Shown here: in pieces, positions 1 through 51,937 of the stretch
Layout: the number at the start of each line of letters is the position of its first letter
Numbering within the stretch: position 1 is the first letter of the stretch
Virus record (IMG/VR): IMGVR_UViG_3300042922_000712
Span: 1 to 51,937 of that record
Strand: one strand, 5' to 3'
DNA length: 51,937 nt
From: a virus
Notes under the pieces: generated by a model
The model's database searches: none
What the model saw: the letters and a program-made list of their open reading frames with translations, nothing else
Told to the model about the DNA's origin: nothing
Translations under genes and position numbers: made by a program

Positions 1-62
1 TCTTCAACAAGAATAGTCGATACTTTATCACTAGTAGTTTTTATTAGTTTCAATAAACTCAT
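1..62 (-). CDS. N-terminus of a gene running off the left edge
   Basis: Only the first 20 codons are visible. The ATG at 60-62 follows a GAGGTG ribosome binding site. The peptide begins MSLLKLIKTTSDKVSTILVE, which resembles the start of the next gene upstream (MANLVKFVSTSASGYASI) and of small phage fibre-like proteins. It is probably another virion-associated protein, transcribed away from the window behind a hairpin at 90-113. Too little is seen to name a function. Confidence 0.55.
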   Translation of the reverse strand, partial: MSLLKLIKTTSDKVSTILVE

Positions 63-89
63 AATGTCACCTCGATTAATTAATTAAAA

Positions 90-113
90 CCCCTCTTGGA
101 ATTCCAAGAGGGG
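90..113 (-). terminator. Intrinsic terminator after the first fibre gene
   Basis: A perfect inverted repeat (cccctcttgg/ccaagagggg around aatt) is followed on the minus strand by TTTTAATT. It lies just behind the stop of the gene at 121-1071. Confidence 0.8.
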
Positions 114-120
114 CATATTA

Positions 121-1071
121 TCAAACTGTAGTCCAAGTTACAGCATCGTCTACATACTGTTTTGTTGCAAGAGCACTAACAGTGCCAGTACCAACAACAA
201 TCTTACCAGTAGCATCAAGAGTAACAATTTTGCCAACATCTGCGGCAATGCCAATTGTTTGAACAACTGCTTTATCGACATGCAATCCATCAGATTTAAC
301 AGTAACAACATTATTAGCAACAGCAGAAATTTTAACAGATGCGCTAATAGTATTATTACCACCTGCATTAGATTGAATAGTCACATCTACCGAATTAGTA
401 TCGGTTGCATCATATAAATTTACCAAATCAGCAGCTGGAATTGTTATTGTACTATCGTCTTGTAAAGTGAATACAAGAGCATGTGTGGCGCTATCATATT
501 CACCACTCTTAATAAAATTATCTAGTGGAATATTAATTGTACTCAGTTCTGTTCCTGCCGAATCTTTTAAACTAACTACACCTGTAGCTCCATTGTATGC
601 TAAAGTAGACCCAAGTTTGGTTAATGGTAAAGAAGATTCTACACCATTTTTAGTAAATTTAACGGCTTTTGTGGCACTATCATACGCTACGTCAGTTACT
701 ACATCGGCAGATGCAGCATAGTCTAAACCTTCGACGTATGATTTTACAGCCGCGCCAGAAACTGCTTGAGTTGTTGGAGTTTCTCCGTCTAATACAGTTT
801 GAGAAACTTCTACGCTTCCATTTCCAGCTACGTCTACCCATGCTCCTCCAGTATAAATACTAGCACTTCCAGCAGTACTTACATACAATTTACTATCTTC
901 ACCACTAGCTGGTCTAGCGCCACTATATACTACTACAGCACCAGTAAATTTAACAGAGCCTTTGTACAAATCTTTTGTGTCTTCTAAGAAATATAAGGTA
1001 TTATTGTCTGGTGTGGTAATACTGGCATATCCTGAAGCGGAAGTTGATACAAATTTAACTAAATTAGCCAT
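121..1071 (-). CDS. Putative tail fibre or adhesin protein
   Basis: This 316-residue protein starts at an ATG behind AAAGAGGT. Residues 1-85 carry a compact module (TTPDNNTLYFLEDTKDLYKG, then IYTGGAWVDVAGN) typical of fibre-like proteins made of short beta strands. The rest is Thr/Val/Ser/Asp-rich with repeating beta patterns (SATKAVKFTKNG, SATHALVFTLQDD) and ends in a short segment with VSALATKQYVDDAV. That segment is common in phage fibre proteins and probably forms a trimeric coil. There is no signal peptide or enzymatic motif. Placement beside other fibre-like genes supports a virion role. The receptor is unknown. Confidence 0.65.
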   Translation of the reverse strand: MANLVKFVSTSASGYASITTPDNNTLYFLEDTKDLYKGSVKFTGAVVVYSGARPASGEDSKLYVSTAGSASIYTGGAWVDVAGNGSVEVSQTVLDGETPTTQAVSGAAVKSYVEGLDYAASADVVTDVAYDSATKAVKFTKNGVESSLPLTKLGSTLAYNGATGVVSLKDSAGTELSTINIPLDNFIKSGEYDSATHALVFTLQDDSTITIPAADLVNLYDATDTNSVDVTIQSNAGGNNTISASVKISAVANNVVTVKSDGLHVDKAVVQTIGIAADVGKIVTLDATGKIVVGTGTVSALATKQYVDDAVTWTTV

Positions 1072-1128
1072 ATCATTTACCTCTTTCCTTTTTAAAATAA
1101 TGGCATTGTGCCATTTTATAAGTATGTT

Positions 1129-1746
1129 TTACAAATGCTCCCAATTAAGTATACTATTTATATATTCGCTATCTATATACTTTTCTGGGGTGGATATAGA
1201 ATATTTATTTACTCTTCCTAGCCATGTTGTTCCACCATCCCATGTTTCAAACTCGAATATATTAAAGGAGTTAATTGAAAAATCTAAATCATTATCAAAT
1301 CTCCATAATATATTATTACTAAATGAAATGGTTGGGATGATACCATTTATTTGGAGACACCATGCTATTTTACCATATTCGCTAGAAGTATGTAGAGATA
1401 CAGTAGACAATTCTAAACCCATACTCTTATAGTGAGTACCCTGCCAAAGACTTATATTATCAGAATTAGCTGCAATCAGATCGATATCTTTTATATTTTT
1501 CCAATCTGTATCTGAAGTCGTGTCTGTCTCTGGATTTGATATAAGTTTATATATCATTTTATCTTCTGCAACTCCAACTGTCATATATTGCTCTCTTCTA
1601 GATGGCGGAATATTATTTCTATCTGCTATTGTTAATACAGACCTGTATCCACCTTTACCATATTTAGCATCATGAGTAGCGTACTTATCCTCTGTAGTAA
1701 ACGGAGTAATAAGAGCAGCAATGTTAGTACCTTGTACACTAGACAA
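1129..1746 (-). CDS. Fibre-associated structural protein, paralogue of the gene at 36306
   Basis: The open frame extends to a GTG at 1755, but that codon lies within the AGGAGGTGAT ribosome binding site. The TTG at 1744-1746, eight bases downstream, is the better start and gives 205 residues. Residues 1-80 (QGTNIAALITPF, DRNNIPPSRREQYM, YKLISNPETDTTSDTDWKN) align with the N-terminus of the plus-strand protein at 36306 (SGTNVAATITTF, VNRNAIPKARRQEGM, YKLINDPTTATTQDSDWEK). The C-terminal half is different and may be a receptor or partner domain. Likely a virion protein. The exact role is unknown. Confidence 0.6.
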   Translation of the reverse strand: MSSVQGTNIAALITPFTTEDKYATHDAKYGKGGYRSVLTIADRNNIPPSRREQYMTVGVAEDKMIYKLISNPETDTTSDTDWKNIKDIDLIAANSDNISLWQGTHYKSMGLELSTVSLHTSSEYGKIAWCLQINGIIPTISFSNNILWRFDNDLDFSINSFNIFEFETWDGGTTWLGRVNKYSISTPEKYIDSEYINSILNWEHL

Positions 1747-1809
1747 TCGTATCACCTCCTTTTATTATATTAATGTAAATTGATACAATGATATATCTTT
1801 AGAAAAAAT

Positions 1810-1830
1810 AAAGATGCCAAAAGCATCTTT
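1810..1830 (-). terminator. Intrinsic terminator
   Basis: The stem aaagatgc/gcatcttt has a five-base loop and is followed on the minus strand by ATTTTTTCT. It overlaps the stop codon of the gene at 1829-2539. Confidence 0.8.
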
Positions 1831-2539
1831 ATTTATTTGATATTCTCTCTACTATAGATCTATTGGCAATGCGTAGTAAAATTTGATTATTACACGAATA
1901 ACATTTGCCATCATATGCATCATATATTCTTTTATTTATTGCAGAATTGCATTTTGTGCATCTAATTTGATCTTCCTCTTCGATGCCAAAATATTCTTCT
2001 AGGCAACCAGATCTTTTTGCTAAAACATCGTAGTATTTTTTACCACCGCTTATTTCATCATAATATACATCTTCTGTTGTTTTGGTTATAGGATCATAGT
2101 TAAGCTCTCCAACAAAACACATACCAGGCTCATCATATCTCATTGTAATAATAGCATCTGGATACAATTCGATAATTTTATTAACGACTCCAGTTGGAGG
2201 AGACCATGCTGTTTCTACTGCAAAAGATACAGTATTATCAGTCTGGTTTATTTCTTCTTTTTTAAGGAAAATATCCCACTTTGTTCCCCAGCTATTACTT
2301 TGCCAATCATATCCAGCTTTCTCAAAGCCTCTATTTAAAACTTCTCTTGGAACTGGATAGAGTGAATTAAAGCAATGCCATTTCCTATCAATTATTGGAA
2401 GTAATCTACCTATACTTAAATTAAAATATACATCATCTGGATATGTGGCTCTAAATCCATAGAATTTTTCCATAAATCTATCTTTTAATATAGGATGTGG
2501 AAAAGTAAGATCTACAGTATTAAAACACCAGTTAGGCAT
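1829..2539 (-). CDS. Api92/YubB-like ferredoxin-fold protein with a C-terminal zinc ribbon
   Basis: The 236-residue protein begins MPNWCFNTVDL. It carries NSWGTKWDIFL near residue 80 and VETAWSPPTG near residue 105, followed by a YDEPGMCFVGEL segment. This order (PNWC, WGTKWD, ETAWSPP, Y.EPG..F.G) is characteristic of the DUF1281/Api92-like family found in phages and plasmids, whose function is unknown. A C-terminal CTKC...CYSC pair about 20 residues apart looks like a zinc ribbon. The start overlaps the stop of the preceding gene as TAATG, so translation is probably coupled. Confidence 0.75.
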   Translation of the reverse strand: MPNWCFNTVDLTFPHPILKDRFMEKFYGFRATYPDDVYFNLSIGRLLPIIDRKWHCFNSLYPVPREVLNRGFEKAGYDWQSNSWGTKWDIFLKKEEINQTDNTVSFAVETAWSPPTGVVNKIIELYPDAIITMRYDEPGMCFVGELNYDPITKTTEDVYYDEISGGKKYYDVLAKRSGCLEEYFGIEEEDQIRCTKCNSAINKRIYDAYDGKCYSCNNQILLRIANRSIVERISNK

Positions 2540-2940
2540 TATTCTAATCCTTCTTTCTCTACTTCCACCCGTTCTACTATTTTTAAATATTCTTCATCTA
2601 CGATGTCTAATAACGCATCGTTGACAATAGAATCTGGTTTGATGTATTCACTAATACTTTTCCCAAGTTCTTCTCTTCGTACAATAGAAGTTAGAGTTTT
2701 AACATCTTCTTCTTCGTCTTCCATACCGCCTTCTTCTTTGTTCTTGATATACACTTCAGCAATAGCTTCGCTAAAAACTTCGCTCGCAGAATCGAATTCT
2801 TTGAAATTTGGAAGGTCGTTCTCTAACAATACTTCAACAACTAAATCCCTCTCATCTGTAGGAATTTTGAGATATGAACATTCTTCTTCTGATGGTAGAC
2901 CATGTCTATCCACTACTTTAATTTCTTCCTTCTCTGCCAT
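2539..2940 (-). CDS. Acidic protein of unknown function
   Basis: The start chosen is the ATG at 2938-2940 (MAEKEEIKVVDRHG) behind AAAGGGGAAA. A longer frame upstream has no ribosome binding site and would run into a hairpin. The 133-residue product is strongly acidic, with an EDEEEDV run in the middle, and predicted mostly helical. I do not recognise a family. It is translationally coupled to the Api92-like gene downstream and preceded by an early-type promoter at 2995-3006. Confidence 0.7.
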   Translation of the reverse strand: MAEKEEIKVVDRHGLPSEEECSYLKIPTDERDLVVEVLLENDLPNFKEFDSASEVFSEAIAEVYIKNKEEGGMEDEEEDVKTLTSIVRREELGKSISEYIKPDSIVNDALLDIVDEEYLKIVERVEVEKEGLE

Positions 2941-2966
2941 AATAATTTCCCCTTTGTAATAAAATA

Positions 2967-2991
2967 GTGAGTATGCGCTTTGCATACTCAC
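2967..2991 (-). terminator. Hairpin between the AAA ATPase gene and the acidic-protein gene
   Basis: A 10-bp perfect stem gtgagtatgc/gcatactcac with a five-base loop is followed on the minus strand by TATTTTATT. It lies downstream of the promoter-like motif at 2995-3006, so it could act as a terminator for the upstream gene or as a leader hairpin. Confidence 0.6.
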
Positions 2992-2994
2992 TAA

Positions 2995-3006
2995 TATAAT
3001 ATATGC
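2995..3006 (-). promoter_or_regulatory. Early-type promoter motif (variant)
   Basis: The minus strand reads GCATATATTATA followed by TTAGTGAGTA. This matches the recurring core TTATATATTATA and the downstream TGA-rich stretch, with mismatches. It lies about 55 bases before the start at 2940. Confidence 0.45.
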
Positions 3007-3009
3007 CCA

Positions 3010-4143
3010 TTATTTAGTTTTCATATTTAATAGCTTGCTTTGCAAATATGCTGGATTTATTGGAATGCTCTCATTATCTAGAATAGATGGGTCGACATCG
3101 TACGATTTACACATCTCAACTGCATTCTCTTTAGATAAAGAAGTTAAACAGATTTTATGATCAAATCTACCCTCTCGTTTAAATGCTTTATCTAGATTGT
3201 CTATGTAGTTAGTTGTGGCTACAAATATTACATCGCTTGGAGATATTGCACCATCTAATATATTTAATAGAGTATCAAAACATTGAGATTTATCATCTAT
3301 TGGGGTGCTAACTCCACCTGTAGAGCTTTGCAGTGGAATGAAATCTGTATTTCCTCTAGAAGAAATAATACAATCTATATCTTCAAGCATGACTACTTTT
3401 TTCTTACCCATAGTTGATACCCAATTTATTAAATCATAAGGCTCATTCTTTAAATCTATAGAAACTAAATCCCATCCCAAATATGATGCTATAGCTCTAG
3501 CGATACTAGATTTACCAGTTCCAGGTTCTCCATATAAAAGTATTCCTAATTTATAAATTATACCATGTTTTTTATAAATAGATTTACTATTTATCCATGT
3601 ATCTATGGCTCTAATAATATCTTCTTTTTCTGGAGAAAATATATCGTCAAAGCTTTTCTTCTCTATAGGTATAGCACTTCCATATGATTTAAATCTCATA
3701 TATAAATTATCTCTAGAATATAGTTCATTTAGCATTCCCTGCAATTTATTAATATATTTTGCTTGATTGAATCCTACAATTCTTATATACATTCTATCTT
3801 GCATCATATTTGTATGATCCATGAGGAACTTGTGTATGTAAATAATTGTGTATTGGTCTATAAAAAATAAATATGCGCCATAATTTATAGTAGTTACGAT
3901 CTCTCCATTTTGAGATGATTCTAAAGAGCTATATTGCATATTCTTTTTAATTATATTACTATCCAATTCGGATATCCATTTATTACCAACTTCATAGACA
4001 AGAAAATCTTTAGATATAAAAGCTATTGAATATGATATTCTTGGCAATATATAATTGAATATAGCGCTAGGAATATCCCTTATCAAATATCCAAAATATC
4101 CTAATACTGCTAAAACTACACTACTTTCTACATTTTCAAACAT
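3010..4143 (-). CDS. BCS1-like AAA ATPase with N-terminal membrane segment
   Basis: The protein has 377 residues. Residues 1-35 contain a hydrophobic stretch (VVLAVLGYFGYLIRDIPSAI), then a BCS1-type N-terminal region. The AAA core begins around residue 195 with Walker A GEPGTGKSS, Walker B VVMLEDIDCI, then LLNILDG, FVATTN and the arginine-finger region FKREGRFDHKI. This order, including LD.AF.R.GR.D, is typical of BCS1-like AAA proteins, which remodel or translocate folded substrates. Such genes occur in several large phages, where their role is unknown. The Walker residues are intact, so it should be active. Confidence 0.85.
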   Translation of the reverse strand: MFENVESSVVLAVLGYFGYLIRDIPSAIFNYILPRISYSIAFISKDFLVYEVGNKWISELDSNIIKKNMQYSSLESSQNGEIVTTINYGAYLFFIDQYTIIYIHKFLMDHTNMMQDRMYIRIVGFNQAKYINKLQGMLNELYSRDNLYMRFKSYGSAIPIEKKSFDDIFSPEKEDIIRAIDTWINSKSIYKKHGIIYKLGILLYGEPGTGKSSIARAIASYLGWDLVSIDLKNEPYDLINWVSTMGKKKVVMLEDIDCIISSRGNTDFIPLQSSTGGVSTPIDDKSQCFDTLLNILDGAISPSDVIFVATTNYIDNLDKAFKREGRFDHKICLTSLSKENAVEMCKSYDVDPSILDNESIPINPAYLQSKLLNMKTK

Positions 4144-4178
4144 ACCCTATCACCCTCTCTGTAATTGCTACAAAAAAT

Positions 4179-4198
4179 AAACTAGCCTAAGCTAGTTT
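4179..4198 (-). terminator. Short hairpin at the stop of the gene at 4187-4408
   Basis: The stem aaactagc/gctagttt has a four-base loop and overlaps the stop codon. On the minus strand it is followed by TATTTTTTG, consistent with an intrinsic terminator. Confidence 0.7.
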
Positions 4199-4408
4199 AT
4201 CTAATTTTCTATTAAGAAAATCAATACGTTTTTTAATATTAGCAGTTCTACTATGTTTAGAACCGCAAGAAATTATTCTTGATCCAAATCCGAAAGGATT
4301 TTGCGAATATTGATGGCTTTCATTATTAATATCCTCTAACTTTGCAAGAAGTTCAGCAATTTGACTTCTTAATTTATTTCTTTTAGTGGTCTTGCTTACA
4401 TTACTCAC
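4187..4408 (-). CDS. Small basic protein, unknown
   Basis: A 73-residue basic protein starts at a GTG seven bases after AGGAGG (MSNVSKTTKRNKLRSQIAEL). It is rich in Lys/Arg/Ser/Asn, with a predicted helix at residues 12-28 and a second at the C-terminus (IKKRIDFLNRKLDKLA). The charge suggests nucleic-acid or membrane contact, but no family is recognised. It lies between the LysM-like gene and the AAA ATPase in the same direction. Confidence 0.65.
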   Translation of the reverse strand: MSNVSKTTKRNKLRSQIAELLAKLEDINNESHQYSQNPFGFGSRIISCGSKHSRTANIKKRIDFLNRKLDKLA

Positions 4409-4419
4409 TTTTATTCCTC

Positions 4420-4644
4420 CTATTTAAATTGATTAATAGCTAGAACCATTCCTTCTTTTACTTCTCTTTCTCCAAGCATATCATAATTAATCTCTCTGAT
4501 ACCTTCTCTAAATTCTGCAACCTCGATCCTATTATTACTACGGCAGAATTTTTCGGCTATTCCTTGCAATGTGTCATTTCCCAACACAGTATACTGTGTT
4601 GTAACTAGAGCTAATAATAGAAATTTAATAAATACTTTTTTCAT
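4420..4644 (-). CDS. Exported or membrane-anchored LysM-like mini-protein
   Basis: The start chosen is the ATG at 4642-4644 (MKKVFIKFLLLALV), eight bases after AGGAGGTT. An upstream frame has no such site. Residues 1-17 form a signal peptide or anchor. The remainder fits one LysM repeat: YTVLGNDTLQGIAEKF, a short middle segment, and VKEGMVLAI at the end. LysM domains bind the glycan backbone of peptidoglycan. At 74 residues this is only an anchor plus one repeat. It might modify the envelope of the infected cell. An early-type promoter lies at 4683-4694. Confidence 0.7.
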   Translation of the reverse strand: MKKVFIKFLLLALVTTQYTVLGNDTLQGIAEKFCRSNNRIEVAEFREGIREINYDMLGEREVKEGMVLAINQFK

Positions 4645-4670
4645 TACTATATAACCTCCTACAAATAAGA

Positions 4671-4705
4671 TATATTCATGGTTATAATATATAACCATGA
4701 ATATA
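4671..4705. repeat. Perfect 16-bp inverted repeat containing a promoter motif
   Basis: The arms at 4671-4686 and 4690-4705 are perfect reverse complements (tatattcatggttata and tataaccatgaatata) with a three-base loop. The early-type promoter core lies in the middle, so this is either an operator-like site or an AT-rich terminator for the gene at 4722. Confidence 0.6.
4683..4694 (-). promoter_or_regulatory. Early-type promoter motif
   Basis: The minus strand reads TTATATATTATA, then ACC and ATGAATA, an exact match to the window-wide consensus. The start of the LysM gene is 38 bases downstream. Confidence 0.6.
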
Positions 4706-4721
4706 TAAAATTACAAATCGT

Positions 4722-5549
4722 TTATTCCCATCGCTTTAGCATTATTTCTCTATCGTACTCTTCTTGATTATTATTCATCGCCTTTAAAGCATTTAATTTC
4801 CATCCTTCAGACATTCCCAAATCATCAGCGTGGAAATTCATGTATACCCAATTTGATTTTGCTAAATGTTTGTCATACATTTCAATATCAAATTTATCTG
4901 CTTTTCTTCTTATAGTTTCCAAAGCAGCATTGTATTCTTTTCCAACTGTGCTAGTAATAACAATATGATCTTCAGTATTAGAAGGATCTACATTTGCATC
5001 AGTATATTCCATATGTTCAGCATCATCATACCAATATAAATCTTTTTCATTTCCAGGATTTAATATTAGCCCTGGAAATCCATGGTTTCGTATATAAGAT
5101 GGAAGAGTATTATGCAATTCTGCTAAGCGAATATTGAAATGATTTAAATTATTTGCATTTATAAAAAATGCTCGTAATTGTCTTCCCCATAATAAATATA
5201 ATAACATTGTTGTTGTTTTATGAGATACCTGTCGACATCCAAGCCAATATATATTATACCCACTATTAAGAGCATATATTACAGCCATTGTAGCTGGAGT
5301 CAATTCAAATTTTTCCAAAACGTTACCATTAGGTATTCTTACAACTTCTCTAAAATAATACCATATATTATTCATAGACTCGTGTATAATTCTAGCTTTA
5401 TCACTATCTGTTAGAAATGGGTCATATGGATCTGGAAGTTTTTCTTCGCTCAATTGTTTTAGCATAAATAAATTATTTTTTATGCCCGACATTTTTAAGA
5501 ATTTGCTCATTTCCAAAAATGACTTATTTTTAGTATCAGTATTATACAT
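4722..5549 (-). CDS. Terminase large subunit-like ATPase domain, truncated and with altered Walker A
   Basis: The 275-residue product resembles the N-terminal motor of large phage terminases. The segment IYWLGCRQVSHKTTTM (near residue 105) sits where a terminase has its RQxGKT-type Walker A. LYWYDDAEHMEY near residue 170 looks like Walker B, and IVITSTVGK near residue 200 like the coupling motif. The end, EEYDREIMLKRWE, matches the linker that normally precedes the nuclease domain. No nuclease domain follows, and Walker A lacks the usual GKT, so it may be a degenerate paralogue or regulatory subunit. Function is inferred and moderately uncertain. Confidence 0.5.
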   Translation of the reverse strand: MYNTDTKNKSFLEMSKFLKMSGIKNNLFMLKQLSEEKLPDPYDPFLTDSDKARIIHESMNNIWYYFREVVRIPNGNVLEKFELTPATMAVIYALNSGYNIYWLGCRQVSHKTTTMLLYLLWGRQLRAFFINANNLNHFNIRLAELHNTLPSYIRNHGFPGLILNPGNEKDLYWYDDAEHMEYTDANVDPSNTEDHIVITSTVGKEYNAALETIRRKADKFDIEMYDKHLAKSNWVYMNFHADDLGMSEGWKLNALKAMNNNQEEYDREIMLKRWE

Positions 5550-5564
5550 TATTTTCCCACCTTT

Positions 5565-5750
5565 TTAAATTTCAAATTTTTTCCCACAATTCCAGCAAGT
5601 ATATTCGTAATCATGATTTGGATATCCGTCTCCACCAGAGCGCTTCTTATAATCGTGAATATCATGATACTCTTTACTAAACCAACAAACAAAACTTGTT
5701 GGTAACCACGGATCAAAAAGTATCGCAACTATAACAAATACATATTTCAT
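5565..5750 (-). CDS. Small membrane protein with a Cys pair
   Basis: A 61-residue protein begins MKYVFVIVAILFDPWL, a hydrophobic segment that may be an anchor or signal. It ends CWNCGKKFEI, a half zinc-ribbon-like motif. Its ATG overlaps the TGA of the NADAR gene (ATGA), so translation is coupled. No family is recognised. Confidence 0.6.
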   Translation of the reverse strand: MKYVFVIVAILFDPWLPTSFVCWFSKEYHDIHDYKKRSGGDGYPNHDYEYTCWNCGKKFEI

Positions 5751-6190
5751 ATTTTCCCTCCATTCATATTAATACGTATTTCTTCTCTAACTTTCATGAG
5801 AATTTTTCCAAGTAAATTTTTGCCATTTCCATTAACTGTACCCCATGTCTTATCTCCCCAATCATTTTCTTCTATAAGTTCCATTTCTCCAGTTAGAAGT
5901 AATCTGTTGCGAAGATCTATATTCTGAGTAAATTTTGCCATAACTACTTTATACATAACTTCTTCTTTTATATTCTCCCAATCTCTACAAAGCTCAACTT
6001 TCCTGCCAGCTTTCTTTGCTTCAGAAGGTTTTAGCCAGCAGAAGAATTCTCTAAGTTTAATATTCTCTGGCTTATGGCTTTGAAATGCGGCTTCATTATT
6101 TTGAAATACAAGATCATCAATTATAACTCTTCTGGGAAAGAAATTGCTTAAAAAGAAATATCTACCTCTAAATCCTGCTATTTTGTCCAT
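5747..6190 (-). CDS. NADAR (YbiA-like) family ADP-ribose glycosidase
   Basis: This 147-residue protein has the NADAR/YbiA pattern: FLSNFFPRRV near residue 13, VFQNNEAAFQSHK near 28, SEAKKAGRKV near 55, and WGTVNGNGKNLLGKIL near 115. The family acts on N-glycosidic bonds of riboflavin intermediates or ADP-ribose. Some NADAR proteins remove ADP-ribose from guanine in DNA and work as antitoxins to DarT1-type toxins. Here it lies three genes from a TARG1-like macro domain, so reversal of host ADP-ribosylation is a plausible role. The substrate is inferred. Confidence 0.8.
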   Translation of the reverse strand: MDKIAGFRGRYFFLSNFFPRRVIIDDLVFQNNEAAFQSHKPENIKLREFFCWLKPSEAKKAGRKVELCRDWENIKEEVMYKVVMAKFTQNIDLRNRLLLTGEMELIEENDWGDKTWGTVNGNGKNLLGKILMKVREEIRINMNGGKI

Positions 6191-6445
6191 TTATAATTCC
6201 CCTTCCACTAAATTCACTATGCACAATTTTATATTTGTGACGCATATTCTTGCTTTTTCTTTCCACCCACGAGGAATGGTAAAATATCGTTTAGCATTCA
6301 TAACCTTTATTTCAGTTTTATAATCATGCGCGTTTCTAAGTACTTCTCTAGATTCAAATAGTATTTTTACATAGCTCCATAATTTTTTAAAAAAGCCTTC
6401 AGCTTCTAAATATAAATAATTATAAGATCTATATCTTTTATACAT
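6191..6445 (-). CDS. Small basic protein, unknown
   Basis: An 84-residue, Tyr/Lys/Arg-rich protein (MYKRYRSYNYLYLEAEGFF) lies directly between the NADAR and DUF488-like genes with no gap. It is predicted mixed helix and strand, with no recognised domain. Its position inside the ADP-ribose cluster suggests a related job, but the sequence does not show it. Confidence 0.6.
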   Translation of the reverse strand: MYKRYRSYNYLYLEAEGFFKKLWSYVKILFESREVLRNAHDYKTEIKVMNAKRYFTIPRGWKEKARICVTNIKLCIVNLVEGEL

Positions 6446-6447
6446 AA

Positions 6448-6795
6448 TTAAGCCCCTCTTTTTATTTTTCTTTCTCCCATATAAATGGCTCCAAGATTTA
6501 CAAATAGATTAGCCAATAAATACCTATGACAAAAACTATTTGTTTTACAAAAACAAACAAAGGTTATTTCATCCATATTAAGAATTTTATTCCATTCCCA
6601 TCTATGGTGCATATGCGATATTCTCATTTTTTCTAAATATATTTTAGTATATTCTTCATCTGAGATTATACCACTTTTATGATTTTTTACTAATTCCCAA
6701 GTTGGAGCAAATGCAGCATTTACATTTGTCCCAACCGTGATATCGAATTTATCATTTCCATTATATTTATATTGAGCTGTCCAGATTTTTACCAT
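6448..6795 (-). CDS. DUF488-like protein
   Basis: The 115-residue protein contains FVCFCKTNSFCHRYLLANLF near residue 80. This matches the conserved C-terminal motif (hydrophobic strand, Cys, then FCHR.L.A) of the DUF488 family, whose function is unknown. The N-terminus IWTAQYKYN and the middle segment AFAPTWELVKNHKSG also fit. The start overlaps the stop of the macro-domain gene. DUF488 proteins often sit beside nucleotide or ADP-ribose enzymes, which agrees with this neighbourhood. Confidence 0.6.
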   Translation of the reverse strand: MVKIWTAQYKYNGNDKFDITVGTNVNAAFAPTWELVKNHKSGIISDEEYTKIYLEKMRISHMHHRWEWNKILNMDEITFVCFCKTNSFCHRYLLANLFVNLGAIYMGERKIKRGA

Positions 6796-7211
6796 TATCC
6801 TGTCCTAACTAATATATTTATACTAGATGAACTGAATATATCTTTGATCATTGCACGAACTTTAGACCATGTAAGTCTATCTAAACCGCATGCTATTCTT
6901 GGCATGGCTAAATATTCTATATTATAAAGATTACATAATTCCCTCATTTTAATTAAAGTAGACTCTAATGTATAATATGTAGGCTTTGAGCATTTAATAG
7001 GTTTAGTAATTAAATTAAAAACCCTTCCTACTAAAACAGCATCTCCAATTTGACCATTGGACCTGATTAAAATATGACGAAGCCGAAATCTTCTTTCAAA
7101 TTCAACAGCTATGCCTTTTCCAAGAGCAAAATCTTTGGAAACGCAATGAGCCAAATAATATTTATCAATGTCTATATCAAATACACTTCCAGACTCTTCT
7201 GTATAAGTCAT
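6795..7211 (-). CDS. TARG1/OARD1-like macro domain ADP-ribosyl hydrolase
   Basis: The 138-residue macro domain closely follows the TARG1 pattern: LAHCVSKDFALGKGIAVEF at residues 20-38, FNLITKPIKCSKPTY at 65-79, and LAMPRIACGLDRLTW at 101-115. In human TARG1 the catalytic lysine lies in LITK and the aspartate in CGLD. Their counterparts here are K70 and D111, both present. TARG1-type domains remove ADP-ribose from acidic residues and from thymine in DNA, as in DarG antitoxins. It heads a compact operon ending in NADAR, which suggests an anti-ADP-ribosylation function. Confidence 0.85.
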   Translation of the reverse strand: MTYTEESGSVFDIDIDKYYLAHCVSKDFALGKGIAVEFERRFRLRHILIRSNGQIGDAVLVGRVFNLITKPIKCSKPTYYTLESTLIKMRELCNLYNIEYLAMPRIACGLDRLTWSKVRAMIKDIFSSSSINILVRTG

Positions 7212-7232
7212 ATAATATCACCCCTTCTGTAT

Positions 7233-7263
7233 ATTATTACCATAATGTAATTATGGTAATAAT
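7233..7263. repeat. Perfect 13-bp inverted repeat upstream of the macro-domain gene
   Basis: The arms attattaccataa and ttatggtaataat flank tgtaa. It lies 22-52 bases before the macro-domain start at 7211 and just after a terminator, so it may be an operator or a second hairpin for termination. Confidence 0.5.
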
Positions 7264-7276
7264 TTTCAAAAAGATA

Positions 7277-7304
7277 TACCCTATACCTTTAAAGGTATAG
7301 GGTA
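7277..7304 (-). terminator. Intrinsic terminator after the gene at 7309
   Basis: A 28-base palindrome (taccctatacc...ggtatagggta) is followed on the minus strand by TCTTTTTGAAAATT. It separates the radical SAM operon upstream from the macro-domain operon. Confidence 0.8.
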
Positions 7305-7308
7305 CAGA

Positions 7309-7539
7309 TTATAATTTTAGATTTTGTAATATAAATACAAAATTATCCTTAAATGTGCTCAAATCTTTTTTTAATGAATTATTAGCTTCTGAACACTTAA
7401 CGACAATACCTAGTATAACTCTAGATAATATATTAAGTGTAGATAATAAACTTTCTGGATCTTTTTCTATTTGGTTCGCACCCTCTATTGTAACCTTCTT
7501 AGTTTCTAAATCAATGCTTATTACAAGTTTATTTTCCAT
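7309..7539 (-). CDS. Small protein at the end of radical SAM operon 1
   Basis: The start chosen is the ATG at 7537-7539 (MENKLVISIDLETKKVTIEG) behind GGGGGAG. An upstream in-frame GTG lies within that site. The 76-residue product has an N-terminal beta-hairpin and a long helix (LSTLNILSRVILGIVVKCSE). It begins 16 bases after the radical SAM stop, so it belongs to that transcript. No family is recognised. Confidence 0.6.
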   Translation of the reverse strand: MENKLVISIDLETKKVTIEGANQIEKDPESLLSTLNILSRVILGIVVKCSEANNSLKKDLSTFKDNFVFILQNLKL

Positions 7540-7554
7540 TATTTTCTCCCCCAC

Positions 7555-8679
7555 CTATATCCATTCTATAGTAAACTTGATATTATCTATAATTTTATCT
7601 AAATAAACTTTAGTATTACTTAAATGCGATAATGCAACTTCGCAAGTTTTATATGCTTTATCGAAAGTTTCAGCTTCTTCATTGTATAATTGACCTATAC
7701 ATTTAACACAATTGTTTTCCAATATACAATTATCGCATTTAGAATCTTTAAATTTATTTAATATAGCAATAATCTTTTCCATATCAAATCCAATATCAAC
7801 ATTTCCCACAATTAAATTTTTTGTTTTATGGATAAACATATGACATGGATATATATTTCCATGAGTATCTAGACACGCCATATGAGATCCAGATCCACAT
7901 TGATAATCGTCTGTTTTTTTTCCTATAGATTTTTCTAATACATCTATATTTTTACAGATAGATTGAGCGTCGATACAAAATTCTTTATTACTGCCAATCA
8001 AATAATCAAATACTTCATAATATGATTTTTTTAATAGTTCCACATCATCTTTAGTCCACATGTCTTTAAAAGCAACACCGCAAGTAATTCTAATATTCTT
8101 TAATTCTTCTACTTGAAATTTTATAATATCTGGAATACTTGTTATATTATTATGGGCTATAGTAGTTTTTACAGTTTCTAAACTATATCGCTCTCTTGCC
8201 CATTCATAATTTGGCATAATATCTTTGAAAGATCCGCAGTCATTTGATTTATAAATTCTATTTTTATCATGTTCGCTTTCCGGTCCATCTATACTAAATC
8301 CTATAGAAAAAAAAGGATATTTATTTAAAAAGTCTTTTACTCTTTTTGTTCCTACTAATGTTCCATTTGTGCTAGCATGCATATGAAATTTACCACACTG
8401 CCCCCAATGATGGTCATATTTTTTTACTTTATTAAAAAAAGATTCCACTGCGCTTTCCAATAAATTCATTTCTATAAGCGGTTCTCCGCCTATAAAGTTT
8501 ATAACTATACTTTCCCTATCTTTTGTAAATGGAGAGGTGAACAATACGTCGAAATATTTATCAATATTTTCTTTAGTATTTATTACTTCCTTTTCCCCAT
8601 CAACGTAACAATAGCTACATTTAAGATTACATCTATTGCTAGTGTAAACCATTGCAGTAAACGGATATGTAAGATTCAT
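7555..8679 (-). CDS. Radical SAM/SPASM enzyme, putative peptide or protein maturase
   Basis: The 374-residue protein has the radical SAM motif CNLKCSYC (C17, C21, C24) and the GGEP motif in FIGGEPLIE near residue 64. A SPASM-type C-terminal region has conserved cysteines: CLDTHGNIYPC near residue 270, then CDNC, CVKC and a last Cys near 350. SPASM enzymes usually modify ribosomally made peptides or proteins. It is a close paralogue of the gene at 9295 (both have TSNRCNLKC and YCYVDGE) and is the third gene after the CX3 cysteine-array protein. Its start overlaps the stop of the gene at 8681. The substrate is inferred. Confidence 0.85.
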   Translation of the reverse strand: MNLTYPFTAMVYTSNRCNLKCSYCYVDGEKEVINTKENIDKYFDVLFTSPFTKDRESIVINFIGGEPLIEMNLLESAVESFFNKVKKYDHHWGQCGKFHMHASTNGTLVGTKRVKDFLNKYPFFSIGFSIDGPESEHDKNRIYKSNDCGSFKDIMPNYEWARERYSLETVKTTIAHNNITSIPDIIKFQVEELKNIRITCGVAFKDMWTKDDVELLKKSYYEVFDYLIGSNKEFCIDAQSICKNIDVLEKSIGKKTDDYQCGSGSHMACLDTHGNIYPCHMFIHKTKNLIVGNVDIGFDMEKIIAILNKFKDSKCDNCILENNCVKCIGQLYNEEAETFDKAYKTCEVALSHLSNTKVYLDKIIDNIKFTIEWI

Positions 8680-8680
8680 A

Positions 8681-9280
8681 TCATACCTTCCTTTTCTTCA
8701 AATAATTTTCCACCAATACTTTTATAGATGTTTGTCTCTTTAAAAATTTATTGATATACTCATCAGAGCTCTTATTATATTGCAGGCTTATAAGTAAATT
8801 ATCTTTATTGGTTTTTACAACATCATTAATTTTTTCTCGCTCTGGAGTGTCCAAACTATCTGTAATATATAATAATAATACCTCTACTGTTTTAGACAAA
8901 TCAGCCACTACACTTTCCAATCCTCCAGAGGTAGAACTTATTTTAGTATTTAGAGCAAATAGAGAATTAGAATCTCTATATATAAATTTTCCTTCCACAT
9001 AGTCAAGATACATATCACTCATATTCTCTTTAAAAAAAGTTAAATCGTACTCTGATATATTTATAAATGATTTTTCTTCATTACAATTTAAATTACCATG
9101 AAAAAAACTATTTGCAGCTATCTCTTCCCCATTTTTAATGTGGGTGAAATCAATTTTAGATCCTTCATAGATTAGATCTTTTGGAAATTTGTCAAAAATA
9201 AATTTATCTAATAAAGCTATATCTAACCCATTCATATTAATATAATTTAATACTTCTTTTATTTGATAAAATACATACAT
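8681..9280 (-). CDS. Partner protein between two radical SAM genes, unknown
   Basis: This 199-residue, mostly helical protein sits between the paralogous radical SAM genes. Its stop overlaps the ATG of the downstream one, and the upstream one ends 14 bases before it. No cysteine array, signal peptide or named domain is visible. The C-terminus is a basic helix ending in KKRKV. By position it may be an accessory or substrate-recognition factor for the maturases, but nothing in the sequence proves it. Confidence 0.65.
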   Translation of the reverse strand: MYVFYQIKEVLNYINMNGLDIALLDKFIFDKFPKDLIYEGSKIDFTHIKNGEEIAANSFFHGNLNCNEEKSFINISEYDLTFFKENMSDMYLDYVEGKFIYRDSNSLFALNTKISSTSGGLESVVADLSKTVEVLLLYITDSLDTPEREKINDVVKTNKDNLLISLQYNKSSDEYINKFLKRQTSIKVLVENYLKKRKV

Positions 9281-9294
9281 TATTTTCCACCTCT

Positions 9295-10410
9295 TTATAT
9301 AAATTTTATTGTATCTTTTATATTTTCTTTTAATTTATTAATAAAAATATGAGTTAATAATATTCCTATTTTTGTCAAATTGCAATTATTATATACTTTA
9401 TCAAAAGTATCATTTTCTGGATTGTATATTTGAGCAAAACATTTTCTGCAAATACTATTAAATCTACATTTATTACATTTAGCCGATTTTATTTTTTCTA
9501 AATTTGCATTAATTTTATTTATATCCAATCCAGTATCAACATGACCTATAGCAAATTTATTAATATTATTACTTGCTAATATCTGGCATGGATATATATC
9601 ACCGCTTGGATGTATGCATATTGTATATCTTGCAAATGAGCAGTTAAATAATTTTTTATAATTATTTTTTTTATCATAGTCATAATAATTTAAAGGTTTA
9701 AATAAATTTTTTATCGCAATTGTAAACTCTTTATTATCCATTATTAACTCATCTATGATTTTGCTCACTTGCATCTTGACACTTCTAGCATCGTCTTTAG
9801 AAAAATAAGCACTGCCATTTACATTAACTCCTATTGCTCTGGTTTTTAAAGTATTAAGCTGAAATGATAATATATCATATAGATCATCTACATTATTATT
9901 AGATAGAGTTGAATCAACTCTATCTATATTATATTTTTCTTGTATCCATTCAAAGTTAGAAATTACGTCATTAAATGAACCACAATTATTTTTATACATC
10001 CTATTTTTATCATGAATATTTTCTGGTCCGTCTAGGCTAAACCCAATAAAAAATGGATATTTATTTAAAAAATCTTTAACTCTTTTAGTACTAACTAAAG
10101 TGCCATTAGTGCTAGCCATAAAGCTAAAATTATTTAACCAATGATGGTTATACTGTTTAGCTTTATGAAAAAATTGTTCAATTGTATATTCTATTAGATC
10201 TAATTCGACGAATGGCTCCCCTCCAATAAAATTTAATTTAATTTCGTCCCTATCTTTAGTATATGGAGAAGTAAATAATATGTCTAAATATTTATCAATA
10301 TTTTCTTTAGTATTTACTACTTCCCTTTCTCCATCGACGTAACAGTAGTTACATTTAAGATTGCACCTATTACTGGTATAAATATAGCTATTTAATTTAT
10401 CATATTTCAT
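9295..10410 (-). CDS. Radical SAM/SPASM enzyme coupled to the cysteine-array protein
   Basis: The start is the ATG at 10408-10410 (MKYDKLNSYIYTSN), which overlaps the TGA of the cysteine-array gene as ATGA. The 371-residue protein has CNLKCNYC (C16, C20, C23), FIGGEPFVE, and a SPASM-like C-terminus with HPSGDIYPC, CNKC, CRKC and a terminal NNCNLTK. It is highly similar to the gene at 7555. Tight coupling to a CX3-repeat protein suggests it forms thioether or other crosslinks in that tail. This is inference from context. The reaction type cannot be read from the sequence. Confidence 0.85.
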   Translation of the reverse strand: MKYDKLNSYIYTSNRCNLKCNYCYVDGEREVVNTKENIDKYLDILFTSPYTKDRDEIKLNFIGGEPFVELDLIEYTIEQFFHKAKQYNHHWLNNFSFMASTNGTLVSTKRVKDFLNKYPFFIGFSLDGPENIHDKNRMYKNNCGSFNDVISNFEWIQEKYNIDRVDSTLSNNNVDDLYDILSFQLNTLKTRAIGVNVNGSAYFSKDDARSVKMQVSKIIDELIMDNKEFTIAIKNLFKPLNYYDYDKKNNYKKLFNCSFARYTICIHPSGDIYPCQILASNNINKFAIGHVDTGLDINKINANLEKIKSAKCNKCRFNSICRKCFAQIYNPENDTFDKVYNNCNLTKIGILLTHIFINKLKENIKDTIKFI

Positions 10411-10793
10411 TGCGATCCACATCCAGCACAACTCGTAGTGCAGCTTCCGCTACAATGAGTATAACATCCAGTTTGACACGTACCAGTACAATTTCCAGAA
10501 CAAGGATCTCTATAATTTACTATAGTAGTATTCAGTGTACCAATTTTACTATAAATATCTGTATCAGTGTTAATTAAATCTGTTATTTTTGCCCATAATG
10601 CGTTATCCCCATTTATTCTAGCTTGAGCTTCTGCCGTATCACCAGCTATTCTAGCTTGAGCTTCTGCCGTATCACCAGCTATTCTATCTTCTATTTCTGC
10701 ATATAATTCTATTTTCGTAGCTTTAGAATTTATTAAATTTTGCAAAGATGGAGCCAATTCATCATATGTAATTTTATCTTCTGCGAGAAACAT
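10407..10793 (-). CDS. Fibre-like protein with C-terminal CX3 cysteine array, probable radical SAM substrate
   Basis: The protein has 128 residues. Residues 5-20 carry the recurring EDKITYDELAPSLQNL motif of the phage's small fibre-like proteins. Residues 38-62 contain two exact 11-residue repeats (IAGDTAEAQAR) and a diverged third copy, probably a trimeric coil. The tail has eight cysteines at 98, 102, 106, 110, 114, 118, 122 and 125: six CX3 steps and one CX2. This resembles CXXX-repeat targets of radical SAM maturases. The stop codon overlaps the start of such an enzyme. I infer that the tail is crosslinked and displayed on the virion. Disulfides or metal binding are alternatives. Confidence 0.8.
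   Translation of the reverse strand: MFLAEDKITYDELAPSLQNLINSKATKIELYAEIEDRIAGDTAEAQARIAGDTAEAQARINGDNALWAKITDLINTDTDIYSKIGTLNTTIVNYRDPCSGNCTGTCQTGCYTHCSGSCTTSCAGCGSQ
10615..10680 (-). repeat. Two perfect 33-bp direct repeats in the cysteine-array gene
   Basis: Positions 10615-10647 and 10648-10680 are identical and encode the 11-residue coil repeat. Exact identity at DNA level means recent duplication or conversion. A third, diverged copy lies on either side. Confidence 0.9.
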
Positions 10794-10815
10794 TTTACCA
10801 CTTCCTATTTATTAT

Positions 10816-13002
10816 TTACCAAGTTAGTTTTACAAATCCACAACTTCCAGTTTGTTTAATATCATCATAACTTATAATAAGATCAGCGCCATTACCATAA
10901 GAATATGGTGTTGTGCCTCCGTATATAGTACCATATTCTTCTGCCACTTGGCTTTCTTCTTCATTAAAATCTCCAGATATCATAGTTCCTCCAATAGCGA
11001 CACCCTTATTAATAGTTACTTTACTATTTATTATAGTAATATGCTCTGCTATACTATCTGAAATAGTTATATATTCTGGATCTGAAATAACAGCTTCATT
11101 TATTATACAGCCTGTAATAGTATAAATAAGAATGGGTTCTAGCTCTGTGCCAATATTAGTACTTGTTATCTCCCCTCCAGTTACTACACCGCCTATCAAT
11201 GAACAAGGGGAGATAGACCCATGCAATATAGAGCCTTGATTAATATTTCCAAATACAACAGTACCACCAGCAACTATGCCATTATTTATAACACTAGATG
11301 TGTATAAACTCATAGTGGGTTTGTTTAAAGTTCTACCTCCAGATACTGTACCAATTACAGAACCATTAACCATATCTCCTACAAATGATCCTTCTGATAT
11401 ATTGCCAGCTGTGATATCACCAGATACTAAATCTCCACTTATAAGATTCCCATCAATATCGACAACAGCACTATTTATAATAGCATTTTCTATTACTGAA
11501 TTCTGCAATGCGCATGTTATTACAGCATCTATAGTTGTACATTCTGTACTAACACCATTGGTTATCTCTAGATTGCCAGAAGTTATATTACCTTCTGGTG
11601 ATTTTGCCATTACTCCATTATTTCCAGGAGTTCCATTTGGAAGTACCGTTTGTCCACCAATACCAGGAACGGTAGAAGTAGCATCTGTACCGCTTTTGCC
11701 TCCTTCTACAAATACATAGCTACCAAAAGAAGAACCCTCAGTAGAGTCTCCAACCGTTATATTTACAGTTTGACCAACTGGTAAACCTGTTAGAGTAATA
11801 GATTTATTTGCTCCGCTGCCACCAGAACCTCCAGTAATATAACTTAAATGCCCATCACTATCTAAAGTATATATACTTTCTCCTCTATTTCCCCCGCCGC
11901 CACTCAGCTCAACAGTGACAGTTTCAGCCTGAATAGTCCACGCATAAATGCCAGCAGAGTTAAATTCAGCTGTACCAGGTCGATAAATTATAGTACCATC
12001 ATCATTTACTTCAGATGATGCCAATGCAGAATATATACCAGATTTATTTTTCTTCCTAAATTTTAATTTAGATGCATATGGATTATATTGAGGATCTAAT
12101 TTAGCATATACTATACTTCCATTATCTTCAACTTGTAAATATGGTTCTACCAAAGCTGGGGTTTTTTCATATAATGGTATCTTTTTTGTACTGCCATCTT
12201 TAAATCGTATTTTTAAATGTCTATGATATAATTTAAGCCCAAGACTCAATACAGTTATAATTACCATACCATTACCAGAATTAGCTCCTGTAGTAGATCC
12301 ACTATTGGTAAGTTTAATTCCCAAAGGATTTGCAATTGGACAGTTGAGATCTCCAGCTACATATGAACTCCCACCAGCTCCGCCATCACCACCAGCTCCT
12401 CCATACCAACCACCTCCGCCTCCCCCAGCAGAGTTGCTATTAGGACCACCTTTACCGAATACGCCATTTGCACTTGCTCCTGTTCCATCATTACATATAC
12501 CGCCACTTGTCTGTGTTCCTGCGGTACATCTTCTTCCATCAGTTCCCCTCCATCCACCTCCAGGAGACCCAGGACCTTGACGATTTCCACGTACGTCCTG
12601 TGCTCCTCCTCCGGCAGCTACTACAATTCTAGAGCTTAATGATGCTAGTTGATATATATCGCTAGAAAAAGACGTTCTAACATCAGATGCACCGCCAGCT
12701 CCATACACACTACCATACCCACCACCGTTCCATCCGCCCTGCGATGTAGATGGGTTTTCTCCTACTAATATATATAATTTTTTACTAGTAAGCACAGATT
12801 CATATGCAGCGCAATCTAATACACCATATGCATATCCACCTTTACCACCAGTTGATCCTCCGCCTTTAGCACCATAACATTCTATTTTTATATTACCTAA
12901 CTGACCGAAATTAAATTCTTGCACAGCTCCAGTATAATTAAATATAATTCTATCATTTTGAGCAAGAGATGCAGGAATATTTGGAAAGATATAATCTGCC
13001 AT
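10816..13002 (-). CDS. Glycine-rich adhesin with beta-repeat C-terminus
   Basis: The protein has 728 residues. Residues 1-230 form a glycine-rich domain (GAKGGGSTGGKGGYAYG, AGGGGGGWYGGAGGDGGAGG) with a small Cys pair. This is the type seen in glycine-rich phage adhesins and in Gly-rich lectin-like domains. A second Gly-rich block lies around residues 360-460. From about residue 480 to 690 short repeats of the form NGSVIGTVSGG/INQGSILHGSI suggest a beta-helix. There is no catalytic motif. It lies immediately upstream of the cysteine-array gene, so the two may form parts of one fibre. A receptor-binding role is inferred. Confidence 0.7.
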   Translation of the reverse strand: MADYIFPNIPASLAQNDRIIFNYTGAVQEFNFGQLGNIKIECYGAKGGGSTGGKGGYAYGVLDCAAYESVLTSKKLYILVGENPSTSQGGWNGGGYGSVYGAGGASDVRTSFSSDIYQLASLSSRIVVAAGGGAQDVRGNRQGPGSPGGGWRGTDGRRCTAGTQTSGGICNDGTGASANGVFGKGGPNSNSAGGGGGGWYGGAGGDGGAGGSSYVAGDLNCPIANPLGIKLTNSGSTTGANSGNGMVIITVLSLGLKLYHRHLKIRFKDGSTKKIPLYEKTPALVEPYLQVEDNGSIVYAKLDPQYNPYASKLKFRKKNKSGIYSALASSEVNDDGTIIYRPGTAEFNSAGIYAWTIQAETVTVELSGGGGNRGESIYTLDSDGHLSYITGGSGGSGANKSITLTGLPVGQTVNITVGDSTEGSSFGSYVFVEGGKSGTDATSTVPGIGGQTVLPNGTPGNNGVMAKSPEGNITSGNLEITNGVSTECTTIDAVITCALQNSVIENAIINSAVVDIDGNLISGDLVSGDITAGNISEGSFVGDMVNGSVIGTVSGGRTLNKPTMSLYTSSVINNGIVAGGTVVFGNINQGSILHGSISPCSLIGGVVTGGEITSTNIGTELEPILIYTITGCIINEAVISDPEYITISDSIAEHITIINSKVTINKGVAIGGTMISGDFNEEESQVAEEYGTIYGGTTPYSYGNGADLIISYDDIKQTGSCGFVKLTW

Positions 13003-13013
13003 TATAATACCTC

Positions 13014-13319
13014 CTAATTATCCTCTATCCATATATTCCCACCAACATCACTTGTAGGAATATTTTTAGCTACATTGGCGTTATTATCCACCCAACCATT
13101 ATTATACCGCATTACTAAATTGGTAGAAGTATTTACCCATATCTCTTTATTATTGATTGGAGCTGTTGGAGCTGTTGGTCCTACAGTGAGTCTTATTCCA
13201 TTCATTAGCTTAATAATAACATTTAAGTCTTCGTGACTTGCTTTACCATTTAATAATTCTTGTAACGATGGGGCAAGCTCATTATAAGTTATTTTATCTT
13301 CTGGATTAAAATTGCTCAT
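13014..13319 (-). CDS. Small ELAPSLQ-motif fibre-like protein
   Basis: This 101-residue protein starts MSNFNPEDKITYNELAPSLQ and has a helix after the motif. It then carries a small beta domain (NNKEIWVNTSTNLVMRYNNG), similar to the C-terminal part of the small proteins at 31376 and 31661. It has a good AAGGAGG site. It is the first gene of a structural transcript leading to the Gly-rich protein and the cysteine-array protein. The motif probably docks these small proteins to a common fibre base. That is inference. Confidence 0.65.
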   Translation of the reverse strand: MSNFNPEDKITYNELAPSLQELLNGKASHEDLNVIIKLMNGIRLTVGPTAPTAPINNKEIWVNTSTNLVMRYNNGWVDNNANVAKNIPTSDVGGNIWIEDN

Positions 13320-13342
13320 TTAAATTACCTCCTTAAAAATAA

Positions 13343-13360
13343 AGAGCACAGTTGTGCTCT
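13343..13360 (-). terminator. Intrinsic terminator
   Basis: The stem agagcaca/tgtgctct is followed on the minus strand by TTTATTTTTAAGG. It lies behind the lectin-like gene ending at 13391. Confidence 0.8.
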
Positions 13361-13390
13361 CTTATATACGTGTAAACTTATATCCTATCA

Positions 13391-14899
13391 TTAATACCAT
13401 ATATTTGTACACTTATAATCATCTGGATACTCTAGAACGGGACGAAATCCAACGCTTGGGCTTGCATACGAATTAGTAATCCCTCCTCCAACATTTTTTA
13501 CATTATCTTTACCATACCAACTTCCATTTAATAAAAATGGTCCCCTGAACTGTCTTCCTGTTCCTCCGCCAATAATACAGTCTTTAACCAATGATGCATT
13601 TCCTGCATTCCAATTAAGTTGCACATCTTCAAAATTGCTTACATACATATCCCATTCATTATTAGGATATGCCCCTAATCCATGATCTGTCAAACTAACT
13701 TTTCCATCAGTACCTAAATAAGCATTTCCACCAGATAGTGATCTAATTTTATAATCTGAAAAATACGGAATTATGGCTTCAATATTTGCTCCTCCACCAC
13801 CATTGTTTATATTCCATGTATCAACATAAAAACGAAACTTTTTAAATTTTTTGGTAGAAAGAAAATTAAATGTCTGCCAAGCTCCTAATGTAGTATATTT
13901 ACCACTGTATATTAATTGCTCATCTGTAAAATCTCCAGATATGCTACCTTTTATAGAAAAATTAGACAATGGCTCCATGCCGGCTGCATTGAGAGACGCA
14001 AATACTTGAATGCTAGTTAATAAATGCGATTCGGGATATTCAAACTGAACATATACAAGTGATGGTGGAGCCGATTTGAAAGAAAAATTAAGTTGATTTA
14101 GAAGACTAGCCACAAAAAGATTAGGCAAATATGATGGGGTATATAGTATTGATGTGTCTATATTTGTAGATACTATAGTAGGATTTATATATGTAGAAAC
14201 TATACCTTCTATATATCTGCTAGCATTCAATATATTCCACGATATACCTGTTTGTACTACTCTATCTGCAATAAGTATTCCTTTATCTACTTTAATAAAG
14301 TAAAACAAACCATCTGGAGTTGCTGTTCCAGCTATTGGTATTTCTGCTGCTATACAAGTACCTAATTCGCTGAAAATTCCTGCGGTGGCGGAAGACGCAG
14401 TATATCTACATGGTATACAATCTCCGACCAACATGTCCTCAACTTTAGTTCTTTGTGTTAGAATCGGATGAGTCAGATATCCCATAGAGTCTATATCAAT
14501 GCAGTCAAAAATAAAATTATTAGGATATATGACAGATGCCAAATTTTTTATCGTTATAGTATGTATGCCTATATCTAAATTTAGCTTTTCGTAGCATATT
14601 ACATAATTTGTCCATGGAGATTTACGCTCACTAAAATTTTCTGTAAATCCATCAATTGTAATAGAAATAATATCTGATTGATTATCTGGATCGTATATGC
14701 CTATTATTCTAAGTTTAGATCCATAGAACTTAAAAGACACTATATCATTTAAAGGAACTACTTTACATTCATTACCATACGCTTGTCCAGACAATGCTAA
14801 ATTAGAAACTTCAGAACTATATTTTATCCTACTATCAGTATCATCATATCTACGCCATCCTTCTTCTGGGGCTGGTAAAGTTTGTCCTACAGTTGCCAT
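13391..14899 (-). CDS. Virion protein with the CEYTA/GFRPVL lectin-like module
   Basis: The start is the ATG at 14897-14899 (MATVGQTLPAPEEGW) behind AGGTAGGTG. The 502-residue protein has an N-terminal jelly-roll-like region, then a module with GDCIPCRYTASS, APDG-like TATPDGLFYFIKV and LIADRVVQTGISW. A coagulation-factor-like stretch (KKFKKFRFYVDTWN) is inserted in it. It ends SVGFRPVLEY...CTNIWY. The same module and end recur in four plus-strand proteins between 38389 and 43917. GFRPVL endings occur in C-type-lectin-like receptor-binding domains of phages. A host-binding role is therefore likely. Confidence 0.65.
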   Translation of the reverse strand: MATVGQTLPAPEEGWRRYDDTDSRIKYSSEVSNLALSGQAYGNECKVVPLNDIVSFKFYGSKLRIIGIYDPDNQSDIISITIDGFTENFSERKSPWTNYVICYEKLNLDIGIHTITIKNLASVIYPNNFIFDCIDIDSMGYLTHPILTQRTKVEDMLVGDCIPCRYTASSATAGIFSELGTCIAAEIPIAGTATPDGLFYFIKVDKGILIADRVVQTGISWNILNASRYIEGIVSTYINPTIVSTNIDTSILYTPSYLPNLFVASLLNQLNFSFKSAPPSLVYVQFEYPESHLLTSIQVFASLNAAGMEPLSNFSIKGSISGDFTDEQLIYSGKYTTLGAWQTFNFLSTKKFKKFRFYVDTWNINNGGGGANIEAIIPYFSDYKIRSLSGGNAYLGTDGKVSLTDHGLGAYPNNEWDMYVSNFEDVQLNWNAGNASLVKDCIIGGGTGRQFRGPFLLNGSWYGKDNVKNVGGGITNSYASPSVGFRPVLEYPDDYKCTNIWY

Positions 14900-14924
14900 T
14901 ATATTCACCTACCTTATAAAAAAT

Positions 14925-14946
14925 AAAGAGCACAATTGTGCTCTTT
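14925..14946 (-). terminator. Intrinsic terminator
   Basis: The palindrome aaagagcaca at/tgtgctcttt is followed on the minus strand by ATTTTTTATAAGG. It lies behind the gene at 14966-15787. Its stem closely matches that at 13343. Confidence 0.8.
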
Positions 14947-14965
14947 ATTATATTGTAGACTCATA

Positions 14966-15787
14966 CTAGTTAAGCTTGCAATTATTGCATTCTGGGTCGT
15001 TGTACATTTTAGCTATAGCCATAATTTTATTTACGGAATGCCTAAGTTCATTATATGAATTAGACTTCGATGCTAACGTTTTACAAACTACATAGCTCGA
15101 AGTTTCGAATAAAATAGTTCCTTCTGGTATGTAGTCAAAATCTCTATGAGAAAATGCAGAAGACATCGTAAACTTTTCAGTTAGTATTTCTTCAGCAAGC
15201 GACTTTTTAATACCAATACCCATAGCTCGTTCTGTATAGTATATTGATATGGCTCCAGTTAATACTAATTTATCTATTGCTGTATCTAATTGGCGACGTA
15301 TAATAGGATGCGTATCATCTTTACTCGCACTATTATTAGATTTTTCTACAGCAGATTTATCATACCACTTATTTAAAAATGCATTTGCCGCTTTTTCATC
15401 TTTGCGCAAAAATATTTCAGCTATAATATGAGATGGGCTTTTTGCAAGTAATTCTTCTGGGTTATTGCTAGAAAAAACCGTATTAGCCATATCAATATAT
15501 TCTAATTTTATTGGAATTCTTGCGCCAGACTCCATAGCATTTTCTATAGCTTTAGCCAATTTATCTACAATCGAAGGTTTCTGTTTTTGTCTTAGTAGAT
15601 CGGCATTTTTTAATATTGAATCGATCATAGGAGATTCTGAATCCAGTAATTGGTACACGAGGCATTCGTAATCTTTATCTGTTAACGGTTTATTTCCATT
15701 GGCAGTTGGAGTGCATCCGATTATGATGTCACCATTCTTCTCTAATAATTTTATTGCTTCCACGATTTGTTTAAAATTTCTACTCAT
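14966..15787 (-). CDS. Non-structural protein, paralogue of the gene at 15885
   Basis: The 273-residue helical protein has its own early-type promoter (15832-15843) and terminator, although it sits within the fibre region. Residues about 220-245 contain IPEGTILFETSSYVVCKTL, which matches IPNGTILFESPNYIIYKSL in the next gene, so the two share a C-terminal domain. The C-terminus ends CNNCKLN. No enzyme motif is recognised. Confidence 0.65.
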   Translation of the reverse strand: MSRNFKQIVEAIKLLEKNGDIIIGCTPTANGNKPLTDKDYECLVYQLLDSESPMIDSILKNADLLRQKQKPSIVDKLAKAIENAMESGARIPIKLEYIDMANTVFSSNNPEELLAKSPSHIIAEIFLRKDEKAANAFLNKWYDKSAVEKSNNSASKDDTHPIIRRQLDTAIDKLVLTGAISIYYTERAMGIGIKKSLAEEILTEKFTMSSAFSHRDFDYIPEGTILFETSSYVVCKTLASKSNSYNELRHSVNKIMAIAKMYNDPECNNCKLN

Positions 15788-15831
15788 TGTAATCTCTCCC
15801 TTTACTAAATTAATTATTGTATTCTCCTTTA

Positions 15832-15843
15832 TATAATATATAA
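15832..15843 (-). promoter_or_regulatory. Early-type promoter motif
   Basis: The minus strand reads TTATATATTATA followed by TAAAGGAGA. It lies between a terminator (15857-15878) and the start at 15787, 44 bases downstream. Confidence 0.6.
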
Positions 15844-15856
15844 TCCAAAAAATAAA

Positions 15857-15878
15857 GGATACATATTATAATGTATCC
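15857..15878 (-). terminator. Hairpin between paralogous genes
   Basis: The stem ggatacat/atgtatcc with a six-base loop is followed on the minus strand by TTTATTTTTTGG. It lies behind the gene ending at 15885 and just before the next promoter. Confidence 0.7.
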
Positions 15879-15884
15879 AATGCA

Positions 15885-16793
15885 CTAATCTTCAATATTT
15901 ATCCCAAAGAAGCGACTTGCTGCCTTTTTACATCTAGACACTGTACTTTTAGTAAATCCCCCACGCTCTATTGTTTTAAAATAACTTTTAATAAATTTCA
16001 TAGATTCTTGTTTGTCTAGTTTACTTAATTGTGCATCGGATAATTTGTAAAATTTATTAAAGTAATCTTTAACAATAGGTATACAAATATTAGATATATT
16101 GTTTTTACCATTCTGCATAGATACAAGTTTACATACCGCATCTATTTTCTGTGCAGTCACATTAAATGCCTCGTTGGGGACTTTGGTATCTAATGTATAA
16201 TTTCCACTTCTATAATCCTTTAATATATTTTCTAAACTATTTAAACTACGAGGGTATACACTATATATGTAATCATCTGGCTTGTGTTTTGGAACTAATG
16301 ATTTATATATAATATAGTTTGGAGATTCGAATAAAATTGTTCCATTTGGTATTGATGGAAGTGATTCAAAATTATTAGAATAGCCACTATACAATATTTC
16401 ATCTACAACTCTTTCATACGATATATGTCTTTCAAATGAATTAGTCGATTTTATTGTTATTAAACCTTTAGCCTCCATCTCCTTAATACCAGATGCATAT
16501 AATTTTATAGCGAATTTATTATTGTCAAAAATATTACGTATTAAATGGGTATCTGGGTTGTCTGCATTATTCTCTAATATTTCATTTGCTTGTTTTATAC
16601 TGGATGTCATAGTACTTTTCCCTAATGGGTAATTTACTATATATCTAGCATGTTCTAAAAAATCATCATATATCGATCTAGATTCTCGATATTCAAAAGT
16701 TATAATGTGCGCATTATATAGTATTTCGAATGCTACTGCTAATTTTCGTATTAGCTCATCGTTATCCTCCTTAGATAGTATTGCATCGTTCAT
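15885..16793 (-). CDS. Non-structural protein, paralogue of the gene at 14966
   Basis: The start is the ATG at 16791-16793 (MNDAILSKEDNDELIRKL) behind AAAGGGGGAA. A longer frame upstream runs through the promoter and terminator and is not credible. The 302-residue protein shares the GTILFE segment with the protein at 14966. It adds a C-terminal region (KSYFKTIERGGFTKSTVSRCKKAAS) that looks like a basic helix-turn-helix, possibly for DNA binding. The family is unknown. An early-type promoter lies 33 bases upstream. Confidence 0.65.
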   Translation of the reverse strand: MNDAILSKEDNDELIRKLAVAFEILYNAHIITFEYRESRSIYDDFLEHARYIVNYPLGKSTMTSSIKQANEILENNADNPDTHLIRNIFDNNKFAIKLYASGIKEMEAKGLITIKSTNSFERHISYERVVDEILYSGYSNNFESLPSIPNGTILFESPNYIIYKSLVPKHKPDDYIYSVYPRSLNSLENILKDYRSGNYTLDTKVPNEAFNVTAQKIDAVCKLVSMQNGKNNISNICIPIVKDYFNKFYKLSDAQLSKLDKQESMKFIKSYFKTIERGGFTKSTVSRCKKAASRFFGINIED

Positions 16794-16826
16794 AAATATT
16801 CCCCCTTTAATTTTATTATTCATTGC

Positions 16827-16838
16827 TATAATATATAA
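16827..16838 (-). promoter_or_regulatory. Early-type promoter motif
   Basis: The minus strand reads TTATATATTATA, then GCA and ATGAATAATA, an exact match to the consensus. The start at 16793 is 33 bases downstream. Confidence 0.65.
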
Positions 16839-16843
16839 TTCAA

Positions 16844-16878
16844 ATATACCACTACTGCAATGAGCAGTAGTGGTATAT
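16844..16878 (-). terminator. Long terminator-like hairpin after the SPRY-like gene
   Basis: A 15-bp perfect stem (atataccactactgc/gcagtagtggtatat) with a five-base loop lies immediately before the stop of the fibre gene is cleared (16882) and just ahead of the next promoter. Confidence 0.75.
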
Positions 16879-16881
16879 GTT

Positions 16882-18498
16882 TTAGAAAGTATCGTCTGGA
16901 AGATATCCGTTGTTCGCACTCTTAATGCTTGCATTTAAATAAGTTATATCTTTATCTACTGTTTGATGCGCTTCAGTATCAGTTACTGTGTTGTATGTTT
17001 TCATTAGCTTATTCAAACCAGGTTTTGTAAATATATCTTCACCAACATCAGGTGGTCCTACAACAATTATATCTCCAGAAATATAATTTGTTTTAATTGT
17101 CAAATATGGCTTAACTGTTATATCACCAGATATTTCGGCTTTAGTTGATAATAAATAGAATTCATTGTAATAATCAAATAAAGACATATATCCGTTTGGT
17201 ACTGTATCTTTAAATGCCGTAGCCCCAAAATTAAAACTTCCAGTTACGTAATTTTTGTATGCTCCTTCATTGTGTAAGAACAAATATGATGGAGTTCTCT
17301 GATCTCTAAAGTCTATATTTTTAGCCTTAAATGTATATAGTGGAACTTTATCAATAAGTATGGATATTTCATTATCAGCTAAATTAAGACACACTCCTAT
17401 TATCTTTCCTTGCTCAGGAGAAATAGATGTATCTATATCGCTTATTTGATTTACAATTGGCATTAAATCCTTTACTTCAGTATATGTATAATTATGCCAT
17501 GTCTTATGATATAAAGGCATTCTCATTGATCTAGACTGAAGTGTATTCATAGAATTACTGACACCAATTGACACAGGAACACCAATTATATTATTTATAA
17601 GCTCTCCTTCTTTTACATATAGCTCTAAATATATTTTTTGGTTTGTTGGTATTGGAAGATTACAAAATACATTCCCCCCATCGGCTAAATAATTAGTAGA
17701 ACTTACGTAAGGTAATGTATACTCTAAATCATCTTTTATTATAGCAGTTTCAGATAATAATATTAAAGATCCATCTCCTTTAATATCATTAGTAACGTTG
17801 ATTGTAGCGTTTATCTCTTTAGTATTTTCTCCATATGTCGATGGTCTTTCTACAGTAATAGTACCAGATATTTCTGCTTTGATGGATTCTTTTCTATAGT
17901 ATTCACCATAGACAGTATTGTATCCATCTGGCAAATAGCTTGCGCCGTTTCTACCAAAGTTTACATTTCCCTTTAGATCAGATGCTATATTACCCCAAAT
18001 ACATAAATAGAAATTTTCTTCTTCATTTATTTTAAATAGGCTTGGATAAAACGAATAGAACGGTTTACCGTTATTATAGAAACAAATAAAGTTATTATCG
18101 TAATCTACAGATACTCCTATTACATCTGTAGCGCCAGGTATTTTAGAATATATATGACCTGGAACTCTATGTAGATCTTCTGCTGTTTTGTTATATTTTT
18201 CTATAATATCGTAGTCTTTACCTTCGACATAGAACAGAGATCCTATACAAAAATCTGCATTTAATATACCAAATGACGGCTCTTTATGAATACCTGCATA
18301 TATTGGTATATTGCGCCTTCCTACACTTTGAGTGTAGTTTTTTATAGTAAACTCAAAATATACTTTACTATGTTTAGCTATAGGTTTATTTGATATTAGA
18401 AGAAATGCTTCATTAATACTAAAATTTAGACCATCTATACATAATGCACTATCTGGTTCGCTTGTATTATTATATGGAACCATAAATACTTTTTCCAT
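16882..18498 (-). CDS. Virion protein with two SPRY-like domains and E-I-S-G-D repeats
   Basis: The start is the ATG at 18496-18498 (MEKVFMVPYNNTSEPD) behind GGAGGG. The 538-residue protein has two tandem SPRY/B30.2-like domains. The first has VIGVSVDYDNNFICFYNNG near residue 145, the second IIGVCLNLADNEISILID near 375. Each is followed by a short beta repeat of the form AEISGTITV/AEISGDITV. The same E-I-(S/N)-G-D-I repeats form the C-terminal half of the protein at 46139. SPRY domains bind ligands. Here they are probably displayed on a fibre. No enzyme motif is visible. Confidence 0.65.
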   Translation of the reverse strand: MEKVFMVPYNNTSEPDSALCIDGLNFSINEAFLLISNKPIAKHSKVYFEFTIKNYTQSVGRRNIPIYAGIHKEPSFGILNADFCIGSLFYVEGKDYDIIEKYNKTAEDLHRVPGHIYSKIPGATDVIGVSVDYDNNFICFYNNGKPFYSFYPSLFKINEEENFYLCIWGNIASDLKGNVNFGRNGASYLPDGYNTVYGEYYRKESIKAEISGTITVERPSTYGENTKEINATINVTNDIKGDGSLILLSETAIIKDDLEYTLPYVSSTNYLADGGNVFCNLPIPTNQKIYLELYVKEGELINNIIGVPVSIGVSNSMNTLQSRSMRMPLYHKTWHNYTYTEVKDLMPIVNQISDIDTSISPEQGKIIGVCLNLADNEISILIDKVPLYTFKAKNIDFRDQRTPSYLFLHNEGAYKNYVTGSFNFGATAFKDTVPNGYMSLFDYYNEFYLLSTKAEISGDITVKPYLTIKTNYISGDIIVVGPPDVGEDIFTKPGLNKLMKTYNTVTDTEAHQTVDKDITYLNASIKSANNGYLPDDTF

Positions 18499-18550
18499 TA
18501 TACTCACCCTCCATTCAATTATATTAATGTAAGCTTACATGTTTTTAAGA

Positions 18551-18577
18551 AAAAAGAAAGGAACTCCCTTTCTTTTT
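18551..18577 (-). terminator. Hairpin after the gene at 18583
   Basis: The stem aaaaagaaagg/cctttcttttt with a five-base loop is followed on the minus strand by CTTAAAAAC. The A/T-rich flanks allow termination in either direction. Confidence 0.6.
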
Positions 18578-18582
18578 ATATA

Positions 18583-18849
18583 CTATTTAAGATTAGGATA
18601 TTTTTCTTCTATCCTATCTTTATATAGATCATAAAATAATAAACGAAGTCCTGAATGAATGGCAACCTCAGTAATCTTTATATCCAGACCTTTTTCTCTA
18701 GCAGCTTTTAAATTTTTTATACTAGTATTTACAATATCTAAACACTCTTCATCGGTAAGATCAATTTCTATTTTTACTCCATTTACTGTCATATTATTAA
18801 TAGCATTTCTTACATCTTTAATTGTAATATTATCATGCCGTTTTTTCAC
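18583..18849 (-). CDS. Small LTDEECLDxx-family protein
   Basis: A GTG at 18847-18849 overlaps the upstream stop as TAGTG and lies eight bases after GGGAG. The ATG three codons earlier touches that site and is less likely. The 88-residue protein has IEIDLTDEECLDIVNTSIKN in the middle, which matches ELTDEECLDVLKHALNA at 19274 and TLTEAECFNVLSTAVKH at 19602. The three genes are paralogues of unknown function. Confidence 0.6.
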   Translation of the reverse strand: MKKRHDNITIKDVRNAINNMTVNGVKIEIDLTDEECLDIVNTSIKNLKAAREKGLDIKITEVAIHSGLRLLFYDLYKDRIEEKYPNLK

Positions 18850-19205
18850 TATGAGCATCTCCCTATTCTTCTTAATATTTCTTTATACATTTCTGCACCT
18901 CTAACTTTCTGTTCGTCATTGATAAAATCAGTACTATCTAAGTCCAATGAGTTTATAAAGCAATATATGTAAAGAGCTTCTGGATAGTGTCGTCTTTGTC
19001 TTAATCCTGGTAAAAGATCTTCTGTTAGAAATAATTGATTTCCCTTACAGTATTTAAATATATCATGTAATTCATTATCTTGAATTACATTAGCAAAACC
19101 TATTGGAGTTATCCCTTTATCTATATTTGATACATCTGAAAGTGGGACTACTTCCCTTTTGCAGCCTAGTATAATACATACCTCGTATAATGCAATTTCA
19201 TCCAT
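18849..19205 (-). CDS. Small protein, unknown
   Basis: The start is the ATG at 19203-19205 (MDEIALYEVCIILGCKR), nine bases after GGGAG. An ATG three codons earlier directly touches the site. The 118-residue, mostly helical protein has no recognised domain. Its stop overlaps the start of the next gene, so the two are co-translated. It is preceded by an early-type promoter at 19236-19247. Confidence 0.6.
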   Translation of the reverse strand: MDEIALYEVCIILGCKREVVPLSDVSNIDKGITPIGFANVIQDNELHDIFKYCKGNQLFLTEDLLPGLRQRRHYPEALYIYCFINSLDLDSTDFINDEQKVRGAEMYKEILRRIGRCS

Positions 19206-19235
19206 TTTATTCATCTCCCATCTATTATTCGTTTA

Positions 19236-19247
19236 TATAATATATAA
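19236..19247 (-). promoter_or_regulatory. Early-type promoter motif
   Basis: The minus strand reads TTATATATTATA, then TAAACGAATAATAG. It lies 30 bases before the start at 19205 and directly after a terminator. Confidence 0.6.
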
Positions 19248-19250
19248 TCA

Positions 19251-19281
19251 AAAAATAAAGAGCTGGCTACTCTTTATTTTT
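19251..19281 (-). terminator. Intrinsic terminator
   Basis: The stem aaaaataaagag/ctctttattttt has a seven-base loop. It overlaps the stop of the gene at 19274 and has a T-rich 3' arm on the minus strand. Confidence 0.7.
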
Positions 19282-19564
19282 TATTAATAACTTCAAATGG
19301 AGGATAGATATATTTTATTTTATTACTAAATAAAGTGCGCGCGGAATAACAAATTATATCATCTATACTTGTCATTAACATCATTTCACTTTTATTTATA
19401 AATGCATTTAATGCATGTTTCAATACATCTAAACATTCCTCATCTGTCAATTCTAGGTTTATTTTTCGCCCACGATCAACCAATTTTGTAAGCGAATCTC
19501 TTACATGTAGAATAGATAGCTGTACAGTTACAGTTCCATTTTCTTCATCTATTTCAATAATTAT
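19274..19564 (-). CDS. LTDEECLDxx-family protein with a non-canonical start
   Basis: The longest frame with a standard start uses a TTG at 19481-19483 and has no ribosome binding site. The reading frame continues upstream for 27 codons that match the paralogue at 19602: IIIEIDEENGTVTV here, MIIINREAGTVAF there. Where the paralogue has ATG, this gene has ATA (19562-19564), four bases after GGAAGTGA. An in-frame TGA lies two codons further up. So it either starts at ATA or ATT, or has lost its start. The full product would be 96 residues. Confidence 0.5.
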   Translation of the reverse strand: MIIEIDEENGTVTVQLSILHVRDSLTKLVDRGRKINLELTDEECLDVLKHALNAFINKSEMMLMTSIDDIICYSARTLFSNKIKYIYPPFEVINKK

Positions 19565-19601
19565 ACTTCACTTCCTTACTTATAAAATAGAACATCGGAT
19601 A

Positions 19602-19865
19602 TTATACATAGTATCCGTGTCTATCGTCTCTACCATTAATAATTCTAGCTCTGTATATTGTGAATATCCAGAACTCAATTACATCATTTCTAATACCTTC
19701 GTCTAGATCATGATGTTTAACTGCTGTACTAAGGACATTGAAACATTCTGCTTCTGTTAGAGTCCCACCTTTGAATCTGATATTCCTGTCGGATATCACT
19801 CTTCTCACGTCATTAGTACACCATTCGAATGCAACTGTCCCAGCTTCCCTGTTTATAATAATCAT
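19602..19865 (-). CDS. Small LTDEECLDxx-family protein
   Basis: The start is the ATG at 19863-19865 (MIIINREAGTVAFEW) behind AGGGGGATT. The 87-residue protein has TLTEAECFNVLSTAVKH in the middle, shared with the genes at 18583 and 19274, and ends in a short basic tail (NGRDDRHGYYV). It is the first gene of the small minus-strand cluster and is preceded by an exact early-type promoter. Function unknown. Confidence 0.65.
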   Translation of the reverse strand: MIIINREAGTVAFEWCTNDVRRVISDRNIRFKGGTLTEAECFNVLSTAVKHHDLDEGIRNDVIEFWIFTIYRARIINGRDDRHGYYV

Positions 19866-19907
19866 TTCAATCCCCCTACTTAATATAGTATTGTGTCTAT
19901 TCATCTT

Positions 19908-19919
19908 TATAATATATAA
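19908..19919 (-). promoter_or_regulatory. Early-type promoter motif
   Basis: The minus strand reads TTATATATTATA, then AAG and ATGAATAG, an exact consensus match. It lies 42 bases before the start at 19865 and opposes the plus-strand motif at 20007. Confidence 0.65.
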
Positions 19920-20006
19920 CCATTTTATTTAACCTTCACTCAAAAATGTAAGTATTTCCAATAATTCCCAGGAACATAGACAAAATGCAATATCTTTATA
20001 TTTTAA

Positions 20007-20018
20007 TCATATATTATA
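20007..20018 (+). promoter_or_regulatory. Early-type promoter motif, plus strand
   Basis: The plus strand reads TCATATATTATA, then AAG and ATGAATAATAG, with one mismatch in the core. It faces away from the minus-strand promoter at 19908 and leads to the plus-strand island at 20110-21274. Confidence 0.6.
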
Positions 20019-20109
20019 AAGATGAATAATAGATTCATAGCAATATGATCTATTATCTAACAGCGTACTATTATACTAACTAAAAAATATATTGGAGGCA
20101 GATTATACT

Positions 20110-20190
20110 ATGATATTGGATTTATTTGTAGGAAGTATAGTTATTTTATCAGCATCGTATATTTGGCTGATCACTGGGATGAATCGTTAA
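20110..20190 (+). CDS. 26-residue membrane peptide
   Basis: This short frame begins with an ATG behind TTGGAGGCAG and encodes one hydrophobic segment (FVGSIVILSASYIWLITG). It lies 91 bases after a promoter motif and is followed by a strong hairpin at 20197-20226. Length, ribosome binding site and flanking signals support a real small membrane protein. Function unknown. Confidence 0.5.
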   Translation: MILDLFVGSIVILSASYIWLITGMNR

Positions 20191-20196
20191 TAAAAT

Positions 20197-20226
20197 ATAA
20201 GGGATGAGATTGATCTCATCCCTTAT
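20197..20226 (+). terminator. Hairpin after the membrane peptide gene
   Basis: A 14-bp stem (ataagggatgagat/atctcatcccttat) with a two-base loop is followed by ATTATTTG. It separates the peptide gene from the gene at 20252 and may be only partly terminating, because no promoter motif lies between them. Confidence 0.65.
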
Positions 20227-20251
20227 ATTATTTGTGAGGAGAAAGGTTAAA

Positions 20252-20686
20252 ATGATATATCGATTTAGCGAAAAACAATATTATATACCATGTGGCGAAG
20301 AAGCTATAAATAAGTTAGCATGGTGGATTGATGGCGGAGAAGAAGCAGGACGGTTTTGTATATTTGGCAATCCAGAGGATGAAGTGCAAGATACTGTATA
20401 TCTTATAGCACATGGAACTCCAGAGGGCTATATAAAAATGCTTGATACTATCTACTATCCTGAAGCTATATTGAGAGGTTTAATATTAGACAAAGTTATA
20501 GATTCTTCTATAAAACATGTATATACTTTATCTTGCTACGGAGGAAAACAAGAACCGGCTACAGTTGATGGTGTTGTGATTAGCAGTCTACATACTTCTA
20601 TGCAAAAAATACTTATACAAGATCTAATTGGCGTTGATACGACCACAGGTAAAGCTATTGCGTTTACTTTAGATTATGAAGAATAA
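20252..20686 (+). CDS. Caspase-fold-like candidate protein
   Basis: The start is the ATG at 20252 (MIYRFSEKQYYIPCGEE) behind GAGGAGAAAGG. An upstream in-frame ATG has no site. The 144-residue protein contains VYLIAHGTPEGY with H54-G55 and KHVYTLSCYGGKQ with C95. A strand ending in HG, then a strand ending in a Cys about 40 residues later, is the His-Cys dyad arrangement of caspase-fold peptidases such as C11, C80 and CHAT. It is shorter than those families, so it may be a minimal or inactive member. Its substrate is unknown. Confidence 0.5.
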   Translation: MIYRFSEKQYYIPCGEEAINKLAWWIDGGEEAGRFCIFGNPEDEVQDTVYLIAHGTPEGYIKMLDTIYYPEAILRGLILDKVIDSSIKHVYTLSCYGGKQEPATVDGVVISSLHTSMQKILIQDLIGVDTTTGKAIAFTLDYEE

Positions 20687-20708
20687 AACCATCGATATCG
20701 ATGGTTTT
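20685..20708 (+). terminator. Intrinsic terminator
   Basis: The palindrome aaaaccatcgatatcgatgg-tttt is followed by ATTTTTTG directly after the stop of the gene at 20252. Confidence 0.85.
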
Positions 20709-20717
20709 ATTTTTTGA

Positions 20718-20729
20718 TTATATATTATA
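20718..20729 (+). promoter_or_regulatory. Early-type promoter motif, plus strand
   Basis: The plus strand reads TTATATATTATA, then AAA and ATGAGCATAA. It sits between a terminator and the gene starting at 20768, 38 bases downstream. Confidence 0.65.
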
Positions 20730-20767
20730 AAAATGAGCATAATAAATTATACAAGAGGAGAAACAAA

Positions 20768-21274
20768 ATGGCTAAAAAATCAGATTTATACGATGGAGCA
20801 AATGTTATATTTAAAAATGGCGTTAGAGGTCAATTTATTGGCGGAAAATTTATATATACCCATGTTTTTAAGTATATTCAAATAGATGGCGGTAAAGAAG
20901 AATCGCGCCGCCAATCAAATAGTTTTGATATCAGACATTATGATGGCGATTTAAATAATAATTACAATCCAGATTTTTCAATAATTAAAATAGAGATAGA
21001 AGAAGATAAATATAGTATTCGTGATCTCGAAGAAGAAATATTTAGATTTGAAGATATACGAATAGTTATACGAGGATATGTGAATTGTAGAGTAGAAAAA
21101 TATTTATATAAAAGAAAAGCTTTTGGAAATACGACTTTAAAAGACTGGATAGAGACTAGGGTACAGCCATTAATTGGAGATCTAAAAATAGAAGTAATAA
21201 ATGGAAGGGGGCATGTCATGATCCATCCAAGAACAAAATTAGAATCTATCCGCAATAGCTATAAGTTAGATTAA
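20768..21274 (+). CDS. Unknown protein of the plus-strand island
   Basis: The start is the ATG at 20768 (MAKKSDLYDGANVIFKNG) behind AGAGGAG. An upstream in-frame ATG lacks a site. The 168-residue, basic protein begins with an SH3-like small barrel (ANVIFKNGVRGQFIGGKF) and continues as charged strands and helices, with no recognised family. It has its own promoter and terminator, as is typical for early phage genes that act on host functions. Confidence 0.65.
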   Translation: MAKKSDLYDGANVIFKNGVRGQFIGGKFIYTHVFKYIQIDGGKEESRRQSNSFDIRHYDGDLNNNYNPDFSIIKIEIEEDKYSIRDLEEEIFRFEDIRIVIRGYVNCRVEKYLYKRKAFGNTTLKDWIETRVQPLIGDLKIEVINGRGHVMIHPRTKLESIRNSYKLD

Positions 21275-21283
21275 GAAGAAAAC

Positions 21284-21307
21284 AAACCCGTCGATATCGA
21301 CGGGTTT
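21284..21307 (+). terminator. Terminator between convergent genes
   Basis: The palindrome aaacccgtcgatatcgacgggttt is followed by TATTTTTTTATTT on the plus strand. It lies between the converging genes ending at 21274 and 21315 and may serve both. Confidence 0.85.
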
Positions 21308-21314
21308 TATTTTT

Positions 21315-22481
21315 TTATTTATATGGCAACTCCGGCATGCTATTTTCTACGTTCCAGTCTTCATTATAGTGATATACTCGCTTCACCTTTTCGATATCTA
21401 CGACATCGGCTTTATTATATTCTAAAAATATCTCTCTTTCTATATTTCTTAAAACACACGTTTGATATAACTTATTCTGCATATTGCCAGTTCTAAATAG
21501 ATTAGTCGCAGGACATTCGAAGCAATGTAAACTACTACATTGAGTATTATAACACATAGGAACCTCTTTATATTGATCTATGAAGGATTTTACTTTATCT
21601 CTATAAAATCCTTCTTCTATACTACCCATATAGAGTTCACAGCCATTAAATACTGCATCTTTACTAAAGAAACCACATGGTGCAATTTTACCATCCATTT
21701 CAATATATAAACTCCTACCAAGATGACGACAAGCTATAGATCTGAGTCTGTCTTTTTCTTTATCTAGACAATACTCAGTAAAATATAAAGCATCCCAGTT
21801 GGAGTAGGTAAAATTATATTCTAATTTTAGAGTTGCTATTTTTTCTAATTGAGCTGTAGCTTTTTCAATAAATTTTAAATCTCTATATTCTTCGCAATCT
21901 GTCAAGTAGTAATATTCTAGTTTATTGCATCCATTATCTAATGCATACTTAAAACTATCATAAAGCGTATCTACTGTATTTGGAGTTAATGCTATTCTAA
22001 TAAGTATATCATCTTTATATCTAGACCTTCCAATGATAGAGAGTTTATTATTAAAAAATAAATTATCGTACTTTTTATTTTTTGGCTTCCTAGAATTAGA
22101 TGAAGAAAATATGCCATCCCAGCTATATTTGCAGCCCCATGATCTAAGTACACCTTCATCCATTAATTCAATTAAACCTTCCATATTAGTACCATTGCTA
22201 ATAGTAGTAAAATTTATTTTAATATCTTTCATACGCTCTAATTTAGATAGCTTTTTATATGCATATCTAATATCATCACAAAATAAACTTGGCTCTCCTC
22301 CAGTAACCTTAAATTCTAAGTCTTCATCTAAAGGAAGCTTAGATAATAAATTAATCATATCATCATACTTATCAAATTTATTATCAATAGTTTTTGTATC
22401 ATACTTTTGAAAACAATATTCGCAGTCAAGATTGCAATATTGTGCTATCTTAAAAGTTACTGCTGTTATATTTGTAAACAT
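21315..22481 (-). CDS. Orphan radical SAM/SPASM-like enzyme
   Basis: The 388-residue protein has CNLDCEYC (C16, C20, C23) and an intact FKVTGGEPSLF near residue 62. Its C-terminal cysteine-rich region includes IEMDGKIAPCGFF and a dense cluster (MCYNTQCSSLHCFECP) before a last TCVLRNIERE. It is a clear paralogue of the protein at 25933, sharing SWDGIF, SRYKDDILIR or SKYKDDILIR, and the C-terminal cluster. Unlike the other radical SAM genes it has no cysteine-array protein next to it. The substrate is unknown. Confidence 0.8.
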   Translation of the reverse strand: MFTNITAVTFKIAQYCNLDCEYCFQKYDTKTIDNKFDKYDDMINLLSKLPLDEDLEFKVTGGEPSLFCDDIRYAYKKLSKLERMKDIKINFTTISNGTNMEGLIELMDEGVLRSWGCKYSWDGIFSSSNSRKPKNKKYDNLFFNNKLSIIGRSRYKDDILIRIALTPNTVDTLYDSFKYALDNGCNKLEYYYLTDCEEYRDLKFIEKATAQLEKIATLKLEYNFTYSNWDALYFTEYCLDKEKDRLRSIACRHLGRSLYIEMDGKIAPCGFFSKDAVFNGCELYMGSIEEGFYRDKVKSFIDQYKEVPMCYNTQCSSLHCFECPATNLFRTGNMQNKLYQTCVLRNIEREIFLEYNKADVVDIEKVKRVYHYNEDWNVENSMPELPYK

Positions 22482-22510
22482 TTACTTCACCCCTTATTAG
22501 AAAAAATAAA

Positions 22511-22532
22511 AGAGAATGCATATGCATTCTCT
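22511..22532 (-). terminator. Intrinsic terminator
   Basis: The palindrome agagaatgca ta/tgcattctct is followed on the minus strand by TTTTATTTTTTC, directly behind the exported-protein gene at 22540. Confidence 0.85.
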
Positions 22533-22539
22533 TATACTT

Positions 22540-22917
22540 CTATTCTTTAGTTAAAGAATAATATTCAGTATTCCACACACCAGTATTACTGCGCCAAGTT
22601 GACATCTCCGCATAATATCTACCTTGATCTGGATAATATGTAACTGCTATTTTTGCTGTAACTCCCTTGTGATCAAAATAGATTAAACTATTTCCGTTAG
22701 GATCGGTATAACCCTTTCCATTGATAATATTACATTCAGATCCATCTTTACTTTTCCATACAAATACAGCACGTTTTCCTTTTTCTGTATCTAACCATTG
22801 ACCCTGTAGAATTTGATACGCCTCATTGTAATTAAAATGCTGAGCATTTACATGAGTTGTATTGACTCCTAGAATTAAATAGAATGCAACCATAAGACAT
22901 ACTAATAGTTTTTTCAT
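22540..22917 (-). CDS. Small secreted protein
   Basis: The 125-residue protein begins with a signal peptide: MKKLL, a hydrophobic core VCLMVAFYLILGV, then a likely cleavage site after HVNA (residue 25). The mature part is about 100 residues, rich in Tyr, Trp and Gly, with a repeating beta pattern that could be a small lipocalin-like or YcdA-like barrel (GQWLDTEKGKRAVFVW near residue 40). It has a strong AAGGAGA site and an early-type promoter. A phage gene for an exported protein may alter the host envelope during infection. That is inference. Confidence 0.65.
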   Translation of the reverse strand: MKKLLVCLMVAFYLILGVNTTHVNAQHFNYNEAYQILQGQWLDTEKGKRAVFVWKSKDGSECNIINGKGYTDPNGNSLIYFDHKGVTAKIAVTYYPDQGRYYAEMSTWRSNTGVWNTEYYSLTKE

Positions 22918-22972
22918 AATCTTTATCTCCTTTTATTTTTATATATTTGAGTTTGATATTTTTATTCATCTC

Positions 22973-22984
22973 TATAATATATAA
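22973..22984 (-). promoter_or_regulatory. Early-type promoter motif
   Basis: The minus strand reads TTATATATTATA, then GAG and ATGAATAA, an exact consensus match, 55 bases before the start at 22917. Confidence 0.65.
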
Positions 22985-23034
22985 TCATAAAAAGAAATTG
23001 ATACTTTAGTTCTATTAATAGACTTAAATATTTT

Positions 23035-23436
23035 CTAATATCCAATTTTATTAGTAAAAAATCTCACATTTATTCTATTATCTATAATAGCACATTCTTG
23101 TATAGATGCCAAAATTATGTGTAATTCACTAGGATTATAAATATTTTTAGAATAGCTTATTTCAAATAGAGGACTTTCCCCTCCTTCCATTCTTATAGTA
23201 TAGCTAGAAGATATAAATCTTCTAATAATTGAATGAAATTTTTCAATTTCATTTGGAGTAAATACTAAAATAAAATTTGTACCATTTTCAGATTGTCTAT
23301 CCAAGTTAAATGATTTAAATCCAGTAGATGCTTCTTTAATAAAAAATTCTAACTCTTTATAAGTTAATAGCGTTAACTTTGGAACTTTTAAAAATGATAA
23401 GCTAGGAATATATCTTGATATTTTTTTGTTACCCAT
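23035..23436 (-). CDS. Unknown protein coupled to the SLOG gene
   Basis: The start is the ATG at 23434-23436 (MGNKKISRYIPSLSFLK) behind GGAGGGC, which overlaps the end of the SLOG gene. The longer open frame starts inside that gene. The 133-residue protein has mixed strands and helices and no recognised domain. Tight spacing suggests it is co-expressed with the SLOG protein. Confidence 0.6.
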   Translation of the reverse strand: MGNKKISRYIPSLSFLKVPKLTLLTYKELEFFIKEASTGFKSFNLDRQSENGTNFILVFTPNEIEKFHSIIRRFISSSYTIRMEGGESPLFEISYSKNIYNPSELHIILASIQECAIIDNRINVRFFTNKIGY

Positions 23437-23437
23437 T

Positions 23438-23992
23438 TTATAGCCCTCCAAATAGAGATTTTATTTCTTCTACTCCTCTAGGAGTTAAATCTCTCGATCC
23501 AATCCCAGTAATATTAATATAGTCTGTTAGTCTTGGTTTATGCCAAACAGACATAATTTTATTCTTACCAAAAGAGGTAAGCCATACATTAGCCAGCATA
23601 TCAAACAAGAATACTGGTATATTCTTTGATAGAGCCATTTGGACAGCCCATCCTGTTCCTCCTCTAACATTATTGGAAGACAAATCTAAATATGAAACTG
23701 CTATAACACAATCTGTCTCTTTAATTTGATAGTAATTTCTACACATTAAATTTCTTTTATATCCAGCAGAGTGCATCTTTCTACTTAAAATTCTACTTGC
23801 CTCTCCGACATACGAGAATGCTGTAATTAGCTCCTCTTCTGTATGGATTATAATATTGGGTTTCTTTTTAGAATAAGGTGCTCTTACATTATGACCTTCA
23901 AATGAATGAATATCTACATCTATTCCTTTGCTCAAAGCCTGTGTTGCGAAAACATTATCAGCTCCTGCTGCACCACCACTAATTATTTTCAT
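23438..23992 (-). CDS. SLOG (YspA/cpYpsA-type) nucleotide-binding protein
   Basis: The 184-residue protein begins MKIISGGAAGADNVFATQA, the characteristic glycine loop of the SLOG superfamily. It has a second signature, NNVRGGTGWAVQMAL, near residue 122. The SLOG group related to YpsA binds nucleotide or ADP-ribose ligands and is often linked to NAD or ADP-ribose metabolism. This phage also encodes NADAR and macro domains at 5747-7211, so a shared biochemical theme is possible. The ligand is not known. Confidence 0.75.
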   Translation of the reverse strand: MKIISGGAAGADNVFATQALSKGIDVDIHSFEGHNVRAPYSKKKPNIIIHTEEELITAFSYVGEASRILSRKMHSAGYKRNLMCRNYYQIKETDCVIAVSYLDLSSNNVRGGTGWAVQMALSKNIPVFLFDMLANVWLTSFGKNKIMSVWHKPRLTDYINITGIGSRDLTPRGVEEIKSLFGGL

Positions 23993-23995
23993 TAT

Positions 23996-24688
23996 CTATT
24001 CACCTCTAAATATAGTTACTTCATCCATAATTCTTGAAAGATGTCTATCTTTAATTTGCTGATATTCTTCTCTTTCTAAATTAGTAAACCAAAAATTACA
24101 TCTAGTGCATTTACTCATAGGTGGAAAATCTCTATTTGAGCAATGCTCTTTTGTCATATTACAATATTGATCTACACACTTATTAAAACATTTAGGTTTT
24201 TCCGCGATATCTGTAAATCTCTTTTTAACAAGATTAAAGGTAATTGTTGGATCTTTAGAAATAAATGGATAGTTTGCATGGAATAATAAATCTGATTTTG
24301 GTATTGTATTTGTCATATCTTCCATATCTCTATAATTTACACCCAATGTATATGCGCCGCTTACACCGACCGATTTGGCTAATTCTACTAATTTATCTAC
24401 ATCTATACTTACATCTTTACATTCTTCTTTAAGCTTATTTATTGCAGCATCAATATCTTCACCAGTACCACATCCTAAAACTTTAATAGGACCATTTGAA
24501 TATTGTTCAAGAATAGTTACTGCACTCATATCTCCAAATGTTTCGCTTCCTTTATCTACTCCCAAAATATACGATGTTCCAATTTTAGGATATGTAGTCT
24601 GTTCATCTGTATCTGTAGCTATTAATCGGTTTAATGCATTTGATAATATATTAGCTCTCTTAATTTGTACCCCTCTACTATTTCTCAT
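23996..24688 (-). CDS. Cysteine-containing protein with RNase H-like N-terminal strand pattern
   Basis: The start is the ATG at 24686-24688 (MRNSRGVQIKRANILSNAL) behind GAGAGGGG. The upstream in-frame ATG at 24733 lacks a site and lies beyond a hairpin. The 230-residue protein contains YILGVDKGSETFGDMSAVTI near residue 40, a strand pattern (GVD...GD.S) that recalls RNase H-like folds, and a cluster of seven cysteines near residues 170-205 (CFNKCVDQYC, HC, CTRC) that probably binds metal. The assignment is tentative and the function unknown. Confidence 0.5.
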   Translation of the reverse strand: MRNSRGVQIKRANILSNALNRLIATDTDEQTTYPKIGTSYILGVDKGSETFGDMSAVTILEQYSNGPIKVLGCGTGEDIDAAINKLKEECKDVSIDVDKLVELAKSVGVSGAYTLGVNYRDMEDMTNTIPKSDLLFHANYPFISKDPTITFNLVKKRFTDIAEKPKCFNKCVDQYCNMTKEHCSNRDFPPMSKCTRCNFWFTNLEREEYQQIKDRHLSRIMDEVTIFRGE

Positions 24689-24747
24689 TTTATTTATCCC
24701 CTCTCTCTTCTTATATTGCTGTTTATTGCCCATTATAAACTTATAAT

Positions 24748-24774
24748 AGAGGTATAGTATTATACTATACCTCT
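24748..24774. repeat. Hairpin in the leader of the gene at 23996
   Basis: A 12-bp stem (agaggtatagta/tactatacctct) with a three-base loop lies between the promoter at 24781-24792 and the gene start at 24688. On the minus strand it falls in the 5' leader, so it may regulate or stabilise the transcript, or end plus-strand transcripts (it is followed there by TATTTTTATA). Confidence 0.55.
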
Positions 24775-24780
24775 TATTTT

Positions 24781-24792
24781 TATAATATATAA
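24781..24792 (-). promoter_or_regulatory. Early-type promoter motif
   Basis: The minus strand reads TTATATATTATA, then AAA and ATAAGAG. It begins two bases after the stop of the preceding gene (24794) and drives the gene at 23996. Confidence 0.6.
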
Positions 24793-24793
24793 C

Positions 24794-25927
24794 TTAAATT
24801 TTTATATCTTTAAGACAATTTAATACAACATTATCAGACTTAAACCACGCATCGACTTCCATTTTATATTGATTGACAACTACATCGTGTTCAATAGATG
24901 GAGTCTCTATATCAGTTATATTAGAAAATGCATAATTATAATCTAATGGATTTAAATTAGTAATAGTAGCGCTATTATTAACTCTAAGTACTGGAATAGA
25001 TTCTTTTAGCTTTAGATACTTGCGAATTAAAACAATAAACATAGCATGATTACATTTATCATAATAATTTAAACCCTTAAATAGTTTAGACGGAACAGCT
25101 AATGCATTAGATATATATTTACATAAAACAATAGTTCCATTAATAAATTCAGTATAATCTCTACTGTAGGCGTCAAGCATATTTTTTATATCTAAAAGTT
25201 TAGCATACGCATAGCTATAATTCTTATATTGATATAATGAACTATTTGCAAAATTTAATATGATCTTTAAATAAAAATAAAGCTTTGTATTATCTTCTAA
25301 TTTATTTGCAACTACTTGCAATGAATCACATAACGCTTCCAAAACATAATTGTTCAATATATCTAATTCAACATAGTCTAAAACTTTCATATATGTAGAA
25401 TAATTAGCATCAAATAAAATATAATGATATCTATCATTGTCTGTGTTTATATTATAAGCATTTAGATATATTTTACCATACATGTATTTTAAATGAACAT
25501 AATCTGATAAAAGGCTTACTTCTCTTAAAGGTAAAGCTTCATAATCATTTATAAAATATTCCATATACTCTAGATATGTTCCATCGTCATATGATGCATT
25601 AATAATATTAGAAAGAAAAAAGAAATTATATTCAGTGTCATATTTATTACTATTATACATTTCTATCAACTGAGGCTTTGTATATTCACCTTCATTAACT
25701 TTTAATTGTATCAAATATTCTGGGCAGTATTTTGTAACTATTTCAGCTAGAACTTTTTTATAATTTGAAAGTCTATCCCTACCTACAAATTCTTCAGAAT
25801 CTGATCTTATAAATTCTTCGAATGTTTTACAAGACTCTTTTGCCGCAGTGATTTCAGCAACTAGGCTAATATATGCTTCATCGTTTTTTATCTTTTTATA
25901 TATTCTCTCTGGTATATAATTAAACAT
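24794..25927 (-). CDS. Helical protein at the end of radical SAM operon 2, unknown
   Basis: The 377-residue protein is rich in Tyr, Asn and Leu and looks all-helical, with a rhythm of paired helices that suggests a solenoid. It starts five bases after the stop of a radical SAM gene. No catalytic motif or cysteine cluster is present. It may be a scaffold or partner for the maturases, as the unrelated 199-residue protein may be in operon 1. This rests on position only. Confidence 0.6.
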   Translation of the reverse strand: MFNYIPERIYKKIKNDEAYISLVAEITAAKESCKTFEEFIRSDSEEFVGRDRLSNYKKVLAEIVTKYCPEYLIQLKVNEGEYTKPQLIEMYNSNKYDTEYNFFFLSNIINASYDDGTYLEYMEYFINDYEALPLREVSLLSDYVHLKYMYGKIYLNAYNINTDNDRYHYILFDANYSTYMKVLDYVELDILNNYVLEALCDSLQVVANKLEDNTKLYFYLKIILNFANSSLYQYKNYSYAYAKLLDIKNMLDAYSRDYTEFINGTIVLCKYISNALAVPSKLFKGLNYYDKCNHAMFIVLIRKYLKLKESIPVLRVNNSATITNLNPLDYNYAFSNITDIETPSIEHDVVVNQYKMEVDAWFKSDNVVLNCLKDIKI

Positions 25928-25932
25928 TTATA

Positions 25933-26982
25933 TCACTCTCCACAATATAATTTTCTTTCAATATTACGAATTTTACATGGCTGAGATGCTTTGTACTCGA
26001 ATGTATCTCCAGCTCTATATGGTATTAATCTAGCACATTCGATACAATGTAAATTTCCACAATTAACATGATTACACTGATCGCAATTTATACAATTATT
26101 TATATTAATACTTTCTATTTTAGAATGGTCATACTGCTGAGAGATATCATCAAAATCAATGCTTGGCGGTTTATACTTATATCCATTACTATATGATCCA
26201 CACGGTAGTATCTTACCATATACGTCTATTTCTATAGAATTATATAATGATCTACACCATAGACGTTTTTTGGTTGTATTAGTGCTGTAGAATTCTGGCA
26301 TTGAGTTTATATTGAATATATTAATTCCATTACCATTATATTTATAAAGAGAATTTAATTCTTTTTCGAATATATTTAGAAAAATAGGATCTCTATATTC
26401 ATCGTTATCTATAAGAAAATAATACTCCCAATTAGAACATCCGCAATCTATAAGATATTCTATAGATTCCTTTTGATGAGATAATAATGTAGAGGTTAAA
26501 GCAGACCTAATTAGAATATCATCTTTATATTTAGATTTTCCTATCGATTCAATTGCTTTATTAAATAAAATATCATTATATTTTAAAGATTTAGATTCTC
26601 GTATATTCGAGCCAAATATTCCATCCCAACTCATGCTTGTATATTTTGGATCTAATATTCCTCTGTCTAATAAATCTAATATAGCTTCTATATTAGACCC
26701 ATTTGTATACAGCCCGAATTTTACATTAGTATCTTTATATCGTTCTATCTTTTTAAGTTTACTATAAGCCGTTTCTATAAGATTTGGAAACAAACTTAGT
26801 TCTCCGCTAGATACATTTATAAGTACATCTTGAGCTAATGGTGCATCTATTAAAAATTTCAGTAGATCGTCAAACCTACTGAATCTATCGTTTGACTTTC
26901 TAGCATCTTCAGTCAAAAAACAATACTTGCAAGATAAATTGCAAGTATGTAATAAATGTAGATTTATCCAATTTATGCTCAT
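25933..26982 (-). CDS. Radical SAM/SPASM-like enzyme with altered GGE motif
   Basis: The 349-residue protein has CNLSCKYC (C14, C18, C21). Where its paralogue at 21315 has VTGGEPSLF it has VSSGELSLF, so the first glycine and the proline of the GGEP motif are changed while the glutamate stays. The C-terminal cysteine cluster is strong: VYGKILPCGSY, NCINCDQCNHVNCGNLHC and a final PCKIRNIERK. The start overlaps the upstream stop as TAATG. It may have reduced or altered SAM binding. The substrate is unknown. Confidence 0.8.
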   Translation of the reverse strand: MSINWINLHLLHTCNLSCKYCFLTEDARKSNDRFSRFDDLLKFLIDAPLAQDVLINVSSGELSLFPNLIETAYSKLKKIERYKDTNVKFGLYTNGSNIEAILDLLDRGILDPKYTSMSWDGIFGSNIRESKSLKYNDILFNKAIESIGKSKYKDDILIRSALTSTLLSHQKESIEYLIDCGCSNWEYYFLIDNDEYRDPIFLNIFEKELNSLYKYNGNGINIFNINSMPEFYSTNTTKKRLWCRSLYNSIEIDVYGKILPCGSYSNGYKYKPPSIDFDDISQQYDHSKIESININNCINCDQCNHVNCGNLHCIECARLIPYRAGDTFEYKASQPCKIRNIERKLYCGE

Positions 26983-28013
26983 TAAATATCACCCAATTTT
27001 TTATAATAATTATTCAGATATGATTTGTACGATATGATAATATTCTGCAATCTATATTTATCAGCTGCACTTAAATCATTTAAAAACTTCTGTATAGTAT
27101 CAGCATATATCTTAACTACTTTACAGGTACTTTGCAAATAATATGCTTGCCAATCGTCACCATATTGATTATATCTTTCGTATCTACATCCACCATCGCA
27201 TAGCCATGAATATTTACATTTTATACAATCTTCATGCACACATGATTCTTGTACAGTTTGTAAATCAAATTCTTTTCTTTCTTGACTTAGAGCAGTACAT
27301 AAACTTTCATTACCATACGGATCTATAGTTATATATTTCCCAATATCACAACTAGCGAAAGTTTTATCCATGTTTATATAGGCAATTATTTTATTTAGAT
27401 GATCTGAGTACATCTTGTCCAAGTCAAATGTGAGTGGCAATTGTTTGGATAACTCATTATAAAAGTCTTGGGTGTATAGATCTCTATGAGCTATAACAAA
27501 TTGCCCACTTACTCCATATTTTTTTAACTCTTTAAATTTTTTATGAATATCATACATATGGTGGACGTTATTATTACTAATAACTGTTTTTATATCGAAC
27601 TCCAACCCACATGATATAGCGTACTCTATATTTTTATAAACTTCAAATGATATAGTATCACCCACAATATTAACTCTATTAGAATTGAATCCATCCCATG
27701 ATAATTGTATCTCATTTAATGGATATTCTTTATTAAACTCTATAAATTCTTTAAAATTTATAGATGTTGAAGTTACCACTTGAAATTTAATTTTTCTATA
27801 ATATTTTTTTACTATCTCTTGCATAAGATCTAATCTTACTAAAGGCTCACCTCCAAAGAATAAGATTCTTTGTGGCTTATATTTCTTTATTTTTGCATCT
27901 ATCATTTCTATAGACATACTACTAGGATTAGCCCTGTTGCGAATATAACAATATTCGCAACGATTTGGGCAAGATTCTGTCAGGAGTAAATATAATTCAG
28001 TATAATTGATCAT
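26982..28013 (-). CDS. Radical SAM/SPASM enzyme
   Basis: The start is the ATG at 28011-28013 (MINYTELYLLLTESC), overlapping the TGA of the HNH gene as ATGA. An ATG two codons earlier lies too close to the GGGAG site. The 343-residue protein has CPNRCEYC (C15, C19, C22) and an intact FFGGEPLVRL near residue 54. A SPASM region includes DPYGNESLC near residue 240, then CIKC, CDGGC and a final STCKVVK. It is the middle radical SAM gene of operon 2 and probably acts with its neighbours. The substrate is inferred to be the cysteine-rich protein at 29009. Confidence 0.85.
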   Translation of the reverse strand: MINYTELYLLLTESCPNRCEYCYIRNRANPSSMSIEMIDAKIKKYKPQRILFFGGEPLVRLDLMQEIVKKYYRKIKFQVVTSTSINFKEFIEFNKEYPLNEIQLSWDGFNSNRVNIVGDTISFEVYKNIEYAISCGLEFDIKTVISNNNVHHMYDIHKKFKELKKYGVSGQFVIAHRDLYTQDFYNELSKQLPLTFDLDKMYSDHLNKIIAYINMDKTFASCDIGKYITIDPYGNESLCTALSQERKEFDLQTVQESCVHEDCIKCKYSWLCDGGCRYERYNQYGDDWQAYYLQSTCKVVKIYADTIQKFLNDLSAADKYRLQNIIISYKSYLNNYYKKLGDI

Positions 28014-28882
28014 GACCATTCTCCCTTTAGGCTAGCTCTAATAGTATAAATTGTTCTATATAAGGAATCTAATCTATCTGTACTAGCAATATATTCTCTC
28101 CCATTCATAATAGCAAATATTTCTTTATCAGTTTTTTCTTGATAAATATATTTTTTGATTGTTTCTTTTTCTTCTTTAGAATAAGCATGTTTTTTACTAC
28201 TTCTATCAAAATTATACTGGCTAGAGATATGTCTCCAAGTATATCCACCACGAATGTCTCTAAGAAGAGTATGATTAGAATTATTTAGCTCCATACCAAA
28301 CCAGTTCATGATCTCAGTATTTGATTTACCTTTCTGAAACTCTTCACACAAATACCTAACGAAATTCTCATTAACAATTGGACGTTTATTTACAATGAAA
28401 GTATTTGTGCCATTATAAAATTCCCTAGCATGTTGATTATTAGCAGCAACTGTAACCCACTCAAGATTATTAGCAAAATTATTACGCTTATTTGTATCGA
28501 TATGATTAACTATTCTATTTGCGAAATCAATTGGCGGATTACAGAATTGATATGCAACAAGACGATGCACTAGAAACTTCTTACCACCAGCAACAGTTTG
28601 TAAAGTAACAGCCTGATAGTCACTATCAGCATCAGTATCATAATTAGTTAATATTACACGAGTAGTTGCGTTAAATATTATACCTCTAGTATTAATTAAA
28701 TACATACCAGGCTTAACCCCAGGGTATGTAATATATTGAAGCGCTTCGAAGAACTGCACAGGAACTAAAGAATACTGTCTTTCGATACCATCGCTATTGT
28801 TGTACTGTGAAGCAGGAATATTATTCTTATTCCTGCTATCAAATGGTACTCTCTCTACTATTGTCATCAATCCATTGCCCAT
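28010..28882 (-). CDS. HNH homing-type endonuclease
   Basis: The 290-residue protein contains FLVHRLVAYQFCNPP near residue 103, followed by VNHIDTNKRNNFANNLEWVT near 123. This is the classic HNH signature (His, then NH.D..K.NN...NLEWVT), preceded by a NUMOD4-like segment. The C-terminus has a helix-turn-helix-like region (SNTEIMNWFG and a second copy NREYIAST). Such enzymes are mobile genes that cut DNA at or near their own insertion site. It sits between the cysteine-rich gene and the radical SAM genes and interrupts that operon. It is not inside a visible intron. Confidence 0.85.
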   Translation of the reverse strand: MGNGLMTIVERVPFDSRNKNNIPASQYNNSDGIERQYSLVPVQFFEALQYITYPGVKPGMYLINTRGIIFNATTRVILTNYDTDADSDYQAVTLQTVAGGKKFLVHRLVAYQFCNPPIDFANRIVNHIDTNKRNNFANNLEWVTVAANNQHAREFYNGTNTFIVNKRPIVNENFVRYLCEEFQKGKSNTEIMNWFGMELNNSNHTLLRDIRGGYTWRHISSQYNFDRSSKKHAYSKEEKETIKKYIYQEKTDKEIFAIMNGREYIASTDRLDSLYRTIYTIRASLKGEWS

Positions 28883-29008
28883 TTTAATAGTCTCCCAGCA
28901 TATTTATTTTAGCAATAACTCATTGCTATTATAAATATGTAAGTCCAATATTTTTTGATTTGGTCTAGATGCATCCCAAACATTCACAACCATGATCTCT
29001 TTCCACAA

Positions 29009-29992
29009 TTATGACCATCCCCCACAATTTTGATTATGGCAAGTTCCACCATAGCAGCTTTGACATGATAACATGCAAGGTTTCTGACATGATACTTGGC
29101 ACGTTCTGCTACAACTGCCATTTGGATTCCACCAATCCTTATATGAATCTAGTGCTTGAGAAATGAGTCTTAAATTTGTAGCTATTGCTATAAATGTACT
29201 TGCATATATAATATCGCCTTTATTTACAGACGGTACAGCGTCTCCAGAAATAGATCCAGGAACTACTACGACTGCCTGTCTTTGAGTGCTACTGCATACC
29301 CAAACATATCCAAGATCTTCAGAAGAGCTTTCGCTTTTCCACCCATATTGTTTAACTCTATTAGGGCAACTTATAGATATATTACCACATAGCCTTTCAG
29401 AAAGACTAGTATCTGGAGTTTCTATTTCTGGACCTTCTTTAAATATTTGCTTTTTTGTTACGGTATAATAAGTTGGGTTTCCGTTTGCATCTAATACAGG
29501 AATAGGATTTCTAAATCCTGGAATCATAACAGCGTTTCCGCTAGCATCTACAATACCAACTCCAGTTACAGGATTTACCTTTTGCTGATCCAAGACTACA
29601 ACTTCTGCCTCTACTTTTATTATAGTATCTTGATATGGATAAGTGCATGTAATAATAGTCAGTTGACTAGAAGCTCCTCCGCACGTTCTTACCATTTCAT
29701 TGGTATATTTAATTACAGTATTTACATATGATGCATATATAGGAACGTCTACGCCTATAGACGCTCTTACTGTACTCATTTCATTTTCTTTAGCCGGATC
29801 TATAATACCGCTAAGTTGTTGTAATGGAGTACCATAGTTATCAGGATTGTTCATAATACGGTTTATAGAATCTCTTTCATTCATAGTTACCAATAATACA
29901 GAAAGTAAATATGATGTATCGGTTGCTAAAATTGCGTCTCCTCTAGCAACATCTTTAGGTTCTGTATATACTACGACTCCTCTATTAGCCAT
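29009..29992 (-). CDS. Virion-like protein with C-terminal eight-cysteine array, probable radical SAM substrate
   Basis: The 327-residue protein has an all-beta-looking body (PTVNKG-type loops, YVWVCSSTQRQAVVVV) without a known enzyme fold. It ends in a Gly/Cys-rich tail with cysteines at 294, 298, 302, 306, 310, 313, 318 and 323: four CX3 steps, then CX2, CX4, CX4. The first radical SAM gene of the operon overlaps it by eight bases. Number and spacing of cysteines parallel the protein at 10407, although the N-termini differ. I infer radical SAM crosslinking of the tail. Disulfides are unlikely in the reducing cytoplasm but possible on the virion. Confidence 0.75.
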   Translation of the reverse strand: MANRGVVVYTEPKDVARGDAILATDTSYLLSVLLVTMNERDSINRIMNNPDNYGTPLQQLSGIIDPAKENEMSTVRASIGVDVPIYASYVNTVIKYTNEMVRTCGGASSQLTIITCTYPYQDTIIKVEAEVVVLDQQKVNPVTGVGIVDASGNAVMIPGFRNPIPVLDANGNPTYYTVTKKQIFKEGPEIETPDTSLSERLCGNISISCPNRVKQYGWKSESSSEDLGYVWVCSSTQRQAVVVVPGSISGDAVPSVNKGDIIYASTFIAIATNLRLISQALDSYKDWWNPNGSCSRTCQVSCQKPCMLSCQSCYGGTCHNQNCGGWS

Positions 29993-31364
29993 TAATATTC
30001 TCCTTTCTGTCTAACTTTTTAGTCATCTCATCTAAGCTAACACCTTTCTTAGATAATTGATACGCTAAAATTATAGAAATCTTCGAATCTATATACTGTT
30101 TAAATGTAGGAAGAATGTTCTTTTTCCCAAGATTATCAACCATTTCCTTTAAATGCATAATTCTTGTAGTAAGAGTAAGACTATCATCTAGATCTGTCTC
30201 GCTATACAAAATATCTACATATTGCTTTAGTTTAAGATTTTCTTTTAAAAGATTAATCATCCTGTTTCTAATATTAGAAGCATTCATTAATTTTTCTCTG
30301 TATTTCAGAACTGCTTTAACTAAGGCAATGCTTGTTTTACAATGCCCAGATGATGGCTCATCATATATTCCAGTTTCTCGCATGTTTTGAGTTGGGCATC
30401 CGCCTTTACAAATAGATTTCCCAATACAATTATTACATTCTTCTTTTGGATATGATGCATGTATATCTTCTTTATTTAATTTAGTTTCATCCACTCCAGT
30501 ATAAAGATTCCCAATATATAAATCATCTTTGAATTTCTTTTCTGAAGTTGGTCCTTGATGGCATGGGTAGATATCTCCATTGGTATCGAATGCGCACCAT
30601 CTGTTAGAATAAATAGGACACATGATTGGATCGTCTATTTCTGGCTCTAAAACATTAGTTAAAATCTCATCTGTATTCTTAATAGAAATATTACGCTTAA
30701 TTGTATCATCATTTAACAAATCAACATAATACTCCATTAGCTGTTTATAATAATATTCTAATCTCATAGTATGTACAAAATCCCACTCAACGTCTGTTAC
30801 TGGCATTGGGCAGATATTATCAATACCCATATCGATAAGCATTTTAATACCATTTAATGCGTATTCTACATCTTCTGGAAGTATCGTCATTCTAGCTTCT
30901 ACAAATATAGCGAGCTTTCTATCTATAAGCTTTTTAAGATTAGAGTGCACAATATCAAAACTATCGCATCTATTTTTATCATGCACATATTTAATCCCAT
31001 CAATACTTACTAGCATCATAATAGAATTATCATCTATATATTCGAGCATTTCATCTGTAAGAATGGTAAGATTGGTAGTAATTCCATATCTCACTTTATA
31101 TTTCTTTTCATTACAATGATCTATTAATGCTTTGATAGTTTTCCAATTTAATAATGGCTCCCCTCCAAAAATATTAATAGTGAAATCGCCTATAGATTTA
31201 TCTACTTCCCTATATGATGCATCTATAATATCTATTGCAGTTTGAGGACTCATCATTTGCTCATTCTTATCATGCTCAAAACAATAAGAGCAATTAAGAT
31301 TACAATTATTTGTCACATTAATTGTAATAGAATCGCAGTTATATACCTCTTTGAATTGTTTCAT
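29985..31364 (-). CDS. Radical SAM/SPASM enzyme coupled to the eight-cysteine protein
   Basis: The 459-residue protein is the longest radical SAM gene here. It has CNLNCSYC (C21, C25, C28), INIFGGEPLLNW near residue 64, and a full SPASM region: CAFDTNGDIYPCHQGP near 250, then CNNC, CKGGCP and GHCKTS. Its layout is like SPASM peptide maturases and anaerobic sulfatase-maturating enzymes. A C-terminal helical extension (residues 365-459) is unique within the window. The stop overlaps the start of the cysteine-rich gene by eight bases, which marks the likely enzyme-substrate pair. Confidence 0.88.
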   Translation of the reverse strand: MKQFKEVYNCDSITINVTNNCNLNCSYCFEHDKNEQMMSPQTAIDIIDASYREVDKSIGDFTINIFGGEPLLNWKTIKALIDHCNEKKYKVRYGITTNLTILTDEMLEYIDDNSIMMLVSIDGIKYVHDKNRCDSFDIVHSNLKKLIDRKLAIFVEARMTILPEDVEYALNGIKMLIDMGIDNICPMPVTDVEWDFVHTMRLEYYYKQLMEYYVDLLNDDTIKRNISIKNTDEILTNVLEPEIDDPIMCPIYSNRWCAFDTNGDIYPCHQGPTSEKKFKDDLYIGNLYTGVDETKLNKEDIHASYPKEECNNCIGKSICKGGCPTQNMRETGIYDEPSSGHCKTSIALVKAVLKYREKLMNASNIRNRMINLLKENLKLKQYVDILYSETDLDDSLTLTTRIMHLKEMVDNLGKKNILPTFKQYIDSKISIILAYQLSKKGVSLDEMTKKLDRKENING

Positions 31365-31375
31365 CCTATTTCCCC

Positions 31376-31648
31376 CTATTTAAATCTAATAGCATTTCCG
31401 TTCCATGTTCCATTGTGATAGGACTCTAATATATTAGTTTGAGAATTTAGATTTAGATTCTTTTTCTCTGTAACAGCAGTTGGTCTATTTTGACCTATAG
31501 TAACAGTAATATCATTAACTCTACTATTTATATCTATAGCTTTTTCATTTATAATATTAAATGCATCTTTAGAAGATGAATTGTCTAGCATATTTTGTAA
31601 ACTAGGAGCCAATTCATAATAAGACAAATTAATTTTATCAGTAGTCAT
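31376..31648 (-). CDS. Small ELAPSLQ-motif fibre-like protein
   Basis: The 90-residue protein begins MTTDKINLSYYELAPSLQ, followed by a helix and a short beta domain (LNLNSQTNILESYHNGTW) that resembles the ends of the proteins at 31661 and 13014. The start follows AGGAGGTATT. It lies 12 bases upstream of the radical SAM start, in the same operon. It is probably a virion component that shares a docking motif with the cysteine-array protein at 10407. Confidence 0.65.
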   Translation of the reverse strand: MTTDKINLSYYELAPSLQNMLDNSSSKDAFNIINEKAIDINSRVNDITVTIGQNRPTAVTEKKNLNLNSQTNILESYHNGTWNGNAIRFK

Positions 31649-31660
31649 TTCTAATACCTC

Positions 31661-31939
31661 CTATGAATAAACTCCACCTGTTGGTTTCCATGCATTGTGA
31701 TATGAATATACTGTATTATTAGCAGTAGATACCAAAATCTCTCTATCGTTTTGTGGATTTGCTACATTAGCCCCACTATTAGCTATACTAATTCTATTAG
31801 ATCCTAACTGAGCTGTTAATTTAGTTAGCATTGCATTACATGTATTATACTGCTCTACTGTGGCTTTGTCTCTAATTAGTTGCTGTAAACTAGGAGCCAA
31901 CTCATTAAAAGTGACTTTATTTTCTAAATTAAATGCCAT
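31661..31939 (-). CDS. Small ELAPSLQ-motif fibre-like protein
   Basis: The 92-residue protein begins MAFNLENKVTFNELAPSLQ, has a helix to about residue 50 and ends in a small beta region (REILVSTANNTVYSYHNAW). It has a good AAAGGAGGT site and is the first gene of operon 2. Both this and the next gene resemble the protein at 13014, so the same two-part fibre element precedes both radical SAM loci. Confidence 0.65.
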   Translation of the reverse strand: MAFNLENKVTFNELAPSLQQLIRDKATVEQYNTCNAMLTKLTAQLGSNRISIANSGANVANPQNDREILVSTANNTVYSYHNAWKPTGGVYS

Positions 31940-31994
31940 GATTTTATACCTCCTTTATCGTTATATTTATGTCAAAGACAGCTTATTAAACTAT

Positions 31995-32024
31995 AAAAGA
32001 GTATACCAATTGGTATACTCTTTT
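31995..32024 (-). terminator. Intrinsic terminator
   Basis: The stem aaaagagtatacc/ggtatactctttt has a four-base loop and a T-rich 3' arm on the minus strand. It lies behind the permuted NlpC/P60-like gene at 32028 and before operon 2. Confidence 0.8.
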
Positions 32025-32027
32025 ATA

Positions 32028-32597
32028 TTATTTCGAATTAGTAATTTTAGAAATAGCCAAATTCTTACGGACAGAATTAACTATTAGCTGAATATATAGA
32101 TCGTATGGAGTAATTTGAGAACCAGCCCATTCTTTGCAAAAGTCTGGATATACAGATCGTACTAATTTTGTTCCAGCTTCAGAACAATTTAGCTGTTCGT
32201 CTGTATCTAAATTTAATTTCTTTGCCAAATATGTTGCTAGTTTTCTACTAAAACTATTTGCAATCCCTCCGATTAAGCAAGAGATATAGCTATAAGTATA
32301 TTTGTGTTCCGCAATTTCGATAGCTTTTTGCTCCATAATAAGATATTGATTGTTTGTTAGTTTTAGTGTAATTCTACATTGAGATTCGTCTAAATCATAT
32401 TTGTCAGATGGAACTAAATTTACTCCTTTGCCTGTAGCTTCAAGAATAATAGGACCATATCCCTTTAGATATTCAAACTCAATAGCTACATGGGATGCAA
32501 AATCATCTCCATGTTCAAATGCATTTATTATCCAGCCTAGTATTCTATGATATAGAGTTTTTTTGGTATTTACGAATATAAAAGTAACCTCTTTCAT
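32028..32597 (-). CDS. Permuted NlpC/P60-like (YiiX-type) protein
   Basis: The 189-residue protein has FASHVAIEFEYLKGYGPIIL near residue 32 and LNCSEAGTKLVRS near residue 135. A His after a strand and, later, a Cys at the start of a helix is the arrangement of circularly permuted NlpC/P60 enzymes such as YiiX. The family includes peptidoglycan endopeptidases, amidases and acyl hydrolases. Next to it lie a membrane protein (32602) and, divergently, two more membrane proteins, so a role in lysis is plausible. The reaction is not proven. Confidence 0.65.
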   Translation of the reverse strand: MKEVTFIFVNTKKTLYHRILGWIINAFEHGDDFASHVAIEFEYLKGYGPIILEATGKGVNLVPSDKYDLDESQCRITLKLTNNQYLIMEQKAIEIAEHKYTYSYISCLIGGIANSFSRKLATYLAKKLNLDTDEQLNCSEAGTKLVRSVYPDFCKEWAGSQITPYDLYIQLIVNSVRKNLAISKITNSK

Positions 32598-32601
32598 TTT
32601 T

Positions 32602-32985
32602 CTAGCCTCCGTCTTGTTTCATAAAAGGCATTGCACCTTTATTAGAATTGAATACAGAATTGACTCCATGCTCAAGGGTTTGTTTACCAATGACCATTAG
32701 ATAGAAATCTCTAAGAGAATTAAGATCAAAATGTATATTTGGGTATATAGCATTAAGAACCCATCCGGTAAGGTAAACAGCAACGAAAAATGCAGTACAA
32801 TTTAGAACGCTTAATATTGGAATTTTTAAATACTCCCCAATTTTTGTAATGGCAGAAATTATTTTGCCTCTAGGAGTATTTGGATCTTCTACTGAAATTT
32901 TTTGCTCACCTGTATACACTTTTTGTTCTTCAGCAGATTGATCTTGGGTAGTATACGTCTTATCAGTTGTATCAACATCAGGCAT
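32602..32985 (-). CDS. Small membrane protein, possible holin
   Basis: The 127-residue protein has a polar N-terminus of about 50 residues, then a hydrophobic region (IPILSVLNCTAFFVAVYLTG, then WVLNAIYP) that forms at least one membrane segment, and a short basic end. It ends four bases before the permuted NlpC/P60-like gene. The pairing fits a holin-endolysin cassette, but the topology (one or two segments, long acidic head) is not diagnostic. Confidence 0.5.
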   Translation of the reverse strand: MPDVDTTDKTYTTQDQSAEEQKVYTGEQKISVEDPNTPRGKIISAITKIGEYLKIPILSVLNCTAFFVAVYLTGWVLNAIYPNIHFDLNSLRDFYLMVIGKQTLEHGVNSVFNSNKGAMPFMKQDGG

Positions 32986-33092
32986 ATTTTAGCACCTCCT
33001 TTTATTATCATGTTTACCCACCATAGCCTGTATTTTGAACATAGTAATAAAATGCCTGGGGAGGTATTTAATCTTGTAAAGGAGGTATTAGA

Positions 33093-34115
33093 ATGAAAAT
33101 ATGTAATGTAGCATCTAATATAAGTCGCATTCTAGCTACAACACTTCTCATGTTCTTATTAGTTGGAGTAGTATATGGATTATATGGTTATGATGATATG
33201 AGATATAAAGAAAAAAGATATGTAGAGCAAGTTGAAAGTATACGCGAATTACAATGGCAGCTTATTGAATCTGTTATTACAGATAATTATAATAGCGCTG
33301 AAATGTTTGGTAGTAATATAAAGTCTAATATAGTAGTTAAACTATTAGACGCGTATCCAAATAAAGTTAATCTGCAATCAGATCTTGACAATCCAGATCA
33401 AAGTATGCCAGCCTATACAATTTTTTCTCAAGAAATTAAAGGAAAATATTTAAATAATATACGAAATGATAATAACGATCCATTTATAGCATCTAGAAAC
33501 GGTATAGTATCCGACTTGAGTTTAACCTCAAGTACAACAGATCCTGCTGTTAGAACATGGGAAAAAGAAATTGCAATGCATGCCAATAAACAGTTGGCTG
33601 TTAAAGCAGTCGAGGTTATAAATCTCAAAATTAACAAACCAACATTTTGGGAATTTAGCCCGTCGAGCAACCCCGAACATATTCTAATCACTGAAATGGA
33701 TATGCGAGAATTAAGACGTGTATTCATGTCAGAAGGAGTGGAGGGATTACAAACGTACGAATTTCTAAAACCGATATATATTCAGCAAGATACTGATATT
33801 TTTGGTATTCCTGACGTAAATAATATAGGCGTGCGTCAGTCAAATTCTAAGTTAATTGTTGTAGCTGGCTTTAATATCTATGATATTATGACGACATATC
33901 ATAGTTTTGCCATGAGTAAGTATGATGTAACTTTACAAATATTGGCTAGAGATCTAGCGGAAACAAAGCATCGTTCTAATTTTATACATACCTTGTTATG
34001 TATTATTATACTATTTTGTATTATATTAACAGCTATGATTAACAACTACGTTGTTTCTGTAATACAGAAAGACGATAGCTGCGATGAAATGGGTGAAAAT
34101 ACACATACAGAATGA
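33093..34115 (+). CDS. Two-membrane-span protein with a large external domain
   Basis: The 340-residue protein has a membrane helix at residues 9-31 (ISRILATTLLMFLLVGVVYG) and a second at about 303-325 (FIHTLLCIIILFCIILTAM). About 270 residues lie between them and should be outside the membrane. The loop is mixed helix and strand and resembles sensor-type extracellular domains of bacterial receptors in general layout, but no family is recognised. It starts behind AAAGGAGG and is followed after 13 bases by a small membrane protein. Confidence 0.6.
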   Translation: MKICNVASNISRILATTLLMFLLVGVVYGLYGYDDMRYKEKRYVEQVESIRELQWQLIESVITDNYNSAEMFGSNIKSNIVVKLLDAYPNKVNLQSDLDNPDQSMPAYTIFSQEIKGKYLNNIRNDNNDPFIASRNGIVSDLSLTSSTTDPAVRTWEKEIAMHANKQLAVKAVEVINLKINKPTFWEFSPSSNPEHILITEMDMRELRRVFMSEGVEGLQTYEFLKPIYIQQDTDIFGIPDVNNIGVRQSNSKLIVVAGFNIYDIMTTYHSFAMSKYDVTLQILARDLAETKHRSNFIHTLLCIIILFCIILTAMINNYVVSVIQKDDSCDEMGENTHTE

Positions 34116-34128
34116 AAGGGTGACGTCG

Positions 34129-34500
34129 ATGATTAATTTGATAGTAAATTGTCTATCTAGTATAAATTCGTCATTGCTCGTCATCATTATCACATCATTA
34201 GCAGGGAGTTACGGTAAGGATTACTTACGTATCATGAAATCTAAAAAGGCAGAAAAAGTGTCCTTATCAACTGTACTATTATCTACATTCACCGCTACCT
34301 TAGTTATATATGGCGTATCGGATATATTGACAGATAAATTCGGTGAAAGATTCTTAGCCCTTGCATCCTTTGTATGTGGTCTTGTTGGGTTTCAATTGAT
34401 GGAAAAGCTATCCACGATTGATGGTATTTTTGGATTATATAGACAGGCGAGGGGTATTACACTCGAGCAAAAGGATGATACCGAATCTACCAAAAATTAA
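34129..34500 (+). CDS. Small three-span membrane protein, holin candidate
   Basis: The start is the ATG at 34129 (MINLIVNCLSSINSSLLVI) behind AAAGGGTGACG. The upstream in-frame ATG lies inside the preceding gene and lacks a site. The 123-residue protein has three predicted membrane segments (LLVIIITSLAGSYG, LSTVLLSTFTATLVIYGVSD, FLALASFVCGLVGF) and a charged C-terminus. Size and topology match many phage holins. A holin role is likely but not certain. Confidence 0.6.
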   Translation: MINLIVNCLSSINSSLLVIIITSLAGSYGKDYLRIMKSKKAEKVSLSTVLLSTFTATLVIYGVSDILTDKFGERFLALASFVCGLVGFQLMEKLSTIDGIFGLYRQARGITLEQKDDTESTKN

Positions 34501-34544
34501 TAGTATATGATCGAAAAATAACTAAATACTAGCGAAGTAATATG

Positions 34545-34567
34545 TAGGAGAGCATTCGGCTCTCCTA
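34545..34567 (+). terminator. Intrinsic terminator
   Basis: The stem taggagagc/gctctccta with a five-base loop is followed by TTCGTTTTG. It separates the membrane-protein genes from the structural operon. Confidence 0.75.
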
Positions 34568-34613
34568 TTCGTTTTGTTAAACATAGAATTAATATACCAA
34601 AGGAGGTTAAAAT

Positions 34614-36218
34614 ATGGCTTATTTAAGTGATCTCTGGATAACAGATCCTAATAACGCAAAATTATTTAAGATTGTAAGCGATCAAGTTGTAAGTAGTGCA
34701 GCATCCGAAGCCACACCCAGGGCTATATGTGTCGATCTAAATATGGTAGACGTCTGGGTTGTTAATACTACAGCTGGTAATATTTCTCAATTTAATAATG
34801 GAGTTAGAATAAAAGACATTAGAGTTGGGAAAACACCAATGGGTATAGCTCAAGATGCAGATGGTGCACTTTGGGTGGCTAACTATAGTTCTAATACTGT
34901 TTCAAAAATTGTAAACGGTATAAAAGTAATGGATATATCTGTCGGAGTTGGACCTAGGGGAGTTTGTGTAACTCCAGATGGCACAGTATGGGTAGCAAAC
35001 TATATATCTGGAACTGTATCAAAAATCGTTAATGATGTAAAGGTTAAAGATATCAAAGTTGGATTAAATCCATATGGTATATGTGCAGATAAATATGGAA
35101 ACGTATGGACTGCAAATGCTGGATCTAATACAGTATCAAAAATTGAAGATTCTAAAAAAGTTCTTGATATTAACGTTGGTAAGGTACCGCAAGGTATTTG
35201 TAGCGATAAATATGGGACTATTTGGGTATCTAATTATCTATCTGATACTGTATCAAAAATTGTTGGTGGTATTAAAACTCTAGATATAGTTGTTGGAGAT
35301 GGACCATTTGCTATTTCTACTATATCTGATGGGTCTATATATGTGGCAAACTATTTAGGAACAACCGTTACCAAAATAGCAGGAGATATTAGAGTCACTG
35401 ATATTGAAGTGTGTAATAATCCATGCAGTTTTGGAGATTTTACTGGCAATCAAGCGTATATTATTTTTAAAGGAAGCAACAATGGCGGAGGACATACTAT
35501 CATATCATATGAAGATTTAGATCCAAATCTTCAGCAAATGATTACAAATGCATCATATCCAACAGCTTTACCAGATGCTAATGTAACACATAGTCATGCT
35601 ACCTATGACACTGTTAAAAAGGCATTAGACTTTTTGTTATACGATGCTCCAGTAATTACATCATTCACTAATAATGTGAATACTGCCGAAATTGGTAGTG
35701 CTGTAACTGCAATAAATCTTAACTGGGCGCTTAATAAGGCTATGGTTTCTCAGTCTATTAATAACGGTGTTGGTGCTATTCCTATAGGAACTACCACTAA
35801 ACAATTAACCTCTCTTAATTTAACTGCCGATACTAGTTGGGTTCTTACTGTAACTGATGATGTAGAAGCAACAGTAACAAAAACAACATCTCTCAAATTC
35901 CAAAATAAGAGATATTGGGGAGTTGCTGCCGCTGCATCTCTTACTAATGCTCAAATTCTTGCGCTTAGTGGAGAATTTGCGACAGATTACAATATGAGCA
36001 AAACTCTCGATGCTAGTGGTGGTAAATATTTATACTTCGCTGTTCCTACAGCGTTTGGGTTAGATGCATCTAAATTTAAAGTAGGTGGACTTGCTAATTC
36101 TGACTGGGTAAAGACAACTGTTCAGTTTACTAATGCGAGTGGTCATACTTCTAGCTATGATGTATTCAGATCTGGAAATATCCAAACTGGTGCCGCGATA
36201 GGTGTTGTTATATCATAA
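34614..36218 (+). CDS. Beta-propeller fibre protein with an ELAPSLQ-like motif
   Basis: The protein has 534 residues. Residues 1-285 are about seven repeats of 42 residues with the pattern GTVWVANYISGTVSKIV and PRGVCVTPDG. This is the signature of NHL/virginiamycin B lyase-type beta-propellers. Residues 295-315 read IISYEDLDPNLQQMI, a relative of the ELAPSLQ motif in the small fibre proteins. The C-terminal 200 residues form a beta-rich head (NTAEIGSAVTAINLNWALN, ending in IGVVIS). A virion adhesin is the likeliest role, because the lyase catalytic residues are not obvious. Confidence 0.7.
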   Translation: MAYLSDLWITDPNNAKLFKIVSDQVVSSAASEATPRAICVDLNMVDVWVVNTTAGNISQFNNGVRIKDIRVGKTPMGIAQDADGALWVANYSSNTVSKIVNGIKVMDISVGVGPRGVCVTPDGTVWVANYISGTVSKIVNDVKVKDIKVGLNPYGICADKYGNVWTANAGSNTVSKIEDSKKVLDINVGKVPQGICSDKYGTIWVSNYLSDTVSKIVGGIKTLDIVVGDGPFAISTISDGSIYVANYLGTTVTKIAGDIRVTDIEVCNNPCSFGDFTGNQAYIIFKGSNNGGGHTIISYEDLDPNLQQMITNASYPTALPDANVTHSHATYDTVKKALDFLLYDAPVITSFTNNVNTAEIGSAVTAINLNWALNKAMVSQSINNGVGAIPIGTTTKQLTSLNLTADTSWVLTVTDDVEATVTKTTSLKFQNKRYWGVAAAASLTNAQILALSGEFATDYNMSKTLDASGGKYLYFAVPTAFGLDASKFKVGGLANSDWVKTTVQFTNASGHTSSYDVFRSGNIQTGAAIGVVIS

Positions 36219-36225
36219 AGTTGAG

Positions 36226-36250
36226 CTGGATGGGGTCAAATCCCATCCAG
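36226..36250 (+). terminator. Hairpin after the propeller gene
   Basis: The stem ctggatggg/cccatccag is followed by TTTAATAT directly after the stop of the gene at 34614. Confidence 0.75.
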
Positions 36251-36305
36251 TTTAATATAATCTTTGGCAACAATATTATAATCATAGATAAGGAGGTTAA
36301 GATAT

Positions 36306-36986
36306 ATGGCTAATGCTAAATCGGGCACTAATGTGGCTGCAACTATAACAACATTTACAGATGCAGATACATATGCCACTGCGTATGCAAATGAAATACA
36401 AGGAGGAAGACATTCGGTCGATTCTCTTGTAAATAGAAATGCAATTCCAAAAGCAAGACGTCAAGAAGGCATGGTTTGTTATGTTAAAGCGACTGATTTT
36501 TCATATAAACTAATAAATGATCCTACTACTGCTACTACACAAGACTCAGATTGGGAGAAGGATATTCCTAGTGCAGACGATATTCAATTTGCAGATGGAG
36601 ATACTTTGGCGGAGAAAGTTTCAGATCTCGAAGCTGTTGCTGCCGATAGATATGCTCAATTTACTTTAATACCCGTGAATGTTGGAATTAGCGAAATTGA
36701 ACATATGATGAGGTTTAATGCTAAAGTTGTTTCTATCGCAGCTAATGTACCAATGGAAACAGCTTTAACAAAAGATATTGTTATTAATCTTGAAAAATAT
36801 ACTGGAGTATGGAGTATAGTCGACTCTGTAACTATTATTTCTTCAGATCCAGCTAAATCTGGGATAAAAAATCTTACTACTCCTCAAGACATCGTCACTG
36901 GAGATAGATTAAGGTTAAATATTACATCTGTACAAACTGGAATTGAAAGTTTAGTTATTGCAGTCGGTTTACAATTAACAAAATAG
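36306..36986 (+). CDS. Fibre-associated structural protein, paralogue of the gene at 1129
   Basis: The 226-residue protein starts with a 75-residue module shared with the minus-strand gene at 1129-1746 (SGTNVAATITTF, RNAIPKARRQ). A coiled linker follows (DTLAEKVSDLEAVAADRYA), then a C-terminal beta domain (FTLIPVNVGISEIEHMM). This is a typical baseplate or fibre layout: anchor, coil, head. The start follows AAGGAGGT. Confidence 0.65.
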   Translation: MANAKSGTNVAATITTFTDADTYATAYANEIQGGRHSVDSLVNRNAIPKARRQEGMVCYVKATDFSYKLINDPTTATTQDSDWEKDIPSADDIQFADGDTLAEKVSDLEAVAADRYAQFTLIPVNVGISEIEHMMRFNAKVVSIAANVPMETALTKDIVINLEKYTGVWSIVDSVTIISSDPAKSGIKNLTTPQDIVTGDRLRLNITSVQTGIESLVIAVGLQLTK

Positions 36987-37039
36987 TAAGTATCATAACG
37001 CATTTGATATATTCTAAATTTAAGAGGAGTGAATAAATT

Positions 37040-37528
37040 ATGGCAGCCCCTATAATTACATTACAGGATAGTACCCATGCGACTTTAGTATCTGATTGGC
37101 ATGTTGGTACTGTAAAAGCTGGTAATCCTTCCGATGTATTGGAAGTAAATGTATGGAATAATAAAGGTGGAGCAACAGAAGTATCCGATATGAGAGATGG
37201 CACGGTTACTTGTAAAGATGGCAATGGAGAAAATACTGGAGACGTTCCAGTAGGAAAATGGATGAATGTATTAGTTGACGCTACTGCTGAGCTTGATGGT
37301 TCTAGCCAAAAAGTATATAGCGCTATTGGTGGCGATCAAAGTAGACCACTACGAGGTCAAACAGTTTTAGCTGCGACTGGCGATGTTATTAAAGGAACAG
37401 TTAATGATGGTGTTGCCGCTAATAGTGGCGACAATTATTCTAATTGCAAATTTAAAGTTGTCGTTCCTATCAATGCTAATCCTGGCAATCATCAATTTAA
37501 ATTACGATTCCAGGGTTATTATGTATAA
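37040..37528 (+). CDS. Beta-rich virion protein, unknown
   Basis: The 162-residue protein begins MAAPIITLQDSTHATLVSDW and contains Gly/Asn/Asp-rich strands throughout, ending HQFKLRFQGYYV. An immunoglobulin-like fold would fit, with the segment VLEVNVWNNKGG in the middle. The gene lies between two structural genes on the same strand and is preceded by AAGAGGAGTG. It may be a decoration or fibre-tip protein. Confidence 0.55.
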   Translation: MAAPIITLQDSTHATLVSDWHVGTVKAGNPSDVLEVNVWNNKGGATEVSDMRDGTVTCKDGNGENTGDVPVGKWMNVLVDATAELDGSSQKVYSAIGGDQSRPLRGQTVLAATGDVIKGTVNDGVAANSGDNYSNCKFKVVVPINANPGNHQFKLRFQGYYV

Positions 37529-37535
37529 TTAAAAT

Positions 37536-37565
37536 ATAAGGCTATGGAGAAATCCATAGCCTTAT
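37536..37565 (+). terminator. Intrinsic terminator
   Basis: The stem ataaggctatgg/ccatagccttat with a six-base loop is followed by ATATTTTG, right after the gene at 37040. Confidence 0.8.
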
Positions 37566-37616
37566 ATATTTTGTTTACCGCTACATATAAATAATTATAT
37601 AGGAGAGTGATGAATA

Positions 37617-38237
37617 ATGAGTATAGAAAAGTTAGAATCTCCAATTAGTAAACAACCATTTATATGGTTTGCTAAAAGTTATGATAGCACACTTCTTACT
37701 GAATTTGAAAATAACGGTAAGGAAAATCTATTTGATTCTATAGATAAAGTTAACTTAAAAGAATTTGGACTTTTAGGTCGTGGGGCAAAACTCTGGTATT
37801 CTTCCGAAGACGGAATAATTAATATAGATAGTGAATTTTCTAATAGAAAGATAGAATTCTACCTCGAAGACCAAAAACAAAATCTTATCAAGATTTCAGG
37901 AAGAAAATTTGAAAAGTATAATGATATAATACAATTTAAAGCATTTCATCAAGATTTTCATGTAAATACAAAAAATGCTATGGGTGGACTTGTAATTGAT
38001 GCATTTTTATTTGGATATAAAAAAGTAATTACAATTCCTGATGAGGGGGATATTCATTTCCAATTTCTATTTAATCTTCAAATGGGCAAGCCTATGAAGC
38101 TAGGGTTTAGATTCGCTCCAACATTTTATCTTAATCATAAACTATTTGTTAGGATTGATGGGCAGCAAGATGTAGAACCTATTGAACTAAAAATATTAGC
38201 AGATAGGTCTGAAGCGTATGAAAAAGACTTTTTCTAA
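37617..38237 (+). CDS. Virion-associated protein, unknown
   Basis: The 206-residue protein starts behind AGGAGAGTG. It is mixed beta with many Phe/Lys residues (KKVITIPDEGDIHFQFLFNL), has no signal peptide or named motif, and lacks the low-complexity features of the fibre genes. Position and strand suggest a structural or assembly role. No family is recognised. Confidence 0.55.
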   Translation: MSIEKLESPISKQPFIWFAKSYDSTLLTEFENNGKENLFDSIDKVNLKEFGLLGRGAKLWYSSEDGIINIDSEFSNRKIEFYLEDQKQNLIKISGRKFEKYNDIIQFKAFHQDFHVNTKNAMGGLVIDAFLFGYKKVITIPDEGDIHFQFLFNLQMGKPMKLGFRFAPTFYLNHKLFVRIDGQQDVEPIELKILADRSEAYEKDFF

Positions 38238-38263
38238 GAATAATATTTAAATTATAATATAAA

Positions 38264-38286
38264 AGGGTGGACGCTTTGTCCACCCT
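38264..38286 (+). terminator. Intrinsic terminator
   Basis: The stem agggtggac/gtccaccct with a five-base loop is followed by GACTTTGTTTTTT, after the gene at 37617. Confidence 0.85.
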
Positions 38287-38388
38287 GACTTTGTTTTTTA
38301 AACATGTATGTAATGACCTATAATAATTTAAAATAGGTGCAATTAAGACTAATAATTTAAATAAACTAATAAAGGAGAGTGAATATAA

Positions 38389-39927
38389 ATGGCTTTAGTA
38401 AATTATTATGCGATAAGTGGTAGAGATTTGTCTCCTGTATATAGTACAGGAGCCACTAATACAGATGCCACTAAATGGTATACTGTAACTGGTGCTATAG
38501 CTACATCTGCACATCAGACAGCAGTAGCCTACGATTCGGCTGCTGGCATTGGAGCGTTAGGTGAGAAAAGTGCTATCGTCGGAACTACATTACCTTCTAT
38601 GGTATCTGGAAATTATGATGTATATGCATATATAAAATCGTGGGTTAACTATGGGGCATATGTAAGAGTAAATGGTGGGAGCTGGGCTACTCCATCTAAT
38701 GGTTTAGATACTACTATATTTAAATGGATTAAAATTGGCTCTCTTAGCTTAAAAACTGGGGATTTGGTGGAAATAGCCAATTCTAGTGGCGGTGGGTCTG
38801 TTGTAATAATGGATATCGCATTTACGAAGTCTGGTATAAAGCCTAATCACATACCGACTGGTAAAGAAGGGGCTAGAACTGTAACTGCTAATATCCAAGC
38901 TATAGTTAATGATTTAGGCAGCATGATTGTTGGTGATCTTATTTCATGCGAATATACGGCAGCTGCAAATACATTTGGGACGTTTGCAAATCTTGGCAAA
39001 GCTTCTAAAATAGCAATCCCTACTAATGGCGCAGCGGCAGCTCCAGATGGAACATTTAATTTTATCCTTGTAGGATATGATAGTAGAGGTCGAAAGAAAT
39101 TAATAGCCGATAGAAATATACAATCGGCTATATCTTGGGATGCACTAAATACAGCTGGTGTTGCGTCTGGTTCTGGATTGCCGATATCTATTGATGGAAA
39201 TAATATATTTACTACTAGACTATTAAGCGGTGGAGTATCTGCTACAGATACTGATAACGAATGGGATAAAATAATAGTAGGAAGTAATCTAAATGGTGCA
39301 ATAACAGCGGGAGATAATGCTATATGGAATTGGAATGTGATGTATTCTTGGACATCTACTACTTTAGCCACTACACCGGCTAGTAGAGTTTTAAGAGGAG
39401 TTTCAACAGTAGCAACTTATACAAGTGCGGCATCTCAATATGTTGGATATGGATTTAGACCTATGCTCATAGTGGAAGATACTGCTATTATAAGTATTAA
39501 TAATGTAACACCAACTCATTTATATGCAGGGCAACACACAGATTTTACAATAGATGCTAATGCTAAATCAGAAAGCATTAATGTAGATTTTAAAGTTAAA
39601 ATAAACAATGTCGATTTTGATACGTATAGTTCTGTATTATCCAGAACAATTCCAATAGAATCGCTCGTATCTGGTAATAACACTATTACTATAATTTCGG
39701 CAGATGGTGGATCAAAATCTGTAAATGTAACTTTAGAGGCTCCATATAGGACAATGGTTAATAGAACTTTTAAAAGTTATGATGGTGGCTATACTAAAGA
39801 TAATATAACTCTGGATAGTGATACGGCATTAGTAAAAAAAGATTATATTGGCGACGCGACAAAAACAGATGAGAATTTATTCTCTGTCAATATTGATAAA
39901 AATATATCTAAGATAGGAGTTGTATAA
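38389..39927 (+). CDS. Fibre protein with a CEYTA/GFRPML lectin-like module
   Basis: The protein has 512 residues. Residues 1-160 form a beta domain (YDVYAYIKSWVNYGAYVRVN). The module starts near 180 with GDLISCEYTAAANTFGTFAN, then APDGTFNFILVGYD, KLIADRNIQSAISW and, near 355, YGFRPMLIVE. The last 140 residues are Ig-like and end YRTMVNRTFKSYDGGYTKDN...KIGVV. That ending is shared with the protein at 41494. It is the first of four adjacent plus-strand genes built from this module, probably alternative or joint receptor-binding proteins. Confidence 0.7.
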   Translation: MALVNYYAISGRDLSPVYSTGATNTDATKWYTVTGAIATSAHQTAVAYDSAAGIGALGEKSAIVGTTLPSMVSGNYDVYAYIKSWVNYGAYVRVNGGSWATPSNGLDTTIFKWIKIGSLSLKTGDLVEIANSSGGGSVVIMDIAFTKSGIKPNHIPTGKEGARTVTANIQAIVNDLGSMIVGDLISCEYTAAANTFGTFANLGKASKIAIPTNGAAAAPDGTFNFILVGYDSRGRKKLIADRNIQSAISWDALNTAGVASGSGLPISIDGNNIFTTRLLSGGVSATDTDNEWDKIIVGSNLNGAITAGDNAIWNWNVMYSWTSTTLATTPASRVLRGVSTVATYTSAASQYVGYGFRPMLIVEDTAIISINNVTPTHLYAGQHTDFTIDANAKSESINVDFKVKINNVDFDTYSSVLSRTIPIESLVSGNNTITIISADGGSKSVNVTLEAPYRTMVNRTFKSYDGGYTKDNITLDSDTALVKKDYIGDATKTDENLFSVNIDKNISKIGVV

Positions 39928-39928
39928 A

Positions 39929-40651
39929 ATGGCTGCACCGCAAACAAATGGAGTTTTACGAACTACTTTAGAAAGTATGAATATTGGAGATTATATTAAG
40001 TGTGAAATATATAAGGCTCCTACATCAAATATTGTATTTACTTCTTCATTTTTAGGTAATTTGTCTACCGTGGATACAGAATCTTCTACTACACCTCCGA
40101 TGTATGTTGTAGGTTCTACCTTTAACTATAGATTTTTCTATCTTATTAAAGTGGATACAGGATTATTAATTGCAGATAGATTGCTATTCTCTAATATGTC
40201 TGCGCAAATACTGAATGCTCAAAATTATCTTTTGGGAAAGAAATTATCCGATAAATGCATGATGAGATGCTTATCCAGAGCAGAGTTTTTAAAATATATT
40301 TCCAATAGTGATTTAAATGGGAATATAATTAAAGCTGATGCAAATGTGTGGCATGGACTAGTCGGAACTGGCGCTAATTCGACTTCATTGGCATTTGGAA
40401 ATCTATATCCAGAAATAAATCAAGATAGAATTGGATCTAATGTTAAAACATCGCTCTATATGGATGGATCTACATATAGTACAACGTCTCATGTGTTTAT
40501 GGGAGGCAGTGCACTTATACCAGTTGTATCTGGATTTGCACTTGCAACTTTTGAGCTATCGAATGGAATAACCAGCAAATATCAATATTTATCATTCCGT
40601 CCAGCATTAGAATATGTCGATAATTCTAAATCTACAAATTTATATTATTAA
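39929..40651 (+). CDS. Single-module lectin-like fibre protein (copy 1)
   Basis: The start is the ATG at 39929 (MAAPQTNGVLRTTLESMNIG) two bases after the upstream stop, behind ATAGGAG. The 240-residue protein consists of one module: GDYIKCEIYKAPTS, FFYLIKVDTGLLIADRLLFS, then YLSFRPALEYVDNSKSTNLYY at the end. It is a close tandem duplicate of the next gene. The middle segment, where a lectin-like fold would bind, is the part that differs. Confidence 0.7.
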   Translation: MAAPQTNGVLRTTLESMNIGDYIKCEIYKAPTSNIVFTSSFLGNLSTVDTESSTTPPMYVVGSTFNYRFFYLIKVDTGLLIADRLLFSNMSAQILNAQNYLLGKKLSDKCMMRCLSRAEFLKYISNSDLNGNIIKADANVWHGLVGTGANSTSLAFGNLYPEINQDRIGSNVKTSLYMDGSTYSTTSHVFMGGSALIPVVSGFALATFELSNGITSKYQYLSFRPALEYVDNSKSTNLYY

Positions 40652-40657
40652 ATCATT

Positions 40658-40686
40658 ATATGTTACAATTTTAAATTGTAACATAT
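40658..40686 (+). terminator. Hairpin between duplicated genes
   Basis: A 14-bp stem (atatgttacaattt/aaattgtaacatat) has a one-base turn. It lies between the two copies and lacks a clear T-run, so it may be a processing or partly terminating site. Confidence 0.6.
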
Positions 40687-40753
40687 ATGCCGCCAAATTA
40701 GATTAATATTGTAAATCATACACTGCATTAATAAATGTAGGGGGATGATTTTG

Positions 40754-41479
40754 ATGGCGGCACCGCAAACAAATGGAGTGTTAAGGACTACTTTGGAATC
40801 TATGAACATAGGAGACTATATAAAGTGCGAATATAGTCAAACAAGTACAGCTTTAGGGGTATTTACTGCTGGATTTTTGGCTAATAGCAAAAATACTAAC
40901 ACAGAATTAGATTTAGTTCCGCGTGTAGTTGGATGGACGTCGGGTGGAACTTATACTTCTGGCTTTTTCTATCTTATTAAGGTAGCTACTGGATTATTGA
41001 TTGCGGATAGGATGGTTGTAAAAAATATATCTGCGCAAACATTAAATATCAAAAATTATCTTTTAGGGGCAAAACTATCAGATAGTTGTATGGTTAGAAG
41101 TTTATCTAGAGCAGAATTCTTAAAATATATTTCCAATAGTGATTTAAATGGAAATATAATTAAAGCCGATCCAAATGTATGGCATGGGCAGGCAGGAACT
41201 GCCCTATCGACAACAGTCGCAAATAATAGTACCTTTGAAGTTAATCATGATAGGATTGGATCTAAAATAAAAACTTCTCTTTTTTTAGATGGAACGACAT
41301 GGGATGAGACCACGCAAAGTCACGGCGGAGGATACGCCACAACAACATTAGCAATATTACAAAATTATGTAGATCCATCTTATATATTGGTTCAAACAAT
41401 GACATCTACATTTTATTCTGGATTTCGTCCAGTATTAGAATATGTCGATAATTCTAAATCCACAAATTTATATTATTAG
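40754..41479 (+). CDS. Single-module lectin-like fibre protein (copy 2)
   Basis: The start is the ATG at 40754 (MAAPQTNGVLRTTLESMNIG), eight bases after GGGGGA. The 241-residue protein matches copy 1 in its first 30 residues, in LSRAEFLKYISNSDLNGNII and in its last 14 residues, but differs in two internal loops (around residues 30-60 and 150-205). Diversified loops on a fixed frame are expected for receptor-binding proteins. Confidence 0.7.
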   Translation: MAAPQTNGVLRTTLESMNIGDYIKCEYSQTSTALGVFTAGFLANSKNTNTELDLVPRVVGWTSGGTYTSGFFYLIKVATGLLIADRMVVKNISAQTLNIKNYLLGAKLSDSCMVRSLSRAEFLKYISNSDLNGNIIKADPNVWHGQAGTALSTTVANNSTFEVNHDRIGSKIKTSLFLDGTTWDETTQSHGGGYATTTLAILQNYVDPSYILVQTMTSTFYSGFRPVLEYVDNSKSTNLYY

Positions 41480-41493
41480 AAAGGAGAGATAAT

Positions 41494-43917
41494 ATGAGTG
41501 ACATACTTTCACTAGAGATAGTTACAGACACTTTAACGATACAGCCTGGGCAAGCTATTGCTTGTGAATATACAGCTGCCTCGAATGCTTTAGGAACTTT
41601 TTCTAATTTGGGAAATGCAACTAAAGATATTATACAAAATTTGGCAGCTCCAGATGGATCTTTTTATTTTATCTGCGTTGGATATACGCCTCAAGGTTAT
41701 CCTAAATTAATAGCAGATAGAAATATTCAAACAAATATTTCATATGATACTTTGTCTGAACTTGGAACATCATTTGGTAAAGAAACTACTATAGGATCTA
41801 ATAGTTTTAGAGTAAGACTATTAGAGTCTGCATTTTTAAACGACGGAAACTACTCAGGAGAATATGATAAGATAATCTTAGATTATGATTTAGGCGGCAA
41901 AATATCCAAAGCTGATGTTATATGGAATACTAACGTGGCATCATGGTCAAAAACAACTCCAACATCTGCGGATAGTGCAGGAACGGCAGCGGCTGTCACT
42001 CAAATGATTGCTCGCGGTGGCTCCACTCCTCAATATATTACAAATGTTGTTACGACAGTAGTTTCTGCTACTGTTGGATTTAGACCAGTTTTAACTATAA
42101 TTCCTAAAAAATATACTAGAGGAAATATTGGTTGTTCTCTTCCTTTAGTAACAAATATGGACGATATAGTTCCAGGAAAAGCAATATCTTGCGAATATAC
42201 TGCATCGACCTCTGGGCAAGTTGGAACGTTTTCTAATCTAGGAAAAGCAACTAAAGATCCTATATCAGATTTATCATCATCAACACCAGATGGAACATTT
42301 TATCTTATTTGTATTGGATATACAGCATCTGGCTATCCTAAATTAATAGCAGATAGAAATATTCAAACAAGTATAAGTTGGGATGTTCTGCAAACGGCAG
42401 GGTTTTGTGAATCTTCAGGAAGCGATAAGACTATAGATGGAACTAAAGTAAAATTAAGAATATTAAATACCGTTAGCGCTAGACACCCGTCAATTTCTGA
42501 TTATGGAGAATGGGATGCTATTATATCTTTATATGATACTAATAATATTTTAGCATCTAGCAACGATATATGGAATTGCAAAGAAACTTTATCATGGACA
42601 ACCGGCTCTCTTTATACTATTGATGATGTAGGAACTTTAGCTTCTCCATCTTTAAGAATTGCTAGAGGTATGCAAGATAGCGGATATGTCATAGAAAGTC
42701 AGCGTAAATTTGATTCTTCCCAAACTTTAAACTACGTTGGATTCAGACCAGTTTTAATATATACTGCAATTCCATCAAATAGTAGAGGTAGGGTTGGAAC
42801 TACTTTGCCATTGGCTAGTAAATTAAATAATATAGTACCTGGTCAGGCTATTTCTTGTGAATATAAAGCTAGCTCTGGTTTGTTCGGAACATTTTCTAAT
42901 TTAGGATCTGCGACTAAACAAAATATATTAGATATGGGAGAAGAAGCCCCAAACGGAACATTCTATTTTATATGCATTGGATATACACCAGATGGGCATT
43001 TAAAATTTGTTGCCGATAGGAATATTCAAACAAATATAACTTGGGATACTCTAAATGATGCTGGCATGTGCTTAACTACAGGAAGTCCAATTGTTATAGG
43101 AAATAAACGTGGTGGATTATTTATGCGTCTTATGTCTACTCTAGCAGATAGGACTTTAAGCGCAAGTAATTATGGAGAATGGGATGCTATTATCTCATAT
43201 CTCAATAAATATGACATTTCAGCTTCTGATAATAATATATGGAATTGTAAAAATAATGCATCGTGGACTATTGGTAATATTAGCACCACAGATGATGCTG
43301 GAACGGTAGCGGGATATGAATATAAAATAGGAAGAGGAAATCAAGATACTGGATTTATACCGAGTTTGCAAGCAAAATACTTGGCTACATATTCTAGTGA
43401 ATCTATAGGGTTTAGACCTGTTATATATTACAATCCTGCATTAGCCTCAAATAGTATAGTCACTCCAATAGATGTATCTCCAACTCATATTTATGATAGT
43501 TCTACAACTATTTCGACAGAAGTGGATACGGACAGCACTTCTGGATATTTTAAAACAAGTATTAACGGAATAGATCGTAGCGGATATGGAGAATTGCAAG
43601 ACGTAAATATTCCATACATTGTCACTATACAGCCTAGCGAATTGAACAATAACGATAATATAATTCAAGTAGTTTTTAAAGATCAAGATGGAGTGGAAGA
43701 TAAATCACCTCAAATCATTATTAAAAAAGAAATTCCATATAGGACAGAAGTAAATAGAACTTTTAAAAGTTATGATGGTGGATATACTAGAGATAATATA
43801 ACTTTTAATGGGCAAGCTAAAATATCCACTATTTATACTGGAAGTGTATCTACTGTAGGGGATAATAAATTTTCTATTCCATTAAATAAATATATAGATA
43901 AGATAGGAGTGGTATAA
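41494..43917 (+). CDS. Fibre protein with three tandem lectin-like modules
   Basis: The 807-residue protein repeats the module three times, from about residues 17, 220 and 440. Each copy has ISCEYTA or ACEYTA, GTFSNLG.ATK, APDGTFYFICIGYT, LIADRNIQT and ends VGFRPVL. A C-terminal Ig-like domain and a YDGGYTRDNITF end are shared with the protein at 38389, and the last residues (KIGVV) match too. The copies are diverged, so duplication is not recent. A multivalent adhesin is the best reading. Confidence 0.7.
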   Translation: MSDILSLEIVTDTLTIQPGQAIACEYTAASNALGTFSNLGNATKDIIQNLAAPDGSFYFICVGYTPQGYPKLIADRNIQTNISYDTLSELGTSFGKETTIGSNSFRVRLLESAFLNDGNYSGEYDKIILDYDLGGKISKADVIWNTNVASWSKTTPTSADSAGTAAAVTQMIARGGSTPQYITNVVTTVVSATVGFRPVLTIIPKKYTRGNIGCSLPLVTNMDDIVPGKAISCEYTASTSGQVGTFSNLGKATKDPISDLSSSTPDGTFYLICIGYTASGYPKLIADRNIQTSISWDVLQTAGFCESSGSDKTIDGTKVKLRILNTVSARHPSISDYGEWDAIISLYDTNNILASSNDIWNCKETLSWTTGSLYTIDDVGTLASPSLRIARGMQDSGYVIESQRKFDSSQTLNYVGFRPVLIYTAIPSNSRGRVGTTLPLASKLNNIVPGQAISCEYKASSGLFGTFSNLGSATKQNILDMGEEAPNGTFYFICIGYTPDGHLKFVADRNIQTNITWDTLNDAGMCLTTGSPIVIGNKRGGLFMRLMSTLADRTLSASNYGEWDAIISYLNKYDISASDNNIWNCKNNASWTIGNISTTDDAGTVAGYEYKIGRGNQDTGFIPSLQAKYLATYSSESIGFRPVIYYNPALASNSIVTPIDVSPTHIYDSSTTISTEVDTDSTSGYFKTSINGIDRSGYGELQDVNIPYIVTIQPSELNNNDNIIQVVFKDQDGVEDKSPQIIIKKEIPYRTEVNRTFKSYDGGYTRDNITFNGQAKISTIYTGSVSTVGDNKFSIPLNKYIDKIGVV

Positions 43918-43922
43918 AAATT

Positions 43923-46061
43923 ATGGCTAATACAAATAGTTATCTCATTTATTCAGAGCCATCTCCAGGAGTTGGACACTACTATACATTTAGCTCGACG
44001 CTTGGATTGCAAGATATTGGTACTGTTGCAGATTTTGATCAAGGGTTCAATGATACAGATTTAGCCTTAATAACAAATGCTGTATATGCTACTCTTAATA
44101 ATGCTAGTTTACAAATCAAATCGACAGACTCCGCATATACTCCGGCAACCACAATTACACCAGTTTCATATGGAGCCATAGAAACAACTCCTTTAACGTC
44201 TATAGATCTTAAAGGATATTCTGGTATTGATAAAATAACTCTAAATGGAACAGGTGGAAAATATGCTATAAGCTTTGATAAAGGAGACACTCTATATACA
44301 CCAGATACAGACTCTTATGTAAAAAGCTTATTACATTTTGATGGAAATTTCAATGATGTAACTGGCAGGATATGGACTCCTGGAACTGGTGCTAAAATAG
44401 TAACAGATATACGCAAATTCGGAAGCGGAGCAATGGGTAGTACGGCTGGAGCTTTGACTACCCCTATTACAGATGATATAAATTTAGGAACACGAGATTT
44501 TACCATAGAATGGTGGGAATATCGTCTTGCATTAGGAGGAGGAACTGGCGCGTACCAAATGTACGTCAATACCACTGGATATCCAGCTGTTAGTGGAGAT
44601 TTAGGCTGGGCTGCTGATACTAGAGGAACTTGGTATGCATATAATGCGGCATTCTTGCAATCTTACTCTAAACTAAATCAATGGTCTCATTGTGCATTAG
44701 TTAGAAATGGTGGGATGCTAACAAGCTATCAAGATGGGGCTATTGTTAGTTCACATGACGTTACTGGTCTCAACTTTAACTCTACTGGAATTGCTACTAT
44801 TTGCGGTGTTTCAACATATGCTATTATAGACGAATTTAGACTAAGCTTAGATGTAGCTAGGTATACGGGAAGTACTTATACAGTTCCAGATGCTGCATTT
44901 GGTCAATTAAAACAAATTGAAAAAATTAATTTAAGTACTAATGGTGGAACTTTAGCTTCTGTAAACTCTTTAACTAAACAACAATTAGCCCCTATATTTC
45001 AAAGAACTCAATTAGATATATATGGTGCATTATCTGGTTCTGATGTATTGACTACAATAGATTTGCTATTACCAGAAAATGTAGGTCCAGTTATTTCTAA
45101 TATTAAAGTTACACCAGACACAATGCATAAAGAAAACGTAACTTTAACAGCAGATCTATCAGACGCTGAAGGGGATACGTTTGAATATAGAGTATTAGTA
45201 AATGCAGAAGAGTATCAAACGTGGAGCGTGTCAAATTCAGTAAATGTTGTATTCCCAGATAGCATTTTTAATGTCGGAATGACATCTATAAAAATAGAAG
45301 CTAGAGATAGTCGTGGAGTAATTAGTAATAAAGAAATATTCGTAACCAGAATTAATACAAATCCAGTAAAAATTACAGGAGTTCTTTCTGGTAGAGTATT
45401 GGATGCAACATTAGGAGATGCAGATAATGATGATATGACATATCGCATTAAAGTTAATGGTGTATACAAAACAGATTGGAGCGCGCTGTCTAGCAGTCCA
45501 GTTACTGTATACTATCAAATATCTCCATCTGATATTATGATGGGGCAAATAAATAATATAACAGTAGAGTTTAAAGATTCTTTAGGTGGAGTAGGAACAA
45601 GCTATATTGAAGAATTTATTGGAGATTATTATGGTCTCATGTTCACCGATGAAAGCGGAAACTATTTGACTACTGATTTGGGAGATCTTTTAAAATATCT
45701 TGATTTTGGTATTATTGTCGCCGGATATGACTCTGTGCCAAAAGAGGTTAAAGTAATAAACAAAACAAAATATCCAATAAGCTCTATCATTATAACTGGT
45801 CCTAAAGATATTAATGGAAAAGACCATGTAACATATGACGAACATGGAAATGTAAGTGGCACCGTTCATATAGAAGGAGATATATATGCAAAACTAAGTA
45901 TAGATGACACTTTCCTATCCGCTGTAGATGTACTATCTATTAAAGATTTAAATTCCGGAGAGTCTGCTTCATTCTATGTAAAAATAATTTCATCAAGTAA
46001 GAAATCCGAAGGTGATTTTATATTTAATGTAGCTGGAGCTGGAAAGACTACAGATATTTAA
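43923..46061 (+). CDS. LamG-like fibre protein
   Basis: The protein has 712 residues. Residues about 125-330 form a concanavalin/LamG-like domain: VKSLLHFDGNFNDVTG at its start, FTIEWWEY, WSHCALVRNGGMLTSYQDG and TYAIIDEFRLSLDVARYTG. Two Ig-like domains follow (VISNIKVTPDTMHKENVTL, PVKITGVLSGRV). A C-terminal domain with IVAGYDSVPKEVKVIN ends GAGKTTDI. LamG-type domains on phage tails commonly bind sugars. It starts six bases after the three-module protein, in the same operon. Confidence 0.75.
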   Translation: MANTNSYLIYSEPSPGVGHYYTFSSTLGLQDIGTVADFDQGFNDTDLALITNAVYATLNNASLQIKSTDSAYTPATTITPVSYGAIETTPLTSIDLKGYSGIDKITLNGTGGKYAISFDKGDTLYTPDTDSYVKSLLHFDGNFNDVTGRIWTPGTGAKIVTDIRKFGSGAMGSTAGALTTPITDDINLGTRDFTIEWWEYRLALGGGTGAYQMYVNTTGYPAVSGDLGWAADTRGTWYAYNAAFLQSYSKLNQWSHCALVRNGGMLTSYQDGAIVSSHDVTGLNFNSTGIATICGVSTYAIIDEFRLSLDVARYTGSTYTVPDAAFGQLKQIEKINLSTNGGTLASVNSLTKQQLAPIFQRTQLDIYGALSGSDVLTTIDLLLPENVGPVISNIKVTPDTMHKENVTLTADLSDAEGDTFEYRVLVNAEEYQTWSVSNSVNVVFPDSIFNVGMTSIKIEARDSRGVISNKEIFVTRINTNPVKITGVLSGRVLDATLGDADNDDMTYRIKVNGVYKTDWSALSSSPVTVYYQISPSDIMMGQINNITVEFKDSLGGVGTSYIEEFIGDYYGLMFTDESGNYLTTDLGDLLKYLDFGIIVAGYDSVPKEVKVINKTKYPISSIIITGPKDINGKDHVTYDEHGNVSGTVHIEGDIYAKLSIDDTFLSAVDVLSIKDLNSGESASFYVKIISSSKKSEGDFIFNVAGAGKTTDI

Positions 46062-46070
46062 GATATATTT

Positions 46071-46094
46071 AAGATGGGCAGAAATGCCCATCTT
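46071..46094 (+). terminator. Intrinsic terminator
   Basis: The stem aagatgggca/tgcccatctt with a GAAA loop is followed by TTAATATAAAT, after the LamG gene. Confidence 0.75.
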
Positions 46095-46138
46095 TTAATA
46101 TAAATAATCTCAATACAATGAGATAGGAGTGTAAAATA

Positions 46139-47587
46139 ATGATAGATATATTAAATAAATTTGAAGGGAACGTACAAATAATTTTACCACCGGTTAAGAA
46201 GATTACATATCCTCCAATAAAAGATGCGATGCTTATGCAATCTCAGCCATTTGTGAATTATGGAGAATCTTCGTCAATGCAAATTTGCCCAAGTTCAGAT
46301 GGGCAATATGCTGCTGTATTTGGGTTCAGCCCACTCGCTATATCTAGTGATATATGGAGCAATATCGTAGCAATTAAATTTATACTTCAAGTAGATGGGT
46401 ATAATCCAGATTCTAATACCGTAAATCTATATGAATTAAATGGCAATTCATGGACTGAAACCGGAGTCAGTTGGGCTAATGCTCCAACTATAGGTGCGCT
46501 TATAGCTTCTAAAGATATAGAGGCTAATGGTCATACAATAGAATATGATATAACTGAATATATGATGCAGTTTGGAAACGATCCAACTAGAAAGTTTTCG
46601 TTCTATTTAAAGGGAGAAAATCAAATAGACGATTTCCCTCTCATGATAGCATCGAGAGAAAATGGGACAACTAGATCTAGACCAGTAATTGAAATTTCGT
46701 ATTATAATTATCCAGGATCTCCATTTCTATCCACTCTTAAAGGAAATATTGATATATTAGCATATATGAAAAAAGAAATTAATGGAGATATCGACGTAGA
46801 CAGCAATCAACTTAATAATTATATTATTGGCGATATTACAGTTCCTAGATTCCCAGCAGATATACAAGATATCAATGGTGATATAACTGTAATAAAAACA
46901 ACAGTATCTGAAATTAATGGAACGTTAGTTATTAATAAAGAACCTATAATTCCAGTCGAAATCAATGGCGATATTGAAGTAATGCATGCGTCTGGAGCCG
47001 AATTATCTGGCGATTTGACAATTAATGTAGAGACGTTAACTCCAGTAGAACTTAACGGAGATATCGAAGTAATTATTAAAAACGATCCAGTAGATATATC
47101 TGGAGATTTGACAATTGATTTGGAGCCTCTATCACCTGTAGAAATTAATGGCGATATAGACACAGTGGCTGTCGCTATTTTCGATATTAATGGAGATCTA
47201 AATATCGATAAAGAACCAGTAGATCCGTCAGAAATAGACGGAGATATTAATGTATCTGCCTCTACAATAACCGATATAAACGGAACTATTTCTGTAGAAG
47301 TTCCTATTGGAGAAATCGATATCAATGGATTTATAGAAGTAGTACCATCAGCTTTTGAACAAATTATTGGAGATATAACTGTAATGCAAAGCATTGCTGC
47401 TGAAATTAGTGGGGATGTTATCGCAATGCAAAAAGTTACATCATTTATTGATGGGGATTTAACAATACTAGGTGATGTATTTAGTGAAATAGCAGGTGAT
47501 ATCGATGTGGCAGTAGAAATGCATGTCGATATAAATGGCACTATCACAGTACAAGCTAAAGGATCTTCATACGTCTACATTCTATAA
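46139..47587 (+). CDS. CBM96/DNRLRE-like fibre protein with beta repeats
   Basis: The protein has 482 residues. Residues 15-195 resemble the DNRLRE/CBM96 domain: PIKDAMLMQSQPFVNYGESS, LYELNGNSWTETGVSWANAP, EYDITEYMMQF and SRPVIEISYY. From residue 200 to the end there are about 14 beta repeats with the core EINGDIEV or EISGDLTI, often with the spacer KEPVDPS. The regularity suggests a long beta-helix shaft. The same repeat is seen, in few copies, in the SPRY-like protein at 16882. The CBM-like head may bind host glycans. Confidence 0.7.
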   Translation: MIDILNKFEGNVQIILPPVKKITYPPIKDAMLMQSQPFVNYGESSSMQICPSSDGQYAAVFGFSPLAISSDIWSNIVAIKFILQVDGYNPDSNTVNLYELNGNSWTETGVSWANAPTIGALIASKDIEANGHTIEYDITEYMMQFGNDPTRKFSFYLKGENQIDDFPLMIASRENGTTRSRPVIEISYYNYPGSPFLSTLKGNIDILAYMKKEINGDIDVDSNQLNNYIIGDITVPRFPADIQDINGDITVIKTTVSEINGTLVINKEPIIPVEINGDIEVMHASGAELSGDLTINVETLTPVELNGDIEVIIKNDPVDISGDLTIDLEPLSPVEINGDIDTVAVAIFDINGDLNIDKEPVDPSEIDGDINVSASTITDINGTISVEVPIGEIDINGFIEVVPSAFEQIIGDITVMQSIAAEISGDVIAMQKVTSFIDGDLTILGDVFSEIAGDIDVAVEMHVDINGTITVQAKGSSYVYIL

Positions 47588-47607
47588 AAAATAAGGGGGA
47601 AATGAAA

Positions 47608-48204
47608 ATGGACATTATTGAGGAAGAAAAGAAGCATTTCTATTTAAAATTTGCAATTGTAGCTATTTCAGTTATACTTTTATGCTGCATTGCAACATTC
47701 GCATTTACTGCGAAACACTATCAAGCTAAATATGATTCTCTAAATGCGGAGTATACAGCTTTTAAAGCCAAGTATTCAACAATAGAGAAAGAAAAAGAAC
47801 AAGCGGTTATAGCTCAAGCTTTAGCTGAAAAGGCTGCTAAAACTCCACTTAAAGAGTACATACAGGGCGACACTGTAACAAAATTTGTATATGCTGAAAA
47901 AGAATCAAAAGATGATGCTACTGTTGAAATGAATAGTATTGTAAATCCAATTGTTGTTTCATATAATGGGAAAAAAGAAGAATTACCGACAACGACAACT
48001 GAAGGAAAAACTATTCAAGATGGTAAAGTTGTTATAACACAGCAGACTACATCGACTCTAGACATTGACTCTATAGTTAAGCGAGAAATTGCTAATCGTA
48101 TATTAGAAGATGAGCATACACAAGCTGTTCTCAAACGACAAAAGACTCAACAAACCGGATGGGGATTTGTCCTTGGAGTAGTAGCAGGAAAATTAATTAA
48201 TTAA
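47608..48204 (+). CDS. Membrane-anchored coiled-coil protein
   Basis: The start is the ATG at 47608 (MDIIEEEKKHFYLKFAI), seven bases after GGGGGA. An ATG two codons earlier touches the site. The 198-residue protein has a short cytoplasmic head and a membrane segment (AIVAISVILLCCIATFAFTA). A coiled coil of about 40 residues follows (YDSLNAEYTAFKAKYSTIEK), then a small C-terminal domain ending GWGFVLGVVAGKLIN. The layout resembles an inner-membrane spanin, but it may instead be an envelope-interacting factor. Confidence 0.6.
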   Translation: MDIIEEEKKHFYLKFAIVAISVILLCCIATFAFTAKHYQAKYDSLNAEYTAFKAKYSTIEKEKEQAVIAQALAEKAAKTPLKEYIQGDTVTKFVYAEKESKDDATVEMNSIVNPIVVSYNGKKEELPTTTTEGKTIQDGKVVITQQTTSTLDIDSIVKREIANRILEDEHTQAVLKRQKTQQTGWGFVLGVVAGKLIN

Positions 48205-48211
48205 AGACATT

Positions 48212-48247
48212 ATATACCCCTATACTATTTCTAGTATAGGGGTATAT
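48212..48247. terminator. Bidirectional terminator between convergent genes
   Basis: A 15-bp perfect stem (atatacccctatact/agtataggggtatat) with a six-base loop lies between the converging gene ends at 48204 and 48249, with T-rich flanks on both strands. Confidence 0.8.
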
Positions 48248-48248
48248 A

Positions 48249-49565
48249 TTATTTTATTCTAGAATCTTTATATTTATTAATTGCTATCTGTTGATCATTT
48301 ATATATCTAAGATCTGCATATACTACTATAAATGACTTCATATTTACCAAAGGAGTCTTAGATTTTAAAGTATACTCTTTCCAGTCTATATCTATTTCAA
48401 TCTCTTTAGTATCATTAAAAAGCTTTATTTCAATAAATACTGCCGGAGATAAGTAGAGTGACTTGGTGTAATCTGAAATTTCCTTTAGCCTTCCTTTTCC
48501 TGTCCCAGATAGTAAGTCTTCAAGGCTAATCTCCACAGGTTTCTTTTCTTTATAGTCTTCATCATCCTGTAAAAACTCAGTTGTCATATATTGATTCCAA
48601 CCTTTAGAATTTACTTGAGGAATATGAGTCATACAAAGTTCATATACCGTATATGATCCATCCATTTTCTGAGCCCTTATTATCTCATGTTTTTCTAATG
48701 AATAATAAGCATAAAATTTAGGAACTGGAAATCTTACTGTACATTCAAACTCAACGACGAAATTATTCATCAATTGCCCTTCACGTTCTCCCTTATCTAC
48801 AGAACAATTATTTGTCCTTGTATGAATATACATTTCACTCATCTTAATGAAGTATTCATACTTACCTTTTATAGTCCTTAATTTGTACATAAATGGCAAT
48901 TGAGAGTGTCTATTTAAATAGTATAAAAATCCAGACATATCGACAACTTCATTATCTTTTACATCAAATCCACTATCAGTAGCAACTCTCAGCATTAATT
49001 CGGTAGGAATATGAAAATCCATATCTACATAATTTCCTTGAGTTCCATTAGTTCTAAACGCCATCTGAATAAATTTAGCAAGGTCTAAAGCATGAGCTTC
49101 GGATGATACTTTTATTCTAAATGTAAAACTTATTTGTAGAATTTCCATAGCTACAGATATAAAATTCTTTTTACCCATATCTTTAAAAAATGCATCTTTA
49201 TAACTACATTTGTTATAGTATAAATTAGTTCCATAATTATATAAATCTAGATGCTCTCTATCAAAATCCATATCTATTTGTGGTATAATAGAAAGAGCAG
49301 GTTTTAATCGTTTAACAAGTTCATTCTTATCTTTAGACCTAAAATCGTCTAATATATTCTTCCCGTCAATATACTCACTTTTAAAATAATCCGGCTGAAA
49401 CTTTGATTTCATCCATCCTCTTACGTATTCTAAACACATAGAGTATGAGTTAGAGACTGAAGGCACGCATAAACTAACGTTTAAATTTTTATTAAATTCT
49501 CGTATACACTCTATAGGTTTCTCTATAGGCATATAAATTAAATGCTGCTCGTTTTTAATTTCCAT
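48249..49565 (-). CDS. Large protein, possibly virion or packaging, unknown
   Basis: The 438-residue protein starts behind TAAGAGGTG and overlaps the MazG-like gene by 11 bases. It is mixed alpha-beta without a signal peptide, nuclease or Walker motif. Strand-rich segments (FVVEFECTVRFPVPKFYAYY, FIEIKLFNDTKEIEIDI) suggest a structural protein. I do not recognise a family. Confidence 0.55.
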   Translation of the reverse strand: MEIKNEQHLIYMPIEKPIECIREFNKNLNVSLCVPSVSNSYSMCLEYVRGWMKSKFQPDYFKSEYIDGKNILDDFRSKDKNELVKRLKPALSIIPQIDMDFDREHLDLYNYGTNLYYNKCSYKDAFFKDMGKKNFISVAMEILQISFTFRIKVSSEAHALDLAKFIQMAFRTNGTQGNYVDMDFHIPTELMLRVATDSGFDVKDNEVVDMSGFLYYLNRHSQLPFMYKLRTIKGKYEYFIKMSEMYIHTRTNNCSVDKGEREGQLMNNFVVEFECTVRFPVPKFYAYYSLEKHEIIRAQKMDGSYTVYELCMTHIPQVNSKGWNQYMTTEFLQDDEDYKEKKPVEISLEDLLSGTGKGRLKEISDYTKSLYLSPAVFIEIKLFNDTKEIEIDIDWKEYTLKSKTPLVNMKSFIVVYADLRYINDQQIAINKYKDSRIK

Positions 49566-49860
49566 ACGACACTACACCTCTTAGTGTATCAAATTTTTTC
49601 TTATTCATATATCTTGTTACTTTAATCTTTTTATTATTCACCTTTACTATATCTTTAGCATTTTTAATAATATTACTTTCATCTAGCAATTCTATAATAC
49701 CTATAAGATCACAATATTCACTGGCAATGTCTTGTTCATTAGTAGTATCTCGCTTTGGATGTTTTTGATCTAATCCAAATCGTAAAGCTTTAGATGCGGC
49801 TTTTTGAATTTCCGAACATTCTTCCATTAAGCAGATTAAAAGATATTGTTGCCTTGTCAT
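49555..49860 (-). CDS. MazG-like nucleotide pyrophosphohydrolase
   Basis: The start is the ATG at 49858-49860 (MTRQQYLLICLMEECSEI) behind GGGGTG. The 101-residue protein has LMEECSEIQKAASKALRFG near residue 10 and QDIASEYCDLIGIIELL near 40. This is the EE.xE...ExxD pattern of the all-alpha NTP-pyrophosphatase superfamily (MazG, dUTPase-like). The acidic residues that bind Mg2+ (EECSE and the later E/D pair) are present. Such enzymes adjust nucleotide or alarmone pools in infected cells. The substrate is unknown. Confidence 0.75.
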   Translation of the reverse strand: MTRQQYLLICLMEECSEIQKAASKALRFGLDQKHPKRDTTNEQDIASEYCDLIGIIELLDESNIIKNAKDIVKVNNKKIKVTRYMNKKKFDTLRGVVSYGN

Positions 49861-49880
49861 TATTTTCACCCCTATATAAA

Positions 49881-49920
49881 AAATAAATCTTTACCCGTAT
49901 GTTTGGGTAAAGATTTATTT
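49881..49920 (-). terminator. Intrinsic terminator before the MazG-like gene
   Basis: A 16-bp stem (aaataaatctttaccc/gggtaaagatttattt) with an eight-base loop is followed on the minus strand by TTTATATAGG. It ends the polymerase transcript coming from 50005-51937. Confidence 0.75.
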
Positions 49921-50004
49921 CTAGCTATTCATCTAATTTTGTGGAATTTAACATTATATTTCCTGCAAAATTAAATAATGACTACTCTAATAGAGCCGTC
50001 TGTT

Positions 50005-50229
50005 TTAGATTTCAGCATATGCCATAATACAATAATAGCGTATACCGTCTTCTTCATGTATATTATCTTTAGGATCTTCACTTGCGAATAAAACATGAAT
50101 AGTGTCTGGATCTTCATCATCATTCATATAAGCCACAGCTTTAAGACTCTCTAACTCACCATGAACACTATTCTCCATCGCTACGATTTCCCCAATTTTT
50201 GGCAGATTCTTAATATCTGCGAGTAGCAT
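50005..50229 (-). CDS. Small acidic protein downstream of the polymerase gene
   Basis: This 74-residue protein (MLLADIKNLPKIGEIVAMEN) starts behind AGAGGAGTG, 14 bases after the polymerase stop. It is acidic, with a mixed beta pattern (TIHVLFASEDPKD), and has no recognised domain. Co-transcription with the polymerase half-gene is likely. Confidence 0.6.
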   Translation of the reverse strand: MLLADIKNLPKIGEIVAMENSVHGELESLKAVAYMNDDEDPDTIHVLFASEDPKDNIHEEDGIRYYCIMAYAEI

Positions 50230-50242
50230 TCAAATCACTCCT

Positions 50243-51937
50243 CTAACCAGCATATTTAGCTTTAACAGCATAGATTCTATCTAACTGTTCTTTGCTATAA
50301 TTATCTCTTGCAAGGTTTATAATACCATTTGCATTGATAAGTATATCTTTAAATACGTTAACTTGATTGTTAAATCTACCATCGTTCTTAGAAATCATCA
50401 TAGAATTTCTAGGATTAAAACATAGCATAGCGGCTTCCCAAAATGCTTTGTTTGGAATATACAATATATTCAAGCAATCTCCCCTTATATTCACACAGGT
50501 CGCTAATCCGTGCAGTTCTCTTATGAACTTCCCTACCATTACGATAGGATAGTAGACTATATCTTCTCCCTCATAACTAAGGGAGCCTTCTTTTTCGCAC
50601 TCCGCTTGGAGGCTACGATAATCGCTTCTAACTACCGTACAAGACGAGTAGCCGCGCTTTCTCTAGTCGTTGAACGTTTTCCCATATACATGGGCACTTC
50701 GCTGCTGGTTATACATTTCGCTTGAGTGAGACTTAGAGTTTCCCCATATCTCATCTTCTAGATTTTTTCTGACTTTCGTCGGCATTCACGTTTATCTTTA
50801 CAGATTACGTTGTAGCTCTAGAAGCATTAGCAATTTCCAGCAATTAAAAAGGATACCACTCTATATTACTATATAGTGGGACTAAGCCGTTAGGCTGTAA
50901 TCAAAATCGGCGGCAAATGGATTTAAGATTTGTAATGGCATACTTAACGTATAATCATCATTAATACCAATACATCTCATAGCCATAATAGAGCCGTAGT
51001 TAATAGTAGGTCTAAACGTTCACGCTGAGCACTAATCAGCGCAGTTCTCGTATGAACTTCTCCAGTTTTTCTCTGGATGAGCAGATCATATCATCATCCC
51101 AGAGGGATGCCTCTCGCTTCGATTTAAGGATTTCTCCACCCGTTTGGGCTCTACTCTACTTGCTTCGTGTACTATTTCTAGTACCTTATTTTCATGGCGT
51201 ATTTCAGCCCCTATAGCTTTCGATGATCGTTGGACGAGTTCAGTTAAAAAGTCATAATCTTTACACTCCATTAATAAAGATTAGATATAGCTGGAAGTAT
51301 ATATCAAAAGACTATAATTTCTAAACAGAACTCGCTGCTGATTGTACATTGTCATTGATCCTTAGCACCTTTCATTTCATATGAAAGGCTTTTATTTCAG
51401 CGTAGATCATCCTAAATATTTTTTCCATCTTTCGACAGCATTCACGCTTGAGATCACTCTCTACGTTTTAGCTATTTAGGCTTTAGCACGTCCCAGCAAT
51501 TCAAGAGGTAGTTTTTGCAATACGTTGCCGTATTACCGAACCCTATCGATTCCGATTAATTAGAACATTTATTCCATTATTAGCTCTAATTAAATTTTCT
51601 ATAATTTCTCTAACTCTGGGGTTTGGAACCACCTGTGATTTATACCAAATCATATATGCCTTAGCATAGGAGATATTAAATGAACTAGCTAATATATTTA
51701 TTATAGTTTGTTGTAATAATTCCACTAAACTATAATAAGATAATTTAACCTCATCAATTCTTAATAGAGGATCTGGAATGATAACCAATCTAGAAGTAAA
51801 GCTACATCTTCCACCAATCAGCATTCTTACAGATCCCTTTTTATTTGAACAAATGTTTTCTATTTCTGCATAAAGTTTATTATACTTTTCCTGCATATCC
51901 CAAAGAAGAGTATTTCTATACTTTTTATTTCGGTACA
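50243..51937 (-). CDS. RNA polymerase beta-prime subunit, N-terminal half, split by two group I introns (5' end off window)
   Basis: The coding parts, read on the minus strand, are exon 1 51937-51549 (open to the right edge), exon 2 51010-50900 and exon 3 50482-50243. Joined, they give LIGGRCSFTSRLVIIPDP, INRN|PTINYGSIMAMRC and NPFAADFD|GDCLNILYIPN. These match the beta-prime segments around SARSVI, NRxPTLHR and NADFDGD of cellular polymerases. The three aspartates of DFDGD hold the catalytic Mg2+. Exon 2 is exactly 37 codons and the frame stays open throughout. The protein ends 80 residues after the motif, so the rest of beta-prime must be a separate gene, as in phiKZ-type phage polymerases. 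Confidence 0.88.
50483..50899 (-). ncRNA. Group I intron between the D and G of the DFDGD motif
   Basis: The intron is 417 bases. On the minus strand the 5' exon ends GAT, and its last U pairs with G in the guide (GAUU with the AGUC stretch in GGCUUAGUC), as the group I rule requires. The core carries AATTGCTGGAAATTGC, GTTCAACGACTAGA and AAGATATAGTCT, which are group I P, R and S elements. It ends in G before GGAGAT. Removal restores FDGD in frame. There is no endonuclease frame inside. Confidence 0.85.
51011..51548 (-). ncRNA. Group I intron in the NRxPT segment of beta-prime
   Basis: The intron is about 538 bases. The 5' exon end GAAU pairs with the guide GGUUC, giving the U-G pair at the splice site, and the start of the 3' exon (CCUA) pairs with the adjoining UAGG (P10). 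The core has GAATTGCTGGGACGTGC, GTCCAACGATCATCG and GATGATATGATC. The 3' end falls on A rather than the usual G, so it may be off by up to six bases. Its 3' end (AAGTTCATACGAGAACTGC) is nearly the same as that of the first intron, so the two are related. Confidence 0.78.

Follow-up and report, generated by a model that had tools for sequence, protein, structure and literature searches.

Organization of the locus

The window, that is, the whole stretch of DNA analysed, is a virus record of 51,937 bases with a GC content of about 27-34%. Its minus strand carries a compact run of six genes in the order macro domain protein, DUF488 protein, 84-aa orphan protein, NADAR, zinc-ribbon-like ORF and terminase-like ORF (Table 1). 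A preceding sequence-only reading had reported the macro, DUF488-like and NADAR reading frames, and all three are present on this strand exactly at the coordinates it gave. Successive genes in this order are spaced by -1, +2, 0, -4 and +15 bases, and a recognisable ribosome-binding site lies before each of the six. Given the tight spacing, the ribosome-binding sites and the terminator-like hairpins on both flanks, the run from the macro gene to the terminase-like gene looks like one transcription unit. The perfect inverted repeat near its start, whose exact arm occurs at this single site and is absent from the rest of the window, is possibly an operator or a leader hairpin.

Table 1. Genes and sequence features of the putative operon, with positions in the window
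Feature	Position	Strand	Remarks
Terminator-like hairpin, upstream of the macro gene	7275..7306	-	14 pairs
Perfect 13-base inverted repeat	7234-7246/7250-7262	.	immediately ahead of the ribosome-binding site of the macro gene
TARG1/OARD1-type macrodomain	6795..7211	-	138 aa; catalytic dyad K70 + D111
DUF488-N3a protein	6448..6795	-	115 aa; C81-x-C83-x4-F88-C89-H90-R91; family of phiKZ gp151
84-aa orphan protein, between DUF488 and NADAR	6191..6445	-	relatives not found
NADAR, YbiA type	5747..6190	-	147 aa; active-site E33, K40, E107
Zinc-ribbon-like ORF	5565..5750	-	61 aa; weak Zn_ribbon_8 (Pfam, below cut-off); start overlaps the NADAR stop by 4 bases
Terminase-large-subunit-like ORF, final gene of the unit	4722..5549	-	275 aa; relatives in PBS1/AR9/BpSp/phiKZ-type phages
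Terminator-like hairpin, downstream of the terminase-like ORF	4670..4706	-	17 pairs

No relatives of the orphan protein were found, in phages included. The matches of the terminase-like ORF are to PBS1, AR9, BpSp and phiKZ-type phages, which suggests that the record is a fragment of a jumbo phage near the PBS1/AR9/phiKZ type; the host is probably a low-GC Gram-positive bacterium. The terminase-like ORF is itself short, at just 275 aa, and its stretch GCRQVSHKTT resembles a Walker A motif of unusual form. The remainder of a terminase large subunit was not found with the families scanned, and the gene may therefore be split or truncated.

Several other genes of the window deserve mention. Six radical SAM-like proteins are encoded on the minus strand (7555-8679, 9295-10431, 21315-22481, 25933-26982, 26982-28019 and 29985-31364). 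For the three that were scanned against NCBIfam the best match is the PapB ranthipeptide-maturase model, below its cut-off, and two of these three also score well with the CXXX-repeat-target maturase model. Two minus-strand genes that adjoin radical SAM genes encode proteins with Cys-rich, CxxxC-like tails, one at 10407-10793 (...CSGNCTGTCQTGCYTHCSGSC...), with a weak match to the Cys-Xaa-Xaa-Xaa radical SAM target family (E 0.028), and one at 29009-29992 (...CSRTCQVSCQKPCMLSC...). Possibly, phage structural proteins undergo a peptide-type maturation here, and this would be unusual. An HNH_3 homing-type endonuclease (28010-28882, minus strand) has a radical SAM gene on one side and a Cys-tailed protein on the other. 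On the plus strand, the ORF at 34614-36218 has N-terminal Vgb_lyase/NHL-like propeller repeats, from which a Pfam match was assigned to it, and several related ORFs at 38389-43917 have the common blocks 'CEYTA...' and 'GFRPVL' and resemble expanded receptor-binding or tail proteins. Finally, the SLOG protein at 23438-23992 matches phrog_768, a DprA-like family (E 3.8e-16), with a weak Pfam DprA match below the cut-off, and has phage relatives. The suggestion that it shares the theme of the macro-NADAR locus finds no support in linkage: the gene is 16 kb away and not part of the transcription unit, and a DprA-like phage family is the best fit to its product.

Assignment of the macro, NADAR and DUF488 proteins

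The macro protein matches the Pfam Macro family weakly (E 0.048, below the cut-off), whereas phmmer, run against the sequences of the PDB, retrieves human TARG1/OARD1 with E 7.6e-23 and DarG with no better than 0.03. An AlphaFold2 model built from a 26-sequence alignment has a pLDDT of 95 and superposes on TARG1 crystal structures with TM 0.93-0.96, rmsd 0.8-1.1 A and E 2e-15 (TM 0.96 for 4j5q), compared with rmsd 2.0 A and E 1e-10 for DarG, so that the nearest structural match of the predicted fold is TARG1, not DarG or MacroD. K70 and D111, which had been proposed as the TARG1 catalytic pair, align with K84 and D125 of the human enzyme. Both are invariant in 101/101 aligned macro sequences, the count for D111 being biased by its position within the scan pattern that collected the sequences. 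The strict TARG1 pattern, TKx(30,35)Px[IL]GxGxD (PMC6397177), is missed at one position, where the phage protein has A107 for G, and we therefore call it TARG1-like rather than strict TARG1; 77 of the 101 relatives match the strict pattern and 95 the relaxed form in which A is allowed. The NCBIfam DarG model scores 30.7 bits against a cut-off of 250, and instead of the DarG architecture, in which a macro domain is followed by a C-terminal DarT-binding domain and lies beside darT, the phage gene encodes a stand-alone protein of 138 aa.

Assignment of NADAR was confirmed by a Pfam match with E 4.8e-26 (92 bits, cut-off 35) and by retention of all three catalytic residues, E33, K40 and E107, in keeping with the core motifs recognised earlier; the TIGR02464 profile likewise scores above its cut-off. 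The nearest phage relatives are in AR9/PBS1 (56%) and SPbetaL3 (52%). The last catalytic residue is an aspartate in DarT1-linked NADARs and a histidine in T4-type NADARs (PMC11125620, PMC11543638); with E107 at this position, the protein is of the YbiA type.

The DUF488-like identity of the remaining protein also holds, since its match to Pfam PF22751, DUF488-N3a (E 1.3e-9, 38.8 bits), is above the cut-off of 27. C81, C83, C89, H90 and R91 are family invariants, and the protein is homologous to phiKZ gp151 (phrog_2450). When its model was compared with the PDB, nothing reached E 0.001; the top hit was the RapZ C-terminal domain with Z 5.6, inside the tool's uninformative range. No link of DUF488 with ADP-ribose was found in the literature searched.

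Recurrence of the gene pairings

Single-sequence scans of viral contigs returned no relatives of the macro protein or the terminase-like ORF and only three of NADAR, and profile scans were therefore used. In two phage contigs, of 226 kb and 271 kb, DUF488-N3a is fused to NADAR in one ORF of ~300 aa (L103:5887-6831 and L105:5890-6846). Elsewhere among phage contigs, macro and NADAR are 275 bases apart in L094, macro, NADAR and DUF488 all fall inside 6 kb in L052, and the macro gene is adjoined by DUF488 in three cases (L081, L084 and L085). Chromosomes of Paenibacillus and Saccharibacillus carry a TARG1-type macro gene after NADAR, mostly in an operon of the form NrtR-NADAR-microbial PARG-macro (L149, L157-L161, L163-L165, L167, L177 and L179). 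A NADAR-macro operon with microbial PARG is found at 13 loci, usually together with NrtR (Nudix plus winged helix), and NADAR and macro occur without further partners at L152 and L154. Overall, a same-strand NADAR gene lies near the macro gene in 15/43 bacterial loci, and this bacterial recurrence is largely confined to one family, the Paenibacillaceae.

Since DUF488-N3a-NADAR fusions exist and the Paenibacillaceae have the NrtR-NADAR-PARG-macro operon, the linkage of macro, NADAR and DUF488 is no accident. Three kinds of support, namely fusion, recurrence in phages and bacterial operons, indicate that the grouping is meaningful, and the earlier proposal of one ADP-ribose-linked unit is supported by the coupling of the genes here and by their recurring pairings elsewhere.

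The full cassette is not conserved, as seen from the fetched flanks of viral macro loci, which contain NADAR in 2/80 and DUF488 in 4/80 cases. Whole-record searches of macro-carrying phages found NADAR in 8/50, no more than the published frequency in large phages (PMC9503650), and DUF488-N3a in 11/50, while phage records with DUF488-N3a have a distant macro gene in 25/36 and NADAR in 6/36; these co-occurrence frequencies are descriptive, all records having been selected by macro or DUF488-N3a. Genes adjoining the macro gene in Fnu1, G, LP65, LpeD and LC76P1 proved to be neither DUF488 nor NADAR, and the genes preceding DUF488 in pEa_SNUABM_54 and JM-2012, considered as possible macros, have no Pfam match.

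Proposed function

We think it fairly likely that the operon is an ADP-ribose-removal cassette of a PBS1/phiKZ-like jumbo phage, serving counter-defence or repair, which would remove ADP-ribose from macromolecules and/or ADP-ribose derivatives during infection. TARG1-type enzymes act via a lysyl-ADPr intermediate and free ADP-ribose from Glu/Asp esters, O-acyl-ADPr and DNA thymidine (PMC6397177, PMC8501950). In the phage protein Lys70 would attack C1'' of the distal ribose with the help of Asp111, and ADP-ribose would be freed from esters and possibly from thymine. NADARs free ADP-ribose from guanine, whether in DNA or in RNA, but are inactive on thymidine and phosphate ends (PMC11125620, PMC11833690), and every NADAR type tested reverses guanine-ADPr in vitro (PMC11125620); the phage NADAR would cut the N-glycosidic bond of base-linked ADP-ribose, the base being guanine in characterised NADARs. 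Because TARG1-type activity extends to thymidine and NADAR activity to guanine but not to thymidine, the two activities would be complementary. The DUF488-N3a protein, probably a Cys-based enzyme, may process ADP-ribose once it has been set free, or the phosphate of that product. Apparent co-transcription with the terminase-like gene suggests that expression of the cassette probably coincides with that of packaging or virion genes. In the simplest account, the cassette would strip off and dispose of ADP-ribose that the host or competitors attach during infection; most likely it cleans up damage from bacterial defences.

The sequence-only reading had pointed to DarT toxins, with the macro protein undoing the thymine-ADPr of DarT2 and NADAR the guanine-ADPr of DarT1 on phage DNA. 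The chemistry allows this: TARG1 reverses thymidine-ADPr and rescues DarT toxicity in a manner that requires K84 (PMC8501950), and NADARs complement this activity by acting on guanine-ADPr and not on thymidine-ADPr (PMC11125620). DarTG blocks phage DNA replication (PMC11543638, PMC11481870), and phage counters to it are known, namely AdfB in ICP1 (PMC11481870) and, as the title of reference 47 in PMC12548467 indicates, antitoxin-like orphan enzymes directed against DarTG1. A single small operon would then neutralise the two known DarT chemistries together, provided that DNA is a substrate of both the macro protein and NADAR. However, the NADAR is of the YbiA type and, at the D171-equivalent position two residues before E107, has L105 instead of the D of DarT1-linked (BC4488-type) antitoxins, and NADARs outside the DarT1 class, among them YbiA of E. 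coli K-12 and the T4 protein, reverse guanine-ADPr in vitro yet failed to rescue cells from DarT1 (PMC11125620). A search for DarT (PF14487) across the window ORFs found none. Among bacterial genomes with related TARG1-type macros, just 2/42 have DarT, and the Paenibacillaceae pair sits in the NrtR-PARG operon, with DarT in one such genome only. A dual anti-DarTG role is thus chemically possible, but we consider it unlikely and do not favour it over a broader one. We would give very little weight to an operon dedicated to de-ADP-ribosylation of two bases in DNA, in which the TARG1-type enzyme would clean thymine and NADAR guanine on the phage chromosome, DUF488-N3a would complete product removal, and co-expression with the terminase-like gene would place repair before packaging.

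Alternatively, the cassette might serve to destroy low-molecular-weight signals or toxins of the ADP-ribose type (cADPR variants, ADPr-1''-phosphate, O-acyl-ADPr), a terminal phosphate being taken off by DUF488-N3a; we hold this reading to be a serious, if somewhat less than probable, possibility. It is the published interpretation of phage macro/NADAR/SLOG/DUF4326 neighbourhoods, and NrtR, found in the bacterial operon, belongs to a kind of regulator that is known for ADP-ribose sensing (PMC9503650). O-acyl-ADPr is an efficient substrate of the TARG1-type enzyme FmTARG1 (PMC6397177). The DUF4326 profile weakly reaches the DUF488-N3a proteins of phiKZ (gp151) and the L103 fusion, but these matches fall below the DUF4326 cut-off. 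Moreover, characterised NADARs act on guanine-ADPr linked to nucleic acid (PMC11833690), and no signal-producing defence is known for this host.

A cassette for the removal of ADP-ribose added by others also has to be weighed against phage housekeeping, that is, reversal of the phage's own ADP-ribosylation, NAD/ADP-ribose salvage or RNA-end repair. ARTs and RNA repair are frequent in large phages (PMC9503650, PMC7824862), and human TARG1 reverses phosphate-end ADPr on RNA and DNA (PMC11833690), yet a Pfam scan of the ORFs in the window, which is a fragment, detected no ART, sirtuin, Nudix or RNA-repair family, and we regard such a role as quite unlikely. Whether or not the macro protein and NADAR act on DNA, the Paenibacillaceae NrtR-NADAR-PARG-TARG1 operon offers a cultivable system in which the natural substrate could be found.

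Comparison with known systems

The individual enzymes and their habit of clustering are already known, but not the exact gene set. Neither DUF488-N3a as a partner, including its fusion with NADAR, nor a TARG1-type macro with a YbiA-type NADAR in one operon was found stated in the literature searched. A 2022 study (PMC9503650) described the co-occurrence of macro, NADAR, SLOG and DUF4326 (rhodanese-phosphatase) genes in DNA viruses and their neighbourhoods, some of which include terminase genes. These neighbourhoods resemble the present locus in combining macro and NADAR genes of large phages with a gene for a Cys-motif enzyme and, in some cases, with terminase or portal genes, and they differ in that the Cys-motif protein here is DUF488-N3a and not canonical DUF4326, the macro protein is of TARG1 type, and the operon lacks SLOG.

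With human TARG1/OARD1 and FmTARG1 (PMC6397177) the phage macro protein has in common the Lys/Asp dyad, the length and the fold (rmsd about 1 A), but it has A107 for the pattern glycine and is 37-38% identical to the human protein. The macrodomain of the DarG antitoxin (DarTG2) belongs to the same ALC1-like macro class and has the catalytic Lys position; however, identity is about 20%, the rmsd is about 2 A, and the phage protein has neither a DarT-binding C-terminal domain nor a DarT partner. The phage NADAR has the fold family and the core E and K in common with the DarT1 NADAR antitoxin and T4 gp30.3, but it has the YbiA-type final glutamate, no N-terminal extension and no DarT1 neighbour. 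Finally, phiKZ gp151 and its relatives (DUF488-N3a, phrog_2450) are about 37% identical to the DUF488 protein and have every CxC...CHR residue. In phiKZ, unlike here, gp151 is not annotated beside macro or NADAR, whereas in L103 and L105 the family is fused to NADAR, and the fusion hints at a role in ADP-ribose handling for gp151, a protein of as yet unassigned function that many jumbo phages encode.

Follow-up and report, generated by a model that had tools for sequence, protein, structure and literature searches.

As read from its sequence, one phage couples two proteins tipped with CX3 cysteine arrays to radical SAM enzymes of two lineages, since at two separate loci the gene of the array protein overlaps a radical SAM gene. 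Both loci lie in an IMG/VR virus record (IMGVR_UViG_3300042922_000712), whose 51,937 nucleotides are referred to here as the window. We lean towards the reading that the coupled enzymes would form thioether crosslinks in the cysteine tip of a tail protein.

The large terminase encoded in the window is closest to those of the Bacillus jumbo phages BpSp, Goe21, AR9 and PBS1 (28-38% identity), which points to a PBS1/AR9-like jumbo phage as the probable source of this fragment; its host would be a Firmicute. The gene for this terminase (4722-5549, minus strand) encodes only 275 residues, perhaps because the gene is split and this is a single part of it. At 5747-7211 on the minus strand, a NADAR-domain gene (Pfam, 92 bits), a DUF488-family gene (39 bits) and a gene for a 138-residue protein stand in a row; the last has no Pfam match and is, by eye, presumably macro-domain-like, and together these genes might possibly serve an NAD/ADP-ribose-related counter-defence.

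The first locus comprises the following features, with proteins named by their lower coordinate; a further ELAPSLQ protein of the window is listed last:

10407-10793, minus strand: target 1, a 128-residue fibre-like protein with an ELAPSLQ N-terminus, a helical repeat and a C-terminal CX3 array
10419-10502, minus strand: the CX3 cysteine array of target 1 (residues 98-125, eight Cys)
9295-10410, minus strand: radical SAM enzyme 9295 of putative SPASM type, whose start codon overlaps the target 1 stop (ATGA)
8681-9280, minus strand: 199-residue partner protein, matching no family
7555-8679, minus strand: radical SAM paralogue 7555 of putative SPASM type, 48% identical to 9295
7309-7554, minus strand: 81-residue protein directly after 7555, placed in the cluster by its position only
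13014-13319, minus strand: short protein with the ELAPSLQ N-terminus and without a Cys array

A first-pass annotation of this DNA had described target 1, its ATGA overlap with a radical SAM gene, and a partner gene and paralogous radical SAM gene downstream, and all of these were borne out when the sequence was checked again. The protein begins with MFLAEDKITYDELAPSLQNLINSKA, and the ELAPSLQ start is common to the window proteins 13014, 31376 and 31661. An exact 11-residue repeat (ARIAGDTAEAQ, twice) follows, and the cysteines occupy positions 98, 102, 106, 110, 114, 118, 122 and 125, spaced by three residues six times and by two once. When the residues of target 1 were shuffled 200,000 times, the longest cysteine run with such gaps was six and never eight. 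The array (residues 98-125) contains neither Asp nor Glu. A single-sequence model of low confidence (mean pLDDT 68) gave one long helix (residues 10-95) and an unstructured cysteine tail, and such a predicted arrangement fits a substrate tail.

The stop of target 1 and the start of 9295 overlap in GGATCGCAATGAAATATG, and the order of the locus is target 1, radical SAM 9295, the 199-residue protein, radical SAM 7555 and the 81-residue protein. The two enzymes are 48% identical over about 365 aligned residues. For the partner protein 8681, a small profile of known accessory proteins had placed it first among the ORFs of the window (E 0.11), while a deeper profile with 123 members did not pick it (E 0.53), and its kinship to such proteins was rejected on that account. 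The TIGR04116 profile matched neither 8681 nor 7309.

At the second locus the gene order is reversed, the enzyme preceding its target; the other radical SAM genes of the window are listed last:

29009-29992, minus strand: target 2, a 327-residue protein with a C-terminal Cys array
29024-29113, minus strand: the Cys array of target 2 (residues 294-323, eight Cys, gaps 3, 3, 3, 3, 2, 4 and 4)
29985-31364, minus strand: radical SAM/SPASM enzyme, whose stop overlaps the target 2 start by 8 bases
31376-31939, minus strand: two short ELAPSLQ-type proteins (31376-31648 and 31661-31939) directly upstream of the locus
21315-22481, minus strand: radical SAM protein for which no array target is visible
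25933-28019, minus strand: two adjacent radical SAM genes (25933-26982 and 26982-28019) with no visible array target

The cysteines of target 2 are residues 294, 298, 302, 306, 310, 313, 318 and 323. For three of the six radical SAM enzymes of the window (21315, 25933 and 26982), no array target is visible in the window; an HNH endonuclease gene (28010-28882, minus strand) lies directly upstream of 26982 and 25933. Neither target had relatives among the phage records searched, and no relatives of 9295, 7555 or 29009 were found among IMG/VR contigs.

Both 9295 and 7555 belong to the radical SAM superfamily by their matches to Pfam PF04055 (40.3 and 46.2 bits, cut-off 29.5) and by the CX3CX2C motif that they carry. 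The SPASM part of the earlier label holds less firmly: both carry the seven-cysteine SPASM pattern, yet against the Pfam SPASM model 9295 scores 18.0 with a cut-off of 21.5, and 7555 has no match. The search with the TIGRFAM CXXX-repeat models that had been proposed did give matches, all of them under the cut-off: with TIGR04115, 9295, 7555 and 29985 score 124.8, 140 and 96 (cut-off 350), and target 1 scores 14.5 with TIGR04117 (cut-off 50). For NF047865 (PapB), the corresponding enzyme scores are 162, 174 and 197, and this is the best family match of all six window enzymes (55-197, cut-off 340); with TIGR03974 (CteB/SCIFF), window enzymes score far below the cut-off of 425. By sequence, the nearest solved structure for 9295 and 29985 is 5WGG (E 9e-24 and 7e-26), which we take to be CteB, and the relatives of known structure include anaerobic sulfatase maturases as well. 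In a tree made by a quick method, with long branches and hence rough placements, 9295 and 7555 pair together outside the TIGR04115 clade and 29985 is placed elsewhere again. By these sequence scores, the window enzymes are divergent relatives of the TIGR04115 and PapB families and not members of them.

In the reading that we favour, target 1 would be a tail- or fibre-associated protein whose N-terminus is an anchor common to other proteins of the same phage, whose middle forms a long helical shaft and whose C-terminus exposes the CX3 array. Enzyme 9295, translated from the overlapping start codon, presumably acts on this array after synthesis together with its paralogue 7555, and at the second locus a different enzyme would make the same modification. 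Ranthipeptide chemistry links a Cys thioether to a non-alpha carbon, with a loss of 2 Da per link. By analogy, since the window enzymes are related to PapB and CteB, the most likely products would be crosslinks in which Cys sulfur is joined, as a thioether, to the side-chain carbon of a residue close by; with no acidic residues to play the part that they have in PapA, the array would offer Thr, Asn, Ser or other residues as acceptors, which is a guess. Such crosslinking may yield a compact tip that stays closed under reducing conditions, serving presumably stability or receptor binding.

The same observations can be read differently, namely that the array is held by disulfides or binds metal or an Fe-S cluster, and that the enzymes carry out some other modification (for example by formylglycine formation or epimerisation) or assist in metal loading. 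The sulfatase maturases among the solved relatives and the missing acidic acceptors known for PapB agree with this, whereas the top family scores go to thioether-type maturases and the regular CX3 spacing matches that of known CXXX targets, and we regard it as unlikely.

Whether array and enzyme belong together was examined across IMG/VR, where CX3 arrays were sought by DNA pattern alone, returning at least 225 stretches. Translations of simple sequence and frames opposite other genes made up most of the matches; they were dropped by an entropy rule, set after the hits had been seen, that defines a real array. Radical SAM genes were detected with a profile built only from the six window enzymes. 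Among the matches listed for these 225 stretches, such a gene is present in 5/6 stretches with a real array versus 0/219 of the others (Fisher p=1.3e-9), with the reservation that the stretches vary in length and that an enzyme missing from a short one means little. A real array is encoded at 5715-6815 of L065, a 292-kb IMG/VR contig, in a protein with 45 Cys; no radical SAM gene lies in the stretch around it, and three are clustered elsewhere on this contig, near 200 kb. The reverse search started from an enzyme motif derived from four array-linked enzymes and is therefore not independent; among distinct viral enzymes selected by this motif with both flanks covered, 11 of 13 have an array within 4 kb, and in genome contigs an array is present at 82 of the 118 loci with such an enzyme. 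Taken as sequence associations, these counts support the pairing of enzyme and target across phages well, and the arrangement is not unique to the phage of the window. The coupling of a CX3 target to radical SAM/SPASM maturase-like enzymes, claimed in the first-pass annotation, is upheld, and the pairing recurs in phages beside tail genes. Its occurrence there in many unrelated phages suggests that some phages may chemically modify their own tail parts.

The array proteins occur in distinct settings. In Bacteroidales chromosomes, TIGR04115-family enzymes face CXXX proteins whose arrays mostly follow a Tat-like RREFFK signal, which is the CXXX-repeat system of NCBIfam. Five tested enzymes from viral or phage-labelled records (L176, L245, L097, L124 and L276) pass the TIGR04115 cut-off; that of L124 adjoins a protein with a Tat-like signal, and this record may be chromosomal rather than viral. 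A different N-domain of about 105 residues precedes the array in Firmicute prophages and viral contigs; an AlphaFold model of the Firmicute-prophage domain was weak, with a mean pLDDT of 66, and led to no confident match. Wherever neighbours could be named in these prophages and contigs, the array gene belongs to the tail module. L260 has, in this order, Baseplate_J, Tail_P2_I, Phage_tail_fib, the array, two small genes, radical SAM and amidase, and L322, a contig of Anaerobacterium chartisolvens, encodes an array protein with the length and start of the L260 one; Baseplate_J genes lie near the L256 and L269 arrays and a Collar-domain gene near that of L241.

These settings bear on the proposal that the CX3 proteins mature into modified peptides that are secreted, such as RiPP-type bacteriocins or morons carried by the phage, and are not parts of the virion. 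The same enzyme family indeed faces exported Tat-signal CXXX proteins in Bacteroidales chromosomes, but the phage array proteins carry a coil or the 105-residue N-domain in place of a Tat-like signal and sit in tail modules, and ORF lists inspected by eye only contain no exporter or leader peptidase gene beside the arrays, which leaves this proposal improbable, somewhat more so than the disulfide or metal reading.

Other gene clusters resemble these in part. In Achromobacter phage JWF (L403, 3793-7314), a tail-fibre-like protein carries CNCDCNCNCSC directly before a Hint (autoprocessing) domain and is followed by a 240-residue protein and a radical SAM gene, which we read as a C-x-C variant of the array-enzyme theme. 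An IMG/VR stretch (L094, 2620-4594) encodes a 29-Cys protein with C-x-C and C-x3-C repeats; a radical SAM gene sharing 46% identity with the JWF one comes immediately after it, and the N-terminus of the 29-Cys protein, MTLPSTGAI, is one that we take to be known from marine phage fibres. Burkholderia phage S13 (L404, 23596-34274) has four radical SAM and two 2OG-Fe(II) oxygenase genes after baseplate/virion genes; no Cys array was found in this stretch despite the four annotated radical SAM genes, and the cluster is possibly another modification cluster.

Cultured jumbo phages tie the arrays to virion genes. In SPN3US, three array-type ORFs (21, 20 and 4 Cys) have a virion structural gene on one side and a radical SAM pair on the other, and a 295-residue protein is encoded between the arrays and the enzymes. 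The next gene upstream of the structural one spans 145536-150719, and as the amber mutation at 146047 assigned to gene 168 (PMC5105663) falls inside it, it encodes gp168, a protein found in virions and a baseplate/fibre candidate (PMC5694885). The gene order is kept in the Erwinia phages EaH2, Kwan, EarlPhillipIV and SNUABM_11 and in Cronobacter CR5, and when one array protein is aligned across these phages and SPN3US, six in all, the Cys columns are 94% identical versus 73% for the other array columns. Some array ORFs of these SPN3US-type phages are unannotated: those at 4097-5123 of L233 (4097-4486, 4500-4901 and 4920-5123) are absent from the SPN3US record, and in Erwinia phage Kwan (L405, 4422-4847) a gene is annotated on the strand opposite a Cys-array ORF. 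On this genomic evidence, a virion (tail) location of the CX3 proteins is moderately supported. That the radical SAM genes are metabolic helpers standing beside Cys-rich proteins by chance is most improbable, for although the 11-12 radical SAM genes of the Campylobacter phages CP220/CPt10 were read as host-metabolism boosters (PMC2853527) and a target is visible for only three of the six window enzymes, the array-enzyme association (p=1e-9, for stretches among the matches listed) and the gene overlaps at two separate loci with two enzyme lineages speak against chance.

In favour of thioether crosslinking of a tail tip, we count the overlaps at both loci, the array-enzyme association in IMG/VR, enzymes nearest to the peptide thioether maturases (PapB, CXXX and CteB), arrays in tail modules, array cysteines more conserved than the intervening residues and the shared ELAPSLQ N-terminus; against it stand enzymes that score under the cut-offs of TIGR04115 and PapB and group apart from the TIGR04115 clade, an array without Asp or Glu, the lack of relatives in the searches described, three window radical SAM genes without a visible target and the post hoc entropy rule. 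The first-pass proposal that the phage crosslinks the tip of a virion protein by radical chemistry is accordingly sustained in its target-enzyme pairing, recurrent beside tail genes, whereas presence in the virion and the crosslink are what we infer.

In a wider frame, radical SAM tailoring of virion appendages might be a strategy general among phages and of more than one origin, with several enzyme lineages recruited for Cys-tipped tail proteins, a proposition that could equally well hold or fail. If true, many phage radical SAM genes called metabolic would be virion maturases, which would give a concrete function to genes that have puzzled annotators since 2010. Radical chemistry would then join proteolysis and covalent capsid crosslinks, as in HK97, among the ways of building a virion, and enzyme-made, non-reducible fibre tips would be of interest to protein engineers. 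The idea is directly testable on isolated phages such as SPN3US.

Several known phages resemble that of the window in carrying several radical SAM genes, some among structural genes: CP220, Aeromonas phage 332-Vera with eight in a structural cluster (PMC12390700), Burkholderia phage S13 (PMC11898562) and the SPN3US/Erwinia jumbo phages; such genes are also recorded for phage RP12 (PMC5468394). Cys arrays are present in the SPN3US, Erwinia and Cronobacter phages, and none was seen in the CP220 stretch examined. Unlike in the present analysis, the published accounts of CP220, 332-Vera and S13 draw no link from these genes to Cys-array proteins. In the open-access literature searched, phage radical SAM genes are listed, called unusual or taken as metabolic, and no link to tail proteins was found there, which is weak evidence of absence, as subscription papers were mostly outside its scope; the earlier remark that no phage system of this kind had been described agrees with this literature.

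CXXX-repeat peptides are recognised targets of radical SAM maturases in bacterial genomes. As in the window, a radical SAM/SPASM enzyme (TIGR04115, with TIGR04116 as accessory) adjoins a CX3-array protein (TIGR04117) in that system; the window differs in the low scores of its enzymes (125 and 140 of 350) and target (14.5 of 50), in having no recognised TIGR04116 homologue and in a target that is fibre-like and lacks the Tat-like signal of the chromosomal ones. CteB (TIGR03974, 5WGG) offers the nearest solved structure for 9295 and 29985, but 9295 begins almost at the radical SAM core, aligning from CteB residue 101, and the SCIFF targets of CteB are short peptides. PapB (NF047865), whose family is the best, thioether-type match of the window enzymes, forms thioethers in the ranthipeptide PapA, a CX3-spaced substrate with Asp/Glu acceptors in CX3D/E motifs (PMC9413430). 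The window array shares this CX3 spacing, whereas it contains no Asp or Glu and is borne by a 128-residue fibre-like protein.

Follow-up and report, generated by a model that had tools for sequence, protein, structure and literature searches.

A phage gene module that pairs radical SAM enzymes with a portable cysteine-rich protein tail, their candidate substrate

Known cases of radical SAM maturation concern short peptides and a small number of enzymes. SCIFF peptides are short, and the SCIFF maturase 5wgg, which we take to be CteB, is the nearest solved structure to the profile of the phage enzyme rSAM-A analyzed here (E = 9e-43). Enzymes of the PapB family install Cys-Asp S–Cβ bonds, as described in PMC8172795. 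The locus that we compare with these systems lies on virus DNA (IMGVR_UViG_3300042922_000712, positions 1–51,937); this whole stretch of 51,937 nucleotides, with 65 called genes, is referred to as the window.

According to the original prediction, the window contains a second locus (locus 2) comprising an eight-cysteine protein, two small ELAPSLQ proteins and three radical SAM genes. The coordinates bear out this gene anatomy (Table 1). The protein p327 ends in eight cysteines, the first five at CX3 spacing; its gene overlaps the rSAM-A gene by 8 bases, is preceded by the two ELAPSLQ genes and is followed by rSAM-B and rSAM-C. The three enzymes are joined by a fourth, since the gene at 21315–22481 encodes a further clade C enzyme. 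The C-terminal half of the 92-aa ELAPSLQ protein resembles the end of a Pelosinus tail-collar fibre (E = 2e-6). Absent from the earlier description were the helical protein, which belongs to the module, and the HNH_3 gene that lies between the tail gene and the genes of rSAM-B and rSAM-C; the HNH_3 gene is probably not part of the module's function.

Table 1. Features of the two cysteine-tail loci in the window.
Feature	Coordinates	Strand	Remarks
rSAM-A, radical SAM/SPASM enzyme, 459 aa	29985..31364	-	CNLNCSYC at 21; full SPASM motif
Cys-tail protein p327, 327 aa	29009..29992	-	tail Cys 294, 298, 302, 306, 310, 313, 318, 323
Conserved C-terminal tail of p327, 34 codons + stop	29009..29113	-	
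HNH_3 (homing-endonuclease-like) gene	28010..28882	-	PF13392, E 1.2e-8
rSAM-B, 345 aa	26982..28019	-	CPNRCEYC; 54% identity to G002_351
rSAM-C, 349 aa	25933..26982	-	CNLSCKYC; variant SPASM spacing
All-helical partner, 377 aa	24794..25927	-	left-one-out HMM E 1e-21; model pLDDT 70
Second clade C radical SAM enzyme, 388 aa	21315..22481	-	52% identity to clade C enzyme of G332
ELAPSLQ small protein, 90 aa	31376..31648	-	
ELAPSLQ small protein, 92 aa	31661..31939	-	
Locus 1 ELAPSLQ protein p128 with 8-Cys tail	10407..10793	-	seven Cys at CX3 spacing
Locus 1 radical SAM enzyme, 378 aa as listed	9295..10431	-	
Locus 1 small protein, 199 aa	8681..9280	-	between the two radical SAM genes
Locus 1 radical SAM enzyme, 374 aa	7555..8679	-	

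The enzymes of locus 2 and their relatives form three clades, each a single branch (A, 8 rows; B, 7; C, 9; support 100/100, 100/96 and 100/100, respectively). All are radical SAM/SPASM enzymes with intact motifs: CX3CX2C and C..GX4C are both present in 24/24 rows. The CX2CX5CX3C SPASM motif is found in 8/8 members of clade A, 5/7 of clade B and 0/9 of clade C, where CX4CX4CX2C takes its place in 7/9. The top family matches of rSAM-A are PapB (197 bits) and then the QhpD-type family TIGR03906 (142 bits); a QueE- or sulfatase-type identity for the enzymes was rejected, the scores being below PapB. For the helical partner, neither comparison of the model with the PDB (E < 0.001) nor a profile search of PDB sequences gave a match; weak TPR-like hits in the PDB comparisons were not relied on.

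The cysteine arrays of the window are not a product of chance, since five consecutive cysteines at CX3 spacing occur four times (three overlapping matches in locus 1 and one in locus 2) and 0.00 times in 100 shuffles of the window. In the last 40 residues, each of the two tail genes encodes eight cysteines and the next-highest of the 65 called genes four; the binomial probability of at least eight cysteines in 34 residues is 7e-8. Prediction of the p327 structure reached a pLDDT of only 31.

A tail of the p327 type was also found on seven other records with differing bodies, some of them Negativicutes prophages, in Pelosinus fermentans JBW45 and in one further genome of that group. The tails are 32–34 residues long and terminate proteins of 198–534 aa; across carriers, they are 42–75% identical, compared to 17–38% for the bodies. 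Drift into low complexity was rejected, since the tail is kept while the bodies differ. Some bodies are nevertheless related: some share an N-terminal YTIP segment (G024 against the window protein, E = 2e-10), and G010, G021 and G022 have another body in common. Outside the columns fixed by the search pattern, H26, Q28 and G31 are present in 8/8 tails and Q14 in 7/8. In 10 tails, glutamine follows cysteine in 66 cells at position +1, so the repeat unit is CQ and not the CX3D of PapB; position +4 is another cysteine in 73 cells, and aspartate does not rank among the top eight residues at +1, +4 or +5.

The association of tail and enzymes was examined from both sides. In all eight modules, on phage or prophage, the cysteine-tail gene directly follows an rSAM-A orthologue, with a gap of 9 bases in one and overlaps of 1–74 bases in the others; clades B and C and the helical partner belong to the module in 7/8. 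Virus and genome collections were searched for the tail pattern C...CQ..CQ..C...CQ.C, which yielded 74 stretches, eight of which also have the H.Q..G end. A radical SAM gene lies within the fetched stretch in 7/8 of these eight, as against 5/66 of the others (Fisher p = 3.3e-6), and the exception, L302, is a 7-kb fragment that starts inside the tail gene. Conversely, an rSAM-A profile run against all 380 Negativicutes genomes gave two hits, the seed Pelosinus and a new genome, G332, in which an eight-cysteine tail comes immediately after rSAM-A. The enzyme-substrate link of the original prediction is thus supported from both directions. Every rSAM-A orthologue encountered came with a tail, in an enzyme-first sample that amounts to one new genome; the loss of the tail beside conserved radical SAM genes, named in advance as the outcome that would speak against the link, did not appear in the searches as run. 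Outside Negativicutes, the enzyme-first search gave 0/392 and 0/391, which show little because neither set held a known positive at that threshold, and 1/296, the seed itself.

The association does not lean on arrays of the CX3x7 type. Among the matches listed, the first scan returned mostly low-complexity sequence; in the association test on this set, two arrays with a radical SAM gene were found among 5, 4 or 3 arrays depending on threshold (p ~1e-3), and at the strictest threshold 0/1 (p = 1). At least 240 loci came from the two array scans, and all listed loci were read. Single-protein searches of IMG/VR with the window proteins gave no close relatives, and searches of named phages gave none for either locus-2-type cysteine protein used as a query. 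Among the best 40 of 77 named-phage records matching rSAM-A, none covers 80%, the top identity being 36% in a match that spans one quarter of the enzyme; rSAM-B matched one record at 25%. Searches with two-row radical SAM alignments added six distant loci, with none for clade C. Several of these records encode 8–11 radical SAM enzymes of a different type, and the stretches that were read contained no similar cysteine tails. In rumen Bacilli, a protein with a long CQxxC array (p344) is accompanied by an rSAM-A fragment with 46% identity.

In Pelosinus, the module is located between two tail-fibre genes, with Baseplate_J, Tail_P2_I and a tail-collar fibre upstream and another tail fibre and an endolysin downstream. 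The module neighbours in G010, G021 and G022 are not tail genes, and the adjoining gene is presumably thyX-like.

We propose, with a probability of roughly 0.6 and on the strength of gene order and sequence comparison, that the end of a phage structural protein receives cysteine crosslinks, probably thioethers, through the action of rSAM-A together with the helical partner and the enzymes rSAM-B and rSAM-C. This structural protein, which in some carriers is clearly encoded in the tail-fibre region, would bear the portable Cys-Gln tail at its C-terminus and may be located at the tail tip. The tail would be the substrate of rSAM-A, whose gene overlaps or touches its own, and rSAM-B, rSAM-C and the partner would help rSAM-A or modify additional positions. 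The outcome would likely be a set of crosslinks within the protein, most probably thioethers by analogy with PapB and QhpD. The tail would stay on the protein, and the crosslinks would make its exposed end rigid and resistant. Several observations count against this reading: the modules without tail-gene neighbours, the absence of CX3D, the scores below the family cut-offs (see below), and cysteine arrays apart from radical SAM genes. In G001, the radical SAM cluster is ~70 kb away from the array, and long arrays occur on records with no radical SAM match (G017, 141 kb; G018, 36 kb; G019, 9 kb).

These last arrays also fit an explanation in which the tail binds a metal or an iron-sulfur cluster, or forms disulfides, and the enzymes act elsewhere on the virion or host. 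Eight cysteines and a conserved histidine would suffice as ligands, and the last two cysteines are missing together from G002_p521, as a ligand pair or bridge might be. We consider this unlikely given the position of the tail gene directly after rSAM-A in every module and the membership of the top-scoring families among peptide and protein maturases; moreover, array length ranges from 6–8 to tens of cysteines, with the start and end kept, which is odd for a fixed metal site. SPASM-type enzymes catalyze several reactions, and the CQ repeat unit, different from that of PapB, could point to radical chemistry other than crosslinking, for example, epimerisation or methylation of the Cys-Gln repeats. 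This, too, seems improbable, as the best-scoring relatives form thioethers.

The target of rSAM-A might instead be a neighbouring fibre protein, either the ELAPSLQ protein or the collar fibre, and the cysteine-tail protein would then serve as carrier, scaffold or sulfur donor. Proteins of these two kinds, with a common C-terminal domain, do adjoin the module in four carriers (the window, G002, Pelosinus and G332), yet no ELAPSLQ or fibre gene adjoins it in G010, G021 and G022, where enzyme and tail are both kept, and we regard such a target as quite unlikely. The resemblance of the enzymes to RiPP maturases would also suit a tail that, once modified, is released by cleavage to act as a free peptide, either a signal or an antimicrobial. 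RiPP clusters are recognized by a short precursor with a leader and by a peptidase or exporter; here, the tails terminate long and varied bodies, inspection by eye of the neighbouring proteins in the modules that were read revealed neither a peptidase nor an exporter, and the Pelosinus module is inside the tail region, so that a cleaved peptide appears very improbable. Crosslinking of a tail that stays on its protein is the reading that we prefer.

Locus 1 was predicted to have the same parts as locus 2, with only the tail and the enzymes in common. It does contain an ELAPSLQ protein, a cysteine tail and radical SAM genes, and the bodies of p128 and p327 are unrelated, BLASTP aligning the cysteine tails only (E = 0.003). 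Its enzymes, however, form a clade separate from A, B and C, and its 199-aa protein does not match the 377-aa partner family. Because of this separate enzyme clade, locus 1 is a parallel case and not a copy of locus 2.

More tentatively, and with some doubt, the tail can be viewed as a portable Cys-Gln modification tag for any structural protein, which three kinds of radical SAM enzyme would knot into a covalent, non-disulfide tail-tip adhesin or armour; locus 1, CXXX-repeat phages and bacterial and archaeal Cys-Gln arrays would then be independent uses of the same principle. With an entire enzyme set travelling alongside phage genes and a single tail sequence, phages would be using radical chemistry to crosslink structural proteins of their own. 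If true, this would be an unusual viral means of toughening a part of the virus, would explain the several radical SAM genes of some phages and would supply a portable tag of natural origin with which to crosslink proteins. Pelosinus fermentans JBW45, a strain with a complete genome, offers a candidate substrate.

The described systems resemble locus 2 in part. PapB (NF047865) is the top family match of all three locus 2 enzymes and also has a cysteine-rich target; the scores of window A, B and C (196.6, 55.3 and 66.3 bits) and of Pelosinus rSAM-A (208 bits) are below the cut-off of 340 bits. The bond that characterizes the family is a thioether to the beta or gamma carbon of the acceptor residue. 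The target here is the end of a long phage protein and not a short peptide, three enzyme clades take the place of one, and the Cys-X3-Asp acceptor motif, as given in PMC8172795, is not found in the tails, where +4 is mostly cysteine. Similarly to the enzymes proposed here, QhpD is a radical SAM/SPASM enzyme that crosslinks cysteines inside a protein subunit and not in a free peptide (same source), but it acts on a small enzyme subunit, quinohemoprotein amine dehydrogenase gamma, with Glu and Asp acceptors, and not on phage proteins; rSAM-A scores 141.9 bits against a cut-off of 453. For SCIFF (TIGR03974), the score is 125 bits against 425. The phage protein family phrog_6085, with no assigned function, likewise has long CX3 arrays; it matches L110 p147 (E = 1e-37), L274 and L011, does not match the locus 2 protein and matches that of locus 1 weakly (E = 0.086). 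The CXXX-repeat system shares the cysteine at every fourth residue beside a radical SAM maturase. Among phages, L274 (412 bits) and L108 (386 bits) exceed the TIGR04115 cut-off of 350 bits, rSAM-A (96 bits) and the locus 1 enzymes (140 and 125 bits) fall below it, and the TIGR04114 target repeat has no match at E 0.01 in p327 or p128. In contrast to that system, the locus 2 tail is short, CQ-based and closed by a fixed CH.Q.CG end, and it is accompanied by enzymes of clades B and C and by the helical partner.

Six radical SAM (rSAM) genes score above the Pfam cut-off in the 51,937-base window, and three of them lie in a module that also encodes a protein with a C-terminal Cys-Gln end (the tail). 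The number and spacing of the eight tail cysteines agree with the original prediction, and chance is far from explaining them.

Features of the window and related records
Source	Coordinates	Strand	Feature
Window	24794-31939	minus	Module: two ELAPSLQ proteins, rSAM-A (459 aa), eight-Cys-end protein (327 aa), HNH_3 gene, rSAM-B (345 aa), rSAM-C (349 aa), helical protein (377 aa)
Window	21315-22481		Further clade C gene (28-enzyme tree)
Window	34614-36218		Protein with a propeller match
L367 (G021)	10120-11793		rSAM-C of the module
L304	10359-11189		Phage Cys-array protein
L179 (G003)	14943-15762		Two small Cys/Asn/Gln-rich proteins

The strict tail pattern C...CQ..CQ..C...CQ.C, scanned to completion, matched 33 stretches of viral_contigs and 41 of genome_contigs. 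Eight of these stretches additionally have the end H.Q..G; two of the eight are repeats, L302 having the tail of L317 and L189 that of L266. The tail-bearing records, including the window and G332, number eight, the others being G002, G010, G020 (Pelosinus fermentans JBW45, NZ_CP010978.1), G021, G022 and G023. In each, the tail gene directly follows rSAM-A; the two genes overlap in seven records (by 8, 17, 40, 11, 1, 1 and 74 bases) and are 9 bases apart in the eighth. A second tail gene occurs further along in G002. Clades B and C are found in seven of the eight records, the exception being G022, where rSAM-A alone was seen within the stretches read (L317, L368). The all-helical partner is likewise found in seven records, and each of eight partner proteins tested was recovered by a left-one-out HMM, with E values of roughly 1e-13 or lower. 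The rSAM-B of G332 is an open frame absent from the initial gene calls. In a tree of 28 enzymes, every clade forms a single branch: A with 8 members (support 100/100), B with 7 (100/96) and C with 9 (100/100). The enzymes of locus 1, the parallel case in the window, form a separate pair. The rSAM-C of G021 carries an intein-like insert that, by eye, breaks CX3CX2C at the third Cys.

Three lines of evidence bear on the tail as the putative enzyme substrate. Identity is 42–75% among tails, a figure partly imposed by the search pattern, and 17–38% among the bodies. Outside the nine pattern columns, the end residues H, Q and G are kept in all eight tails, and mean identity is 0.46 (22 columns). 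An rSAM gene is present in 7/8 fetched stretches with the end motif vs 5/66 without it (p 3.3e-6); those five (L329, L337, L338, L352, L360) are genuine CQ arrays, and two further CQ arrays (L314, L316), each some 2 kb or less from an rSAM gene, were left out of this count. An enzyme-first search of 380 Negativicutes genomes (E 1e-60) found rSAM-A in two, the seed and the new genome G332, where the tail gene sits between rSAM-A and rSAM-C.

The array can lengthen. Protein p344 of L337, from rumen Bacilli, starts its array with DDNGRCKTSCQ, like other tails, continues in a long CQxxC run with CQSCHGGTCH close to the end, and adjoins an rSAM-A fragment 46% identical to that of the window. In G002_p521, the final two cysteines are missing together.

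Cys arrays are paired with nearby rSAM genes in further virus records (L011, L105, L108, L110, L179, L274, L304), and L274 and L108 pass the cut-off of the maturase family TIGR04115. Counting against this pattern, the array-bearing records G017, G018 and G019 have no rSAM match, and in G001 array and rSAM genes are far apart. L265, from G017 (141 kb), encodes several consecutive Cys-array proteins. The L304 array is followed by Hint-like sequence (by eye), with an rSAM gene downstream, and the L179 proteins lie between rSAM genes; ELAPSLQ proteins are encoded by that phage as well. Virus records G005, G006, G008 and G009 (L181-L183, L185-L188) contain 8–11 rSAM genes, with no comparable Cys tails within the stretches read. 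Bacterial and archaeal proteins also carry Cys-Gln arrays (L329, L338, L352, L360, L330), one with an fn3 match, with rSAM genes adjoining or elsewhere in the same genome; the pairing may extend beyond phages.

A tail-fibre role of the module is well grounded for some carriers only, because fibre genes neighbour it in Pelosinus and fibre-like ones in G332, whereas in G010, G021 and G022 their place is taken by a gene that we take to be thyX-like. The Pelosinus order is Baseplate_J, Tail_P2_I, tail-collar fibre, rSAM-A, tail protein, two C, B, partner, 1375-aa tail fibre, small protein and endolysin; the fibre-like flanks in G332 were recognized by eye. The C-terminal domain of the Pelosinus collar fibre recurs in ELAPSLQ proteins from both the window and G002 (E 2e-6 to 3e-12). 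The window protein at 34614-36218, which has a virginiamycin B lyase-like propeller match (E 4e-27) and an ELAPSLQ-like DLDPNLQ motif, is perhaps a fibre.

We found no paper on rSAM enzymes modifying phage tail proteins in a literature search that covered few subscription journals, so this absence is weak evidence of novelty. Among known maturases, PapB is closest to rSAM-A (197 bits), followed by QhpD-type enzymes (142 bits), neither cut-off being reached. The SPASM motif is complete in all eight rSAM-A sequences and differently spaced in clade C. According to a review, PapB forms Cys-Asp bonds at Cys-X3-Asp, and QhpD forms thioethers inside a protein subunit (PMC8172795). Unlike PapB targets, the tail contains no CX3D motif and its Cys is followed by Gln; we predict that the tail acquires thioether bonds, with Gln or some other residue close by as the acceptor.

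Follow-up and report, generated by a model that had tools for sequence, protein, structure and literature searches.

Among the closest described systems, Bacillus phage AR9 (and PBS1; KU878088, g270/g271) harbors an intron, with a core of group I type, within the DxDGD codons of the same gene as the one considered here, coding for the N-terminal part of the beta' subunit of the non-virion RNA polymerase, and the AR9 record annotates this gene as two joined pieces. AR9 has one intron, at DYDG/D (here and below, a slash within a motif marks an insertion point or splice site), 3 nt downstream of the site of the second intron of our locus; it is 897 nt long and carries an intact sense-strand HNH endonuclease, unlike the introns described here. 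The same gene is interrupted at DYDG/D in Staphylococcus phage vB_StaM_PB50 (OR770614), where group I core elements are also present, but this interruption is 1728 nt long, codes for a 504-aa homing endonuclease and reaches only 28 bits with the covariance model of the clade described below. A putative group I intron lies at conserved aspartates of the phage RNA polymerase gene gp210 of PhiPA3 (PMC11620839); it differs from our case in that it interrupts the beta and not the beta' subunit and codes for an active HNH endonuclease that is deployed against PhiKZ (PMC11620839). In zeta-group crAss-like phages, whose polymerase is very divergent, the RNA polymerase genes have interruptions inside DxDxD, and splicing could not explain all of them according to the authors (PMC7886860). 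Finally, introns of Twort-like and other Firmicutes phages (e.g., in nrdE of phage Golestan) share similarity in intron-core DNA with the present ones but lie in other host genes.

The window analyzed here is a 51,937-nt stretch of viral DNA (IMG/VR record IMGVR_UViG_3300042922_000712), one contig of an incomplete genome. Translation and searches of positions 50243-51937 identified, on the minus strand, the gene of a beta'-like N-terminal subunit of a jumbo-phage-type RNA polymerase with two group I introns, numbered in the order of transcription. The relative IMGVR_UViG_3300028048_000077 (G002; locus L143) serves as the main reference.

Gene identity, exon junctions and intron cores

The features of the window are listed below, with the evidence for each in brackets.

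51549..51937, minus strand: 3' part of exon 1, gene of the N-terminal beta'-like subunit (phrog_2987; 127-nt overlap with the adjoining contig; PDB 7s01)
51538..51552, minus strand: P1 of intron 1, exon GAAU/C with GGUUC, U.G at the 5' splice site (helix pairing; same P1 in G002)
51011..51548, minus strand: intron 1, group I, 538 nt, at the NRN/PT site, probable terminal A (clade model; helices; same-site intron in G002)
51542..51545, minus strand: guide UAGG of intron 1, pairing with CCUA of the 3' exon, P10 (sequence; the G002 pair is ACUUGG with CCAAGU)
51274..51324, plus strand: intron 1, P6 loop, antisense relic (..IRYSWKYISKDYNF stop) left from the C-terminus of an HNH homing endonuclease (tblastn; shuffles; translation)
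51224..51228, minus strand: 5' strand GAUCA of intron 1 P7, partner UGAUC at 51088-51084 (helix pairing)
50900..51010, minus strand: exon 2, 111 nt, PTINYG...AADFD (sequence and alignment with relatives)
50483..50899, minus strand: intron 2, group I, 417 nt, at DFD/GD, terminal G (Rfam RF00028; clade model; helices)
50664..50668, minus strand: 5' strand GACUA of intron 2 P7, partner UAGUC at 50559-50555 (helix pairing)
50600..50653, minus strand: intron 2 pairings at the places of P7.1 (GGCUAC with GUAGCC) and P7.2 (CUCC with GGAG) (helix pairing)
50243..50482, minus strand: exon 3, GDCLNILY... to the stop (sequence; phrog_2987)
28010..28882, minus strand: free-standing HNH endonuclease gene, candidate trans homing enzyme (PF13392; kinship with the G002 endonuclease)

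The identity of the gene, its exon junctions and the intron cores follow from the sequence and from comparison with intron-free relatives. The spliced protein matches the profile phrog_2987 (RNA polymerase beta subunit; E 1e-35) and, in the PDB, the beta' of AR9 (7s00/7s01; E 4e-37) and the N-terminal beta' of PhiKZ (7ogp; E 4e-19). The gene starts beyond the window, on IMGVR_UViG_3300042922_000418 (G001; L001:5182), which shares 127 identical overlapping bases with the window end and is probably the adjoining contig of the same assembly. The full spliced product has 518 residues and ends past the DFDGD domain, with its stop at 50243. In family, DxDGD motif and split after the domain it agrees with the N-terminal beta' subunits of jumbo phages, in which the beta' subunits are split after the DxDGD-bearing domain (PMC7598289). 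Near a beta-subunit gene, the adjoining contig also has two small ORFs (L349:17735-18663, plus strand) that contain DYDGD and DFDGD motifs and have no PHROG match.

The rejoined reading frame is ...VLINRN/PTINYGSIMAMRCIGINDDYTLSMPLQILNPFAADFD/GDCLNILY..., exon 2 running from PTINYG to NPFAADFD. The stretch from NRxPT to DxDGD counts 42 residues, as it does, gapless, in the intron-free loci L149-L152 and L154-L156, so that the in-frame junctions NRNPT and ADFDGD expected by the original prediction are borne out at both sites. NRxP[TS]...DxDGD is uninterrupted in 54 of the 80 IMG/VR relatives, R and P being separated by a single residue in every case, and isolates free of introns at the beta' sites include Goe21, phiR1-37, BpSp, Madawaska and LPJP1. 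The exons of the window and of G002 are open and share 59% identity.

A covariance model of the clade, covering the region from R to P9.2 and built on 36 other phage introns with the window left out, gives 114.3 bits to intron 2 (E 4e-23) and 111.1 bits to intron 1 (E 2e-22). With the Rfam model Intron_gpI (RF00028), a search of the region only reports intron 2 at 57.9 bits (gathering threshold 50) and intron 1 at a sub-threshold 20.3, and Rfam scans over the whole window report neither. Neither the clade model nor motif scans revealed other introns of the clade in the window or in about 48 kb of the adjoining contig. P1, P2, P3, P4, P6 (P6a in intron 2), P7, P8, P9, P9.1 and P9.2 are paired in both introns, and a U.G pair stands at both 5' splice sites, that of intron 2 being GAU/UA with UAGUC. 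The P7 helices of the two introns differ by two compensatory changes and keep the guanosine-binding G-C pair (the first pair); across the clade, the version of intron 2 occurs in about 93 of 103 introns and that of intron 1 in two. Pairs 1-4 of P9.2 covary across the clade (98-99% paired versus 71-80% when shuffled). Subgroup IA has P7.1 and P7.2 between P7 and P3; matching stems are present in intron 2, and intron 1 has stems in this region that are not assigned to either. The P10 pairing of intron 2 is poor. On this body of pairing and model evidence, both are real group I introns in a phage polymerase gene, related to each other and equipped with the splice-site pairs and core elements that had been anticipated. 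The intron formerly called the first was correctly placed between DFD and GD, but it is the second in transcription order, the gene being on the minus strand.

Insertion sites in relatives

Both window introns lie at very conserved sites, NRN/PT and DFD/GD, as had been pointed out. Among IMG/VR relatives, the beta' gene is interrupted at seven or eight positions, three of them inside DxDGD:

NRN/P (NRN-P site): G002
NRNP/T: L164
Within the isoleucine codon of NRNPTI: G003, G004
Within the serine codon of GYGS: G005
Within the phenylalanine codon of DFDGD: G006
DFD/GD, same site as intron 2: L161
DFDG/D: G002, G003, probably G004
Further intron near IDQ: G004

Insertion is thus common among the relatives, and the window case alone is one more of a known kind; what adds interest is the dense packing of insertion sites near the active site of the polymerase, together with the A at the end of intron 1 and its endonuclease relic. 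The catalytic motif of the RNA polymerase of these phages has been invaded repeatedly, in codons a few bases apart, and as a consequence gene callers miss or split a core polymerase gene.

Some features were observed in individual relatives. The DFD/GD intron of L161 (IMGVR_UViG_3300029305_005724, 4499-4938) has a P6 loop containing a stretch with tRNA-like ends (GGCAGGA...TCCTGCCACCA), in which ARAGORN finds no tRNA and Rfam gives the intron only (64.4 bits). The intron near DFDG/D in G004 (L144, IMGVR_UViG_3300028591_000326) has the P7 of intron 1, GAUCA with UGAUC, and none of its possible junctions combines a U at the 5' splice site with a terminal G. In Listeria phage LPJP1 (MZ422438), an intron of the clade (L002:9011-9410; 112 bits) sits between rpoB, as annotated, and the hypothetical gene that follows, and rpoB is probably split there by an unannotated intron.

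Origin of the two introns and loss of an endonuclease

The original prediction read the nearly identical 3' ends of the two introns as a sign that one copy had moved to a second site of the same gene. This is not supported: the common 3' module GAAGTTCATANGAGAACTGC was found by motif search in at least 120 IMG/VR stretches, and the likeness of the 3' ends is, by this comparison, that of a module conserved across a large clade of phage introns. In a BLAST ranking among the fetched loci, a sample partly gathered by the shared 3' motif, intron 2 comes 41st among the matches of intron 1 (91 bits, the best having 191) and intron 1 comes 55th among those of intron 2 (91, the best having 154), and for each of them at least 39 matches elsewhere are better than its neighbor. 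Intron 1 also appears to have a site-specific history of its own. A pattern search for the NRN/P P1 gave mostly chance matches, the only real one being in G002, whose NRN/P intron has a P1 identical to that of intron 1 (GGAAT...GGGTTCGG), and in the tree a branch of 24 introns (support 98/84) contains both of these; intron 2 belongs to no branch of this kind and is apparently outside it.

The G002 NRN/P intron harbors an intact antisense HNH_3 endonuclease in its P6 loop, with a NUMOD4 match slightly below the cut-off. The antisense relic of intron 1, with its stop, lies at the same place of the P6 loop as the end of the G002 endonuclease. It is matched in tblastn by the C-terminus of the free-standing HNH protein of the window (E 0.007) and by that of the G002 intron endonuclease (E 0.39); of 2000 dinucleotide shuffles, none scored as high in either comparison. 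Given this match to the C-terminus of the G002 enzyme, the P6 loop of intron 1 would formerly have held an HNH endonuclease gene in antisense, most likely lost by internal deletion, only the last codons being left. The earlier view that neither intron contains an endonuclease is therefore right as to an intact homing endonuclease gene, which is absent from both, but overlooked the relic. A sense-strand ATG-ACT-TTT-TAA in intron 1, also considered as an endonuclease remnant, was dropped in favor of the antisense one. Present-day mobility, if any, would require a trans-acting enzyme, as in T4-like phages, where introns without a working endonuclease home in trans (PMC3984707). The candidate is the free-standing HNH gene, which lies about 22 kb from the introns and whose product shares 29.5% identity over 176 aa with the G002 intron endonuclease (E 2e-15).

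Reverse splicing or recombination might have brought a copy of one intron to the second site of the gene, which would be consistent with the membership of both introns in one clade and their shared stretches (71% identity over 102 nt, 81% over 42 nt). An AU test does not reject the window introns as a sister pair (p 0.28), the DNA tree of 66-67 introns being too weak to settle sister relations. The two beta' introns of G002 are each other's best match found, with a P3-P6 domain 86% identical over 144 nt, which suggests that in this group the introns of a gene can exchange sequence. Against such a move in the window stand the P7, P8 and guide sequences, which are unlike between introns 1 and 2, and the endonuclease-bearing same-site relative of intron 1, whose relic it shares. 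Because the 3' module is clade-wide and each intron has so many better matches elsewhere, a jump within the gene is weakened by these comparisons and unsupported by the 3' ends, and we consider it quite improbable. Most likely the two introns came separately, as related introns homing into highly conserved codons.

Terminus of intron 1 and predicted splicing

If the product is NRNPT, the last base of intron 1 is A; intron 2 and the same-site G002 intron end in G. A terminal G (omega G) is almost universal in group I introns, and an rRNA intron of Coxiella burnetii is reportedly a bacterial case with terminal A. The guide and the 3' exon have changed together between the window (UAGG with CCUA) and G002 (ACUUGG with CCAAGU), which puts the 3' splice site before CCT, so that intron 1 appears, from this co-change, to end in A and not in G. 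The terminal A could make its splicing weak; it could also be an assembly error, as the base is known from one contig and an exact search of IMG/VR found no second copy of the intron 1 end.

Intron 1 would have an ordinary terminus if it ended in G (UUUAG/A), with the 5' cut one base upstream and NRKPT as product, in line with the rule of a terminal G and with the four-base spacing after P9.0 that is commonest among site-mapped introns. This would however put an A-U pair in place of U.G at the 5' splice site, weaken P10 and introduce K where relatives show N, Q, A or P, and is in our opinion very improbable. The lack of a terminal G and of its endonuclease in intron 1 could also be taken as decay, the gene being a pseudogene or expressed in pieces while another polymerase takes over its function. 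Such jumbo phages generally code for two RNA polymerases (PMC7598289), which lends this some plausibility and for the same reason makes an uninterrupted second beta' copy, once proposed as counter-evidence to splicing, a weak test. Decay is nevertheless hardly credible, as every core helix is intact, the exons are open and conserved relative to G002, and exon 2, of just 37 residues, carries part of the catalytic motif, so that separate pieces could not simply work.

We thus hold with high confidence to the reading in which a beta' N-terminal gene carries two group I introns of the same clade, predicted to be spliced to give an uninterrupted subunit, which most likely arrived separately and the first of which has most likely lost its endonuclease. 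Each intron would fold within the transcript, an external guanosine would cut just behind the P1 U.G pair (GGAAU/ and GAU/), and the exon so released would attack the 3' splice site, whose position is given by P9.0 and P10. Translation of the joined mRNA would then yield the uninterrupted subunit. More speculatively, and rather unlikely on present evidence, the active-site codons of the polymerase might be a contested site, where endonuclease-bearing introns attack overlapping positions and endonuclease-free ones persist by breaking the recognition sites of their neighbors, shielding the gene in co-infection; the A-ending intron 1 may also splice slowly and delay polymerase production. Competition of intron against intron at one motif becomes directly testable here.

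Elsewhere in the window, a 275-aa ORF (4722-5549, minus strand) gives a partial-length match to terminase large subunit profiles and may be a split or short terminase, and the radical SAM family phrog_1802 is represented by six genes in 52 kb (7555-8679, 9295-10431, 21315-22481, 25933-28019, 29985-31364, minus strand).
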